A stretch of 64,000 nt of DNA, taken from positions 26,146,001 through 26,210,000 of the forward strand of contig JAWHQI010000004.1 of the NCBI GenBank assembly GCA_033032865.1, read 5' to 3'. The stretch is from Dactylorhiza incarnata. Lineage: Eukaryota; Streptophyta; Magnoliopsida; Asparagales; Orchidaceae. How positions within the stretch are numbered: the stretch's first letter is position 1; each line of letters starts with the position of its first letter. Below are positions 1-64,000 of this stretch, piece after piece. The notes under the pieces were generated by a model that saw only the letters and a list, made by a program, of their open reading frames with translations, was not told the origin of the DNA and did not search any database. The position numbers were made by a program, and so were the translations under genes.

Positions 1-30
1 CATATATCGCAAGGGTCCAGAAACTCTTAC

Positions 31-713
31 CCGGAGGAGGGCGAAAAGGCCCAGGGCGAGAAGACCCAGGCTGACCCTCAAAGACATTGCCGTGGTGGGG
101 CAAGAGAGATTTGCCTAAGCCGGGAGGGTATGTCGCGCTGTTGATTGGGGGAATCTTTGGCGGTCTTGAGCCACCAGAGTCCTCGCTCGATAGGAGTTTG
201 AACCACGACATTTTTAAGGCCGTGTTAGGGAGGACCAGTGACAGAGATCGCGAGTCTTGATGAGGCGGGGTCTTCTGAGCCGAGGCTGCGTAGAGCAAGA
301 AACCAGGAGCCATTAGTCAACAAAATGAGTGCGAGTGAGCAAAAATAGAAGCGTACCTACATATTTTTTGCCAGCAAGATCTTTACTCACTGGCGGAACG
401 TTGCGAGACTCAGTCTCGGGCTCGCCACCGCCCTTGTTGGTGGTGTGATCCTGCGACCAAGCAAAACTCAGAGAAGTTAATTTATTGGCTTAGCTAGAGG
501 GATAACTCATACCTTCTCGGGGGAGCAGTTGTCTGGGGAAGATTCCAATAGTACTGACTCATCTCCGGTTCGGCGAACCGTTTTTTCCTTCTTAGTTGTC
601 GGTGCCGGAGCGGGAGGCGGACGATTCACCCATGCAGGAATTTTGGCCATGGAAGACAGCTCGCCAGCCTTGGAGGCCTGTAGGCGAGCCTCAAGCTCCT
701 TGGAGAGAGGCAT
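31..713 (-). CDS. Possible spliced gene, exons 1-3, proline-rich protein, runs off the left edge
   Basis: Three open exons on the minus strand join in one frame. Exon 1 is 713-513 (ATG at 713-711, 67 codons, starting MPLSKELEARLQ) and ends at an AAG/GTATGAG donor. Exon 2 is 450-357, after a TCGCAG acceptor and before a GTAGGTAC donor. Exon 3 is 285-31, after a CGCAG acceptor and before a GGTAAGAG donor, so the gene continues left of the window. The protein is rich in Pro, Ser and Lys, with a PPPAPAP stretch in exon 1. I recognise no domain. A TATA box lies 78 bp upstream of the ATG. It could be a host gene, or part of the same transposon-related gene family seen at 12426 and 28941. The frame staying open across two predicted introns is the main support. 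Confidence 0.4.
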
Positions 714-790
714 CTTTCGACAACTACAGTAAGGGGAGAAAGAGGAAAGAAGAAGGAAATGATGGTGCGTGTCGCTGTGGCGTGGGGTGA

Positions 791-798
791 TATTTATA
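791..798 (-). promoter_or_regulatory. TATA box for the minus-strand gene at 31-713
   Basis: CTATAAATATC on the minus strand, about 80 bp upstream of the ATG at 713. The sequence between is pyrimidine-rich and suits a short 5' leader. Confidence 0.5.
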
Positions 799-1660
799 GC
801 CCTCAGGTGGGTCCTACCAAAGATTCTTGACAGATCATCAAGAAGCTGGCGAATACTAGGGGTTGGATGTTTCTTCGCGAGCTAGATAGCCTCACGAAGA
901 GCAGGGATTGTGTACAACCCCGATATTCGCCAGGCAAGGGGGGCGCTTCGAGAGGTCAGCATTGTGAAGAAAGTAATAAGGGGGATGAGCCAGATAAGTT
1001 CTTGCAAGGGTCGGGCCGGCGATACAAGCCCTCGCCGACTGTTCGATGGTAGGCCGGCGAGACGGGTACTCGCCGTGCATACGCGAGAAGGGCTGGAGGG
1101 CCGACCACTCGCGAGCTGCTTACAACAGTTTTCTGGGTTCGACGAAAGGCGTTCGACAAAATTGAGCGCGCTCGACGAAAGGTATTCTGCGTTCGACGAA
1201 CTCACTTCTCAATTCGACGAACGTCAAGTTTCAACCGGATAAGTTTATCTCAGCGGTTGGGCTGGGAGGGCCAATTGTCTCGGCGGTTCAGTCCTATCTT
1301 AGTGAATCCGCTGGGATAGGCAGTCATCTCGGAAGGACTAGGGTGTGCTCGCAGGAAGGCGCGCGAGACCAGGTATCAGTGGATATCGCCAGAAGGGTCC
1401 CAAGCGAGGTCTTAACGATGCGCTCGCCAGGATGGATGTCGCGGGAGAGATTCGCTAGAAGGCAGCGAGAGCTCTCGCGAGTAATGTTCTCGCAGACCTC
1501 TTGCCCGTAGGCCGATAGGGAAGGATTACCTTTTTACCCCCGGTGGTCTGCACTAGCCTCTTCAAACAGCGGAGTTTGGCTGTTAGCAGGCCAATTTTGG
1601 GGTGCGTATAGTAAAATCAAGAGGTGGAATCCTGCTATTTGCAGGCCAGTTCAGAAAATC
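799..1660. other. GC-rich stretch between divergent TATA boxes, with a TTCGACGAA repeat cluster
   Basis: No convincing gene. Around 1136-1225 the word TTCGACGAA/TTCGACAAA recurs about five times, followed by CTCAGCGGTT-type words. The same vocabulary recurs at 22330-22735 and in the E3 and E4 LTRs. The stretch lies between a minus-strand TATA box (791) and a plus-strand one (1661). It may be the U3 of a gypsy-type LTR; I could not fix its ends. Confidence 0.45.
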
Positions 1661-1668
1661 TATAAATA
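1661..1668 (+). promoter_or_regulatory. TATA box, probably of a partial LTR
   Basis: TATAAATAAG followed by a C/T-rich leader. The 1669-1945 segment reads like LTR R/U5 sequence and ends where G1 internal DNA begins. Confidence 0.45.
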
Positions 1669-1945
1669 AGACCCAAAGGGCACCTTTGGAGAGGAATTCT
1701 TTTTCTAGAGCTTCTCTCTCCTCAGGCTTTCCTTGGTTTGCATTTTCAGAGCTCTCCAAGGTGCCCGGGCTTTAGCATTGGCTTGAGAGGGGAAGCACTC
1801 TAAAGATCTTCCGGGTGTGTGGTGGGTCCTCCTTACTGAGTCTAAGGGTCTGTGTCTAGTTCCGAGGCTTCACTCTATCCCTTCAAACGATTAGTAAGTA
1901 TCAGCTGCCCCCCGACTAGTTGGGGGCCCCAAACTCCACAGAGAC

Positions 1946-2607
1946 CATTTACTGGTTTCAACACTCATGTCACGTGTAAGAATTTGCATAGAATTAACTT
2001 TTTCACATGCTTTTAGTTTTATAATTTTCTGATTGCGTCGACATTGCTTATTCTACTCGTAACTTGTGAATCCCGTAAAATCCTATTGTAGCGTAGGCGT
2101 GTTTACAGAAGATCGCTAGATTCATATTGTTCGAGTTAGGAGGAAGGATATTCTTTCTTGGTGGCTAAGAACTTGCCCCTAGCAACTCTCGAAGCATGGG
2201 TATGGGTTAGTTCAATAGTGCGAGCGTGATGTAGGCCATATTTTTGGCTCGGTTGAGCCTTCGCTCCATTCCTAATGCTCTATCCTCGCTTAGCCCCTTT
2301 GTGCCTATCCCTTCCTTTTGATTCAGCTCCACTGTCATTTCACCAAAGCCAAATAGTCTATCCTAATTTCACATCAAAACATTGAGCTTAAGGTTTTATA
2401 CATTATTAGTTTTGGCGTGTTGATGTGGTGTTCGATTTGTAAATGCGTGGAAGAGCTCTATTAAAAAATCTTGCTAAAAAAAATTGATGTTAAAAATGTG
2501 AAAAAATAGAAAAAATTGGGAAAGAAAAAGAAAGAAGTATAAAAAATCTGAAGTGAAAAATTGAGAAAAGAATGTAAAAAAATTGTATTGGTGAGTAGGG
2601 CAGTGTG
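1946..2607 (+). mobile_element. Gypsy G1, left part of the 3' internal region (5' end missing)
   Basis: Matches the untranslated 3' region of G2 at about 50160-50770 block by block, including GGTGGCTAAGAACTTGCCCC and the words around GGCCCGGTTGAGCC. It has no ORF. E1 interrupts it at 2608 and it resumes at 10055. The left end is truncated near 1945. By its similarity to G2, G1 is an Athila-like gypsy element. Confidence 0.7.
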
Positions 2608-3772
2608 TGTTGGATCGGTAGGCGCCCTTAGAGGGTGGTGAATAAGGGTTTTAAAAACTTATATTATATTTTGGAATACTTGAAATAATAAGAGATTGAA
2701 ATAGTGATTTAGAATGAAGATCTAAATTGTTTTATAATGAAAGAGTAAGAAATAAACAATTTTGAGAAATGAAGAGTAAATCAATTTCATTACAAAAAGA
2801 GACATGAATATTATTGATAAAAATTGATTACAAAACTAGATTTCTATGACGCTAGAAATCAAAGGCAAATAAGTGAAAAATCCCTTTTTGTTTTCTATAC
2901 TGACTCGTATCCCCACGAACCAGTGGCCCTAGCCTATCCTTCCCCGGATACGCCCTCAAGCCGCTCTAGCCAACCCTTCCCCGGATATGGCCTCGAGCAC
3001 CCCCCTAAACCTAACCTAGATCTAGTCTCCAACACGAGGCGAATTTCTGCCCTAAGTCCTACCCAGACCTAGTAGCCAACACGAGGCGAGTTCACTAAAC
3101 GTTTACAAGAAAAGATGTGAAATAAATAACAACAATATAAAAACTCCCTATATGGATCTCTTAGAGAAGTAGATGAAGACCCACAGAGTATGATCGTAGT
3201 CGATGCGGTCTTTCATCACGATGATGACACGTGTTGAAATCTTCTCCACAGATCTGCTTAAGCCTTCATGGATTTGTGGGAGTATCTATCTGAACCTTCC
3301 TCTATATGATGTGGCACGAAGCTATGGAATTTAGGAGTGGAATACAATGAAGAAGATGGATCCAAGGGGTCCTTTTTATAGCCTCAGCGCTAGCGACCAC
3401 GCTACCGCTACCGCCGGCGCTATCCCATATTAGGACATATTCTGCGCGGGAGAATCTTCAATCTGAGGAAACATTTCCGCCTTGCCGTCTATGCTCCGCG
3501 CTACCGCCTGCGCTATCCGCTACCGCCAGGCTCTAGCTCCTTCTAAATGTACTCCCGGGATTGCGCTAATCATCGCTAGCGCCGGGCGCTAGGTGCTACC
3601 TCCGGCGCTCGTAGGCATGTTGGAATTATTGGCCTAATTTTGGGGGCAACCTTCTTATGTCATCCTTGAGTCATATGGACCTTATTTCCTGCACACTTAA
3701 ACACACAAGACGAAATACATATAGGATTTGTTATTCTCAAACCTAGGAGATGCCGAAGACCATGTTCCAACA
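2608..3772 (-). repeat. E1 3' LTR
   Basis: Pairs with 8894-10054. On the minus strand it starts TGTTGGAACATG (U3 side, plus 3772) and ends GATCCAACA (plus 2608). A TATA box (TATAAAAAGG, 3372-3380) sits directly beside GC-rich GCTAGCGC-type palindromes at 3381-3625. Confidence 0.93.
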
Positions 3773-3788
3773 AACTCCCGCTTTTGAT
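3773..3788 (-). promoter_or_regulatory. E1 polypurine tract
   Basis: On the minus strand TATCAAAAGCGGGAGTT abuts the 3' LTR. In the sister elements the core is AAAAGGGGGAGT; here one G is a C. It primes plus-strand DNA synthesis. Confidence 0.8.
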
Positions 3789-4296
3789 AATAACAAATCC
3801 ATTAATGATAAATCAGAGCATTAATATATAAGCATGATGAAACCTACTTGTATGTGTGTGAGAGTGATGACTTAGGATAATTATCGATTTTAGTATTTAT
3901 AATTGCTCCCCCTAAATACATGCTCCCCCTAAGTGAATGCTCCCCTAATTTGTAATCTATCATCTTAATTAATCATGTTAGTTTTCATTTGGATAGCGGA
4001 TTTTATTTATCATGTTAGTTCTCCCCATTTTGTTATTAGCAAAAGTGGGTAAGGAAGCAAAACACAAAAAAATTTGTTAATAAAATAAAGGTATGATCGA
4101 GCTTTTAGAGAGAAGGAAATGATAAGGAGTTTTAGAATAATTTTTATAGAAATAGATCAGAGTTTGTAGCTTAAAGATGAACAATATAACATTTGCCAAG
4201 TAATATTATCATGTTAGTTCTTCCCCTTTATATAAGAGTTTTAAGCATAAAAAGGTAATGATTTCTAAGTAACCAATCTACCCAAACAATATGTCT

Positions 4297-4364
4297 ACAC
4301 CCTAGCCCCGTACTAAGTGACGGATGGGCATGAGGAGCTGCATACATGCCGTAGGTTGGGGTGT
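4297..4364. other. Conserved 68-nt structured block, E1 copy
   Basis: The ends pair: ACACCCTAGCC with GGTTGGGGTGT forms 11 pairs on the plus strand, counting G.T wobbles. An inner GGCATG/CATGCC stem closes a shorter loop. The same length is kept in E2, E3 and E4. The wobbles exist only in plus-strand RNA, which is antisense to the element. Confidence 0.55.
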
Positions 4365-5365
4365 TATTGGAAGCATTTTAAATCTAATTATAATTTCATA
4401 GCCAATGGGTTTTTATATTTTTGTTTGAATTTTTTGAAAAAACTCCCATAGCTATTTTGAAATCCATTATTAAATCCGAGTTTTTAGTATAAAAATGATA
4501 TACGTGTTTAAAATAACCAATATAAATTCTACCAAGCAAGTCTACTACTCGTTGAAAAAAAAGATAATTTTAAGATTTAAGACTTTGATATAAGCATGAA
4601 AGCGCAAGGTAAAAAATATATGGTGATGATGCGGAAGACTTATAAAAATACAAGAAACATCTTTTTGTAATCATGATGATTCATAAGAAGAAAAAAGGAG
4701 TTAAATTCAAAAAGAAAAGATGTTTTTGTAAATCATTTTTCTTTTAAAAACTTTAAGGTTTATAGCATAATTTTTGAGAGATTTGAAGCGAGAAGGCTAT
4801 AAAATTGTTTATCCAAAGACAACATCTATTTGGAAGTTCAAATATCATAGTAATAAGAGATGTTATGCTATAAAAATGATTTTATTTGGATAAAACTAAT
4901 CTTATTTAAATATCCAAGTTAATGATAATATTTTGAAGGAATATTTGTGTAAGCAAGTAAGATTTTCAATATGATTTTCATGACAATAGTCAAGGAGTTC
5001 TATATTAAAAAAAATACTAAGGCAAGCATGATTGCACATATTCCAGAAGATAGTGACTATAATGTTATTAATTTGCATTTCAAGTAAGGAAAACATTGTA
5101 GAGATCATGCATTGCAATCTAGTGCTTTTACTAAAGCTTTCTAGAGAATTTATGTAGAGAAGCATTAGAGTCCAATTCTCATTAGTAGAAGCTTTATGAG
5201 AGATAATGATGTGTATAAAAAGTGTTTTGATAAAAGTATACGAGTGATAAAATCCAAAACACATGACTTATATAGTGAAGCAGAAACATTATTAAGCATG
5301 TAATCTTTTCAACTACTTCTACACATCAATTCTAGATTTGATACAAAGCACAAAAAGTACAACTA

Positions 5366-5643
5366 CCAAGGTGCTTCACCCACACAATGCTCATTTAGAC
5401 TTATCAGGGAGCGAAGTAGTGCTTGGGGGATCACATATTTTATTTTCAATAAGAGTTTTTTTTGTGATCCGGTGTACATAATATAAGTGTATTAAAGTAG
5501 TTTGCACAAGACACTTTACAATTCTTTCCAAGGTGCTCAACCTCACAATGCTTATGAAGACTTATCAGGAGATTCAAGTAGTTTTTGGTGGAGTTATCTT
5601 TGTCATTTTATTATTGAATTTTTTCAGCAAGACAAAGTTCTCT
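5366..5643. other. Four-hairpin domain (A-C-B-D), E1 copy
   Basis: Hairpin A 5366-5426 (outer stem CCAAG/CTTGG), C 5428-5470 (GGATCAC/GTGATCC), B 5528-5588 and D 5590-5643 (CTTTGTC/GACAAAG inside GGAG/CTCT). Loops of A and B share the ACAATGCT...AGACTTATCAGG motif. E1 is the most decayed copy for A and B, but D is well paired. Confidence 0.55.
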
Positions 5644-6235
5644 GAATTCACTTGTTTTTTTGCAAACACTTATAATTTTGTAATTTCACTTCTATATGTG
5701 CAACAATGTTTTGAATAATGTGTAGGTAATAGAGATAGACATCTTAATATTATAAGCTACTACACTACACAATCATGTAGGATTAAGAATTATGGGCACA
5801 TGTAGTCTTCCAAAAAGTTTGAGCGTAAAGAGATCATTATCAAACATAACACATTACTCATACTTAGAGGGATACAAACGCAATCCTACATAATTTACTA
5901 TAGACTTTTTCATTGCTCATAACAAGATTAAATTCTAAGCATGACAATCCAAAACAATGTTTAGAAAACTTGATATTTTAAATTAAACATTTTTAGCCAA
6001 CTCAAAAAGAACATGCTTGTCATTTTTGCCAAAGGAATGAAACATAGAAATCTTTATTATTTTAATAAAACCTTAAAGAAATAAGCAAAGACATATTTTT
6101 TGTATTTTTGTATTTTGGAATTTTGTATTTGATTTTTCAAAAATCAAACAATGGCATAAAGATAAAAATAGGTAGTACATATAAAATAACATATTTTTAG
6201 TAATTTTTCAAAATTTAAAAAACACAAAAAAATTT

Positions 6236-6268
6236 GATACTCGAGCTAGCGCTAGCGCGGCAAACAGT
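6236..6268. repeat. Internal palindromic module, E1
   Basis: CGAGCTAGCGCTAGCGCG is self-complementary around AGCGCT. It sits about 1.1 kb from the gag end, at the position where E2-E5 carry comparable modules, and uses the same words as the E1 LTR palindromes. Confidence 0.6.
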
Positions 6269-7379
6269 ACACTGATTTTCGAGATTTTAGAAATTCTGAT
6301 TATGGATCTTGTTTAAGTGTCCCAAGAGTAGTTTCAAGCAGAAATTTTAGAATTTTTGAAGATGACTAGATAGTGCAAATTGCATGAAAACATAAGCGAT
6401 TTTGTATATGACTTTACAAAATAAACATTGCATGAGATATATTTTATTATATCTTCATTTTAATTTTTATAAGGCTTATATTTGTCAATTATGGTGTAAG
6501 TTGAAAATGATAGGAGATGTAAGCACAAGATATTATGTTCGAACAGGCCAAATAAGCATAACTTAAATGATTAGTATGATGTTTATGCAAAGAATATCAT
6601 GGATAAGCCCTAGATAAAAGTACTCAGCCTGTATATCTTGGTAAACATATAAAGCCTAACATAGACACAAATATTCTTTAGGTGACAATGTTAGTATGAC
6701 AAGTTTGAGATTAATGTTATGCCAAAGTTTGATAGTGTTTCATAGACCTAGAATGAAGTGAAGTTTCTATTTGATTTGATCTAATTGATATCAAGATGAT
6801 TCTAAGGTCTAAACTTGAAATAAATCACAATACACACATAATACATCAACCATGGTAAACAATTATAATACCAATTATTATCATATAATTCATATACATG
6901 TGATAGAGATAGTTGTTTTTAGATGTTTTTTGATATGAATTATGATATATGATTTTTAGAGAATTTTATCAAAGGACATCAATAGATCATGGTAGTGCGT
7001 GTGGCATCAGTATTTAAGACAATTAATCTTTCAATATGTCTTTTGTGATTTTCTTTATAATTTAGATAAATATCTCATAACAAATTTAGAGTTTGATTCA
7101 GATCGATAATATAAGATATTTATAAGCAATGAATATAAGAATAATAGATAGGTCATCAAAATAAAATATGATTTTGAATTTTGATCAATTTGATTTATAG
7201 ACTCATAAGTTTTAAGTGATAAGATCATATTTCCTATAATATATAAGATGACCATAACATGATAGCTTAAAAAATAAGAAAATAAAAAGAAAAATAGAAA
7301 GACATTAAAGCATATCATGAAGTAGAAATTTTGTATATTTCATTTTTGAAAATATTCTACTTCCTGCATTTGGAGATAC

Positions 7380-8845
7380 CTAATGAATAAGTGATTTAGG
7401 TATCCAAAGGGGACCAAGTATGGTGGTTCCTTTGGGTACCCAAATATAACGAGATGACTTTTGGGGAGATGAGAATGAAAGAACCCTTTCAAGTGGAGTT
7501 AACGTTTCATCTTTAATTTTGGGTCTCCACTCATACTTAGGTTTAATGATATTCTTATGCTTTAAATTTCCATTATGATTATCTTTATTTTGAAAATTAT
7601 AATTGAAAGTATCATTCATATGAAATTTGTGTAGTTTTACTTTTAAGTTGGGAGAAATAGGATTTTGTAAATAATGGTGATTTTGATTTTGATTTACAAA
7701 TCCTTTGTGTTCCTTACTCCCATTATTAAACTTAGTTAAGATGTTCATATTCATTTTCAACTTGTTTTTATATATAGTTTGATATTGTGAATTTGTATTT
7801 ATAATTTCCATAAGCAAGTTGATTTTTTATTTTAATTCATCATTCTTGATCTTTAGATTACGCCTAGCTTTATTATAAGCTATTGTGCTATTTTTAAGAG
7901 TAGAAACAATAGAGTCAATATGATTTTGATAGTCATTTCTAAATTCCTCAAATGTTTCGTCCATCTCTTTGATTTCAATTTTATAACTTTTGCATGTAGC
8001 ACAATCACTTTTCAAAGATGAATTTTCTAAAGATAATTTTTCATTTTGTTCTTTTACAATTAACAGTTCTTTTTCAAAATCCTTGAATTTTTCTTTAATA
8101 TTATTACAATCAAAACATGATTTTATATTTTCAATTAAAGTGCAAGGTGGAGAATAATTGAACACATCAATCTTTATTTCTACATTAATTTTAGCTTTTA
8201 AGTTTTTATTTTCTAAATGTAATTTTGAATTTAAATTTCTTAATTTCTTAATTTTACGCTTAGAAGTTTGTAGCAATTGTAATGCAAAAATAGAATTACA
8301 AAAGAGGGAATTTGATTTCCTTACAGCGCTTTTGGACGCGATGAGATTTGAGCATAGAGTTCCTTTGTTATCTTTATCTTTTTGGCATTCGTCATCCAAA
8401 GACATGATTTCTCCTTTTTCACTTGATGTGCTCTCCATTGATTCATCATGAGAGGAACTTTCTTGAACATCTTTGCAAGCTTTTATGTTCTCCAATTATT
8501 GTGTTTGTTTTATACCTGTAGATGGAGAATCATAAGTTTTCTCAAGAAAATTCCACATCTCGTATGCAGTAGGAAAAGTATGAATCAGTTTGGAAATATT
8601 TTGATCTAACGCACAAATTAGACTATTCATAGATTTTGCATTTAAACCATTTTGTTTTTATTAAATACGCTAGGTGGCTTTTTAATAGTAATAATCCAAA
8701 TATTTTAATCTAAAGCTTTAAGAAAATTTTCCATTACTATTTTCCATCATTTATATTTTCTTCCTTCAAATAAAGGTGGTTTAAGAGATTTTTCTTCATC
8801 ATAAAAATTTACCCCACTAGTAGAAGCGAGATCATAAGGCGCCAT
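7380..8845 (-). pseudogene. gag: E1 gag remnant, shortened copia gag
   Basis: The expected ATG (MAPYDLAS) is at 8845. The frame is broken by stops and shifts; open pieces are 8495-7827 (222 codons, coiled-coil with many Lys, Glu and Asn) and 7817-7380. The N-terminal PPLF.G.. segment is recognisable. The C-terminus ends IWVPKGTTILGPLWIPKSLIH and is nearly the same in E2-E4. The second half of the UBN2 capsid domain and the CCHC zinc knuckle found in E5 gag are missing. No protease follows. Confidence 0.8.
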
Positions 8846-8880
8846 TATTCCCGGTTGTTAAGCCGTTTGGAATAAAACCC

Positions 8881-8891
8881 CTCTGATACCA
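8881..8891 (-). promoter_or_regulatory. E1 primer binding site, tRNA-iMet
   Basis: Minus-strand TGGTATCAGAG, two bases inside the 5' LTR, is complementary to the 3' end of plant initiator tRNA-Met. Confidence 0.9.
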
Positions 8892-8893
8892 CT

Positions 8894-10054
8894 TGTTGGA
8901 TCGGTAGGCGCCCTTAGAGGGGGGTAAATAAGGGTTTTAAAACTTATATTATATTTTGGAATACTTGAAAAAATAAGAGATTGAAATAGTGATTTAGAAT
9001 GAAGATCTAAATTGTTTTATAATGAAAGAGTAAGAAATTAACAATTTATAGAAATGAAGAGTAAATCAATTTCATTACAAAATGAGACATGATTATTATT
9101 GATAAAAACTAATTACAAAACTAGATTTCTACGACGCTAGAAATCAAAGGCAAATAAGTGAAAGATCCCTTTTTGTTTTCTATCCTGACACGTATGCCCA
9201 CGAACCGGTGACCTAGCCTATCCTTCCCCGGATACGGCCTCAAGAAGCTCTAGCCAACCCTTCCTGGATATGTCCTCGAGCACCCCCTAGACCAAACCTA
9301 GATCTAGTCGCCAACATGAGGTGAGTTTCTGCACTAAGTACTACCCAGACCTAGTCACCAACACGAGGCGAGTTCACTAAACATTTACAAGAAAAGATGT
9401 GAAATAAATAACAATAATATAAAAACTCCCTATATGGATCTCTTGGAGAAGTAGACGAAGACCCACAGAGTATGATCGTAATCGATGCGGTCTTTCGTCA
9501 CGATGATGACGCGTGTTGAAATCTTCTCCATGGATCTGCTTAAGCCTTCATGGATTTGTGGGAGTATCTCTCTGAACCTTCCTCTATATGATGTGGCACG
9601 AAGCTCTGGAATTTAGGAGTGGAAGAGGATAAAGAAGATGGATCCAAGGGGACCTTTTTATAGCCTCAGCGCTACCGCCTACGCTAGCGTTACCGCCGAT
9701 GCTATCCCATATTAGGACATATTCTGCGCGGGAGAATCTTCAATCTGAGGAAACATTTTTGCCTTGCCTTTTGTGCTCCGCGCAATCGCCTGCGCTATCC
9801 GCTACCGCCAGGCACTAGCTCCTTCTAAAGGTACTCCCGGGATTGCGCTAATCATCGCTAGAGCCGGGCGCTATGTGCTACCCCCAGCGCTAGTAGGCAT
9901 GTTGGAATTGTTGGCCCAATTTTGGGGGCAACCTTCTTATGTCATCCTTGAGTCATATGGACCTTGCTTCCTGCACACTTAAACACACAAGATCAAATAC
10001 ATATAGGATTTGTTATTCTCAAATCTAGGAGATGCGGAAGACCATGTTCCAACA
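8894..10054 (-). repeat. E1 5' LTR
   Basis: Pairs with 2608-3772 with scattered substitutions. TATA box at 9655-9662 on the minus strand, adjoining the GC palindrome block at 9663-9900. Confidence 0.93.
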
Positions 10055-10622
10055 GTGTGAACAACTCATAGTTTCATGTTCAAGTATTGGGGAGTGGTGT
10101 ACATATTTTTCATTTGTGCGTGGATGATATTTATATTGCGAGCTCATTTGGGATTGGTGTGCTTAGCCCCCGTGTTTATCATTGTTTACCCCACCTAAAC
10201 CCAAGCCTAAATCTTATCTGAAAGTCCTATTGATTCGCACGTTGAACGTAACTAGTGTCGCGGAGAGAGTGTGAATGGGCCAGCTTATGTCCATCGACAT
10301 TGATGGATTTCTTTGGAGGCTGTCCCAATCCCTGATCTCTGGCAATATTCCTCTTAGTGATTGAACTGCTTGCTCCCTGCGCATGACTTGAGGATTTACC
10401 ACGATTCTAGTTACGAGAAGGCATAATATGTAGAAACATATTTAGAAAATTGTAAATTAATTCATATGCGTACAAGTTTCTTCTACTAAAATTCATACAT
10501 CTGCGTGCATGCAACTTCGCATTGTACTTCGCGTATTCAATTTCTTAGCCAACACATCAATCTTCTAGTCTTTTTGGAAAATTTGTTTGCTCGGGACGAG
10601 CAAACGAGTAAGTCTGGGGGTG
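10055..10622 (+). mobile_element. Gypsy G1, right part of the 3' internal region, with polypurine tract
   Basis: Continues G1 after the E1 insertion and matches G2 at about 50860-51340. It ends with AAGTCTGGGGGTG (about 10610-10622), the polypurine tract. No ORF. Confidence 0.75.
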
Positions 10623-12425
10623 TGATGAGTCTCATTTATATAGCATTTTATAGACTCATCCAGGCATGTTTTCATTGATAAACACTTCACTTTCATCATG
10701 CATTCACTCATATTTCTCTAAATCACCTTTTGCAAATGAGGTGCACTTTTTGGACCATTGTGGTGTGCATTTGCACACTCTATCGCTGGAGGTAAGCACT
10801 CGGTGCTCCCCATATCTTTATTGCGTTATTTCCTACTGGTTATGTCTGCTGGAGGCCTTGCCCCAGGTTATTGGTATACATTGTAGGTGGGCAGATCTTC
10901 ATTCTATTAGAATTCTTAACTGGAGAAATCGCATGGCCGTGTGTTTCATTGACGCATGATTTCTGTGACCGTGCAATTTCTACAGTGTCTAAAAATGGTG
11001 ATCTGCCCCGGCTCGTGCATTTTGTTCGCGCACGGTCAGTTTTGATCGTGAGTGAGCAAAATCTCACGAGCTTCTCTCTTTTGTCATAAAATTTATGTTG
11101 TTTTTGCAATTTTCCATATCGCACGGTCGTGCATTTCCTTGACGTACGATCTGGTTGATCATGCGCGCTCATTTGTGGTCCAGAATGGTGCTCTAGATTT
11201 GCCTGTGTGATTTGTTCACACATGGTTGGTTTTGCCCGTGCGTGAGTAAAATCGCACGAGCTCCACTTTTGTCTAAAAAAAATTTATGTTTTATTTTGTT
11301 CGCACACATTAGTGCATTTCTAAAATGCACGGTCGTGCATGAACAAAATTCTGCAACTTTTTTTATTTAAGCTGCGATTTTTAGGTTTTCAGGACCCGAA
11401 CTGTTCCGCATTTTTCATCCGCAAGAGGAGCTCCAACTCCGTTTTCTTCCACTCTTCCTCATCCTTTTGCCTGAGGCCACCTCGCATCATCCAAGCGCTT
11501 CAATGAGAGGATTCTACACTCATCTTCATGGCAAAGCTAGGAGTTTTTCGCATCAGATGTGGCCGGATTATAGTTTACCGGAGAAGACGGGTCCATTGGG
11601 ATGAAGTGACAGCCCTCCTCTACCCTGGACGATAGTTGGGACCAAGGTAGGATGCGGATTGACGCCCCCACAATTCCTACCATGAATCTACAACAAGCCT
11701 TTGGATTCGGTTGTATCTCTTGCATTTTTCTCCTCTTGGACTATTGTTGTTAATGTAATCTTCTTTATTTGATGATGTTTGCACTCTACATTTGATTTAA
11801 TCTTCATCTCATTGTTATGCAATGTTATTATTCTTGTATGAGTGCTTGAGGTGAGCTCTTGTGGTAATTGTGTTGTGAGTGTTTGTGTTTGCTACACTAG
11901 AAATTGCTAGGTGTGAGCTTTGTGACGAGGTGCTTCCGGCCGTCATTCTGCCGGTGTGACTCACTCCATCCCAAGCCTTCTCGTCCATCCACATTGCGAA
12001 GCGGTGCTAACGGACCGTATAATCCATCTGCCTAGCCAAGAGGTGCTAACGGCCCACACTCCTTTCCGCAGTTACTCTCACCTCATCTGCTTGCCTACTC
12101 GTCCATCCGCCTTGCGAAGCAGTGCATAGCGGCCTGCATATTTTCCATCCGCCCGGCGAAGCAGTGCAAAGCGGTCTACATAGTAATTTAGTATTTAAGT
12201 TATATTTCTTTTCCACAATCCAATCCAAACTTCCCGCAATCCATCCGACCTTTAGGACTTCAATCTCAAATCCTTCCTCAAATGTAAACTCCACCTTACT
12301 GTGTTCCTTCGAGATAGATACTTGGGGAAATTCGCCCATTTTATATTACTTGAACGATCGATACACTGCCGTTTCGTGCCGCGGTCTCGTTCTCGCCTAT
12401 AGCAGTGTGCTAGATTTGTGCATTA
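10623..12425 (+). repeat. Gypsy G1 3' LTR
   Basis: Starts TGATGAGTCTC just after the polypurine tract and ends near TTTGTGCA (12422) or three bases later. Length about 1.8 kb, as in G2. TATA-like TATTTAA at 11364-11370 follows palindromic CGCACGGTCGTGC words. The stretch 11990-12180 has tandem copies of a CCATCCGCC...GCGAAGC unit, also present in the G2 LTRs. ORFs in both frames here are not genes. Confidence 0.8.
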
Positions 12426-13376
12426 GCCTTAAATTCTTCAACCTTCGCTACTCGCACCTCCAGCGTGGAGATATGATGATGAGGCTCGCATATGGCTAGT
12501 TGATCAAACTTAGACTCTAGCTCTATATTGGCGTGCGTGTTCTTCTCCTGATACTCACAGAGCGGTAGCCTAATGTCATAGATCAGTGCCCCCCCCCCCA
12601 CCCCGTAGTCAAAGGGGGAGCTGTCAATAGAGAAGATGATCAAATAGTAAGCTTGAATTCCAGCAAAAAGAGATAATGGCTATGAAGAAATGACAAGTTA
12701 TCAATCCGAGGACCTTCAGTCCTCGCCTTGCGAAGAGGGCTGTGAGGTTGACCCTGGCGAGGAAATCGGTCCATACGAGTAAAAGGGCAGTGACAGGTAG
12801 CATCCTGCCGACCAAACGAGGAACCCCCATGATGATCCCTGTCTAGCGAAGCTGGGCATAACGGCAACATACCGGGTCGCATCAGAATGTCGTCGTCGTA
12901 TCCTCTGACGCGACCATCCTGTGGTCACCCTCCCCCTCTTGGGGCTAAGAAAGTTGAGGATCTCCTTGTCCCCCCGTGCTGTGATGATCCCATAGGAACT
13001 TACAAAGGATTAGATGATGATGACTAGGAGGCGGCGGAGGAAGGCTGCCTGCGGGCAGCTGCGTGGTGCTCGCAGGAGCTGGTCGTGAAGCGTCTGGAGG
13101 TGGTGGAGGTAGGTTGCTCGCCGGAAGTCCCCCTTGATCGCTCGCAGAAGGCAGAGGCTCCTTCCCCATCCAAGGATGTGAGTTCTTCTCCGGAGGAGCT
13201 TGCTTGTCACTCGCGGAGAGAACTTGCTTCCCCGTCGAGGTATCCCGAGAGCCATAATTGATCCGCACAGATCGACCCACTCGCGATCCCGGCTGGGATT
13301 CCAGCGCGACTATGGGAGTTGATCGCAGAGGAGGTGTGGTCAGATGCTCGCCAGGAGCTCCAGTAGTGTAACGCCC
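12426..13376 (-). pseudogene. Fragment of a transposon-related gene: proline-rich part then coiled coil
   Basis: GC-rich minus-strand DNA. The piece at 13280-12945 codes for a Pro/Ser-rich stretch with runs of five prolines. The piece at 12643-12426 codes for a heptad-like segment ending VAKVEEFKA. The frame runs straight into 28941 (KAWLVYSES...), where the rest of the coiled coil lies in the other orientation. I place it in the 'putative gypsy-type transposon' protein group by general resemblance only; intron positions are unclear. Confidence 0.45.
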
Positions 13377-13638
13377 GTGAATTTTTAGGAATTATTTTAA
13401 TCCTTCTTTGACGTCAAAATGATGTAAGCGCGCTACGTAAGTGTAGAGTTATCGGTGTGCCGTTGTTTGCGCATTTTTGCGTCCGTTCAGTCAAGTCAAC
13501 CATATTTGGAAGTGTATCGGATTTGGAAAATTTTATGTTAGAAAATTAAATTAATTAATTTTAGAAAGGCTCTTCAAAGTTTCGTTGCGATCCGAGCATT
13601 TTTAGAGCCCCGATGATTTTTATAAGATTTGTAGAATT
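13377..13638 (+). repeat. Left part of a gypsy-type LTR, interrupted by E2
   Basis: Begins TGTAACGCCCGTGAATTT; a TGTAACGCCC start is typical of chromovirus LTRs. E2 inserted 262 bp in, and the LTR resumes at 22042 after the duplicated gaatt. Confidence 0.6.
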
Positions 13639-14972
13639 TGTTGGATCTTGTGGCGCCCTTAGAGGGGGGGGGGGGGGTGAATAAGGGTGTGTTTAGAATA
13701 TAATTTTTTACTTAAGAATTTTCAAAACAAATTTTGCTTTTCTAAAAATCACTTATAAAAATTTACAAACTATGAAATTTTTGAATTAGATCAAACACAA
13801 ATTTCTAAGTTAGAGACTAATCAACCAAATTTGCAATTAAAGAAAAAGGCATAATATTTTAATCATGAAATTCTCATACAATAGAAATGATATTAACAAT
13901 GCTTAAGATCAAGGCATAAATAAGATAATAAACTTTTGACAATTTTTGTTTACCAATCCTTCTCCCAAGGATCGGAAGGCTATCACTTGTCTTTCACTAG
14001 ACCAAGCCCAAGCCTATCCTCTAGATCTTCCCAAGATCTAGACGTAGCACACAAGGCCACGATTTCCCACCAAGCCACGCAAGGACTTGGACGCTCCGCA
14101 CAAGGAAGCAATTTTCCCCTAAGCCACGCAAGGACTTAGACGTCACGCACAAGGAGACGATTTCCCTACCAATACAAAGTGAAATGTATATAAATGAAAA
14201 TACAAAATGAAATGAAGAACTCCCTAGAAATTCAGATCTCTGAAAGGAAGGTTGAAGCCTCGAGATGATCGTTGATGTAGAAGTGCGTCCGATCTCATCT
14301 TCAATCTCAAACCTTCTCAGCACAAATGGGAGTTCATGAGGTTCTGGAGCTCTCTGGTTCGTATGAACTCAGGAAAGGACTTAGAATCTTCAAAGCTCTG
14401 AATGCACGAACAAAACGAACCCATTTATAGATTTTCACTGTCGCCTGGGCGACATCGCTGTCGGAATTCCGACAGCCCCAAACTGCTGTTCGTCGTGCTG
14501 TCGTGCTGGCAATTGCTGTAACTTCTGCACTGTCGCCTGGGCGACATCAAGTGTCGGAATTCCGACAGCGCCAAACTGCCGTTCATCGTGCTATCGTGCG
14601 GTCAGTTGCTGTAACTTCTGCGCTGTCGCCTGAGCGACATTGAGTGTCGGAATTCCGATAGCTCCTCTTCATTTTTGCTGTCCGAAACTTCTCCAGACTG
14701 TAGATTGAGTCGTTCTCATCTCCGAAATGGGGTGGACCGTTCTGTAACTCTTCCTGGATTGAAAGTTATGGCCATTTTAAGATCAGCACACAAAACTCAT
14801 CCTTTTGCTTTTTCTAATGTGTACACACTCTTGGATCATGCCCATGAACAAGGACTTGTCTCCTCATTGAACCTGTACAACCTGGACACTATAAACACAC
14901 AAAAGACTAGATCAAATACAACATGGTATTTGTTATTCTCAAACTAAGAGATGCGGAACATAGGCTCCAACA
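13639..14972 (-). repeat. E2 3' LTR
   Basis: 1334 bp. A 14-G run (13664-13677) sits between CCCTTA and TAAGGG. TATA box CTATAAAT at 14423-14430. A tandem array at 14438-14664 lies just upstream of it in the minus-strand sense. Confidence 0.93.
14438..14664. repeat. E2 LTR tandem palindrome array, about 2.5 units of 92 bp
   Basis: Units start at 14438, 14530 and 14623. Each has hairpin arms GTCGCC/GGCGAC and the 16-bp perfect palindrome TGTCGGAATTCCGACA, or a near copy. The block abuts the TATA box. The other E2 LTR has the same array at 21502-21728. Confidence 0.85.
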
Positions 14973-14990
14973 ATCTCCCCCTTTTGATAA
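14973..14990 (-). promoter_or_regulatory. E2 polypurine tract
   Basis: Minus-strand TATCAAAAGGGGGAGAT directly precedes the 3' LTR. Confidence 0.85.
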
Positions 14991-16116
14991 TAACAAATAC
15001 CCGTATGAAAAATTAGTGAGATTAAGACAATTTGTGTTTATAGATAAGTGCAGTAATAAGATATGCATGAATAACATATTAAGAGCGTGATAGAATTGAA
15101 AGCGATAATGCCTACTCTTTCTATATCAAGTCCTCCCCCTACATTAGTGTCTCTTATAAACTACTCCCCCTAAATATCTATTTTACTAGATTTTTCAAAT
15201 TCTTCTCCCCCTTTGTTATTAACAAAAGTGGGTAGGGATGAGTGTATATCTTTTAAGATAGGTAAGGAACCATTTATTGAAGGATTTTCATGATCAAGCA
15301 TATGATAGTGTATGCACCTCCTATATGATTACTCCCCCTACAAATATACCCATTTTTTGAGTTTAATATCAATATAATGCACTCCCCCTAAATATTAGAT
15401 TTATGCAATTTAATCTCCCCTTTTAGTAGAATCAAAAGAGGGTTTAGGAGTGAGTATGTATTATAAGGAGTAAAATATTTTATGTCGAGAAGAAAAATAA
15501 GATGCAATCAAAAGCTTGTTAAATACTACTTGTTGAGAAAAATATAAGCATGATGTAACATAAAGTAGTAAGCAACATAGCTAACATGATAAAGTAAGCA
15601 TTCTATTTTAAGATACCACTTGCTTAAAGGAAAACACAGTGTTAAAAATATTAAGCACTCTTAAACATAAACATCATTTTAGAAGATAAAACCATATAAA
15701 GGATAATGAGTTTTAAATTTGAAAAGTTGATGTTTAAGTTAAAGATTGAAGAGATGATATTCCATTAAGATAAAAAATTGCAAGCATGATTTTATAATAT
15801 CAAAAAAAGATACACAAACTACAATGTAATAAAATTTGCATTTCAAGTAAACATAAACATTGTAGCGGTCATGCTTTGTTATCTAGTGCATTTACTTTAG
15901 TTTGTAGAGATTTGAGTAGATGAGCATTAGGATCCAATTCTCATGAGTAGAAGTTTTATGAAAGATAATGATGTGTACAAAGTAGTGTTTTGATAAAGTA
16001 TACAGGTGAATCAATCAAAAACACATGACATATATAATGAAATAACACAACACTAAAATACACAAATAATATTACTTCCACACTATTTCAATGCACATGA
16101 ATAAATAGTACAACTA

Positions 16117-16402
16117 CCAAGGCGCTCTGCACACACAATGCTTATTAAGACTTATCAGGGTGCAAAGTAGTGCTTGGGGGATCACTTTAATACTTTTTAG
16201 CTTTATTTTCAATTTTTTTTGTGATCCGGTGTACTAAAGAGAAGTGGTGTATAAATTTTTTGCTACAAGACACTTTACAATTCTTAGCCAAGGTGCTCAA
16301 CCTCACAATGCTCATTAAGACTTATCAGGAGGGTGAGTAGTGCTTGGTGGAGTTTTCCTTGTCATTTATTATTTGCTTTTTAGTTTAGTGACTAAGGACT
16401 CC
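16117..16402. other. Four-hairpin domain, E2 copy
   Basis: A 16117-16177, C 16179-16227, B 16288-16347, D 16349-16402. Hairpin B pairs CTCAACCTC with GAGGGTGAG, eight pairs and one mismatch, although its 3' arm differs from E3/E4. Hairpin D pairs CCTTGTCA with TGACTAAGG inside GGAG/CTCC. Confidence 0.65.
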
Positions 16403-17766
16403 GAATTCACTTGTTTTGCAAACATAACATTTTAAACCACATTTCTCTAAAGAATAAGTGCATGAAAGACAAAGAATTGTAATAACCAATTCAATGTTGT
16501 GTAGGTAATCTTTTTAGGCATTTTAATTATTTATGTTATTACACTACACAATCATGTAAGAATAAGATTGTAAACACATGCAGGTTATCAAAAATAAGTG
16601 AGTGAATGAATCATTATCAAACATAATACATTACTCATACTTAGAGGCATGCTAAACATTTCTACACATGTTTATCTACAATCAATTTCATTGCACATAA
16701 CAAGATAATTTTTAAGGCATGTCAAATACAAAACAATGTTTTTAAGAAACTTGAAAGTTAAATTAAACATTGTATTTAATCTTTAATTGATATAATTAAT
16801 CATCCATCCTTGACAATGACAATGAATAACAATCAGTTTTTTTTTTAACTTTTGAAATTTTTTTTTATATATGCACAAAACAATAAACACACATAAAGAA
16901 AAACATATTTTTGTTCTTTGAAATTATTTTTTAATTTTGTATTTGTTTTTTTTATATATATTCTCTGGAAATCATAGAAGTCTTTAATAGCCCTTTCAGT
17001 AAATGATATTCTATGCCAGAGTAATAAACAAAAATAATGTATGAGAAAATACATATATATTTTTTTAAAAGAAATAAAATTTTGTTTTAAAAGGAATAAA
17101 AAGATAGAAAACTTTTTACAAACACACAAAATATTAAAATAATACCAGAAATAATTCAAAACAAAAAATATATATATTTTGGAGCAAAGGAGCTGACGCC
17201 AGGCATTAACTTCTTAACGCCAAAACAGAACTGCATTTCTTGATGTTTTGAAAAATATTTTTCTCAATTCATTTGTATTATAAAGAGACCTTCCTTCTGT
17301 TGAAATTTCAGAGTATATTGATTAGATTTGAAGGCTCTTTTAGCATGTATTTGGTGATTTTTCAAATACTTGTGTTTGGTAAAATCATTAAAGCTTGAAA
17401 TATTAAAATATGCAAACACATGATGCAATGTTACAACAACATCAACAACATCATAACCCATATAGTCCCCAATCATTGGGGGTATGGGCGGGGGAATATT
17501 GGAAATAGACCTAACCTTTGGCACTATGTACAAAGTGGCTTCTCTCAGAGGAGAAAGACATAACCTTTGACAATAAATGCACAAAGTGGCTGCTCATAGA
17601 GTACCACTGAAATAGTGGCCCCCTATACCGTCGCATTTGCTGCGGAATCATGCCCTCAAATCAAAGCCAAAGACATCAGATGAATATGTATAAAGAGTGA
17701 GATAATGTTCATGCAATGAATATAATATAAGTATATCTAAGATCAAGATACCTTAACTACATGACT

Positions 17767-17834
17767 ACACTCTAGCCCCATACTAAGTGACGGATGGGCA
17801 TGGGGAGCTGCACACATGTCGTAGGTTGGGGTGT
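17767..17834. other. Conserved 68-nt structured block, E2 copy
   Basis: Same length and ends as in E1. Its differences (ACACTC for ACACCC; CATGTC for CATGCC) turn G-C pairs into G.T wobbles on the plus strand, so the fold is kept. The 170 nt to its right is also conserved in E3 and E4. Confidence 0.6.
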
Positions 17835-18772
17835 TAATCCTATATGCATACAAAAGACGACGCTTAACCTAGCACTCTTTCCCCCTAGTGCCTCTCAAGG
17901 GCCCACTGGAACCCTCCTCGGTTAAGGACAAGACATGACTTAGAGGTTAGGTCTCTAATGCACATAATCCTACGCCCTCGCTATTGTGAGACACATGTCA
18001 TAGGTTTATTGATTATGGACATACTAAGCGTGTAAGCCTTAAATATATTAACTGTGTTATAATTTCATGATTAGTTTTGGATTTACAATTTTATCGAAGA
18101 TTGTTGATTTTAAATGCATTTAGAAAGGTTTTATTCATGCAAATAACTACAAAGGAAAATAAGATTTTCATATTTTAATGATATAATTTACTTTAGCATT
18201 GCAAGATATAACTAGCATGAGCATTGATTTCTATCTATGGTACGTGATAATGCTAGTGTGATGAATTAGGACAACATGGTGCAAAGCTAAGTAAAGATGG
18301 ACTAATATAAGATTGAGTTGCATGTATTCAAACATAGAGTTTTGAATTTTCATAGACCTAGAAAGAAGTGACAATTCTATTTGATTTCATCTTGTTGATA
18401 TCAAGTTAATTCATAGGTCTAAAGATAATGAGATTCATGCACACAATAAAGATGCACATCACACACACAAAACAAGATATGAAACTATAATACCAATTGC
18501 AATCAAATATTTCATAATTCCTAAGGTTGATAGAATTAGTTGATTTAAGATAGGTCTTGATGGATCATGAATTATGATCTATGATTATAGTGATTTTAGC
18601 ATAGGATATTAATAGATCATGGTGGTGATTGTGTAATCATATTCATCATTTTTGTAAATTTTCTTTTTGATTTTAATTTTTAGAAATTAGACAAAACAAA
18701 TACAAGGTATTTGACAACAATGATAGTAAAAATAATTTTTCAGAGAAAATCAGAATTTTTAGGAAAAAATGC

Positions 18773-18814
18773 TACCGCCAGCGTTAGTGATAACGCCTGG
18801 CGTTAGCAACAGAG
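18773..18814. repeat. Internal palindromic module, E2
   Basis: GCTACCGCCAGCGTTAG is followed by a partly inverted copy, AACGCCTGGCGTTAGC. Unlike the other elements, it does not match the E2 LTR palindromes; it resembles those of E3 and E4. Confidence 0.65.
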
Positions 18815-19339
18815 TTACTATATTTGATTTAAAACACATTGTTTTTTATATTATTTGATTCTGATTTTTCTCGATTATGATTTTCAATATAGGGGATATT
18901 ATATGCAGCAACGAAAAATAGACAAATATGCAATTAGTTGCGCATTTAATATTTTAGCCTAAGACCCCTAAGAATCCATTTAAATCCAATTTTGAAAGTA
19001 ATTTCATTAGTCTTGATAATATCATTTAGAAAATTTAGCATTCAATTTATAATGATAATATAAGACATTTATAGGCAAAGGATTTAAAAAGGATAAAACA
19101 AAAAGAAAAGATAGATCACTTAAAAATTATGGCTTTATGTTCAATTTAATTCAATTTTGATTTGATAAACATTAGGCTTAAAATGTAAAAGTCATATTTC
19201 ATAATATATCTAAGTGACCTTAGCATTTTGGCTCCAAAATAAAAAAACAAACAAAAGAAAAAGCAATTAAGCATATCATGAAGTAGAGTACTGATATTTC
19301 ATTTTTAATTAATTTCTACTTCATGCAATATAATGATTC

Positions 19340-20659
19340 CTAATGAATGAGAGACTTATGTATCCAAAGGGGATCAAGTGTGATGGTTCCTATGGGTACC
19401 CAAATACATCCTGTGGGCTTTTGGAGAGATAGTGATGAATGGGCCTTTACAAGTGGAGTTACTGTTTCGTTTTTAATTTTGGGCCTCCATTCATACTTTG
19501 GTTGTTTATCTTTTAAATTCATATTATGATTATTTGACATCTTTTTGGAATGATAGTTGTTTGAAAAATAATTCATTTGGGATTTATGTTTATTCAAATT
19601 ATTTTTCAAAATACATTGATGTTGATAATCTAAATGAATTTTATTATATTGATTCTTTGAGAGTTTATAAGAGTGATGGTCTTTCTTAAGAATTGAATGT
19701 TGAAAAAGTGGGTTACAATATGTTTTAAATGATTGGTTCTTATTTTGATGATTTTCATTTTCACTCTTTCTTATAGACGTACTCTTATAATATGAAGTTA
19801 AGCTTTTAGACTTTTGATAATTTGATAAACTAGAAATAAAAGATGTTTTATTATATGAAAAGTTTTGAATAAACATTTTTAATGATTCTAATTTATCCTT
19901 TAAATTATTATTTTCTTTTAACAATTTTTCATTATGCTCTTTTGAAGTTAAAAAACCTTTTTCCAAAACCTTCAGTTCTTCTTTAAATGTATTATAATCA
20001 AAATAAGGTTTAGCATTTTCAATTAAAGAGCATGAACAAGAATTTGAAACATCAATATAAGATTCTACTTTAGCGTTTGCTTTTAAAGTTTTATTTTCTA
20101 AACGTAATTTGGAATTAGCATGTTTCAACTTTGAAATTTTACGTTTAGCAAATTTAAGCACACGAAATATAGAAATAGAATTAGTTACTAAAAGAGAAGA
20201 TTTAAATTTTCTTACCTTGTTATAGTTTCCGTCTTCTCTTTTGCTTGATGTTTTGCCATCAACTGAGTCCAATAATGTGACGTTGTCTTCTTCTCTTGGA
20301 TCCATAAATAATTGCTCACAGGCATCATCTGCGGAAGGAAGACAATAAGAATTCTCAAGAAATTTCCAAACTTCATAAGCATTAGGAAGTCTATAAATAA
20401 GTTTGAAAATATTTTGATCTAATGCACAATATAGACTATTCAGTGATTTGGCATTTAAAAACATTTCATTTTTATTTAAAATATTTGGGGGCATTTTAAT
20501 TGTAATATTCCAAACTTCAATATCCAAGGATTTAAGAAATTTTTCCATAAGTATTCTCCACCCATTATAATTTTCACCCATAAATAATGGTGGACATAAT
20601 GATTTTTCATTTTCATAAAAATTATCCCCTCTAGAAGATGCGAGATCATGAAGCGCCAT
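19340..20659 (-). CDS. gag: E2 Gag, intact 439-residue shortened copia gag
   Basis: Open from ATG at 20659 (MALHDLASSRGD) to the stop at 19340. A longer reading from 20707 uses GTG inside the primer site and is unlikely. Residues 24-50 (CPPLF.GENY.GW ... LDIEVW) and the following LNSLYCALDQ...YEVWKFLENSY segment match the start of copia gag (DUF4219/UBN2 type). The rest of UBN2 and the CCHC zinc knuckle are missing. In their place is a long coiled coil rich in Lys, Glu, Asn and Leu, then a basic Asn/His-rich region and the family C-terminus ending WVPIGTITLDPLWIHKSLIH. It would form or join virus-like particles in the cytoplasm; binding RNA without a zinc knuckle would rest on the basic region. 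It is the only uninterrupted gag of the E1-E4 group. Confidence 0.82.
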   Translation of the reverse strand: MALHDLASSRGDNFYENEKSLCPPLFMGENYNGWRILMEKFLKSLDIEVWNITIKMPPNILNKNEMFLNAKSLNSLYCALDQNIFKLIYRLPNAYEVWKFLENSYCLPSADDACEQLFMDPREEDNVTLLDSVDGKTSSKREDGNYNKVRKFKSSLLVTNSISIFRVLKFAKRKISKLKHANSKLRLENKTLKANAKVESYIDVSNSCSCSLIENAKPYFDYNTFKEELKVLEKGFLTSKEHNEKLLKENNNLKDKLESLKMFIQNFSYNKTSFISSLSNYQKSKSLTSYYKSTSIRKSENENHQNKNQSFKTYCNPLFQHSILKKDHHSYKLSKNQYNKIHLDYQHQCILKNNLNKHKSQMNYFSNNYHSKKMSNNHNMNLKDKQPKYEWRPKIKNETVTPLVKAHSSLSLQKPTGCIWVPIGTITLDPLWIHKSLIH

Positions 20660-20694
20660 TATTCCCGGTTGTGAAGCTGTATTGGAATAACCTC

Positions 20695-20706
20695 GCTTTG
20701 ATACCA
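20695..20706 (-). promoter_or_regulatory. E2 primer binding site, tRNA-iMet
   Basis: Minus-strand TGGTATCAAAGC; one base differs from the usual TGGTATCAGAGC. Confidence 0.85.
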
Positions 20707-20708
20707 CG

Positions 20709-22036
20709 TGTTGGACTTGTGGCGCCCTTAGAGGGGGAGGGTGAATAAGGGTGTGTTTAGAATATAATTTTTTACTTGGGAATTTTCAAAACAAATTTTG
20801 CTTTTCTAAAAATCACTTATAAAAATTTACAAACTATGAAAATTTTGAATTAGATCAAACACAAATTTCTAAGTTAAAGATTAATCAACCAAATTTGCAA
20901 TTAAAGAAAAAGGCATAATATTTTAATCATGAAACTCTCATACAATAGAAATGATCTTGACAATGCTTAAGATCAAGGCATAAATAAGATATTAAACTTT
21001 TGACAATTTTTGTTTACCAATCCTTCTCCCAAGGATCGGAAGGCTATCACTTATCTTTCCCTAGACCAAGCCCAAGCCTATCCTCTAGATCTTCCCAAGA
21101 TCTAGACGTAGCACACAAGGCCACGATTTCCCACCAAGCCACGCAAGGACTTGGACGCTCCGCACAAGGAAGCGATTTTCCCCTAAGCCACGCAAGGGCT
21201 TAGACGTCACGCACAAGGAGACGATTTCCCTACCAATACAAAGTGAAATGTATATAAATGAAAATACAAAATGAAATGAAGAACTCCCTAGAAATTCAGA
21301 TCTCTGAAAGGAAGGTTGAAGCCTCGAGATGATCGTTGATGTAGAAGTGCGTCCGATCTCGTCTTCAATCTCAAACCTTCTCAATACAAATGGGAGTTCA
21401 TGAGGTTCTGGAGCTCTCTAGTTCGTATTAACTCAGGAAAGGACTTAGAATCTTCAAAGCTCTGAATGCACGAACAAAACGAACCCATTTATAGATTTTC
21501 ACTGTCGCCTGGGCGACATCGCTGTCGGAATTCCGACAGCCCCAAACTGCTGTTCGTCGTGCTGTCATGCAGGCAGTTGCTGTAACTTCTGCGTTGTCGC
21601 CTGGGCGACATCGAGTGTCGGAATTCCGACAGCGCCAAACTGCCGTTCGTCGTGCTGTCGTGCGATCAGTTGCTGTAACTTCTGCGCTGTCGCCTGGGCG
21701 ACATTGAGTGTCGGAATTCCAACAGCTCCTCTTCATTTTTGCTGTCTGAAACTTCTCCAGACTGTAGATTGAGTCATTCTCATCTCCTAAATGGGGTGGA
21801 CCATTCCGTAACTCTTCCTAGATTAAAAGTTATGGCCATTTTAAGATCAGCACACAAAACTCATCCTTTTGCTTTTTCTAATGTGTACACACTCTTGGAT
21901 CATGCCCATGAACGAGGACTTGTCTCCTCATTGAACCTGTACAACCTGGACACTATAAACACACAAAAGACTAGATCAAATATGACACGGTATTTGTTAT
22001 TCTCAAACCAAGAGATGCGGAACATAGGCTCCAACA
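20709..22036 (-). repeat. E2 5' LTR
   Basis: 1328 bp, pairs with 13639-14972. The G-run is only GGGGGAGGG here against 14 G in its partner. TATA box 21487-21494; palindrome array 21502-21728. Confidence 0.93.
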
Positions 22037-22041
22037 GAATT

Positions 22042-23089
22042 ATCTTTTGTCGTAAACTTTGGAAATTTATATCTCAAGAACGGCCCGTCGGATTTTAATT
22101 TCGACTTCTTTGTTGGATTCGTAGCGCCGACTTTTGTCTTCGGTGTGAATTTCGTTGGAATTGGCGACCTTTAGGTTGGCCCTTCTTATTCTTATTATTA
22201 TTATTTGTTGGAACAACCCTATTTCTGATTTGGGCTAGGATCACTATCTGATTGACTAGGATCAAGTTGACCCCAATGTATTGTTAATGGGTCAAGTGTT
22301 TAGGCAGTTAGAACTCAAGAATTCATTCAGATTCTGCGTTCGACGAACTCCACACTGCGTTCAACGAACTGCTCTCTGCGTTCGATGAACGGCTAATATT
22401 CTGCGTTCGACGAACGGCTTGCTTCATGCTCGTCTCAGCGGCTCAATGTCTCATCAGTCTATGATCTCATCTCAGCGGTCGACGATCCCGTCTCAGCGGT
22501 CGACAAAATCTAGGCGTCTCAGCGGTCGACGATCCCGTCTCAGCGGTCGACGATTTTGCTCAGTTCAGCGGTCGACGAATCTGTGCTCGACGAATACATT
22601 CAGATCGACGAAAGTTCTTCTCAGCTCAAATAATTTAATTCTTCCAGCAAGATTCAATTGAGGTCGACGAACCAAATATTGTGCTCGACGAAAATTATTC
22701 AGATCGACGAATTTTATTCAGATCGAAGAATTCTTATTTAAGTTTAGAAATCTCAGGAAGATTATTGTATTCCAGTCTCTGAACTCAGATCGACTACAGC
22801 AACGACTCTTTTATTTCAGATAAGTAAGATAATATGTTTCATTTATTATTTCAAGATTATAGTCGTTGACATTTCTCGGAGGACATTTCATGGAAAAGGA
22901 AAGAGATATACGGCGCAGCAGATTTACAGTTCCCAAAAAAGATTGATTACAAATTACTTTATTCCTTAATTCAAGGGATTTGATTTTCAAATCTTATCAG
23001 AAGAAAAGGAAAGAAGATATACAGTATTACCTCTCAGCACTATTGCATAATATGCATAATATGCTAGAAGATTTTATTTAAGATGTTTT
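22042..23089 (+). repeat. Right part of the gypsy-type LTR interrupted by E2
   Basis: Continues from 13638. It has a palindromic array (22330-22730), a TATA-like TATTTAAG (22735-22742) and about 350 bp of R/U5-like DNA. Its right end is unclear; G2-like DNA starts by about 23090. No ORF is credible. Confidence 0.5.
22330..22730. repeat. TTCGACGAAC / AGCGGTCGACGA palindrome array
   Basis: GCGTTCGACGAACT and CTCAGCGGTCGACGATCCCG words recur about a dozen times. GTCGAC and TTCGACGAA are (near-)palindromic. The array ends just before a TATA-like box, as in the other LTRs. Confidence 0.75.
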
Positions 23090-23360
23090 ATTCATTTTCT
23101 TTGCACACCACAACACTCACTTGAGTGTGTACTTAGCTGTTGGAGCATCATGAGTTAAACTCATTCCTTTGTGTGATTGGGAAAATCATTGTGCTGGCAT
23201 TTAAATTCTGTAGAGGAGTAAAATGTTGACTCCAGTGTTCCTAGTCAAGTACTCACGTCATTCTAGAGATTTGTGTAGATTAGATTTCTTTTTATACCTT
23301 TAGTTTTATACATTTCTATTAGTGTAAATATTATTTACTCTACTCAAATGGTGAATCTGG
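23090..23360 (+). mobile_element. Fragment of G2-like gypsy 3' interior
   Basis: Matches G2 at about 50010-50275, including TGTGATT.GGAAAATCATTG and GGAGTAAAATGTTGACT. The match stops at 23360, where G3 LTR sequence begins without a break. Confidence 0.65.
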
Positions 23361-23893
23361 AGTTTGATCTGTATTTTAGTGTATAGAGAGATCCGTGAAT
23401 ACGGGTAGATCGCTCATCGGTAAAAAGAATTGTTTGCACTCTTCGAGAGAGGGTGACACAAATCTTCCGGATTGGAGTCAAATCCAATAGTGGCGCTCAC
23501 CGCATAAAGCAAGCTTATGGGTTTCGACTGGCCGAGGGGTCTTAATCGATCAACCTAAGGTTAGGTGGTAGTTCTCTCGAGAGAGGCTCTATCATATTTT
23601 GGGAACCTCCATGGTCAAGTTTGTCCAAATCAATTAATTATATTTACGAAATATTTTACTTAAGAAGGATTCTCGATCAAATATTTTCATTATTTTATCA
23701 TTTCTTTCATAAAACCTTTTTCTTATTACCGATTAAATAATAATAATTTGCGTGAGTAGAAGTAATCAACAGACCCGTGGAATGCGACACTTGATATTTA
23801 TTATTAAATATTCTATACTATGGATGATAGGTGCTCTTGCCTATAGTTCGTAGAATTTGGAGAATATATTTATATTGAAAATTTTAGCTATCA
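23361..23893 (+). repeat. G3 5' LTR, truncated to its 3' 533 bp
   Basis: Nearly identical to 27420-27952, from GTATTTTAGTGTATAGAGAG to the end at ATCA. The missing part, including the promoter, is replaced by G2-like DNA. Confidence 0.8.
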
Positions 23894-23899
23894 AGTTTT

Positions 23900-23917
23900 T
23901 GGCGCCGTTACCGGGGA
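23900..23917 (+). promoter_or_regulatory. G3 primer binding site, tRNA-Asp
   Basis: TGGCGCCGTTACCGGGGA. It differs at one base from the complement of the tRNA-Asp 3' end used by Athila-type elements. Confidence 0.85.
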
Positions 23918-24057
23918 TTATTTTTGTTGATATTTGGAAAGCGTGAATTTTATTACTTTTATCATTTTCTTTCTCCGCCCCCATTTCTCTTTTTGCTTTT
24001 TCTTTTAAAAATTCTTTTTTATTAGGTGACGATTGTTTAATTTTCTTTTAAAAAAAT

Positions 24058-25009
24058 ATGATGTTATCGCAGTTGGCCGCAAAAGTTGTCGAGCTTCAAA
24101 ATAAAGTCATTCTTTTAGAAGCCGCACGACAACCAATTTAATTGTTATTTTTGTGGTGCAAATCATTCTAGCGAGTAGTGTTATTTTTATTCTAAAAACC
24201 TTTATGATCAAAATAATTTTTCTCAAGATTATAATTCTTATGAAAATCCTTCTTGCTCCGATAATAATTATTCGTGGTGGCAAGATCACGCAGATAGTTT
24301 ACAGTGCAATGAAGAAATTTCTTTTGATCAAAATTTCTATTCCTCCACTTTTTATCCAAAAAATTCTTTTGATCAAATTTCTTCTCTTGGTGATTCTCCG
24401 GATCTTCCTATTGAAAATTTGAATAGGTATTCCCAAGAAGAAAATAATATTTTATACCATGAATTTATTAACATAATGGGTGTGTCGAGCGAAATATAAG
24501 AAGAACATGTTTCATCTTCTACTCCGCCCGACTCTATTCGACTTTCTCATGAATTTTAAAATCCACCACATAAATATTTTGGAATCAATATTCATGGAAA
24601 TTTTGTCGCCCATAAATTTACTCCCCTTGGTATTGAATTTTCCGATCATAATTTTATTCTTGAAAATAAACAACCGGAGCTTAATCATGTTTTTTCACAA
24701 GAAACTCTTCCTTGTGATAAATTTTTTGACTTGCTTAATCTTGATTCTTTTTATTCTAACAATTTTCATGTAGAGGATGAGCCGTTGCAACCATACGTCT
24801 TCACCAATCCATTTGCCCCTCATCTCCAACAATCCAAATTACCTGTGGTATGTATGGGTAATTTGGATTCTCAATTTCAAGCTAACGGAGAACGAAATAA
24901 TCAAGACTATTGCAGAGGAGTCGCCGGACACCAGATTTTGGCATATTCACCTCAGCGTGAATTAAGGGAGTTGCCTGTGCATTTTCAATTTAAATTTCCT
25001 TTTGGCTAA
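24058..25009 (+). pseudogene. gag: G3 gag-like remnant
   Basis: Begins MMLSQLAAKVVELQNK and then runs through stops and frame changes. A zinc knuckle of the Athila form (C-x2-C-x3-H-x4-C, starting CYFCGANH) is readable near 24140, with a stop between its last His and Cys. Asn/Tyr/Ser-rich text follows. The last piece (24731-25009) ends in LRELPVHFQFKFPFG, close to the C-terminus of the G2 ORF (LEQLPVHFLF), which links the two elements. Non-functional as it stands. Confidence 0.6.
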
Positions 25010-26258
25010 CCCTTAAGGTCTAGCTAAAAGACGGTAAACAAAGCGCTCGTGGGAGGCACCCCTTGCTTATCTTTACCTTTTCAGCATTTTATTTACTTTT
25101 CCCTCCTTGATTTATAAACATTGGGGACAATGTTTATTTTTAAGTATGAGGGTGTATTCTCTTATTTTCTATTTATATTAAAAAAATAAAAAATTTAAAA
25201 TCTTTTTCAAAAAATCGTAAAATCTTGTAATATCAAATTTCTCCAAACTTCATTTTTGCAAAATTAATTTTAATTATGCGATTTCTTTATAGGCTTTTTA
25301 AGGAGTTTTCTTTTTATGAATTTTTAATCTTATATTTCTCTTCAAAATATGTTAGATTTAAATTTTAGATGAATTTGATTTAATGAGTTTTTCATTATCT
25401 TGATTTGCTTTGAATAAATCTTAGTTTTATTTTCTCTTCTTAAAATATCATAATTCAATTTTGTATAAATTGTGTTAAATATCTTTAGATTTCACTTATA
25501 TTAACACTCATGGTTTCTTAAAGATTACTCAAATTGTTTTCTATGCTCTTAAAATATATCTTTGGAATTTTTGTAGCCTTTAAACCATAGCCCTTCCCCT
25601 ACCCTATTATTTAACCCTTTATTTGGCATAAAAAAAGTTTGAAAAGATCATATGTCATGGAATGAGAGGATAAAATTCATTATTCCTAAACATATGCACC
25701 CAAATTTGTAAAAGATTATATGACATGGAGATGAGAGGATAAAATTCATCACTCCTAAACATATATATTTGGGATATAAAAATGAAGAAGAAATTTAAAA
25801 AAGATGGAAATGAGAGAATAAAATTCATCATTTCCTATATTCAAAGTAACTTCTTCAATGCCAATTTTACCCCAAATTAGCCAAGTTTATTTGTTTTCCT
25901 AAGATATTTTTGAAAGAGCATAGTTAATATTTTGTAGTTTTCTAAAAGTTTCTAATGATGTTTAAAGTTTCTATAATTTTAATCTTGGTTATTTTACTTA
26001 AGTCAATGCAATTTTGTTTATGAATATTAAGTTAGAGAATTTTGAAACTAATATTTATTCTGCTCATCTCAATTTATTAATTAGAAATTATTTCTTATAA
26101 ATCTGAATTTTAATTTCTTAACTTATTTTGACATGAGTTTTATTAAATTTGGAGTACATAATTAGAAGTAATTCTCTTTGGAAATATCCTATAACTTCTT
26201 CTCATACTTATGAATTAGTTTTGCTCTGGAATAACAAAAGATTAAGTATGGGGGTATT
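25010..26258 (+). other. G3 3' untranslated interior with polypurine tract
   Basis: AT-rich with no gene. A partly repeated unit (ATATGTCATGGAATGAGAGG, AAAATTCATNANTCCTAAACATAT) occurs about three times at 25640-25850. It ends with AAGTATGGGGGTA (26244-26256), the polypurine tract. Confidence 0.65.
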
Positions 26259-27952
26259 TGATAGTGCATTATTAATAGTTAGTTTTCTATAATATTTTAG
26301 TCGTAATTAATTAATTATTATATAGTTTTAGTTTAATATATGTCTAATTTACTTTATTTTGTGTTTTCAGGGCTTTTGAGAGGTCCTGGAGCAATTTTTG
26401 CATTTTTGTCTGCGAATAGTAAAAATTTAGAATTTTGGTCTGCGAATATAAAATTCAGAATTTTAAAATTACACGCCCTAGGTCACGCCCATGACCAAAG
26501 GGTGTGTAATCAAGTCATGTGTGTGAACCAATGTCATAAACTCTCCAGAAACAGTGAAAAAGACTGTCGGTTGTAGAATTTCAAATGGTCATAACTTTCA
26601 ATCCAGGAAGAGTTACGGGACGTGCAACCAGTCATCGGAAAGAGGACGACATCATCTACAATCTAGAGAAGTTTTCCAAGTACACGCCCTCATGTCACGG
26701 GCGTGAAATTGACGTGAACATGGGCATGTACTGAGAAAAATTACAATTTTCTCCTGAATGCTTCCTAGTGTAATTTTGGAAGTTTTCTCTGTACACGCCC
26801 TAGGTCACGGGCATGACTAGGGGGCATGACCTCTAGGTCATGGCGTGACTTACCCTGGGGAACATTTAATGAAGCAGTTTTCCGCCGCAGGCCGTTTCAA
26901 CTTACACGCCCATGGTCACGTGCGTGACCAGGGGGCGTGTACTCCAAATTGATGGATTTTGGCGGTTTTTTTCCAAATGTTCCAAGGCATTCAAGACGCA
27001 CGTTCCGCACCTTACACGCCCTAGGTCACTGGCATGACCTAGGGGCATGACTTCTGAATTTTCTCCCTATAAATTCCCAGCTGCTGCCATTGTCAAGAGA
27101 GGGGATCCTAACTTAGATTGGGTCATTTTTAGATTAGTTTTTCAGCATTTTCTTATTGTATTTTCTTTATGCAAATTTACTTTATGTTTTGTAATTTCAA
27201 TTCATAGTTTAGATTTCTAATTCCTGCAATTGTAATTCCCTTTTCCTAGTTATAAAATTGTTTTTACTTAATCATGTTTAGCTAATTTTATAACATTTGA
27301 TCAGATGAATTCTTAAGTAGTGTAATTTCGTAATCTCTTCTTCATAGTTTTGTTTTGGAAAACTAAGATTTAACGTTGATTATAATTATTTGTTTCAGAT
27401 TTCTAGGGTATGATAATCATGTTTGATCCGTATTTTAGTGTATAGAGAGATCCGTGAATACGGGTAGATCGCTCATCGGTAGAAAGAATTGTTTGCACTC
27501 CTCGAGAGAGGGTGACATAAATCTTCCGGATTGTAGTCAAATCCAATAGTGGGGCTCACCGCATATAGCAAGCTTATGGGTTTCGACTGGCCGAGGGGTC
27601 TTAATCGATCAATCTAAGGTTAGGTGGTAGTTCTCTCGAGAGAGGCTCTATCATATTTTGGGAACCTCCACGGTCAAGTTTGCCCAAATCAATTTATTAT
27701 ATTTACGAAATATTTTACTTAAGAAGGTTTCTCGATCAAATGTTTTCATTATTTTATCATTTCTTTCAGAAAACCTTTTTCTTATTACTGATTAAATAAT
27801 AATAATTTGCGTGAGTAGAAGTAATCAACAGACCCGTGGAATACGACACTTGATATTTATTATTAAATATCCTATACTATGGATGATAGGTGCTCTTGCC
27901 TATAGTTCGTAGAATTTGGAGAATATATTTATATCGAAAATTTTAGCAATCA
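26259..27952 (+). repeat. G3 3' LTR
   Basis: Starts TGATAGTGCATTATT and ends TTTTAGCAATCA, 1694 bp. Palindromic CACGCCC/GGGCGTG modules at about 26470-27050 end just before the TATA box CTATAAATTC (27068). 27420-27952 repeats at 23361-23893. Confidence 0.8.
26470..27055. repeat. G3 LTR palindrome array
   Basis: Five related units of ACACGCCC..GGTCACG followed by an inverted part. In the clearest, 26904-26940, ACACGCCC pairs with GGGCGTGT and GTCACG with CGTGAC. Confidence 0.75.
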
Positions 27953-28940
27953 GTAGGGCTGTCACTTCCTCCCAATGGACCCGTCTTCTCCGGTAAACAA
28001 CAATCCGACCACGTACGATGCGAAGAACTTCTAGATTGGCGATGAAGATGAGTGTATAATCCTCTCCCTGAAGTTCTTGGATGATGCGAGGTGGCCTCCG
28101 GTAAAAGGGGGAGGAAGAGTGGAAGAAAATGGAGCTGGATCTCCTCTTGCGGAGGAAAAATGCGGAATAGTTCGGGTCCTGAAAACCTAAAAATCGTAGC
28201 TTAAATAGAAAAAGTTGTAGAATTTTGTTCATGCACGACCGTGCATTTTAGAAACGCACGACCGTGCGTGAACAAAATAAAACATAAATTTTTTTAAATA
28301 AAAGAGGAGCTGGTGTGATTTTACTCACGCATGTGCAAAACCAACCGTGCGTGAACAAATTGCACGGGAAAATCTAGAGCCCCATTCTGGACCACAAATG
28401 AAGCGCACGATCAACCAGATCATGCGTCAATGAAACACACGTGTGTGTGATCTGGAAAATTGCAAAAACAACTTAAATTTTATGACAAAAGAGAGAAGCT
28501 CGTGCGATTTTGCTCACTCACGATCAAAACTGACCATGCACGAACAAAACACATGAGCTGGGGCAGATCACCATTATTAGGCTCTGTAGGAATCACACGA
28601 TCACAGAAATCATGCGTCAATGAAATACACGACCGAGCAATTTCTCCAGGTAAGAATTCTAATAGAACGAAGATCTGCCCACATGCAATGTAAACCAAAA
28701 ACCAGGGGCACAAGCCTCCAACACACATAACCAGTAGGAAATAACACAATAAAGATATGGGGAGCACCGAGTGCTTACCTCCAGCGATAGAGTGTGCAAA
28801 TGTACACCACAATATGCCAAAAAGTGCACCTAAAAGGTGATTTAGAGAAATATGAGTGAATGCATGAAGAAATTGAAGTGTTTATCAATTAAAACATGCC
28901 TAGATGCGTCTATAAAATGCTATATAAATGAGACTCATCA
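27953..28940 (-). repeat. Inverted, truncated G1-type LTR
   Basis: Minus-strand TGATGAGTCTCATTTATATA (from 28940) matches the G1 LTR start at 10623, and similarity continues for 988 bp to about position 11600 of the G1 copy. It then stops at the G3 LTR end. Palindromes GCACGACCGTGC near 28236-28268 precede the TATA-like CTATTTAA at 28201-28208. Confidence 0.75.
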
Positions 28941-29216
28941 AAGGCGTGGTTGGTCTATTCCGAGTCTCGGTTCAAATTGATCAACAAGCTGGAGTGGCGC
29001 ATAACGATGATAGAACATCACCAACAACTCCATCATGAAGAGATAGTCGGCATGCGAGTGAGCATGGGCTCGGCAGAGAGGCTGGTGAGAATCGAGGATC
29101 AAATCTGCAAGGGCGAGGATGCGATGTCGGTGGCTTCCGAGCACTTTAAGCGCACACGTATCATAGGCTGGGCTGGGCTGGGCTTCTGCCGTTGGACCAA
29201 CACGCACATCCTTTAG
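28941..29216 (+). pseudogene. C-terminal piece of the transposon-related coiled-coil gene
   Basis: Open frame KAWLVYSESRFKLINKLEWR..., ending at a stop at 29214-29216. It continues the frame left at 12426 on the opposite strand (VEEFKA). It is helical and charged, then Trp/Gly-rich near the end. About 300 bp of AT-rich DNA follows, like a 3' untranslated region. Confidence 0.5.
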
Positions 29217-29576
29217 GGCCTCAGTAACTTTTTATCTTTTTCCTCGTTGAGCAATCGCCTCAGGCGACTATGTAAACAAAACATTTCTATTCTATTTATA
29301 ATATTTTTGACGAGTATTTGATCTCGCTTATTATTTGGTGTCTTGCCTTCTGTGATGATGTATCCATCGTGTCTTCTTTAAATTGTTTGTAAGCATTGAT
29401 GATGGATCATCGTGTAGACTCGACGAGCTTTCTATGTACTTTCATGCAGGTCCTCGCGCGCGGAGGGTTGGTGACTATTGACGTGCAACACTGCCACAAT
29501 GACTTCTTAGGAGGTTCGTTATACCCTTCTTTCTAGACGTGGCGGGCTAGCCGATACCCCGTCCCTTGCCTCCATT
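29217..29576 (+). other. Intergenic stretch, promoter-like
   Basis: No ORF. The first part is AT-rich (likely 3' untranslated), then moderately GC-rich DNA up to the TATA box at 29577. Confidence 0.4.
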
Positions 29577-29584
29577 TATAAATA
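29577..29584 (+). promoter_or_regulatory. TATA box upstream of the gene fragment at 29624
   Basis: TTTATAAATAGGGGG, followed by a CT-rich leader. Confidence 0.5.
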
Positions 29585-29623
29585 GGGGGTGAGTGGGTAT
29601 GTATTTATTATGCTATCCGCGAC

Positions 29624-30142
29624 TTGCTCTCTCTTCTTGTGAGTATCATCAATTTCCTTCTTCCTCGCCTTTTGATACTCGCTCTCTCTTCTCGCCTTTT
29701 TCTCCTCACGGTGACTGATGAAGCAGCTGCTCGGTGGGCTGGTCATGAGAGGAACATCATCGCAGCGATGTTCAAGAAGTCAATCTCAACGCAGAGGGAT
29801 CTGGATGACTTTAAGGAGAAGTTCTTGCCTGAAGGATACTCAGCCAGGATTCCTCGCCAAAGCGAGCGACTAAACACCTTCCTAGAGGGCGAGATCATCT
29901 TCCCAATCTGCCACTTTGAGGTTGGCCCACAACTTCCCCTGTGGTCAGTGTTTCGCCAGATTTTTCACTACTATGGTATAGTCTCGCTCATAAAACCCGA
30001 ATGACATGATGATGATCGTCGGGTTCCCTGCTTTCTGCGAGAAGAGAAGATCACCTTCAAATATTCCATCTTAGGAGAATATTCTCATTCATGGTGACCA
30101 GCAAGGGAGTCATCTTCCTGTGCAGCCATATTTGCACACTGG
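29624..30142 (+). pseudogene. N-terminal piece of a 'putative gypsy-type transposon' protein (PF04195-like)
   Basis: Open from 29624; the first ATG is 29768 (MFKKSISTQRDLDDF). The segment EIIFPICHFEVGPQLPLWSVFRQIFHYYGI has the FP..F.....LP....QI..YYGI layout I associate with PF04195. Small indels after 29995 break the frame; words such as GFPAFCE and MVTSKGVIFLC remain in shifted frames. The gene is cut at 30142 by an LTR fragment. No transposase catalytic function is implied; these are plant repeat-associated proteins of unknown role. Confidence 0.5.
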
Positions 30143-30269
30143 TGTTGGAACATGTTTTCCACATATCTTGGTTTGAGAATAACAAATCCCATTCTATTTG
30201 ATCATACTTGCCATGTGTTTATAGTGTGCAGGAACTTTAGCTCTCAAGCCCCTATAAGTACGAAAAAGA
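30143..30269 (+). repeat. Plus-strand fragment of a copia LTR start
   Basis: TGTTGGAACATG followed by TTTGAGAATAACAAATCC: the U3 start of an E-type LTR, in the orientation opposite to E1-E5. E3 inserted into it about 127 bp in, after aaaga (30265-30269). Confidence 0.7.
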
Positions 30270-31901
30270 TGTTGGATCTTGAGGCGCCCTTAGAAAGGGG
30301 GGTGAATAAGGGTTTTATAAACTTTAAACTTTAACAGAAAACTTTTGATATTTTGGTCGCAGTTAAATCAAAAGTAAAGAGATAATGAAATTAGAAATGA
30401 AATCAATTTTATTAAACAAGAAAAGAAATGATTATCATTTATAAAATTGATTACAAAATCTGATTTCAATGACGCTAGAAATCGAAGCGAATAATATGAA
30501 AACCCTTTTTGTTTTCTATACCGACTCGTATCCCCACGAACCGGTTGGCTTTAGCCGATCTCTCCCCAGATACGACCTCAAGCCGCTCATGCTAATCTAT
30601 CACCAGAAAGGCCTCGAGCACCCCCTAGATCTACTCCCTAGACCCAGTCGCCGTGTGGCAAATTCCTCCCTAAGTCCTACCTAGACCTAGTCACCGTGTG
30701 GCAAATTCCACCTAGTCCCCACAAGGCCCTAGTCACCGTGTAAAGAGTTCCTCTACCGAACAAAAGAAATAAAGGATACAATTTGAAAGTACAACAAAAC
30801 ACAAACAAAAAAACTCCCTCAAAAGAAGAACTTGATGTCGATGTAGATGTGATCGTATTGGTCTTCAAGTTCTTTGCGTTCACGAATGTTGACGGAGTTC
30901 TTCGGGCTGCTTGGAGAAGGCTCTCACGAGTGCTCTGAATAGATGGCTCCAATCCCTTCTGTATCAACAAGCAACAACGGAGGAGGCGCACGTATTTTTA
31001 TAGATTCATCCACTACCGCCTACAGTAGTACTACCGCCCCGTGTTATCCACATAAGACTACGAAGCACACGGGTCGTGGTAGTTTAGGCAACATTTTGAG
31101 CGCCAAACACTAACGCGCCGCGGTAACGCTAATGACCCGCGTTAGCGAGATTTCCTTCCTTCATCCACAATCTTCTTCCAAATCCGCTCCTCAATCAATT
31201 GCAGACGAGATGTTTCCGAAAAGCTATCGTCGGGCGTTAGACCTAACGCGCTGCGATAGTACATGCCAAACATAGCTACCCGTCGACATTCCTTTTTCTC
31301 CACTGTTTCTTTGTCGTCAAATGATTCAATTTATGTTAGCGCCAACGATAGTGCTAACGCTCTGCGGTAGAGCACATTTCTTTTCATCTGGCGCATCTTT
31401 GTTGAACCGGCCTTATATTTCGTCAATCGAATTTTCATCTAACGGGATTCGGCTTTCGTCGATCGAAAATTCATCGAACGCAGTGATAAGCATTTCATCG
31501 AGCGCAGCTTTCGTTTCTTCGAACGAACACTTGCGCCAACGGTAGTGCTAACGCGTCGCGGTAAGACATACATTTCGACGAGCGTTGGGATAGAACATGC
31601 AGATCATCGAACGGAGCTCACAGTTCGTCGAACGGAGCTCTCAGTTCATCGAACGGAGCTCTCAGTTCGTCGAACGGAGCTTTCAGTTCGTCGAACGCCA
31701 GTTTCCTTCTCAGCGGTTTCCTTCTCAGCGGTTTGTTAGCGCTAGTGGTAGTCATAACGCTGCGCGGTAGTAACAAAAACATATTTCCATGGAGATTTGA
31801 AAGCACTGAATCCTGCATACTATAAACACAAAAAAAGTATGATCAAATACAATAGGATTTGTTATTATCAAAGCAAGAGATGCGGAAAACATGTTCCAAC
31901 A
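30270..31901 (-). repeat. E3 3' LTR
   Basis: 1632 bp. TATA box 30995-31002. Palindrome and repeat block 31003-31780: TAACGC/GCGTTA words, then CGTTCGATGAACTG-type repeats, with four near-identical CGTCGAACGGAGCTCTCAG units at 31610-31690. Confidence 0.9.
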
Positions 31902-31920
31902 AACTCCCCCTTTTGATAAT
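31902..31920 (-). promoter_or_regulatory. E3 polypurine tract
   Basis: Minus-strand TATCAAAAGGGGGAGTT adjoining the LTR. Confidence 0.85.
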
Positions 31921-32523
31921 AACAAATCCCCTTAGAAAGAAATAATTCAATTGATAGGAATTGTGTTTATAATAGAGATAAGCATGAAATTTAAGACATG
32001 TGCATATGCTCCCCCTAAATGAATGCTCCCCCTAAGTGAATGCTCCCCCTACAACAAAAACTTCCTATGAACTTTACTCCCCAAACATGTGAATTTCTTT
32101 CAAATTTATTCTCCCCCTTTTGGTATTATCAAAAGAGGGTGGAGAGAAAGTTAAACGTTAATGTGTGCCATAAATGTGTAGAGAGGGAATGAACATGATA
32201 AAGAGTTAAACACTTAGGAAAAATACAATATATAAGTGTGAAAAAAAAGTGAAGAAATTGTCATAAAGAAACCACTTGTTGGGAAAAACATATTCATGAT
32301 CGAGCGTACAAGTAGTAAAGAGGTGGAAAGCATGAAGAAATATATTTTTGAAGAGAACATCTATATAAGAATGGTGAAGCATAGTAGATGCTTAAGAGTT
32401 TTAGGTATAACAAAATTAGATGTTGTAGCAATTTAAGTTCACAAAGGATTTTGCTTTATAAAAGTTTTAAGCACAGAAAAGGTAATGATTTCCAAGTAAC
32501 CAATCTACCCAGACAATATGACT

Positions 32524-32591
32524 ACACCCTAGCCCCGTACTAAGTGACGGATGGGCATGAGGAGCAGCATACATGCCGTAGGTTGGGGTGT
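32524..32591. other. Conserved 68-nt structured block, E3 copy
   Basis: ACACCCTAGCC pairs with GGTTGGGGTGT at the ends; inner stem GGCATG/CATGCC. Same length as the E1, E2 and E4 copies. Confidence 0.6.
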
Positions 32592-33574
32592 TAGTCCCAT
32601 ATGCAAACACTAGACAAAACTCACCCTAGCACTCTTTCCCCCCAATGCCTCGCAAGGCCCCACTAGAACCCTTCCCGGTTAAGGACAAGACATGACTTAG
32701 AGGCCATGTAATCTAATGTCTACAACCCTACGCCCCCGCTATGGTGAGATATGAAGTCAAGGATAATAATTATTGAAAACATTTAAGCGATTTAAATCTA
32801 ATGATAGGTACATAGCCTATGGATTTATATTTGAATTTGAAGTTTTTTAAACAAACAACTCTCGTAGCTATTTTGAAATCGATTAATGAATTAGAGTTTT
32901 AGCATTACAATATTTTTCATGTTTAGAGCAGTGTTTTTAGCATATAAATTTACATTGAAATAGATCAGAGTTTTTAGCATAAAAGTGATATATGTGTTAT
33001 AATAACCAATATAAATTTTACCAAGTAAGTCTACCATTTGTTAAAAAAAGGAATTTTGATATTTAATACTTGATATAAGCATGAAAGCGCAAGGTAAAAA
33101 TATATGGTGATGATGCAGAAGACTTATAGAGATACAAGAAAGCATATTTTTTGTAATCATGATTATTCATAAGAAGAAATATGAGTTAAATTAAAAAGGA
33201 AGATGTTTTTTGCAAATCACGTTATTGTAAAATCTTTTGACAATAAAGTAACCAAGCATGAAAGAAATATATCAATAAGAGACTACTACAATGTTATTGT
33301 AATTCACAAATTCAAGACATACCAAACATTGTAGAGAGCATGCTAGGTTATCTAGTGCATTTCATAAATAAAGAGTAGTATAAAATTAGCATTAGAATCC
33401 AATACTCATGACAAGAAGTGTTATGGAAGATAATGATGTGCACATAAGTGTATTTAGAATAGAGTACACAACTGTTTTAATAAAAAATACAAGAAATATG
33501 TAAAGTAAAAAGCACAATAAAACACAAATAGTTTTACTTCCACAAACTTCAATGCACAAAAAAATGTACAACTA

Positions 33575-33862
33575 CCAAGGTGCTTTGCATACACAATGCT
33601 CATTAAGACTTATCAGGGTGCAATGTAGTGCTTGGGGGATCACATATTTTATTTAATTTAAATGTTGAGACTAGTGATCCGGTGTACTTAAGAGTAAGTG
33701 GTTTTTATTTTGAAAGAAAGATATGGTTTGCACAAGATACCTTATTATTCTTTCCAAGGTGCTCAACCTCTTATTAAGACTTATCAGGAGGTTCAAGTAG
33801 TGCTTGGTGGAGTTATCTTTGTCACTTTATTTTATGATTTTTTGTTTTATACAAAGTTCTCT
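33575..33862. other. Four-hairpin domain, E3 copy
   Basis: A 33575-33635, C 33637-33680, B 33754-33807, D 33809-33862. Hairpin B has lost ACAATGC from its loop, but the stem arms remain. Confidence 0.6.
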
Positions 33863-34685
33863 GAATACACTTGTTTTGCAAACCAATATAATTTATGAAA
33901 ACATAACCACTTTTCTTAACTTTTAAAAGTGCAAACAAAGGTAGTGTAGGTAAGATACTTGTGCAATTTTAATTCATTGTACTTATACAAAACATACACA
34001 AGCATTCTTAGATTAAACACATAAGTAGACAATGCCAAAATAAGTGAGTGAATAAATACCATTATCAAACATAAAACATTTACTCATACTTAGAGGCATG
34101 CTAAGCTTGGCTCTACACAACTTTTACAATATAATTTATGCACATGGGTTTAGAAGTACCAAGGCATGATAATGACAATGTTCAAAGTAGTTTGAATATA
34201 TGAATCACAACATTGTAGAAAGGCTTAAATGATAGAAGAAATCATGCTTGATTTTCACAATAAAGTCCATACAGTATTTTTGATATTTTTGAGAAATAAT
34301 TTTAATTTAAAGTTTGAACTCATATAATTTGATCTTGGACTTCCCGAGGTCTACCCTGTGAGAGGTTCACCTGGTACTAGGTGATGTGATGGGATGATAG
34401 ACCAAATCACCCTTTCGCAAGATACAGGTAATAGAAAAGTTAAGTTCAAAATAATAATTTTTGATACTTGTTTTTATTTTATATTTTAGTATTTGATTTT
34501 TGCATATAGGAATAGAAATCAAACAAATAACCATAAAAAAAATATTTTTTGTAATTTGGCTTTTGTAATTTTGTATTTTAATTTTAAAAAAATTTACAGG
34601 GAGAATTGCGAAAATGACTAGTACAGATAAGATAATATATTTTTAGTGATTTTTCAGAATTTTAAAATTATAGAAAATCGGATGC

Positions 34686-34726
34686 TTGAGCTAGTGCCGG
34701 CGTTAAGTCCTAGCGCCATTGTTAGC
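34686..34726. repeat. Internal palindromic module, E3
   Basis: GAGCTAGTGCCGGCGTTAAG ... TAGCGCCATTGTTAGCTC. The GAGCTA/TAGCTC ends pair. Same position as the module in E4. Confidence 0.6.
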
Positions 34727-35468
34727 TCATAGAGAGTGCTTGTTTTAATCATATAGCCTAGATTTTCTTTGATTTTGCTTCAGATTTTTCTTAATTATGT
34801 TTGTGCAATGTAAGGCCTGAATAATAAAGTGATGAGACGAGAAGAAATCGCAAGAAGTTGTGGAGGTTAAAATTTTAGTACATGGGTTTCTTATTCATTA
34901 AAGCTCCATATTCATTAGACCTTAATTCTTGAGTTTTGCACAACATATGCATGAGTGAAATGATCATAAATAAGTGAAATAATATTCATGCAATTTTTTT
35001 AATTCCAATTTGACATGATTATGATTAAACATACTAGGGGTAATAAAAAATGATGCAAATATATTAAATAACTTGCGCATTTTATAAATCTAGTTTAATA
35101 CCCCTAAAATAGACCTTTTGAATCCATTTTGACACTTATTTCATTTAGTCTTAGTAATATCATATGACAAATTTAGTTTTTCAAATTTTATAAGACTTTT
35201 AGGAAATGGATTTAGAAGGATAAAAATAAAAAGGATAAGTAGATCACTTGAAAAATGATATGACTTTTTATTCAACTTTATTCAATTTGATTTATTTATG
35301 AATTTTGGTTTAATATGTGAAATTCATATCACATGTTATATAAAGTGATCTTATCATGATGGCTCAAAGAAATAAAAGCAAAAACAAAAAGGAAATAAAG
35401 CACATCATGAAGTAGAGAGTTGATATTTCATTTTTAATTGATTTCTACTTCATGCAAATGATAGGAGA

Positions 35469-36400
35469 CTATTGAATGAGAAATTTTGGTATCCAAAGAG
35501 GACAGGGTGTGACGGTTCCTTTAGGTACCCATATACATTGTGTTTGCTTTTGGGGATATATGATTGAATGGGCTCTTTTGATTTGAGTTTGTGTTTCATC
35601 TTTAACTTTGGGTCTCCATTCAAATCTTGGTTTAATATTATTTTTATTTGTCAAATTTCCATGATGATTTTGCAAAGCATTATTTATAGGAAATTTGTGA
35701 ACATTTAATTTTATGTTGGGAGAAACATGATTTTGAAAATAATGGTGATTTTGATTTTGATTTACAAATACTTTGTGTTTTTTACTCCCATTATTTGTCT
35801 TAGTTTAAATATTAATATTCAACTTGTTTTTAGATATTTCTTGATATTGTGAATTTTTATTTATAAATTTCATAAGCAAGTTGATTTTTGTTTTTAATTC
35901 ATCATTCTTAATTTTTAAATTATGTCTAGCTTTATTATAAGCGATTGTGCTATTTTTAAGAATAGAAGCAATTGAATCAATATGATTTTGATAGTTATTT
36001 TTATATTCCTCAAATGCTTCATCCATCTCTTTAATTTCAATTTTATAGTCTTTACACTTAGCACAATCATTTTCCAAAGATGAATTTTCTAAACATAATC
36101 TTTCATTTTGTTCTTTTATAAAAAGAAGTTCTTTTTCAAGTTCCTTGCAATTTTCTTTTAGATCACTAAATTCAATACAAGGTGTAATGTTTTCAACTAA
36201 GGAGCCTTGGGTAGAACTAGATAAATTAGAATTTGATTCTTCATTAATTTTTGCCTTAAAATTTTTATTTTCTAAGCGCAAATGTTTATTAGCATTTTTT
36301 AATTTCTTAATTTTGCACTTTGTATTTTGAAGAAATTGTAATGAAGAAATAGAAGTACATAAAATGGGATTTGATTTCCTTACATTGCTTTCGTGAGAGG
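35469..36400 (-). pseudogene. gag: E3 gag remnant, N-terminus removed by E4
   Basis: Open pieces 36281-35805 (158 codons, coiled coil) and 35675-35469, ending CIWVPKGTVTPCPLWIPKFLIQ. A stop at about 35804 and a frame change separate them. The upstream part would continue past 36400, where the E4 LTR starts. Confidence 0.8.
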
Positions 36401-38130
36401 TGTTGGATGTGTAAGCGCCCTTAGAGGGGGGGGGGGGGGGGTGAATAAGGGTTTTAAAATTTCAGAGATTATAAGAGAAAATAATTCTCAGATACTACCG
36501 CCAGCGGTAGTGTTAACGCTCGACGTTAGCAACAGTGAGAATACTTTTACGTTTGAACAATGAGAATCAAAGAGCATTAATCATAGATGAAGAAATAAAC
36601 ATATTTTCATTAATCATCAAATCGAAATACATATGTTTACAAAAACTTTTCCAATAACGCTTGGAAAGAGGCGACAAATGAAAAAGTCTTTTTCTTTTTC
36701 TATACCGACCCTTTTCCCAAGGAACAGTTGGCTTTAGCCCGTCTCTCCCCAGACAAGGCCTCAAGCCGCTCTAGCCAATCTATCACAGAAAAGCCTCGAG
36801 CACCCCCTAGATCTACTCCCTAGACCCAGTCGCCGTGTGGAGTATTCCTCCCTAAGTCCTACCTAGACCTAGTCGTTGTGTGGAAAATTCCCCCTAGTCC
36901 CCCCGCAAGGCCCTAGTCGCAGTGTGGCGAGTTCCTCTACCGAACAAAAGACATAAAGATTACAATTTGAAAAGTAAAACAAGACATAAACTAGAAACTC
37001 CCTCAAAAGTAGAACTTGATGTCGATGTAGATGCGATCGTATTGGTCTTCAAGTTCTTTTGCATTCATGAACGTTGACGGAGTACTTCGGGCTGCTTGAA
37101 GAAGGCTCTCACGAGTTCTCTGAATATATGGCTTCAGTTCCTTCTATCTCAGCAAGTCGTAATGGAGGAATCACCGCTCTTTAAATAGATTCGACAGCTA
37201 CCGCCTGCGCTAGTACTACCGCCCCGCGATAGTGACACGACGCGCATACGGATCGTGGCAGTTAAGGAAACTCCTGAGCACAAACGGTTGTGACAGCCTA
37301 GCGTGCCGCAGTAACACTATCGCCCCTCGATAGTGCGATTTCCTTCCTTCAGCCAATATCTCTTGCCAAATTTGCCCCTCAATCAACTGCAGACGGGATG
37401 TTTCCAAAAGCTACCGCCGGGCGTTAGACCTAACGCGCCACGATAGTACTTGCCAAACATAGCGACCCGTCGACATTCCATTTTCTCCACTTTCCTTTCT
37501 GTCAATAATTTCCAAAAATGTTAACGCCAGTGTCAGCGCTAACGCTCCGCAGTAGATCATTTCATCTGGCGCATCTTCGTCAAGCTGACCTCAACTTTCG
37601 TCGATCTCAATCTGGTTTGTCGAACATCATCATTTTATTCGAACACCATTTTGTCTTTAGGACGCTAGCGCCAGCGTTAGTGCTAACGCTCCGCGGTAGA
37701 GCAGCAGTTCATCGATCGGGCCTTAGCTTTTGTCGATCGCCGAATGCCCTGATATGAATTTCGTCGAACGAGATTCCGCATTCGTCGTTCGTCGAACGGA
37801 GTACCGAGTTCGTCGAATCGAGTTCGTCGAATCGAGTTCGTCGAATGGAACTAGTGCGCCGCGGTAATGCAGACGCCCTGCTGTAGTGCATACAATTTGT
37901 TGAACGCCAGCTTGCATCTCAGCGGCTTCCCATCTCAGCGGTTTTGTCTCGGCGGTTGTTAATGTTAGCGCCAATGGTAGAGGTAGCGCAGCGCGGTAGC
38001 AACAACAACACAGCACATTGGAGTTTTGAAAACACAGAATCCTGCATACTATAAACACAAAACAAGTTTGATCAAATACAATAGGATTTGTTATTGTCAA
38101 ACCAATAGATGCGGAAAGCATGTTCCAACA
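36401..38130 (-). repeat. E4 3' LTR
   Basis: 1730 bp; matches 62684-64000 closely, including the CTACCGCCAGCGGTAG palindrome 36494-36509. G-run of 16 at 36426-36441. TATA-like TATTTAA at 37181-37187, with palindromic block 37194-38010. Confidence 0.92.
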
Positions 38131-38149
38131 AACTCCCCCTTTCGATAAT
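38131..38149 (-). promoter_or_regulatory. E4 polypurine tract
   Basis: Minus-strand TATCGAAAGGGGGAGTT; AAAA has become GAAA. Confidence 0.8.
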
Positions 38150-38757
38150 AACAAATCCCCTTAGAAAGAAATAATACAGTTGATAGGAATTTGTGTTTAT
38201 AATAGAGATAGACATGAAATTTAAGATTGTTCATATGCTCCCCCTAAATGAATTCTCCCCCTAAGTGAATTCTCCCCCTACAAAAAGTTCCTATGAACTT
38301 GACTCCCCAAACATGTTAATTTCTTTCAAATTTATTCTCCCCCTTTTGGTATTATCAAAAGAGGGTGGAGAGGAAGGCCAACAAAAAGTGTGCAATTACT
38401 GTGTAGAAAGAGAATGAGTATGATAAATAGGGAAACACTAAGGAAAATACAATAGATAAGAGCGAAAAGAAGCAGGAATGTGAAGACATAGTCATAAAGA
38501 AACCACTTGTTGGTAAAAAAGGTATTCATGATCAAGCGTACAAGTAGTAAAGATGTGGAAAGCATGACGAAATAATTTTTTGTTAAGTGAACATCTATAT
38601 AGGAATTGCGAAACATAGTAAATGATTAAGAATTTTAGACATAACAAAATAGATGTTGTAGCATTTTTAGGTACACAAAGGATTTTGCTTTATAAGAGGT
38701 TTAAGCATAGAAAAGGTAATGATATCCAAGTAACCAATCTACCCAGACAATATGTCG

Positions 38758-38825
38758 ACACCCTAGCCCCGTACAAAGTGACGGATGGGCATGAGGAGCT
38801 GCATAAATGTCGTAGGTTGGGGTGT
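38758..38825. other. Conserved 68-nt structured block, E4 copy
   Basis: Ends ACACCCTAGCC/GGTTGGGGTGT as in E3. The conserved right neighbour runs to about 38990. Confidence 0.6.
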
Positions 38826-39738
38826 TAGTCCCATATGCAAACACTAGGCAAAACTCACCCTAGCACTCTTTCCCCCCAGTGCCTTGCAAGGCCCCCTTGG
38901 AACCCTTCCCGGTAAAGGACAAGACATGACTTAGAGGTCAGGTAATCTAATGTATACAACCCTACACCCTCGCTATGGTGAGATATGAAGTCAAGGATAA
39001 TAATTATTGAAAAAATTTAAGCGAATTAATTCTAATGATAGGTTCATAGCTTATGGATTTATATTTTTATTTGAATTTAGTCAACAAACAACTCACATAG
39101 CTATTTAGAAATCCCTTAATAAATCAGAGTTTTAGCATAACAATATTTTCATGTTGAGAGCAACCAATATAAAATTTTACCAAGCAAGTCTACCATTTAA
39201 AAAAAACAATTTTGATATTTAAGACTTTGATATAAGCATGAAAGCGCAAGGTAAAACTATATGGTGATGATGCAGAAGACTTATAGAAATACAAGGAAAC
39301 ATCTTTTTATAAACATGACGGTTGATAAGAAGATATATGAGTTAAATTCCAAAAATGAAGATGTTTTTGTAAATCATTTTGCATTTTATATCTTTAATTT
39401 TGACAATAAAGTAACCAAGCATGAAATAATGTTTTCAAAGAGAAATTACTACAACGTTATATTAATTCACAAATTCAAAAGATACAAAGCATTGTAGAGA
39501 TCATGCTAGGTTATCTAGTGCATTTCATAAATAAAGAGTAGTATAGAATTAGCATTAAGATCCAATACTCATGAGAAGAAGTGTTATGGAAGATAATGAT
39601 GTGCACATAAGTGTATTTTGAGTAGAGTAAACAAATGTTTTAATCGAAAATACAAGAAATATGTAAAGTAAAGAGCACAATAAAACACAAATAATTTTAC
39701 ATCCACACACTTCAATGCACAAAAAAAATGTACAACTG

Positions 39739-40032
39739 CCAAGGTGCTTTGCACACACAATGCTCATTAAGACTTATCAGGGTACAAAGTAGTGCTTGGG
39801 GGATCACATATTTTATTTTATTTTAATGTTGAGACTAGTGATCCGGTGCACTTAAGAGTAAGTGGTTTTTATTTTGAAAGAAAGATCTGGTTTGCACAAG
39901 ATACTTTATTATTCTTTCCAAGGTGCTCAACCTCACAACGCTTATTAAGACTTATCAGGAGGTTCAAGTAGTGCTTGGTGGAGTTATCTTTGTCACTTTA
40001 TTTTATGTTTTTTGTTTTGTACAACGTTCTCC
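39739..40032. other. Four-hairpin domain, E4 copy
   Basis: A 39739-39799, C 39801-39844, B 39918-39978, D 39980-40032. Stems: CCAAG/CTTGG with internal loop GTG/TAGTG in A and B, GGATCAC/GTGATCC in C, GGAG/CTCC with TTGT/ACAA in D. Confidence 0.65.
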
Positions 40033-40344
40033 GAATACACTTGTTTTGCAAACCAATATAATTTATGAAAACGTAACCATTTTTCATAACTTTTAAATGT
40101 GCAACTAAAGGTAGTGTAGGTAAGATACTTATGCAATTTTAATTCATTGTACTATTACAAAACATACACACGCATTCTTAGATTAAGAAACATATGTAGA
40201 CAATACCAAAATAAGTGAGTGAATAAATATCATTAACAAACATAAAACATTTACTCATACTTAGAGGCATGCTAAGCTTGGTTCTACACAACTTTTACAA
40301 TATAATTTATGCACATGAGTTTTAGAAGTATCAAAGCATGAAAT

Positions 40345-40370
40345 TGTTGGATCTTGTGGCGCCCTTAGAG

Positions 40371-40415
<45 letters not shown>

Positions 40416-41711
40416 GGGGGGGGGGGTGAATTAGGGCAATTTAAAACTTTGATATTTTTTGTAACAAACGAAACAATATATGAATATAGAGACAAATAAT
40501 TGAATTTAAAAACAAGATTTTATTTCATCAAAGATAATGAGTAGAAATAATTCCAATAAAGCTTGGAATCAAAGGCTTACAATTAATAAAATCTCTTGTC
40601 TCTTTTCACCGGTCCTTCTCCTAAGGACCGGTTGGCTATAGCCTATATCTCCCAGATAAAAACACTAGTCTCTCCCTAAATCAAATCTTGATCTAGACGC
40701 AGCACACACGACGTCGATTTTCTACCAAGCCACATAAGGACTTGACACCGCACACAAGATGATGATTTACCCTAGACCACACAAGGATCTAACACCACAC
40801 ACAAGGTGATGATTTCCCCTAAGCCTCACACGGACTTAGACGCCGCACGCAAGACGACGATTACTACAACGATTATAAGATGAATGTAAATATAAATGAA
40901 ATACAAATTAAAAATCCCCTTTAGAATTTCTGGACCAAAGCAGCAAAGAACCCTTGAGAAAGTCTCCTTGGAACGCGTGTACAATTTTCAGCTTCGCTCT
41001 CTCTTTTCTTCTTCAAGGATGGGGATTTTCGTTCTCTGGAGCTCTCTGGACGATAACACTCTGGAAGAAGGCTTGAAAGTCTGAAGGAATGAAATCCACG
41101 AAGTTCTGGACCCTTTAAATAAAAAAGAGCTGTCGCCGTCCGATAGCTAGGTATCGTTAGAATCCGATATCTCCAAAGGCTGCCACGTGTCCCACTAATT
41201 CGACGTTTCTGCGCGGAGTTGAGGTCGTGGTTGAGACGTGGGCTGTCGGAAATCCGATATTACTATCGGAAATCCATTAGCTTGCGTAGCTGCTGCACGT
41301 CGTATTATTGCGGGAAGATCGTGCACTGTCGGATATCCGATATCACTATCGGAAATCAGTTAGCTTGCGTAACTGCTGCACGTCGTATAGTTGCGGGAAG
41401 ATCGTGGGCTGTCGGATATCCGATATCACTATCAGAAATTCGTTAGCTCTAAACCGCTGGGAAGAAATCGTGCGTCGTCAGAAATCCGTTAGCTCTCAAC
41501 TGCTGGGAAGAAATCGTGCGCTATTGGAAATCCGTTAGCTAGCTGTCGGAAATCCGATAGCTCCAATTTCTGGAAAATTGGTATTTTGCTCCAATTGCAA
41601 ACATGTTATCCTTGCACCTGTTATCTGCACACCAATAATCAAAAATAGGATCAAATACATTCGGGATTTGTTATTCTCAAACCGGACGAGTGCGGAACGC
41701 ATGCTCCAACA
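40345..41711 (-). repeat. E5 3' LTR
   Basis: 1367 bp. It has an expanded G-run (40372-40412, then CA, then 12 more G) where its partner has 6 G. TATA-like TATTTAAA at 41114-41121; palindrome array 41129-41564. Confidence 0.92.
41129..41564. repeat. E5 LTR tandem palindrome array
   Basis: Three to four units of about 85-95 bp, each with TCGGATATCCGA or a close variant, then CACTATCGGAAATCCGTTAG and GCTGCACGTCGTA. Mirrored in the other LTR at 57379-57814. Lies beside the TATA-like box. Confidence 0.85.
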
Positions 41712-41730
41712 ATCTCCCCCTTTTGATAAT
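41712..41730 (-). promoter_or_regulatory. E5 polypurine tract
   Basis: Minus-strand TATCAAAAGGGGGAGAT next to the LTR. Confidence 0.85.
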
Positions 41731-43055
41731 AACAAATCCTTATAAAAAGAAATTGAATAAATCCTATAGATATATTGAAAAGTATATCATGTGTGTACAA
41801 ATGTGAACGTTTGATCTTCATGATCTCCCCCTTAATATGATATGATTTCCCCAAAATATTCTCCCCCGACATATAAACTCCCCCTACATATAAACTCCCC
41901 CTACATGAATGCTCACTTAATTAATTAAGTATTTTAAGTGATTTAAGTGATTTAAGTGATTACTTATGATTTCTTATTATCTTCTCCCCCTTTGATATTA
42001 TCAAAAGTAATGAATAGAGACTAGGAAATAGTACTATAGAGATATGGAAGAAAAATAAGAAAGAGTATAGGGAAATTGGAGTACACTAGCGGAAGCCTTG
42101 TAAGCTATATGATATGAGATAGGAAACCGTAGAGATTAGGCTAGGCATTCTAGTAATGTGTTATAATGTATAGAAGCAAATATACTTAACCATGATGAGA
42201 TTCAATTTCAAATATCAAAGAAAGACACATGAGAATTTAGAATATTGAATCGTTTCGGTCCAATTCTCATAAGAAGAAATTTTATAAATAACAATGAAGT
42301 GTAGTAGTGATACTTTGAGAAGAAAACATATGAATATATTTAAAATATACATGATCATGGAATTGTTAAACATAACATCAATATACATAAAACCAAACTT
42401 ATGAACTTATGGAAACTTTGCAAGTATACATAAAAGGACCATTTTGGTTTTGCATAACAAGACACTTTACAATTCTTTCCAAGGTGCTTAACCTCACAAT
42501 GCTCATTAAGACTTATCAGGAGGCTAAGTAGTGCTTGGTGGAGGATCCTTTTCAATTTATTTATTTCTTGCAAAATTGTTGGCAAAATAGATGTTTTGCA
42601 TTTGATTTTGCCTCCCCTTTTTTTTGAATATTTGTATGGGAAAGGATCTCCGAATTCACTTGCATGCAAAAATGGTATAATGTGAATAAGTGCAAAGTAC
42701 AAAGGTTAAAGTGGCATTTATGAAATGTATTTTGTTATGTTTGATCAATCTTGAGGTATGTATAAAATAAATTTTATTTATTTGTAATGGCAAAGTAAGT
42801 GTTTGTGATGGCTCATTGTCATAGATAAAAGATTTCTTATACTTAGAGGCATGCGGAAACAATTCGTAATTCCTATATGAAAGTGTCATGAAAATGATAA
42901 CTTAAGAATGAACATCATTATTAAGTGTTAAGCCACTTGTAAGGAAGATAACACGTGAAGAAGCATTTATGCCAGATGAAAAAAATATTCCCTTATGAAC
43001 ATTTATAGAAACAGGTAATGAAGAAGCTAGGGAAAAATAGGTATTTAATTTTTTT
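41731..43055 (-). other. E5 non-coding 3' end
   Basis: No gene. Repeated CTCCCCCTACATATAAA units near 41874-41910. Only hairpins B and D of the four-hairpin domain are present (42479-42651); A, C and the 68-nt block are absent. Confidence 0.65.
42479..42651. other. Two-hairpin version (B and D) of the domain, E5
   Basis: B 42479-42538: CTTAACCTC pairs with GAGGCTAAG. Compared with E4, a C/C mismatch has become a T-A pair. D 42540-42651: GGAGGATCCTTTTC pairs with GGGAAAGGATCTCC, a different sequence from E1-E4 D but again well paired. Confidence 0.65.
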
Positions 43056-43059
43056 GGGA

Positions 43060-43115
43060 ACTGTCGGATTTCTGATAGCTAGATGTTGCCATCCGACAGC
43101 TCGGAAAAGATAAAA
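43060..43115 (+). promoter_or_regulatory. Putative promoter of the E5 antisense gene
   Basis: A palindromic module (CTGTCGGATTTCTGATAG, then CCATCCGACAGC) is followed at once by AAGATAAAAGG, a TATA-like box. The layout copies that of the LTR promoters. A leader of about 90 nt ends in a donor AAG/GTGAGAT (GT at 43210-43211). Confidence 0.4.
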
Positions 43116-43209
43116 GGATGCGTTTCGTCATTTGACTGACACCTCAGTTCAGTGTTAGGCAAAATTCCGAGATCTAGAGCTCCAGGTGACGGAAAACTTC
43201 AGATCTAAG

Positions 43210-43773
43210 GTGAGATATGTGGATTTGGCAAGTATTGTTTAAATTTCTCCAATTGTTTTGTGATTTTGATAATCCTCTTTGTTTTCATGGAGTTTTGTGA
43301 AGATAATTTGTAGAATGTTTAGTAGATCTAGACATTTTAGATCTTGGTGTTTATAAGAGATTTAGATCATGTGATTTTGAAGTAAAATGAGAAATTTTTG
43401 TTGTATTTTTGTGTTGAAACATGATTTTCCTTTCTTTCTTGTTGTTTATGTGGAGATCTAGAAGTTCATAGGTATTAGCTTTATAGGAAAAAGATGATGA
43501 CCAAAAAAAATTTGAGGTGTTATAGGAAGAAGATGATGAATAGTGACTTTCACCAAAATTTTGATTTTTCAAAAATAATATAAATGTTGAAGAATATTTT
43601 CTGTGTGAAAACTGTGTGGATTTGTGATAGGAAGATTTTTTGTGAAAGAAAAAAAAATCAGAAGCATAAAATTTTAGCTATCGGATATCCGACAGAGGGG
43701 TATCGGATATCCGACTGGTCCATTTTGTTGTTGTTTGATTTTTTTTTAAAAAAATTTTTTATGCCTCATGCAG
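43210..43773 (+). other. Putative intron of the E5 antisense gene
   Basis: Donor AAG/GTGAGAT at 43210 and acceptor TGCAG/AT at 43772-43773, 564 nt, T-rich near the 3' end. It contains palindromic modules at 43679-43716 with TATCGGATATCCGAC twice. Upstream readable codons from 43584 would be intronic under this model. Confidence 0.35.
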
Positions 43774-43775
43774 AT

Positions 43776-44726
43776 ATGTCTTCCAGTTGGAGATCGAGAA
43801 GGGGTGATTCTAGAGACGCTCATTCTTCTTATCAAAGTTTCCCGGGAATAGAAAAGGCCCAAATCGGAATATCAAAAGTTGTGGAATTTGATCTCCCCCT
43901 GCATGAACGAGTCTATTATATGCTTGTTGAGGCAGGTATACTCTCGGTCATTATCCAAGACATTTTCTCCTCCTTTTTAGTCCGAGAATTTTATAATCAT
44001 CTTGAGGATCCGTCATATGCCGATTTGAATGGAGGAGTTAGATCCAAAATTCAAGGCCAATATGTGGAGATCACTCCATTTGATTTAAGAAGTGAATTTG
44101 GAATAATGGAGAGTGAGAATGTGTTGGACATAGTGGAAAATTATAGACTTGAGAGAGATTGGACCCTAATGAATATGTCGTTGCATGGAAATTCCACAAA
44201 AAACCTTATAAACACTATGACGACATTGACAGACGATGCTCGTCTTGTTCAGGATATACTTAGGCACACGATTATGTTGAAGTCCGGTGATACCCATAGT
44301 ATTACGGCTCAACTTAGTCTTGTGACTTACTATATAGTGGAGAACGAATTATTTGATGTGACCGATCTTCTTTTGTCTATGATTCGCTATACATTTCGCC
44401 TCAAAAGTCCTGAATGGAAAAAGGCACACACTCTCCCGTTGGGTGCGATTATCCAGCATATTCTATTCAAGAAATATACATGGATAGATCAAAGCTTTTA
44501 TGTTGGAGATTGTGTTCTGGAAATATATCAAATGACTTGTATAAAGGGTAAGAAAAATCAAAGGAAGCCGCCTACTATGGAAATGAGAGAGCTTCCTATT
44601 GCACGTGGAGGGTCTATGCGGGAGGCACTCGATTCTTTCCAAACTAGGTTGGATAGACATATCGATGATTTTCAAGAGCATAGAAGGTCCTTTGAAGAAC
44701 ATAAAGTAGAGGTGAAGAAAGATTGA
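43776..44726 (+). CDS. Antisense ORF in E5, plant mobile-element protein of PF20167-like type
   Basis: 316 residues from ATG 43776 (MSSSWRSRRGDSRDA) if the intron model holds; the frame is open from 43584. The segment LVREFYNHLEDPSYADL...IQGQYVEITPFDLRSEFGI and the later THSITAQLSLVTYYIVE...LLLSMIRYTF resemble the 'putative plant transposon protein' family (PF20167), whose function is unknown. The C-terminal part is charged and helical. The TGA at 44724-44726 may be a mutation, since the same frame continues to 44942 with a basic, Ser/Glu-rich tail. It lies between RNase H and the 3' LTR, on the strand opposite to gag-pol. Confidence 0.6.
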   Translation: MSSSWRSRRGDSRDAHSSYQSFPGIEKAQIGISKVVEFDLPLHERVYYMLVEAGILSVIIQDIFSSFLVREFYNHLEDPSYADLNGGVRSKIQGQYVEITPFDLRSEFGIMESENVLDIVENYRLERDWTLMNMSLHGNSTKNLINTMTTLTDDARLVQDILRHTIMLKSGDTHSITAQLSLVTYYIVENELFDVTDLLLSMIRYTFRLKSPEWKKAHTLPLGAIIQHILFKKYTWIDQSFYVGDCVLEIYQMTCIKGKKNQRKPPTMEMRELPIARGGSMREALDSFQTRLDRHIDDFQEHRRSFEEHKVEVKKD

Positions 44727-44942
44727 ACGCGAATGCAGAAATTCATGAAGTTCCTTGTGAAGGGACTTAAATTAAAGCCTACGCCTTCTGAAGCCGCGGA
44801 ATGGGAAGTGCCGACGGAGGAAGAGCCGCATCGACAATCGGTTAGTCAGGGTCGGCGGAGGAAGACAGTGATAAGGAGAGGAGATTATGATATTCCAGAA
44901 AGTAGTGGAGCAGGCAGTAGAAATGAAGAGGATTCGGAGTGA
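44727..44942 (+). pseudogene. In-frame continuation of the antisense ORF after a stop
   Basis: Seventy-odd codons in the same frame (TRMQKFMKFLVKGLK...), rich in Lys, Arg and Glu, with RRRKTVIRRG as a possible nuclear signal. Ends at 44942. Confidence 0.45.
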
Positions 44943-44955
44943 AAAAGACTTCTGG

Positions 44956-45002
44956 GAGCTATCGCCATCCGACATCCTACTGTCGCCATCCGACAGCTGC
45001 CC
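44956..45002. repeat. Internal palindromic module, E5
   Basis: GAGCTATCGCCATCCGACAT, then ACTGTCGCCATCCGACAGCT. It has the same frame of words as the E4 module (GAGCTANCGCC ... ACTNNCGCC ... GCT), but the core is that of the E5 LTR (CGCCNTCCGAYAG). Confidence 0.65.
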
Positions 45003-45216
45003 AGCCCAGATCTCTCTCTAATTTTGTGATTTGCTTTTATGAGACATTTTAAGTACTTATTTATTAAAATTTTGTAATAATTTTTGATATTTGGACATGT
45101 TATATGATGATGAATTTCCATGTTAAGAGTTAGTTTGTCTTCCTTTTTTTTTAAAATGATTAGCTATTGTTATGGTTTTTTTTGTTAAATTTTATAGGTG
45201 ATAAATAGTGATGTAA

Positions 45217-45711
45217 TCATTGAAAAATGTCTAGGATTCCTAATTCTAGCCTAAGCATAGAAAAACGGGAATCCGGTAACGGTTTAGTGAATATGTCCGC
45301 TAGTTGTGAATCCGTTCCTATGAAATTGATTTTTACATTACCCTTCTTAATATGATCTCTTATAAAATGATGTCGGACATCTATATGCTTAGATCTAGAG
45401 TGTAATACGGGATTATTAGTTAAGTCTATAGCACTTTTATTGTCACACTTTAATTCTACACTACTTTTTTGCATGCCAAAGTCTTCTAATGTTTGTGACA
45501 TCCAAAGAGCTTGGGCACAACAACTACCTAGTGCAATATATTCGGCCTCGGTAGTAGAGAGGGCAACAGAATTATGTTTCCTACTCGACCATGATATAAG
45601 TGAAGGGCCGATAAAATGACAAGTGCCACTAGTTCTTTTCCTATCTAAAGAACATCTCGCATAATCTGAATCCGAAAAGCCATGAAAAATAAAGGAATCA
45701 TTATGAGGATA
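45217..45711 (-). pseudogene. pol: E5 RNase H domain
   Basis: Open from just after the TAG at 45714-45712 to the stop at 45219-45217. Copia RNase H landmarks in order: GFSDSDYARC, RKRTSGTCHFIG, STTEAEYIALG, ELKCDNKSAIDL and ADIFTKPL. The acidic residues D, E and D are kept. It is separated from RT only by a stop that replaces Trp of the usual LGLWYP. RNase H removes the RNA strand during reverse transcription. Confidence 0.85.
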
Positions 45712-46705
45712 CTATAATCCTAATTTAGATGTTCCTATAAGATATCGAAAGATGCGTTTCACCGCTTTTAAATGTGACTCTTTAGGATTAGCCTGAAATC
45801 TAGCACATAAACAAATGGCAAACATAATGTCAGGTCTAGATGCGGTTAAATATAATAAAGATCCTATCATGCTTCTATAAAGGGTTTGGTCAATTGAAAC
45901 TCCACTTTCATCTTTTCCTAATTTTAGTGAAGCACTCATAGGAGTGTTTGCATGCTTAAGATTGTCAAATCCAAATCTTTTTAACATATCATGAATATAT
46001 TTGGATTGACATATAAAAATACCATCATGTTTTTGTGTAATTTGAAATCCTAGAAAATATGAAAGTTCTCCTACCATGCTCATTTCAAATTCAATTTTCA
46101 TAATTTGAACTACTTCATTACACAACTCTTCATTAGTGGCTCCAAAAATAATATCATCAACATAAATTTGCAAAATAACTAAATCATGACCAATTTGCTT
46201 AATGAAGAGTGTACAATCCACACTTCCTATTTTATAATCGTGCTTTAATAAATATTGAGTTAATCGATCATACCAAACACGAGGCGCTTGTTTTAATCCA
46301 TAAAGCGCTTTATCTAATTTATAAACATAATTTGGATATTTCTCATTTATAAAGCCAGGGGGTTGTTCTACATAAACCTCTTCTTTTATATACCCGTTTA
46401 CAAATTCGGTTTTGACATCCATTTGATATAATTTAAATCTTTTAAAACAAGCAAATGCAAGAAATATCCTAACCGCTTCTAATCTTGCTACGGGTGCAAA
46501 AGTTTCATCAAAATCTACCCCTTTAATTTGTGCATAACCTTTTGCAACTAATCTGGCTTTATTTCTAACAATTCTAGATTCATTATCCAATTTATTTTTA
46601 AAAAACCACTTAACTCCAACGACAGGACGATTTTTGGGTCGTTCTACAAGATTCCAAACCTTATTACATTCAAATTGATTAAGTTCTTCATTCATAGCTA
46701 AAAAC
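45712..46705 (-). pseudogene. pol: E5 reverse transcriptase domain
   Basis: Copia RT from [15 protein letters not shown] to [15 protein letters not shown]...GTSKLGL. Landmarks: [57 protein letters not shown] and the catalytic YVDD at 46164-46153. The catalytic box is intact. The N-terminal side is cut at about 46705 by G2; codons upstream of it read G2 LTR. About 60 residues that normally lie between the integrase tail and this point are absent on both sides of G2. Confidence 0.88.
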
Positions 46706-48142
46706 CACCAATGATATTGCGCACGACCACCGGCCGTGCGCCGCTGTTCGTGCGTACTTAACATCAATTTTATGAGTTCTGTTTCGACCAGTGCGCACGA
46801 CCACCTACGATAGTGCGCACGACCACCGGTCGTGCGCCACTGGTCGTGCGAACATTATATTTTATAAATTTCTTACATTGCAGGCTCCGCCCAGGCAGGC
46901 GCACGATCACAGGATTCTAGTGCGCACGACCACTGGTGGTGCGCCAATGACCGTGCGCACTGTTTATTCCAGTGCCTATAAATATTCCTGCTCGCGATTT
47001 AGGTCGGAGCTCCACATTTCTTCCGCTTCAGTCCGCCGTTTTCTCGCTCTAGAGCCCCGATTTTGCCCCTCCATCGCCGCCCACCATCTGGAGGTGCTCC
47101 GGGATTGTTCTTCATGCCAATCTTGAGCCGGAGCTTCCTCTCGGCCTCCTCCTTCATCCTAGAGCTTCAAGGAAGGTTTAGCCGCCATCGCCATCAAGTA
47201 AGAGGAAGTTTGCAACCTCTACCGGATCGTGACACGAAGAAGACGGGCTCATTGGAGAGTAGTGACAACTCTCTCTACCCCGGACGTAGTTGCGGACCGA
47301 GCTTGGACGCGGATTGACAACCCGGCGATTCCAACCGTGAATCTCCAACGAGCCTTCAGATTCGGTCGATTTCTTGCCTTGTTCTTCTCTTATTGATGCG
47401 TTTGTAGCTAGATCTCTCATGTATTGATGATGAACACTATGAATCGTGCTTGTAATCTTAATTTCATGTCTATGTGAAGTTATATTTTGTTCATATGTGT
47501 ACGAGGTGCACCACCATCCATCCTCCTTCCCGCTGTCACGTTCGTGTGCCGCACTAGCAATTGCTAGTGGCGTGCTTGTCGACGAGGTGCTTGCGACCCT
47601 CATCCATATGCCTACTCTTCCATCCGCCTAGCGAAGCGTGGCATAGCGGCCCGTGTAATCCATTCCGACTCCGCCGGTGCGAACCATTCCATCCGCTTGC
47701 CAACTCTTCCATCCGCCTAGCGAAGCGTGGCATAGCGGCCTGTGTAATCCATTCGCCCAACGAAGCAGTGCGCTCAAGGCCTGCACAGTTCAACTCCGCT
47801 TGCCTACTCGTCCATCTGCCCTTGCGACGCAGCGCGCTCAAGGCCTGCCTAGTCTCCATCCCGCCAAGCGAAGCACTGCATAGCGGCATTGCATATGAGT
47901 AGTTGTAGTTGTTTTCTTTTATTTTCCAAAAGCCAAATCACCACATTTCCGCATTCCATCCGACTCAAGGACTTCGATCTCAAATCCTTCCTCGAACGTT
48001 AACTCCACCTTACTGTGTTCCTTGAGAGATTCGATACTCCGGGATTACTCCTCGTTTTATATTACTTGAACGATCGGTACACTGCCGTTTCGTGCCGCAG
48101 TCTTGCTACCGCCTATAGCGGTGTGCGAGATTTGTGCCACCA
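46706..48142 (+). repeat. G2 5' LTR, left end truncated
   Basis: Matches 51709-53146. Palindromes at 46720-46945 include a 10-bp arm pair GCGCACGACC/GGTCGTGCGC (46815-46837) with a 3-nt loop. TATA box 46977-46984. Tandem CCATCCGCCTAGCGAAGC units at 47612-47890. Confidence 0.88.
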
Positions 48143-48148
48143 AGTTTT

Positions 48149-48166
48149 TGGCGCCGTTGCCGGGGA
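48149..48166 (+). promoter_or_regulatory. G2 primer binding site, tRNA-Asp
   Basis: TGGCGCCGTTGCCGGGGA, the full complement of the tRNA-Asp 3' end, as in Athila-type gypsy elements. Confidence 0.92.
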
Positions 48167-48398
48167 ACACGGTCGTGTGAGTTTTCTTGAGAGGGAGAGC
48201 TGAGGGAGAGAAGTTTCTTCTAGTGTGTATAGCCGCTTTATTATTTTTGTTTGCTTTCTGATCAATTTCTGCTTGTTTGTTTATTTCTCTTCTGTGTTAA
48301 TTTTTTTTTTTGACAAGTTTTATTCAAGGAGTTTTATTAGATTGTGCAGATTTCCTTGCAAAAATTTCAGTTTCATTATTCCTACTTTATTATTGAAA

Positions 48399-49598
48399 AT
48401 GTCGTCAAGGGATATTTCACCTAGCTTTAATGACAAGATGGTTTATTATATAGACCAAATGAATGAGTTAAATGCTAGGCAGTGTAGGAACATTGTTTGC
48501 TTGTTGTGTCGAGGAGAGGGTCATGAACTGAAGGACTGTCCTAGTCTTTTCAATCCTGACCGCTGCTCCTCCACTCATGACAACATTGTCCCTATCGCTC
48601 ATTCTTTACCCTTAGAGGCAATTGTGCCCTTTACCCCCGAGCTTGTCTCGTGCATGGACTCCTCACTCCCTGTGTTTGGCTTCACTCCCAGTGATGATGA
48701 TCACTCATTTGTTAGCCAACAAGGAGAGGAATGGGAGCTCCTAGATGCACCTGAGTATGATGAGGAAAGTATTCTTTCCATCGGGGAGGCTTTAGCAGAT
48801 CTTTTTGCGGAGGAACCAAATCTTTGTGTTCCTCCAGTTTCTTTGCAAGATTTTTCTACACACATTCTTTATGATCCTATCAAAGTAAATGAGCGGGGTG
48901 ATGCTTCTGACTCGGAGGATGCTCCAAAGTGGGATGAGGAGTTTGTTTTCCCCGAAGGGGAGAATGAATACTTTGAACACGATGGTGCACCTCGGTGGGA
49001 TGAGGAGGATACTCTTTCTGATGAGGAGGTTCGCACTTCCTCATGGGACGAGGAGGTCCAACTCACCACCGAGGCCCTTGAGTTCTTGGGTTCCCCTCGC
49101 CATGATACTTACGATGATGATAGCGACCAATCCTTGGATCCTACTGGGAGTGAGACCGGGACCACTCCCCCGATTGATGTTTATGTAAGTTTTTCTTCCC
49201 TTTTATTTCCTAACCACCCTTCTTCACCCAAGCCTGTGCAGGTTGAATCTTCACAGGTACTTCAAGAGGACTTGGAGCTTTATGCTCAAGTCAATGATGA
49301 GTGTGTCCTTATATGCGAGGAGGTTGATCCCTCCTCCATTAAGGAAGCCTCATTCATTGCCTTCTCCTCCTGCGGACCTGCTGTGGACGATACCTTGCTC
49401 GGCAAGGATTTTTTATGTGAGATGAGTGAGGACCAGGCCTCCTCCTCTTCTTACATTCTGTTTCCTCTACCTGCGGTTTGTGGGTATTATTATACAGGTA
49501 GAGGGGTGACTGCTCTGTCTCCGTATCGGTACCCGCTATCGATGCGCATATTAGAACAGTTACCTGTGCATTTTCTTTTTCATAGGCATATAAGCTAG
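48399..49598 (+). CDS. G2 gag-like protein with one CCHC knuckle and acidic WDEE repeats
   Basis: 399 residues from ATG 48399 (MSSRDISPSFNDKM). The frame is open from 48225, but the upstream codons are hydrophobic 5' leader and look untranslated. A retroviral-type zinc knuckle sits at C34, C37, H42 and C47. The middle is very acidic, with four related motifs (APEYDEES, APKWDEEF, APRWDEED, SSWDEEV). The C-terminus (SMRILEQLPVHFLFHRH) is shared with the G3 remnant. There is no capsid-like, protease or polymerase domain. It may be an RNA-binding remnant of gag or a novel protein. The frame is intact, which suggests recent function. Confidence 0.7.
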   Translation: MSSRDISPSFNDKMVYYIDQMNELNARQCRNIVCLLCRGEGHELKDCPSLFNPDRCSSTHDNIVPIAHSLPLEAIVPFTPELVSCMDSSLPVFGFTPSDDDHSFVSQQGEEWELLDAPEYDEESILSIGEALADLFAEEPNLCVPPVSLQDFSTHILYDPIKVNERGDASDSEDAPKWDEEFVFPEGENEYFEHDGAPRWDEEDTLSDEEVRTSSWDEEVQLTTEALEFLGSPRHDTYDDDSDQSLDPTGSETGTTPPIDVYVSFSSLLFPNHPSSPKPVQVESSQVLQEDLELYAQVNDECVLICEEVDPSSIKEASFIAFSSCGPAVDDTLLGKDFLCEMSEDQASSSSYILFPLPAVCGYYYTGRGVTALSPYRYPLSMRILEQLPVHFLFHRHIS

Positions 49599-51342
49599 AA
49601 CTGTACAAAACCTGAATATGTCATGCTGTGATGACAATAACCCCAGTAGTTATCTTACTTTTATTGCATTTTCATTTTCCTAGTTAGAGTAGTTATTTAA
49701 TTTCTGTTCAGTTTTAGCATTTCGGCTTTCTTCTGTTTTTGTGGAGCTCACCCCTGCAGGTACTTATTGCAAATTCTGAATGGCGGGTTTGCTTCAGTTT
49801 TTCACGCGTCTTCTGGTATGCTCAATTCTGAGCATTGGGTAATCTCTTTCCCTAGACTTCATTTTCAATTTTCATGGTTACATCATTTATGTCTATTGCT
49901 TAGATTTAGTCTGGGGGAGAGCCGCTATATGTTACCCACTGCACGTGCACATCTCATTTGCATACTAGAAGTATTTGAATTTCAGATATTTAGTTATGTT
50001 CAATTGCATTGCACACCACTACACCCACTCGAGCGCGCACTTAGTTGTTGGCACGTCTTGAGCTAAACTCATTTCTTTTTGTGTGATTTGGAAAATCATT
50101 GTGCTGGCTTAGGATTGTGAGTAGGAGTAAAATGTTGACTTCGATAGTGCTCCTAGTCAAGTGCTCATGCGCATAGAAATTTGTGTAGATTCAATTTCTT
50201 TTTATGCTTTTAGTTTATTATTTTTTCTATTAGCGTAAATATTGTTTACTACACTCAAAAATTGGTGAATCCGGTGTGAATCAAACGGTAGCATAGGGAT
50301 GTGTGCAGACGTTCGTTAGTCTCGTATTGCCCGAGTCGAGAGAAAGGATTATCTTTCTCGGTGGCTAAGAACTTGCCCCAAGCGATTCTTGAAGCATGGG
50401 TATACGGTTAGTCAATTGCGTGAATGTGATATAGGCCATCATTTTGGCCCGGTTGAGCCTTTGTGCCATTCCGATCATCATTTCCTCGCTAGCCCAGTTG
50501 TGCCTACCCCATTCTTTTGGTTCAGCTCCACTATTGTTCACCAAAGCCTAAACTCCAATCCTAGTCGCACACCCAAAATGCAAGCATTTTGTTTAAATTT
50601 TAAATTGGTGGTGTTGATTGTGGAAGTACAATGTGAAAATGTGGATGTGCATCTTTGAAAATTTGCTGAAATTGCTAAAGAAAGAAAAAGAAAAGAAGAA
50701 AAAGATTTGAAAAGAAAAAGAAGAATGAAAAGTTTAATTGAAAAAAAATCTGTTTGAGATTTATATTTGGGAGTAGGCGGTGCACACACCCATGCGTCTA
50801 AGTCTAAGTCTGGGGGTGTGGTGCATCCGCGTGTTTTTTGGCTACTTGGATAGTGTTATGCATTTGCTCATTTGGGTTTTTGTGTTCTAAGCCTTCATGT
50901 TTATATTTGTTTACCTCACCTAAAACCAAGCCTCATCTAAAACCTTAAGTCCTATTGATTCACGCATTTGAGTCAAACCAGTGCCGTGGAGAGAGTGCGA
51001 ACGGGCAAGCTTATGGTCACCGACATTGATGGATTTCAATGGAGGTTGTCTCGAGCCCCGATCTTTGGCAATGCTCGCCTCAGCGTTCAGTTTACTTTCT
51101 TCCTATGTACGACCTTATGATTCACCGTGATTCACTTTTTGAGTAAACGTAATATATATCTACGCTCCTAGAAAATTATAAACTAATATGTATAATTAGA
51201 AATTTTATCTACTATATTTCTACGCACATGAGCATGCGACTTCACATGGTACTCCGCTTGATAATTTCTTCGCCAGCTTATGTTTTTCCTGTCCGCGAGA
51301 GATGGTTTGCTCGGGACGCGCAAACAGTTAAGTCTGGGGGTG
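49599..51342 (+). other. G2 3' untranslated interior and polypurine tract
   Basis: 1.7 kb with no ORF worth calling. Shares blocks with G1 (1946-2607 and 10055-10622) and with 23090-23360. Two AAGTCTGGGGGTG words occur, at 50806-50818 and 51330-51342; the second directly precedes the 3' LTR and is the active tract. The first precedes a similar TG start and may be a relic. Confidence 0.7.
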
Positions 51343-53146
51343 TGATGAGTCCCAAATATATACACATTTATGGACTCATCTGGGCCGATTTTCTAGTCTA
51401 TGCACTTCACTTTAGACATGTTTTCACTCATATTTGACACTCCATGCTAAGTGCACCTCTAGGCCCGTTTTTGGTGTTATTTCATGTTCTTCATTTTTAG
51501 TAGTTTTCATGGATTGTTAAGTGCCACTTTCAGTGGCTGGATTCGTGGTTGTGCTGGAACAGGAGTCGTGCGGGTGTTCCCGGTACAATTATGTACAGGA
51601 ACACTGCACACGATCACTGTTTCTATTGCGCACGACCACTGGTCATGCGCCGCTGATCGTGTGCACTTAACCCTATTTTTTGAGTTCTGTCTCGGACAGT
51701 GCGCACGACCACCAATGATATTGCGCACGACCACCGGCCGTGCGCCGCTGTTCGTGCATACTTAACATCAATTTTATGAGTTCTGTTTTGACCAGTGCGC
51801 ACGACCACCTACGATAGTGCACACGACCAACGGTCGTGCGCCACTGATCGTGCGAACATTATATTTTATAAATTTCTTACATTGCAGGCTCCGCCCAGGC
51901 AGGCGCACGATCACAGGATTCTAGTGCGCACGACCACTGGTCGTGCGCAAATGACCGTGCGCACTGTTTATTCCAGCGCCTATAAATATTCCTGCTCACA
52001 ATTTAGGTCGGAGCTCCGCATTTCTTCCGCTTTAGTCCGCCGTTTTCTCGCTCCAGAGCCCCGATTTCGCCCCTCCATCGCCTCCCACCATCTGGAGGTG
52101 CTCCGGGATTGTTCTTCACGCCAATCTTGAGCCGGAGCTTCCTCTCGTCCTCCTCCTTCGTCCTAGAGCTTCAAGGAAGGTTTAGCCGCCATCGCCATCA
52201 AGTAAGAGGAAGTTTGCAACCTCTACCAGATCATGACACGAAAAAGACGGGCTCATTGGAGAGTAGTGACAGCTCTCTCTACCCCGGACGTAGTTGCGGA
52301 CCGAGCTTGGACGCGGATTGACAAAACGGTGATTCCAACCGTGAATCTCCAATGAGCCTTCAGATTCGGTTGATTTCTTGCCTTGTTCTTCTCTTATTGA
52401 TGCGTTTGTAGCTAGATCTCTCATGTATTGATGATGAACACTATGAATCGTGCTTGTAATCTTAATTTCATGTCTATGTGAAGTTATATTTTGTTCATAT
52501 GTGTACGAGGTGCGCCACCATCCATCCTCCATCCCGCCGTCACGTTCGTGTGCCGCACTAGCAATTGCTAGTGGCATGTTTGTCGACGAGGTGCTTGCGA
52601 CCCTCATCCGTATGCCTACTCTTCCATCCGCCTAGCGAAGCGTGGCATAGCGGCCTGTGTAATCCATTCCGACTCCGCTGGTGCGAACCATTCCATCCGT
52701 TTGCCTACTCTTCCATCCGCCTAGCGAAGCGTGGCATAGCGGCCCGTGTAATCCATTCGCCCAAAGAAGCAGTGCGCTCAAGGCCTGCACAGTTCGACTC
52801 CGCTTGCCTACTCGTCCATCCGCCCTTGCGACGCAGCGCGCTCCAGGCCTGCCTAGTCTCCATCCCGCCAAGCAAAGCACTGCATAGCGGCATTGCATAG
52901 GAGTAGTTGTAGTTGTTTTCTTTTATTTTCAAAAAGCCAAATCACCCCGTTTCCGCATTCCATCCGACTCAAGGACTTCGATCTCAAGTCCTTCCTCGAA
53001 CGTTAACTCCACCTTACTGTGTTCCTTGAGAGATTCGATACTCGGGGATTACTCCTCGTTTTATATTACTTGAACGATCGGTACACTGCCGTTTCGTGCC
53101 GCAGTCTTGCTACCGCCTATAGCGGTGTGCGAGATTTGCGCCACCA
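51343..53146 (+). repeat. G2 3' LTR
   Basis: Starts TGATGAGTCCC and ends GCGCCACCA, 1804 bp. Palindromic GCGCACGACCA/TGGTCGTGCGC modules at 51600-51965 stop just before TATA box 51981-51988. Tandem CCATCCGCC units at 52616-52894. Confidence 0.9.
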
Positions 53147-54224
53147 CGGATCTCCAATGATAAGCTCCTTTGGATGATCCTTTGAAAATCTCAATTCACT
53201 TGGAGGCACATATTCTTCTCTTTCTTTTTCTTCTCTATCTTCTTCTTCTCTTTCTCCTTCTCTTTCTTCTTCTTTTTCTTCTTCATTTTCTCCAACTTTT
53301 TCATCATCACTCTCCACCGAAGGAAGGGGTTGATCTTCTTTTCCTGTAATTTTCTTTTCTACACACGAAACAAACTCATCAAACCTAACATGAATAGATT
53401 CTTCAACTATTTTTGTTCTTTTATTAAAAATCCTATAAGCTTTACTAGTTGAAGAATAGCAAATAAAAATACCTTCATCACATTTTTCATCAAATTTTCC
53501 TCAGGAATCTTTAGAATTCAAAATAAAACATTTACAACCAAAAACTTTGAAATAAGAAACATTTGGTTTTTTTACTAAAAATTAATTTATAAGGAGTTAA
53601 TTTTAAAATAGGGCGAAGCATTACTCTATTAATTACATAACATGCCGTACTAACCGCTTCAGCCCAAAAAGATTTTGGTGATTTAAATTCAGATAGCATC
53701 GTACGGGCTAACTCTTGAAGAGTTCTATTTTTCCTCTCCACTACACCATTTTGCTGTGGTGTGCGTGGAGCGGAAAATTCATGCTTAATTCCTAACTCTG
53801 TACAAAAAGAAATAAACTTTTCATTTTCAAATTCTCCTCCATGATCTGATCGTATACGTTTAATTTTTTACTCAAATTCATTTTGAATACGCAAACATAA
53901 TTTTGAAAATTCTGAAAATGCATCGGATTTGGAGGTTAGAAATAAAGTCCAACAAAAACTAGAATAATCATCAATCAATACAAATGTATATTTTCTACCT
54001 CCTAAGCTAGGAATTCCAATTGGCCCAAATAAATCCATATGTATTAATTGAAGTGGTCTAGTGGTAGAAATAATCTTTTTACTTTTGAAAGATGATTTTG
54101 AAAATTTTCCTTTTTGGCAAGGCACACATAATGAAGAAGATAAATTTCCATTGAACAATGGTAAACCTTTAATTAATTTATCTTTTGAAAGTTTTGTAAT
54201 TAACTTGCCACTAGTATGTCCAAG
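53147..54224 (-). pseudogene. pol: E5 integrase and tail
   Basis: Starts with RLGHTSGKL after a TGA stop in place of Arg. The zinc region ends CVPCQKGK. Catalytic core: D in HMDLFGPI, D in LIDDYSS, E in QQNGVVERKNR, so all three acidic residues remain. A TAA at 53870-53868 and frame changes near 53580 and 53505 break it. The tail is acidic, with dense Glu/Lys (about 53240-53290). It ends at LIIGDP, where G2 begins. It would insert the DNA copy into the genome. Confidence 0.82.
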
Positions 54225-54665
54225 TCACCAATGCCATAATTCTAATTCATCATTTTTTGATAAAATACATTTTAAAGTAGAATTTGAAAAATCAAGAAAT
54301 TTAATCATATATACATTATGACATCTAGGTGAAGTAAAAACAATTTCTTTTGTCTTAGAATTAATAATTTTGCACAAATTTGTAGAAGATTCAAATAAAA
54401 CATATAAACCCTTATCACATAATTGACTAATAGAAATCAAATTATGCTTTAATCCTTCTACAAATAAAACATTTGAAATTGAAAAAATTTTGTTACCCAC
54501 AACTCCGATGCCGATGATTTTTCCTTTTCCATCATCTCCGAATGTAACAACTCCTCCTTTCTTTATCTCCAGGCTAAGGAACTTCTCTTTATTGCCCGTC
54601 ATGTGCTTTGAACAGCCCGAGTCCAAGTACCACGCGTCTTCTTTGTCCTTAGCCTGCCAACACAC
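54225..54665 (-). pseudogene. pol: E5 protease and pre-integrase region
   Basis: The active-site motif is YLDSGCSKHMTGN; copia proteases have D-S-G in this place. Then GGVVTFGDDGKGKIIGIG and VEGLKHNLISISQLCDKG follow, ending ELWHW, the start of the GAG-pre-integrase motif. It is open between two in-frame stops. The downstream TGA replaces a CGA codon, a change expected from cytosine deamination. Confidence 0.85.
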
Positions 54666-55326
54666 CTAGAAAGAAGAGGTGAGTAAAGATATGGTTACCC
54701 AAGTGGTTCCACCCATAGTATAGGTAGAAGGCTTAGGCACCCAGATTTCTTTAATTTTACTTTTTCCTTTCCTCCAGCAAGAGTCCGTAGTGTGACCAAA
54801 TCTATTGCATTTGGCACATGTAATGTATTGAGAAGAGTATAACTTTTCTGGACTTTTACTGGATGAGGATGCAGTATTAAACAATTTACTAACTTTAGTA
54901 TTTTTAAAAAGAGAATTTCTGGATTTTTCGCTGTCGCCGGCGATAGTGGCTGTCGTCGGGCGATAGCTTCCTGACGTGTATCCGAGTCCTAACCTTCCAG
55001 ATCCATGGCATTGGTATCCTAAGATCATATCCAGTGATCTTCGGCCCATTCCAAATTTTTTCATGGCTAGCGTTAAGTCATGAATCTGGTTTCTCATTTC
55101 TGTATTCTCGGATACTAGATTTACACATCTACGTTCAAAAGATTTCTTTCCCTCATGGACTTTGGAAATTGAAGATTTCAGATCTCTCTCTAAAATCTCA
55201 TTCTTTTTGGTAAGAATTTTTATTGTAGAATGAGATTTGGAAAGAGATTCTTCAAGTTCTTTAATTCTTCCCCAAAAGTGATCACACTATTGGCATGAAA
55301 TTTCTCTTTTTCCAATAGTCTTGATT
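54666..55326 (-). pseudogene. gag: E5 gag C-terminal part, coiled coil and second zinc knuckle
   Basis: Coiled-coil text continues after 55327 through several frame changes. From 55097 the frame is open to a TAG at 54668-54666. It holds a second CCHC knuckle (CAKCNRFGHTTDSC) and EIWVPKPSTYT, which corresponds to the IWVPK C-terminus that ends gag in E1-E4. A palindromic GCTGTCGCC/GGCGATAG module is read through as protein near 54925-54962. Confidence 0.7.
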
Positions 55327-56595
55327 TCATTTAACAATTTTTTTTTCTTTAAGCAAAATTCCATTTTCAGATTTTAGAAGATCATTTTCTTTTAAACTTT
55401 TTTCAAAAAATTTGCAAGTCTGTAAAAATTCAGAAAATAATTCATCGTAGGTTGGAGGAGTTACCTCAGTGGCACTTTGGACACTGCATTCGTCATCAGA
55501 TATGACGATCTTTCCCACTAAGCACATGTTGGCCTCCTCTTCTTTACTTGAGCTTGAACTGCTTGCATCCTCAGAAGTAGTATCATCCCATGTTTCCGCC
55601 TTCAGCACCTTCTTCGTCCCTTTGTGCTTCTTTTCTTTAAGTTCTTTTAAGTACTTTGGACACTTGCTTCGGATGTGTCCTAACTTCTTGCAGTGATTGC
55701 ACTCCGGTGGCGGTCTCTCTTCCTCCTCATCGCCTTCCTTTCCTTTTTTCTTTCTAAACGTCTCCTTCTTAAAATACTTCTTAACTGAATTCCTCCTCTC
55801 TGGATTTTTCATAAATTTTCTAAACTTTCTAACAAATAAACTTTCCTCATCTTCTTCTTCCTCCTCAGAATCACTACTTTCCTCCTTCTTAGATCTTAGA
55901 GCCAATCCCTTCTTCTTTGGCTCCATATACTCTTGTTGTTGAATTTTCAATTCAACTTCATGAGTTTTCAAGTTCCCAATCAGGCTTTCAATATTAATAG
56001 CTTTAAGATCATGAGATTCGGAAATAGCCGTCACTTTGGGATTGAATTTAGGAGGGAGAGATCTAAGAAGTTTTCTTACCAAATCACCATTTGAGAAATT
56101 TTTTCCTAAAACTTTTGAGTCATTTACTATCTTAGTGAATCTTGTGTACATGGTATCCACATCCTCATCTACCTCCATCCTGAACTTTTCGAATTCTGAC
56201 TCCAATTGGAAAAGCTTTGAGTCCTTCACCTGCGAGGTACCTTCATGAGTAATTTCCAATAAATTCCAAATTTCATATGCATCTTGACATGCGCAGGTTC
56301 TATTAAATTCAGTTTTATCAAGAGCACAAAATAATGCGTTCATTGCTTTTGCATTATTTTTGCATTTTAATTTGTCCTGGTCATCCCATTTATCTTTGGG
56401 TTTTTCCATGACAACATCACCAATTGTAAAAGTAGGATGAGTATAATTTGTTTCAACCATATTCCATACTTCAATATCTAATGATATTAAAAAACACCTC
56501 ATCCTAGTTTTCCAATAATTATAATCGGAACCCGTAAATAATGGTGGTCTAGTTATTCCTTGCCCCTCGGAAAATGCATGATCATGGTGCGCCAT
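55327..56595 (-). CDS. gag: E5 Gag N-terminal part with UBN2 domain and first zinc knuckle
   Basis: 422 codons from ATG 56595 (MAHHDHAFSEGQ). Residues 17-45 (RPPLFTGSDYNYWKTRM...SLDIEVW) open the DUF4219/UBN2 capsid region, which runs to about residue 215 (VRKLLRSLPPKFNPKV, ESLIGNLKTHE). A Glu/Ser acidic stretch follows, then CCHC knuckle CNHCKKLGHIRSKC near residue 300 and a helical end. The stop at 55327 follows an A-run and is probably a frameshift, since coiled-coil text continues beyond it. It is full-featured compared with the shortened gags of E1-E4. Confidence 0.82.
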   Translation of the reverse strand: MAHHDHAFSEGQGITRPPLFTGSDYNYWKTRMRCFLISLDIEVWNMVETNYTHPTFTIGDVVMEKPKDKWDDQDKLKCKNNAKAMNALFCALDKTEFNRTCACQDAYEIWNLLEITHEGTSQVKDSKLFQLESEFEKFRMEVDEDVDTMYTRFTKIVNDSKVLGKNFSNGDLVRKLLRSLPPKFNPKVTAISESHDLKAINIESLIGNLKTHEVELKIQQQEYMEPKKKGLALRSKKEESSDSEEEEEDEESLFVRKFRKFMKNPERRNSVKKYFKKETFRKKKGKEGDEEEERPPPECNHCKKLGHIRSKCPKYLKELKEKKHKGTKKVLKAETWDDTTSEDASSSSSSKEEEANMCLVGKIVISDDECSVQSATEVTPPTYDELFSEFLQTCKFFEKSLKENDLLKSENGILLKEKKIVK

Positions 56596-56632
56596 AATTC
56601 CAGGTGGTTAAACCTTATAAGGAATTAACCTG

Positions 56633-56643
56633 CTCTGATACCA
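56633..56643 (-). promoter_or_regulatory. E5 primer binding site, tRNA-iMet
   Basis: Minus-strand TGGTATCAGAG, two bases from the 5' LTR. Confidence 0.9.
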
Positions 56644-56645
56644 CT

Positions 56646-57961
56646 TGTTGGATGTTGTGGCGCCCTTAGAGGGGGGTGAATAAGGGCAATTTAAAACTTT
56701 GATATTTTTTGTAACAAACGAAACAATATATGAATATAGAGACAAATAATTGAATTTAAAAACATGATGTTATTTCATCAAAGATAATGAGTAGAAATTA
56801 TTCCAATAAAGCTTGGAATCAAAGGCTTACAATTAATAAAATCTCTTGTCTCTTTTCACCGGTCCTTCTCCTAAGGACCGGTTGGCTATAGCCTATATCT
56901 CCTAGATAAAGACACTAGCCTCTCCCTAAATAAAATCTTGATCTAGACGCAGCACACACGGCGGCAATTTTCTCCCAAGCCACATAAGGACTTGACACCG
57001 CACACAAGACGATGATTTAGCCTAGACCACACAAGGATCTAACACCACACACAAGGTGATGATTTCCCCTAAGCCTCACACGGACTTAGACGCCGCACGC
57101 AAGACGACGATTTCTACAATGATTACAAGATGAATGTAAATATAAATGAAATACAAATTAAAAACCCCCTTTAGAATTTCTGGACCAAAGCAGCGAAGAA
57201 CCCTTGAGAAAGTCTCCTTAGAACATGTGTACAATCTTCGGCTTCGCTCTCTCTTTTCTTCTTCAAGGATGGGGATTTTCGTTCTCTGGAGCTCTCTGGA
57301 CGATAACACTCTGGAAGAAGGGTTGAAAGTCTGAAGGAATGAAATCCATGAAGTTCTGGACCCTTTAAATAAAAAAGAGCTATCGCCGTCCGATAGCTAG
57401 GTATCGCCAGAATCCGATATCTCCAGAGGCTGCCACGTGTCCCACTAATTCGACGTTTCTGCGCGGAGTTGAGGTCGTGGTTGAGACGTGGGCTGTCGGA
57501 TATCCGATATCACTATCGGAAATCCGTTAGCTTGCGTAACTGCTGCACGTCGTATTGTTGCAGGAAGATCGTGTACTGTTGGATATCCGATATCACTATC
57601 GGAAATCCGTTAGCTTGCGTAACTACTGCACGTCGTAGAGTTGCGGGAAGATCGTGGGCTGTCGGATATCCGATATTACTATCGGAAATCCGTTAGCTCT
57701 AAACCGCTGGGAAGAAATCGTGCGTCGTCAGAAATCCGTTAGCTCTCAACCGCTGGGAAGAAATCGTGCGCTATCGGAAATCCGTTAGCTAGCTGTCGGA
57801 AATCCGATAGCTCCAATTTCTGGAAAATTGGTATTTTGCTCCAATTGCAAACATGTTATCCTTGCACCTGTTATCTGCACACTATTAATCAAAAATAGGA
57901 TCAAATACATTCGGGATTTGTTATTCTCAAACCGGACGAGTGCGGAACGCATGCTCCAACA
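56646..57961 (-). repeat. E5 5' LTR
   Basis: 1316 bp, close match to 40345-41711. G-run of 6. TATA-like 57364-57371, palindrome array 57379-57814. Confidence 0.93.
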
Positions 57962-58061
57962 GAAACAAACAATGTTCATAGTAGTTTGAAGGAATGAATT
58001 GTAACATTGTAGAAGGTCTAAATGATGGATTAAATCATGCTTGAGTTTCACAATAAAGTTC

Positions 58062-59934
58062 TGTTGGGCTGCGGTCAGCAATCGCCCCGGCGCTGCGGTG
58101 CTAGTCGATGCGGAATGGCGTGTCCCCTGTGGGCCTAACTGGCTGTCCCGTGGATCCTGCTTGGGTGACCAACTCTATTAAGGATAGGTAGCTCCTTCAC
58201 CAACAGTCCGGGCTTTTGGTCGAGTTGGTGGTGCTGGGTCCTCTCAATTGGTATCAGAGGGGGTCGCGGGTTTGAAACCCCGAGGTCGTTTCGGGGGGGG
58301 GGGGGGGGGGGATTGTTGGAACTGAGGTTCAGAATCGCCCCGGTGCTGCGGTACTATTCGAAGCGGAAGGACGTGTTCCCCATGGGCCTAACTGGCTGCC
58401 CCATGGATCCGCCTGAGGACCAAGTTGATATAAAGAACAGTTGCGCCTTCACCAAACAGTCCGGGATTTTTGTCGAGTTGGTTGCGCCGAGTCCCTAACA
58501 AGTGGTATCAGAGGGGGTCACGGGTTCAAAACCCTAGGTCGTTGTTGGGGGGGATTGTTGGGCTGCGGTCAGCAATCGCCCCGGCACTGCGGTGCTAGTC
58601 GAAGCGGAAGGGAGTGTCCCCCGTGGGCCTAACTGGCTGCCCCGTGGATCCTGTTTGGGTGACCAGCTCTATTAAGGATAGGTAGCGCCTTCACCAATAG
58701 TCCAGGCTTTTGGTCGAGTTGGTGGCGTTGGGTCCTCTCAATTGGTATTAGAGGGGGTCGCGGGTTCGAAACCACGGGGTCATTTCTGGGGGGATTGTTG
58801 GAACTGCGGTTCAGAATCGCCCCGGTGCTGCGGTATTATTCGAAGCGGAAGGACGTGTTCTCCGTGGGCCTAACTGGCTGCCCCGTGGATCCGCCCGAGG
58901 ACAAAGTTGATATAAAGAACACTTGCGCCTTCACCAAACAGTCCGGTCTTTTGGTCGAGATGGTTGCGCCGAGTCCCCAACAAGTGGTATCAGAGGGGGT
59001 CGCAGGTTTGAAACCCCGGGTCGTTGCTGGGGGGCGATTGCTGACCGCAGCCCAACAATCCCCCCCCCCCCCCCCCCCCCCCCCAGCAACGACCTTAGGT
59101 TTCGAACCGGCGACCCCCTCTGATACCACTTGTTGGGGACATGGCACAACCAACTCGACCAAAAGCCCGGACTGTTTGGTGAAGGCGCAACTATTCTATA
59201 TATGAACTTGGTCCTCATACGGATCCACGGGGTAGCCAGTTAGGCCCACGGGGAACACGCCCTTCCGCTTCGAATAGTACCGCAGCACCGGGGAGATTCT
59301 GAACCGCAGTTCCAACAATCCCCCCTCAGAAATGACCCCGGGGTTTCGAACCCGCGACCGCCTCTGATACCAATTGAGAGGACCCAGCGCCACCAACTCG
59401 ACCAAAAGCCCGGACTCTTGGTGAAGGCTCTACTTATCCTTAATAGAGCTGGTCACCCAAGCAGGATCCACGGGGCAGCCAGTTAGGCCCACGGGGAACA
59501 CGCCCTTCCGCTTCGACTAGCACTGCAGCGCCGAGGAGATTGCTGAATGTAGCCCAACAATCCCCCCTCCCAGCAACGACCCGGGATTTTGAACCCGCGA
59601 CCGCCTCTGATACCACTTGTTGAGGACTCGGCGCAACCAACTCGACCAAAAGCCCAGACTATTGGTGAAGGCGCTACCTATCCTTAATAGAGCTGGTCAC
59701 CCAAGCAGGATCCACGGGGCAGCCAGTTAGGCCCACGGGGGACACGCCCTTCCGCTTCGACTAGCTCCGTAGCGCCGGGGCGATTGCTGACCGCAACCCA
59801 ATAGTCCCGCCCAGCAACGACCCAGGGTTTCAAACCCACGACCCCCTCTGATACCACTTATTGGGGACTCAGCGCAACCAACTCGACCAAAAGTCTGGGC
59901 TTTTGGTCGAGTTGGTTGCGTCGAGTCCCCAACA
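58062..59934. mobile_element. TRIM-type miniature LTR element multiplied as a fold-back array
   Basis: Exact target duplication agttc at 58057-58061 and 59935-59939 shows that the block sits as one unit inside E4. LTR-like units of 185-187 bp alternate in two types. A begins TGTTGGGCTGCGGTCAGC; B begins TGTTGGAACTG. Forward units: A 58062-58246, B 58314-58500, A 58556-58740, B 58796-58982. Inverted units: B 59131-59317, A 59375-59559, a B/A hybrid 59618-59803, then a short hairpin back to forward B at the end. Between units are TGGTATCAGAG (tRNA-iMet primer site) and a G-rich tract. No coding capacity. Confidence 0.8.
58249..58313 (+). promoter_or_regulatory. First TRIM interior: primer site, palindrome and G tract
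   Basis: TGGTATCAGAG at 58249-58259, then GGGTTTGAAACCC and a run of about 18 G before the next LTR. The whole interior of a unit is only 50-70 bp. Confidence 0.75.
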
Positions 59935-61167
59935 AGTTCATACAGTATTTTTGATATTTTTTTGAAAAATAAATTTATTTTAAAGTTTGAACTCCTATAA
60001 TTCGATCTTGGACTTCCCGAGGTCTACCCTGTGAGAGGTTCGCCCGGTACTAGGTGATGAGATGGAATGATAGCCCAAATCACCCTTTCGCAAGATACAT
60101 GTAAATAGAAAAGTTGAGTTCAAAATAATAATTTTTTGATACTTGTTTTTGTTTTATATTTTTGTATTTGATTTTTGCATATAGAAATAGAAATCAAACA
60201 AATTACCAAAGAATGGAAGAAAATAAAATATTTTTTGTAATTTGGTTTTTGTAATTTTGTGTTATAATTTTTCAAAAATCAATTATAGGCATAAATGCAA
60301 AAATGTGTAGTACATATAAAATAATATATTAATAGTGATTTTTCAGAATTTTATAATTACAGAAAATCGGATACTTGAGCTAGCGCCGACGTTAGGTACT
60401 AGCGCCTGCGTTAGCTCACAGAGAGTGCTTGTTTTAATCATATAGCCTAGCTTTTCTTTGATTTTGCTTTCGATTTTTCTTAATTATGTTTGTGCAATGT
60501 AAGGCATGTCTAATGAAATGATGAGACGAGAAGAAATCGCAAAAAGTTGCGAAAGTTAAGATTTTAGAACATGGGTTTCATATTCATTAAAGCTCCATAC
60601 TCATTAGACCTTAATTCTTGAGTTTTGCACAACATATGCATGAGTGAAATGATCATAAATAAGTGAAATAATATTCATGCTATTTTTCAATTCCGATTTG
60701 ACATGTTTTATGATTAAACATACTAGGGGTAATCAAAATGACAGAAATATATCAAATACCTAAGCAAAAACTTGCGCATTTTATAAATTTAGCCTAATAC
60801 CCCTAAAGTACCTTTTAAATCCATTTTTGACACTTATTTTGTTTAGTCTTAATAATATCATATGACAAATTTAGTTTTTCAAATTTTATAAGACTATTAG
60901 GAAATGGATTTAGAAGGATAAAAATAAAAAGGATAAGTAGATCACTTGAGAAATGATAAGACTTTTAATTCAACTTTATTCAATTTGAATTATTTATGAA
61001 TTTTGGTTTAATATGTGAGAGTCATATCACAAGTTATATAAAGTGATCATATCATGATGGTTCAACAAAAAGGAAAATAAACAAAAAAAAAAGGTTAGGC
61101 ATATCATGAAGTAGATTGATGAAATTTCATTTTTAGTTGATTTCTACTTCATGCAAATGATTGGATA
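59935..61167 (-). other. E4 interior after the TRIM array
   Basis: Collinear with E3 34275-35468. Contains the GC-richer block 60003-60110 with a CGCC/GGTG hairpin and the internal palindrome 60376-60420 (GAGCTAGCGCC ... GCGTTAGCTC). No gene. Confidence 0.7.
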
Positions 61168-62634
61168 CTAATGAATGTGAGATTTAGGTATCCAAAGAGG
61201 ACCGGGTGTGATGGTTCCTTTGGGTACCCAAATACATCGTGTTTGCTTTTGGGGAGATAGTGATGAATGGGCCCTTTTGAGTGGAGTTAGTGATTCATCT
61301 TTAACTTTGGGCCGTCATTCAAACCTTGGATAAACATTATTTTTAGTTTTCAAATTTCCATAATCATTTACTTGAATATTTGGATCAAAATGATTTTTGA
61401 ATTTATAATTTGGAGGAAATTTGTTTGCATTTAATTTTAGTTTGGGAGAGACATGATTTTGTAAATAATGGTGATTTTGATTTTGATTTACAAATCCTTT
61501 ATGTTTCTTACTCCTGTTATTAAACTTGGTTAAGATGTTCATATTCATATTCAACTTGTTTTTAGATATAGTTTGATATTGTGAATTTGTATTTACCATT
61601 TTTATAAGCAAGTTGATTTTTGATTTTAATTCATCATTCTTAACTATAAGCTTATGTCTAGCTTTATTATAAGCGATTGTGCTGTTTTTAAGAATGGAAA
61701 CAATTGAATCAATATGATTTTGATAGTTATTTCTATATTCATCAAATGTTTCATCCATCTCTTTAATTTCAATTTTATAGTCTTTACACTTAGCACAATC
61801 ATTTTTCAAGGAAGAATTTTCTAAACATAATCTTTCATTTTGTTCTTTTATAAAAAGAAGTTCCTTTTCAAGTTCCTTGTGTTTTTCTTTTAATTCATTA
61901 TATTCTACACAAGGTGTAGTGTTTTCAACTAAGGAAACATGGATAGAACTAGATAATTTTGAATTTGATTGTTCATTAAATTTTGCCTTTAAATTTTTAT
62001 TTTCTAAGCGCAAATGTTTATTAGCATTTTTTTAATTTCTTAAATTTGCGCTTTGTAGTTTGAAGCAATTGTAATGAAGAGATAGAAGTACAAAAAATGG
62101 TATTTGATTTCCTTACATTACTTTCGGGAGAGGCACGATTTGAACATATCGTTTCTTTGGCATCTTTTTGGCACTCCTCTTCCGAAGATAGTATTTCTTC
62201 TTCTCTTTCACTTGATGTGCACTTCATGGATCCGTTATGAGAGGAGCATTCTTGAAGGCTTGTGCAAGCTCGCATATTCTCCGGTTCTTGTGATTGTTCC
62301 ATACTTGTAGAAGGAGAATCATACATTTCTTCAAGAAATTTCCATACTTTGTATGCACTAGAAAAACAATATATTAATTTGAAGATATCTTGAGATAAAT
62401 CACAAAAAATATAGTTCATAGCTTTCACATTTAGGTGACGCTCTTATTTATTTGATTCGTCCGCTGGTCTTGTTATTGCTATATCCCATGCGTTGATATC
62501 TAATGTTTTAATAAACCTTTCCGTTAACAATTTCCACACTTTATAATTTCTTCCTTCGAATAAGGGTGGAGCAAGAGATTTTTCTTCTTCATAAAAATTT
62601 CCCCACTAAGAGAAGCGAGATCATGAGACGCAAT
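61168..62634 (-). pseudogene. gag: E4 gag remnant
   Basis: The usual start codon is ATT instead of ATG at 62634. A frame change follows within 60 codons. Open pieces are 62428-62021 (residues like the E2 VWKFLE segment, then Ser/Glu-rich) and 62013-61315 (232 codons, coiled coil). The last part, in another frame, ends CIWVPKGTITPGPLWIPKSHIH. It lacks the rest of UBN2 and the zinc knuckle, like the other E1-E4 gags. Confidence 0.82.
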
Positions 62635-62671
62635 TATTCCCAGTTGTTAAGCCGATTTGGAATAACCTGGC

Positions 62672-62682
62672 TCTGATACCAC
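62672..62682 (-). promoter_or_regulatory. E4 primer binding site, tRNA-iMet
   Basis: Minus-strand GGTATCAGAGC with the first T next to the LTR spacer, as in E1 and E5. Confidence 0.88.
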
Positions 62683-62683
62683 T

Positions 62684-64000
62684 TGTTGGATCTGTAAGCG
62701 CCCTTAGAGGTGGGGGGGGGGGGGGGTGAATAAGGGTTTTAAAATTTCAGAGATTATAAGAGAAAATAATTCTCAGATACTACCGCCAGCGGTAGTGTTA
62801 ACGCTCGGCGTTAGCAACAGTGAGAACACTTTTACGTTTGAACAATGAGAATCAAAGAGCACGAATCATAGATGAAGAAATAAACATATTTTCATTAATC
62901 ATCAAATCGAAATACATATGTTTACAAAAACGTTTCCAATAATGCTTGGAAAGAGGCGACAAATGAAAAACTCTTTTTCGTTTTCTATACCGACCCTTCT
63001 CCCAAGGACCGGTTGGCTTTAGACTGTCTCTCCCCAGACAAGGCCTCAAGCCGCTCTAGCCAATCTATCACAGAAAGGCCTCGAGCACCCCCTAGATCTA
63101 CTCCGTAGACCCAGTCGCCGTGTGGCGAATTCCTCCCTACGTCCTACCTAGACCTAGTCGCCGTGTGGCAAATTCCGCCTAGTCCCCCTGCAAGGCCCTA
63201 GTCGCCGTGTGGCGAGTTCCTCTACCGAACAAAAGACATAAAGATTACAATTTGAAAAGTAAAACAAGACATAAACTAGAAACTCCCTCAAAAGTAGAAC
63301 TTGATGTCGATGTAGATGTGATCATATTGGTCTTCAAGTTCTTTTGCATTCACGAACATTGACGGAATACTTCGGGCTGCTTGAAGAAGGCTCTCACGAG
63401 TTCTCTGAATATATGGCTTCAATTCCTTCTATCTCAGCAAGCCGTAATGGAGGAAGCACCGCTCTTTAAATAGATTCGATAGCTATCGCCTGCGCTAGTA
63501 CTACCACCCCGCGATAGAGACACGACGCGCACATGGATCATAGCAGTTAAGGCAACTCCTGAGCGCAAACGGATATGACAGCCTAGCGCGCCGCGGTAAC
63601 ACTATCGCCCCGCGATAGTGCAATTTCCTTCCTTCAGCGAATATCTCTTTCCAAATTTTCTCCTCAATCAACTGTAGACGGGATGTTTCCAAAAGCTACC
63701 GCCGGGCGTTAGACCTAACGCGCCGCGATAGTACTTGCCAAACATAGCGACACGCCGACATTCCTTTTTCTCCACTTTCCTTTCTGTCAATAGTTTCCAA
63801 AAATGCTAACGCCAACGTCAGTACTAACGCTCCGCGGTAGATCATTTCGTCGGGCGCTTCTTCGTCGAGCTGACCTTAGCTTTCGTCGATCTAAATCTGG
63901 TTCGTCGAACGACATCATTTTCTTCGAACACCATTTTGTCTTTCAGGAGCTAGCGCCAACATTAGTGCTAACGCTCCGCGGAAGAGCAGCAGTACGTCGA
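62684..64000 (-). repeat. E4 5' LTR, cut by the window end
   Basis: Matches 36401-37720 almost base for base. G-run of 15 at 62712-62726. TATA-like 63465-63473, with the palindromic block from 63474 onward. Confidence 0.92.

Follow-up and report, generated by a model that had tools for sequence, protein, structure and literature searches.

Palindromic repeats lying upstream of the LTR TATA box were described in Sireviruses in 2010 as RM boxes, and the factor that binds them was not found (PMC2829016). In Retand elements of the gypsy class, antisense TRP28 ORFs (Transposase_28, PF04195) have suspected regulatory roles, and the antisense gene of the maize element Grande is transcribed from its own promoter, according to the sections of the source consulted (PMC11963269). 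For the dyad system described below, the closest worked-out logic appears, by analogy and as far as the consulted sections of the source go, to be that of the VANC proteins of VANDAL transposons (PMC5735166). What is new here is an antisense gene, in an element called E5 and its relatives, that carries the dyads of its family before its own TATA-like box and mostly at the end of its intron too; in a literature of which most subscription papers were outside our reach, we found none that ties an antisense ORF to RM boxes.

The window, by which we mean the whole 64,000-nucleotide stretch of Dactylorhiza incarnata DNA analysed, is part of a 3.27-Gb genome in 3,184 contigs, and it was compared with two 100-kb blocks of the same genome picked by coordinate, A (L009-L018) and B (L019-L028), whose elements bear these letters. 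Self-BLAST resolved LTR pairs on the minus strand for E1 (2608-3772/8894-10054), E2 (13639-14972/20709-22036), E4 (36401-37715/62684-64000, the second cut by the window end) and E5 (40421-41711/56671-57961, 96% identity), together with the gypsy pair G2 (46704-48142/51708-53146) and a further pair at 23362-23893/27421-27952; E3 has no paired LTR in the window and its position was assigned by similarity. Two inverted 1-kb copies, 89% identical, lie at 10623-11619 and 27952-28940, one of them abutting the end of the 27421-27952 LTR, and a tandem array at 58053-59907 has units of 241-253 bp in both orientations within 2 kb.

E5 is a Ty1/copia element, with Retrotran_gag_2 in 55330-56607 (E 2.1e-29) and RVT_2 in 45715-46854 (E 1.5e-74). 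E1, E2, E4 and E5 have a tRNA-iMet-type PBS and LTR ends akin to each other, and, as in Sireviruses, the linkers of E1, E2 and E5 contain several PPTs (PPT-like words before the 3' LTR: seven in the stretch of E5 examined, seven in E2, four in E1). The terminal PPT joins the LTR with the AT/TG junction of Sireviruses, as GGGGGAGAT/TG, in E2, E5, B1 and B6, the junction of E2 and E5 reading AAAAGGGGGAGAT/TG, and ends in GAGTT/TG in E1 and B7; with either ending, this pattern has 19,230 exact matches genome-wide and a reversed control has 0. The Sirevirus 5' LTR/PBS junction, TGGTATCAGAG, reads tggtatcagag in A1, B1, E1 and E4, with one mismatch in E2. The palindromic boxes upstream of TATA have a CGG-CCG core in E2, E5 and the fetched element L034, and a CGCC-GGCG core in E1, B1, A1 and B6. 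In E5, the only ORFs of at least 150 aa that lie after the RT frame and before the 3' LTR are the antisense ORF and a 164-aa sense frame (45220-45711, no Pfam match), a threshold that short or broken sense ENV-like ORFs could escape. E1-E5 are related Sirevirus-like copia elements. The LTR pairs, PBS and PPT rule out an identity as VANC-bearing VANDALs, which are Mutator-like DNA transposons.

The E5 3' LTR, delimited by its TGTTGGA start and PPT, occupies 40421..41711 on the minus strand, with U3 starting at 41711 and the low end at or just below 40421; a G run at about 40395-40421, at this low end, is either real or an assembly artefact. Its U3 holds an array of dyads (TATCGGA-WW-TCCGACA and related) in 83-bp tandem units at 41114..41564 (minus), and the last dyad, TATCGGACGGCGACA, ends 9 bp before the TATA-like box TATTTAAA at 41114..41121 (minus). 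In the 5' LTR (56640..57961, minus, low end approximate) TATA lies at 57371 and dyads extend upstream to about 57806. The other copia arrays, all on the minus strand, are those of the E2 3' LTR (14423..14664, TGTCGGAATTCCGACA and TGTCGCCCAGGCGACA in units of about 92 bp, TATA at 14429), found again in the E2 5' LTR (21493..21729), of E1 (3372..3625, TAGCGCC/GGCGCTA class, upstream of TATAAAAA at 3380), of E4 (37181..38010, TATA-like TATTTAAA at 37187) and of E3 (30995..31780, weak, with degenerate dyads). The gypsy element G2 has an array GCGCACGACC..GGTCGTGCGC at 51600..51988 on the plus strand, upstream of TATAAATA at 51981.

An earlier note on this DNA had claimed that every LTR family places its own palindromic array right upstream of its TATA box. 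We counted distinct inverted repeats (arms at least 7, spacer at most 4, GC at least 0.4) against dinucleotide shuffles in 19 LTRs, one per pair, 7 from the window and 12 from the two blocks; this set was drawn up without G3, the TGTAACGCCC LTRs and the older or unclear LTR-like pairs A:45750, B:45558, B:47454 and B:48587. Within 450 bp upstream of TATA boxes that were hand-picked among the top matrix matches, which is a source of bias, there were 17 such repeats vs 1.6 expected, in 11/19 LTRs, and downstream of TATA 2 vs 1.3. With arms of at least 6, the figures were 27 vs 5.8 upstream and 4 vs 4.7 downstream. By spacer, the excess was strongest at 0-4 (29 vs 5.8) and spacers of 5-24 were elevated too (58 vs 21.7), A7 entering this count with a different TATA box from the one used in the count by arms and position.

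Among the intervals that the note had quoted, and with arms of at least 6, E2 (6 vs 0.21) and E5 (3 vs 0.34) were each matched by 0/300 shuffles, E4 was enriched (3 vs 0.69, p 0.03), G2 (2 vs 0.39, p 0.07) and G3 (2 vs 0.45, p 0.07) were marginal, and four were at chance level, namely E1 (p 0.34), E3 (0.50), the TGTAACGCCC LTR (0.47) and 1130-1668 (0.40). E1 and E4 do contain the copia dyad described below. No palindromic word was present at arms of at least 6 in A5, B3 and B5, B2 had one, and all four had none at arms of at least 7. The arrays are therefore real and enriched upstream of TATA, as the note had it, but they are missing from some LTR families, so that "every" has to be given up; the comparison with shuffled sequence that it had proposed does reveal an excess upstream of TATA, although the remaining window is elevated as well (39 vs 15.9 palindromes in 113 tiles), which makes the palindrome background non-neutral. 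Elsewhere in the two blocks, long GC-rich palindrome clusters occur outside the analysed elements (block A 79055-79285, L016, GGAGATCGCCC...; block B 94609-94760, L028, CCGCACCCC...), and an array of TTCGTCGAACGCAG units lies about 2 kb inside the B6 5' LTR (block B 74848-75308, L026), with similar words in the E3 and E4 LTRs.

A single dyad, TNNCGCC/GGCGNNA or TNNCGGA/TCCGNNA, underlies the words of the copia group; in it, inverted half-sites (TNNCGCC, TNNCGGA or TNNCGCA) are separated by a spacer of 0-2. Across 21 LTR sequences scanned with this dyad, two of which (A1b and B6b) yielded none, NN was AG, GT, AC, AT or AA in 200/212 half-sites and 31/87 successive dyads were spaced 18-20 bp apart. 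The spelling is TAACGCC in A1 and B6, TAGCGCC/TACCGCC in E1, B7, B1 and A4, TGTCGCC plus TGTCGGA in E2 and L034, and TATCGGA/TGTCGGA in E5. The idea that the words differ by family is partly correct: the spellings vary, but E1-E5 use a single dyad and E2 and E5 share TCGGA-WW-TCCGA.

A search of the window and the two blocks, on both strands, for a TATA-like box preceded at about 5-18 bp by a dyad with at most one mismatch gave 21 places vs 7, 7 and 8 in three shuffles, adjacent matches being merged in the real count only. In 15 of these 21 matches, 9-11 bp separate the last dyad from TATA; 12 of the 15 fall in paired copia LTRs and three (A:64104, B:51468 and B:67159) outside the sequences treated as LTRs, and the remaining six (5, 5, 6, 12, 12 and 15 bp) look like chance. 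Read by eye, the same geometry is present in 14/14 printed copia LTRs, some of their dyads being degenerate. The G2-type gypsy LTRs (G2, A2 and A6) share a separate word, GCGCACGACC..GGTCGTGCGC, and the distance from the end of their last long palindrome to TATA is 31-32 bp for G2 and A2 and 128 bp for A6; abutment on the TATA box thus describes much of the copia group but not these elements. Convincing internal copies of the G2-type word were absent from the copies examined, which may lack genes. The LTRs with the shared GCGCACGACC dyads lie in block A at 22683-35380 (L011-L012) and in the window at 51600-51988. Because E1-E5 form one copia group with common LTR ends, PBS, PPT and dyad scheme, and G2, A2 and A6 have one gypsy word, the clear cases come down to about two independent origins, and for these cases independent convergence among many families can be rejected.

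The dyads of the E5 LTR recur inside the element, around an antisense frame that runs opposite gag-pol on the plus strand with its ATG at 43776. Its control region reads, in order, dyads of the E5 word (43060..43102, plus), a TATA-like word picked by eye (GATAAAAG, 43109..43116, plus) lying 10 bases beyond the last half-site, a 5' exon that ends in CTAAG/GTGAG, an intron with two dyads, and CATGCAG/ATATG. The putative intron (CAGATCTAAG/GTGAG ... CATGCAG/AT ATG, 43210..43773, plus) is predicted from sequence, its junctions are alike in L034 and several copies of a more distant family that we call AX, and its two dyads, TATCGGATATCCGACA, lie near its 3' end (43675..43715, plus). There follow the ORF of 316 aa (43776..44723, plus, within an open frame at 43584-44726), which resembles PF20167 in divergent form, and, directly 3' of it, further dyads (44955..44998, plus). 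A second copy, L033, has the full E5 layout, with TATAAAAA as its TATA-like word. In L034, GCTGTCGGAAATTTCCGACAGC-CACTGTCGCCTGGGCGACAGTG stands directly before AAAAATTTAAATAGGG and the identical 44-bp composite returns where the intron ends; the half-sites of this antisense gene are also those of the element's U3, where the last one lies 9 bases before TATAAAAT. The AX copies build the layout from TAGCGCC/GGCGCTA words.

Over seven antisense promoters the last half-site lies 8-10 bases before the TATA-like word, these words and the splice sites being read by eye. Boxes occur at promoter and intron in 8/8 copies of the E5 family, and among nine fetched AX copies at the intron in 8/9 (L045 without) and at the promoter in 7/9 (L044 and L054 without); the boxes of block A's broken copy of the gene are mostly degenerate. 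Half-site columns are more conserved than others (0.954 vs 0.846; 0.939 vs 0.691), a contrast inflated by the selection of these columns for presence in half of the copies.

Family-spelled dyads are also found in coding DNA downstream of gag, in the window at 54930-54968 (minus, in the open frame downstream of E5 gag) and 18773-18804, in block B at 5877-5914 and in block A at 12504-12520. They sit at a homologous place after ..CCATGG.TCTG..A.GTT.., where a similar peptide is still encoded, and in E5, B1 and A1, though not in E2, their spelling is close to that of the family boxes. For Sireviruses, an inverted repeat has been stated to lie where gag meets pol (PMC2829016).

Scores of the antisense ORF against PF20167 (Transposase_32) were 22-36 bits (E 1.7e-4 to 7.6e-9), below the curated cut-off of 45 bits, and 7/7 member proteins matched it at E <= 1, which suggests at most a divergent relative. 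Relation to the TRP28 ORF of Retand-type elements was considered and discarded, no PF04195 match appearing up to E = 1 in the 7 proteins. A search of a large protein database gave no homologue at E <= 0.001, the solved structures no convincing relative (one match at E 0.41), and the AlphaFold model was poor (mean pLDDT 40.7) and unusable for a structure search; a DNA-binding fold therefore stays putative. The AX proteins have an Arg-rich C-terminal tail, and the window's E5 copy ends before the matching region: its ORF stops at 44724-44726 and many other copies have longer open frames.

In the own genome, 126 copies scored at E <= 0.001 (8,284 candidates) with 89-100% identity, 83 of them having no stop within the match by our own count. 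The L034 protein is 61% identical to that of E5 over 262 aa, and the AX proteins (five copies, L042-L046) are 41-47% identical to it. Ka/Ks between the five AX copies was 0.09-0.42, and at most 0.21 in 9/10 pairs; the antisense gene is under purifying selection. Synonymous sites are saturated between families (pS 0.77-0.87). The gene is not in every element, since only one of eight 3' ends fetched at random (L034) matched the antisense ORF and 7/8 had none. Among PF20167 genes with high scores from four other elements, the roughly 3 kb upstream contained no inverted repeat of the kind sought in L029 and L030, one in L031 and five unrelated ones in L032, which speaks against the boxes as a general companion of PF20167. 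L032 has a perfect palindrome of 22 bp, TGCCGGTTCACGTGAACCGGCA, at 2498-2519 in ORF orientation, some 480 bp ahead of the gene.

Spelling agrees between LTR and antisense gene within a family and differs between families with diverged proteins. Of the 10-mers in the control DNA of the antisense genes, the U3 of E5, L034 and AX contained, respectively, 32, 12 and 1 for the E5 gene, 14, 41 and 0 for that of L034, and 0, 0 and 55 for that of AX; E2 and E1 from the window and B7 from block B were part of the U3 sets of L034 and AX, and the stretch taken from L044 (AX) had been widened to cover its box cluster. Across 13 elements, the share of internal-site bases covered by 8-mers was 0.585 for the own U3, 0.570 for another copy of the family and 0.209 for other families, several internal sites having first been found via own-U3 words, which favours the own coverage; the 10-mer test and the copies L034, L043, L046 and L038 are for this reason cleaner. 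Permutation of elements, which are related, reached the observed coverage in 0/20,000 cases (2 with 9-mers), and permutation of families reached the observed trace in 2/120. Consistently with the protein distances, E5 and L034 (61%) share a spelling class and AX (41-47% to E5) belongs to another.

Three spelling classes emerge, {E5, E2/L034}, {E1, B1} and {A1, B6}, the E1 and B1 types being inseparable; with only about three classes and three or four gene-bearing families, few independent events underlie this agreement. The E1 internal site, GCTAGCGCTAGCGC (6245..6258, plus), has the spelling class of its U3, and own-U3 coverage is low in L035 (0.23). E2 is an exception, with an internal site (17180-17216) of the TAACGCC (A1) type and a U3 of TGTCGCC/TGTCGGA, as in L034; it is probably a gene-less element whose LTR follows the L034 family.

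On balance we lean towards the reading that the arrays are Sirevirus-type RM boxes that would serve as sites for a dimeric trans-acting regulator, with the antisense product as its likeliest binder in a self-regulating, VANC- or Tat-like circuit. Layout, shared spelling and coding constraint are observed; binding, dimerisation, the identity of the binder and the intron are what the sequence suggests. A dimer working next to the TATA box would bind the half-sites (TNNCGCC or TNNCGGA), which stand in inverted, tandemly repeated pairs and whose NN and core mark the family. Some members of the copia group have an antisense gene with a putative promoter that repeats this scheme (dyads, then 8-10 bp, a TATA-like box, a 5' exon, and an intron that usually has dyads at its 3' end) and, given this common design, one regulator would act on both promoters. 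The antisense protein, a divergent PF20167 relative whose AX versions have an Arg-rich tail, is the favoured candidate, since the spelling tracks its families and the sites are present in the control region of its gene. Such a circuit would regulate itself, its specificity would diverge with the family, and gene-less members would respond in trans. Activation or anti-silencing seems a little more likely than repression. We hold only tentatively, as a serious possibility just short of probable, the stricter proposal that an opposite-strand regulator binds the family-specific dyad at the LTR and at its own TATA box, so that protein and half-site co-evolve, each family's circuit is insulated from the others and relatives with deletions are driven in trans. 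Self-encoded regulators are familiar elsewhere: Tax and HBZ of HTLV and Tas of foamy viruses act on U3, Tas also on a second internal promoter, and TnpA of maize Spm acts on the element promoter. These are animal viruses or a DNA transposon, and we compare them by mechanism only.

The same boxes could instead be bound at both promoters by host transcription factors, the antisense protein being otherwise employed and the families using paralogous factors or tolerating different spellings, a reading that we regard as unlikely but deserving of a hearing. The boxes include TGTCGG-N4-CCGACA, which we take to be a look-alike of an ARF-dimer site, and GNATATNC inside TCGGATATCCGA, presumably a look-alike of P1BS, the PHR1 motif. 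RM boxes, moreover, matched mainly stress-related plant sites and no single factor (PMC2829016). Each of these plant motifs, however, fits only part of the families, and a fixed host factor would not force the spelling to agree at several sites per element and to track the antisense-protein families.

It is highly improbable that the palindromes work as hairpins in RNA or single strands, U3 being present at the 3' end of genomic RNA, in RNA processing or as a small-RNA template. Small RNAs are drawn to palindrome clusters of maize Sireviruses, according to the sections consulted of a paper that cites this work (Bousios 2016, cited in PMC10760457), and the excess of inverted repeats does extend to spacers of 5-24. 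It nevertheless peaks at 0-4, which is tight for hairpin loops, and the boxes keep a near-fixed position to TATA; the same is true of the antisense promoter, and there they precede that gene's transcript. Among 212 variable pairs, 90 are not Watson-Crick, and these show no wobble bias because only 3 are G-U as compared with 16 A-C and 40 C-C or G-G. This pairing and the spacer pattern fit half-sites in double-stranded DNA, and small-RNA targeting of the boxes can be a side effect.

We give very little credence to a non-adaptive origin, in which tandem-repeat turnover and palindrome-correcting mutation would make and homogenise palindromes without any binding factor, since, even though the arrays are tandem with variable copy number and palindromes are elevated in the remaining window, the TATA distance is near-fixed across families, the half-site spelling is common to an LTR and an antisense gene about 2 kb apart, and imperfect palindromes are kept as such.

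With regulation by the antisense product as the preferred reading, the better half of the earlier interpretation is the one that invoked VANC-like family-specific binding sites: the boxes recur at a second, internal promoter and co-diverge by family, and an encoded protein is a candidate binder. Its convergence is weaker than claimed, and its process that seeds and converts palindromes is disfavoured by the non-Watson-Crick pairs and the near-fixed TATA spacing. The basic pattern was known in kind, since RM boxes had already been described: these too belong to Ty1/copia elements, are palindromic and tandem with a word per element, lie shortly upstream of TATA and have extra linker copies before another gene, amid several linker PPTs (PMC2829016). 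In Sireviruses the linker copies precede an envelope-like gene (PMC2829016), whereas here they surround the PF20167-like antisense gene, standing at the promoter, in the intron and at the 3' end. Unlike in RM boxes, the core here is CGCC-GGCG as well as CGG-CCG, and the spelling co-diverges with the antisense protein.

The VANC system is alike in logic, with an element-specific short tandem motif in non-coding DNA, introns included, that evolves with the element's protein, but VANDALs are DNA transposons, their motif is YAGTATTAY rather than a dyad, and binding, inferred here, was shown there, in the sections consulted (PMC5735166). Retand elements and gene23 of maize Grande similarly have an antisense gene between pol and the 3' LTR for a predicted DNA-binding or nuclear protein; they are Ty3/gypsy with PF04195, and the parts of the source consulted mention no binding word that recurs in the LTR (PMC11963269).

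These works left open both which factor binds RM boxes and what antisense ORFs do in plant LTR elements, the latter as seen in the sections consulted (PMC2829016, PMC11963269), and the shared boxes join the two questions. They also provide a testable pair, one protein and one 18-bp dyad, with the families as natural variants of specificity. If the stricter proposal is true, it would answer what binds Sirevirus RM boxes and provide a retrotransposon counterpart of VANC and of the retroviral transactivators, and a class of DNA that is very abundant in this plant genome would regulate itself by private switches that co-evolve in a VANC-like manner.
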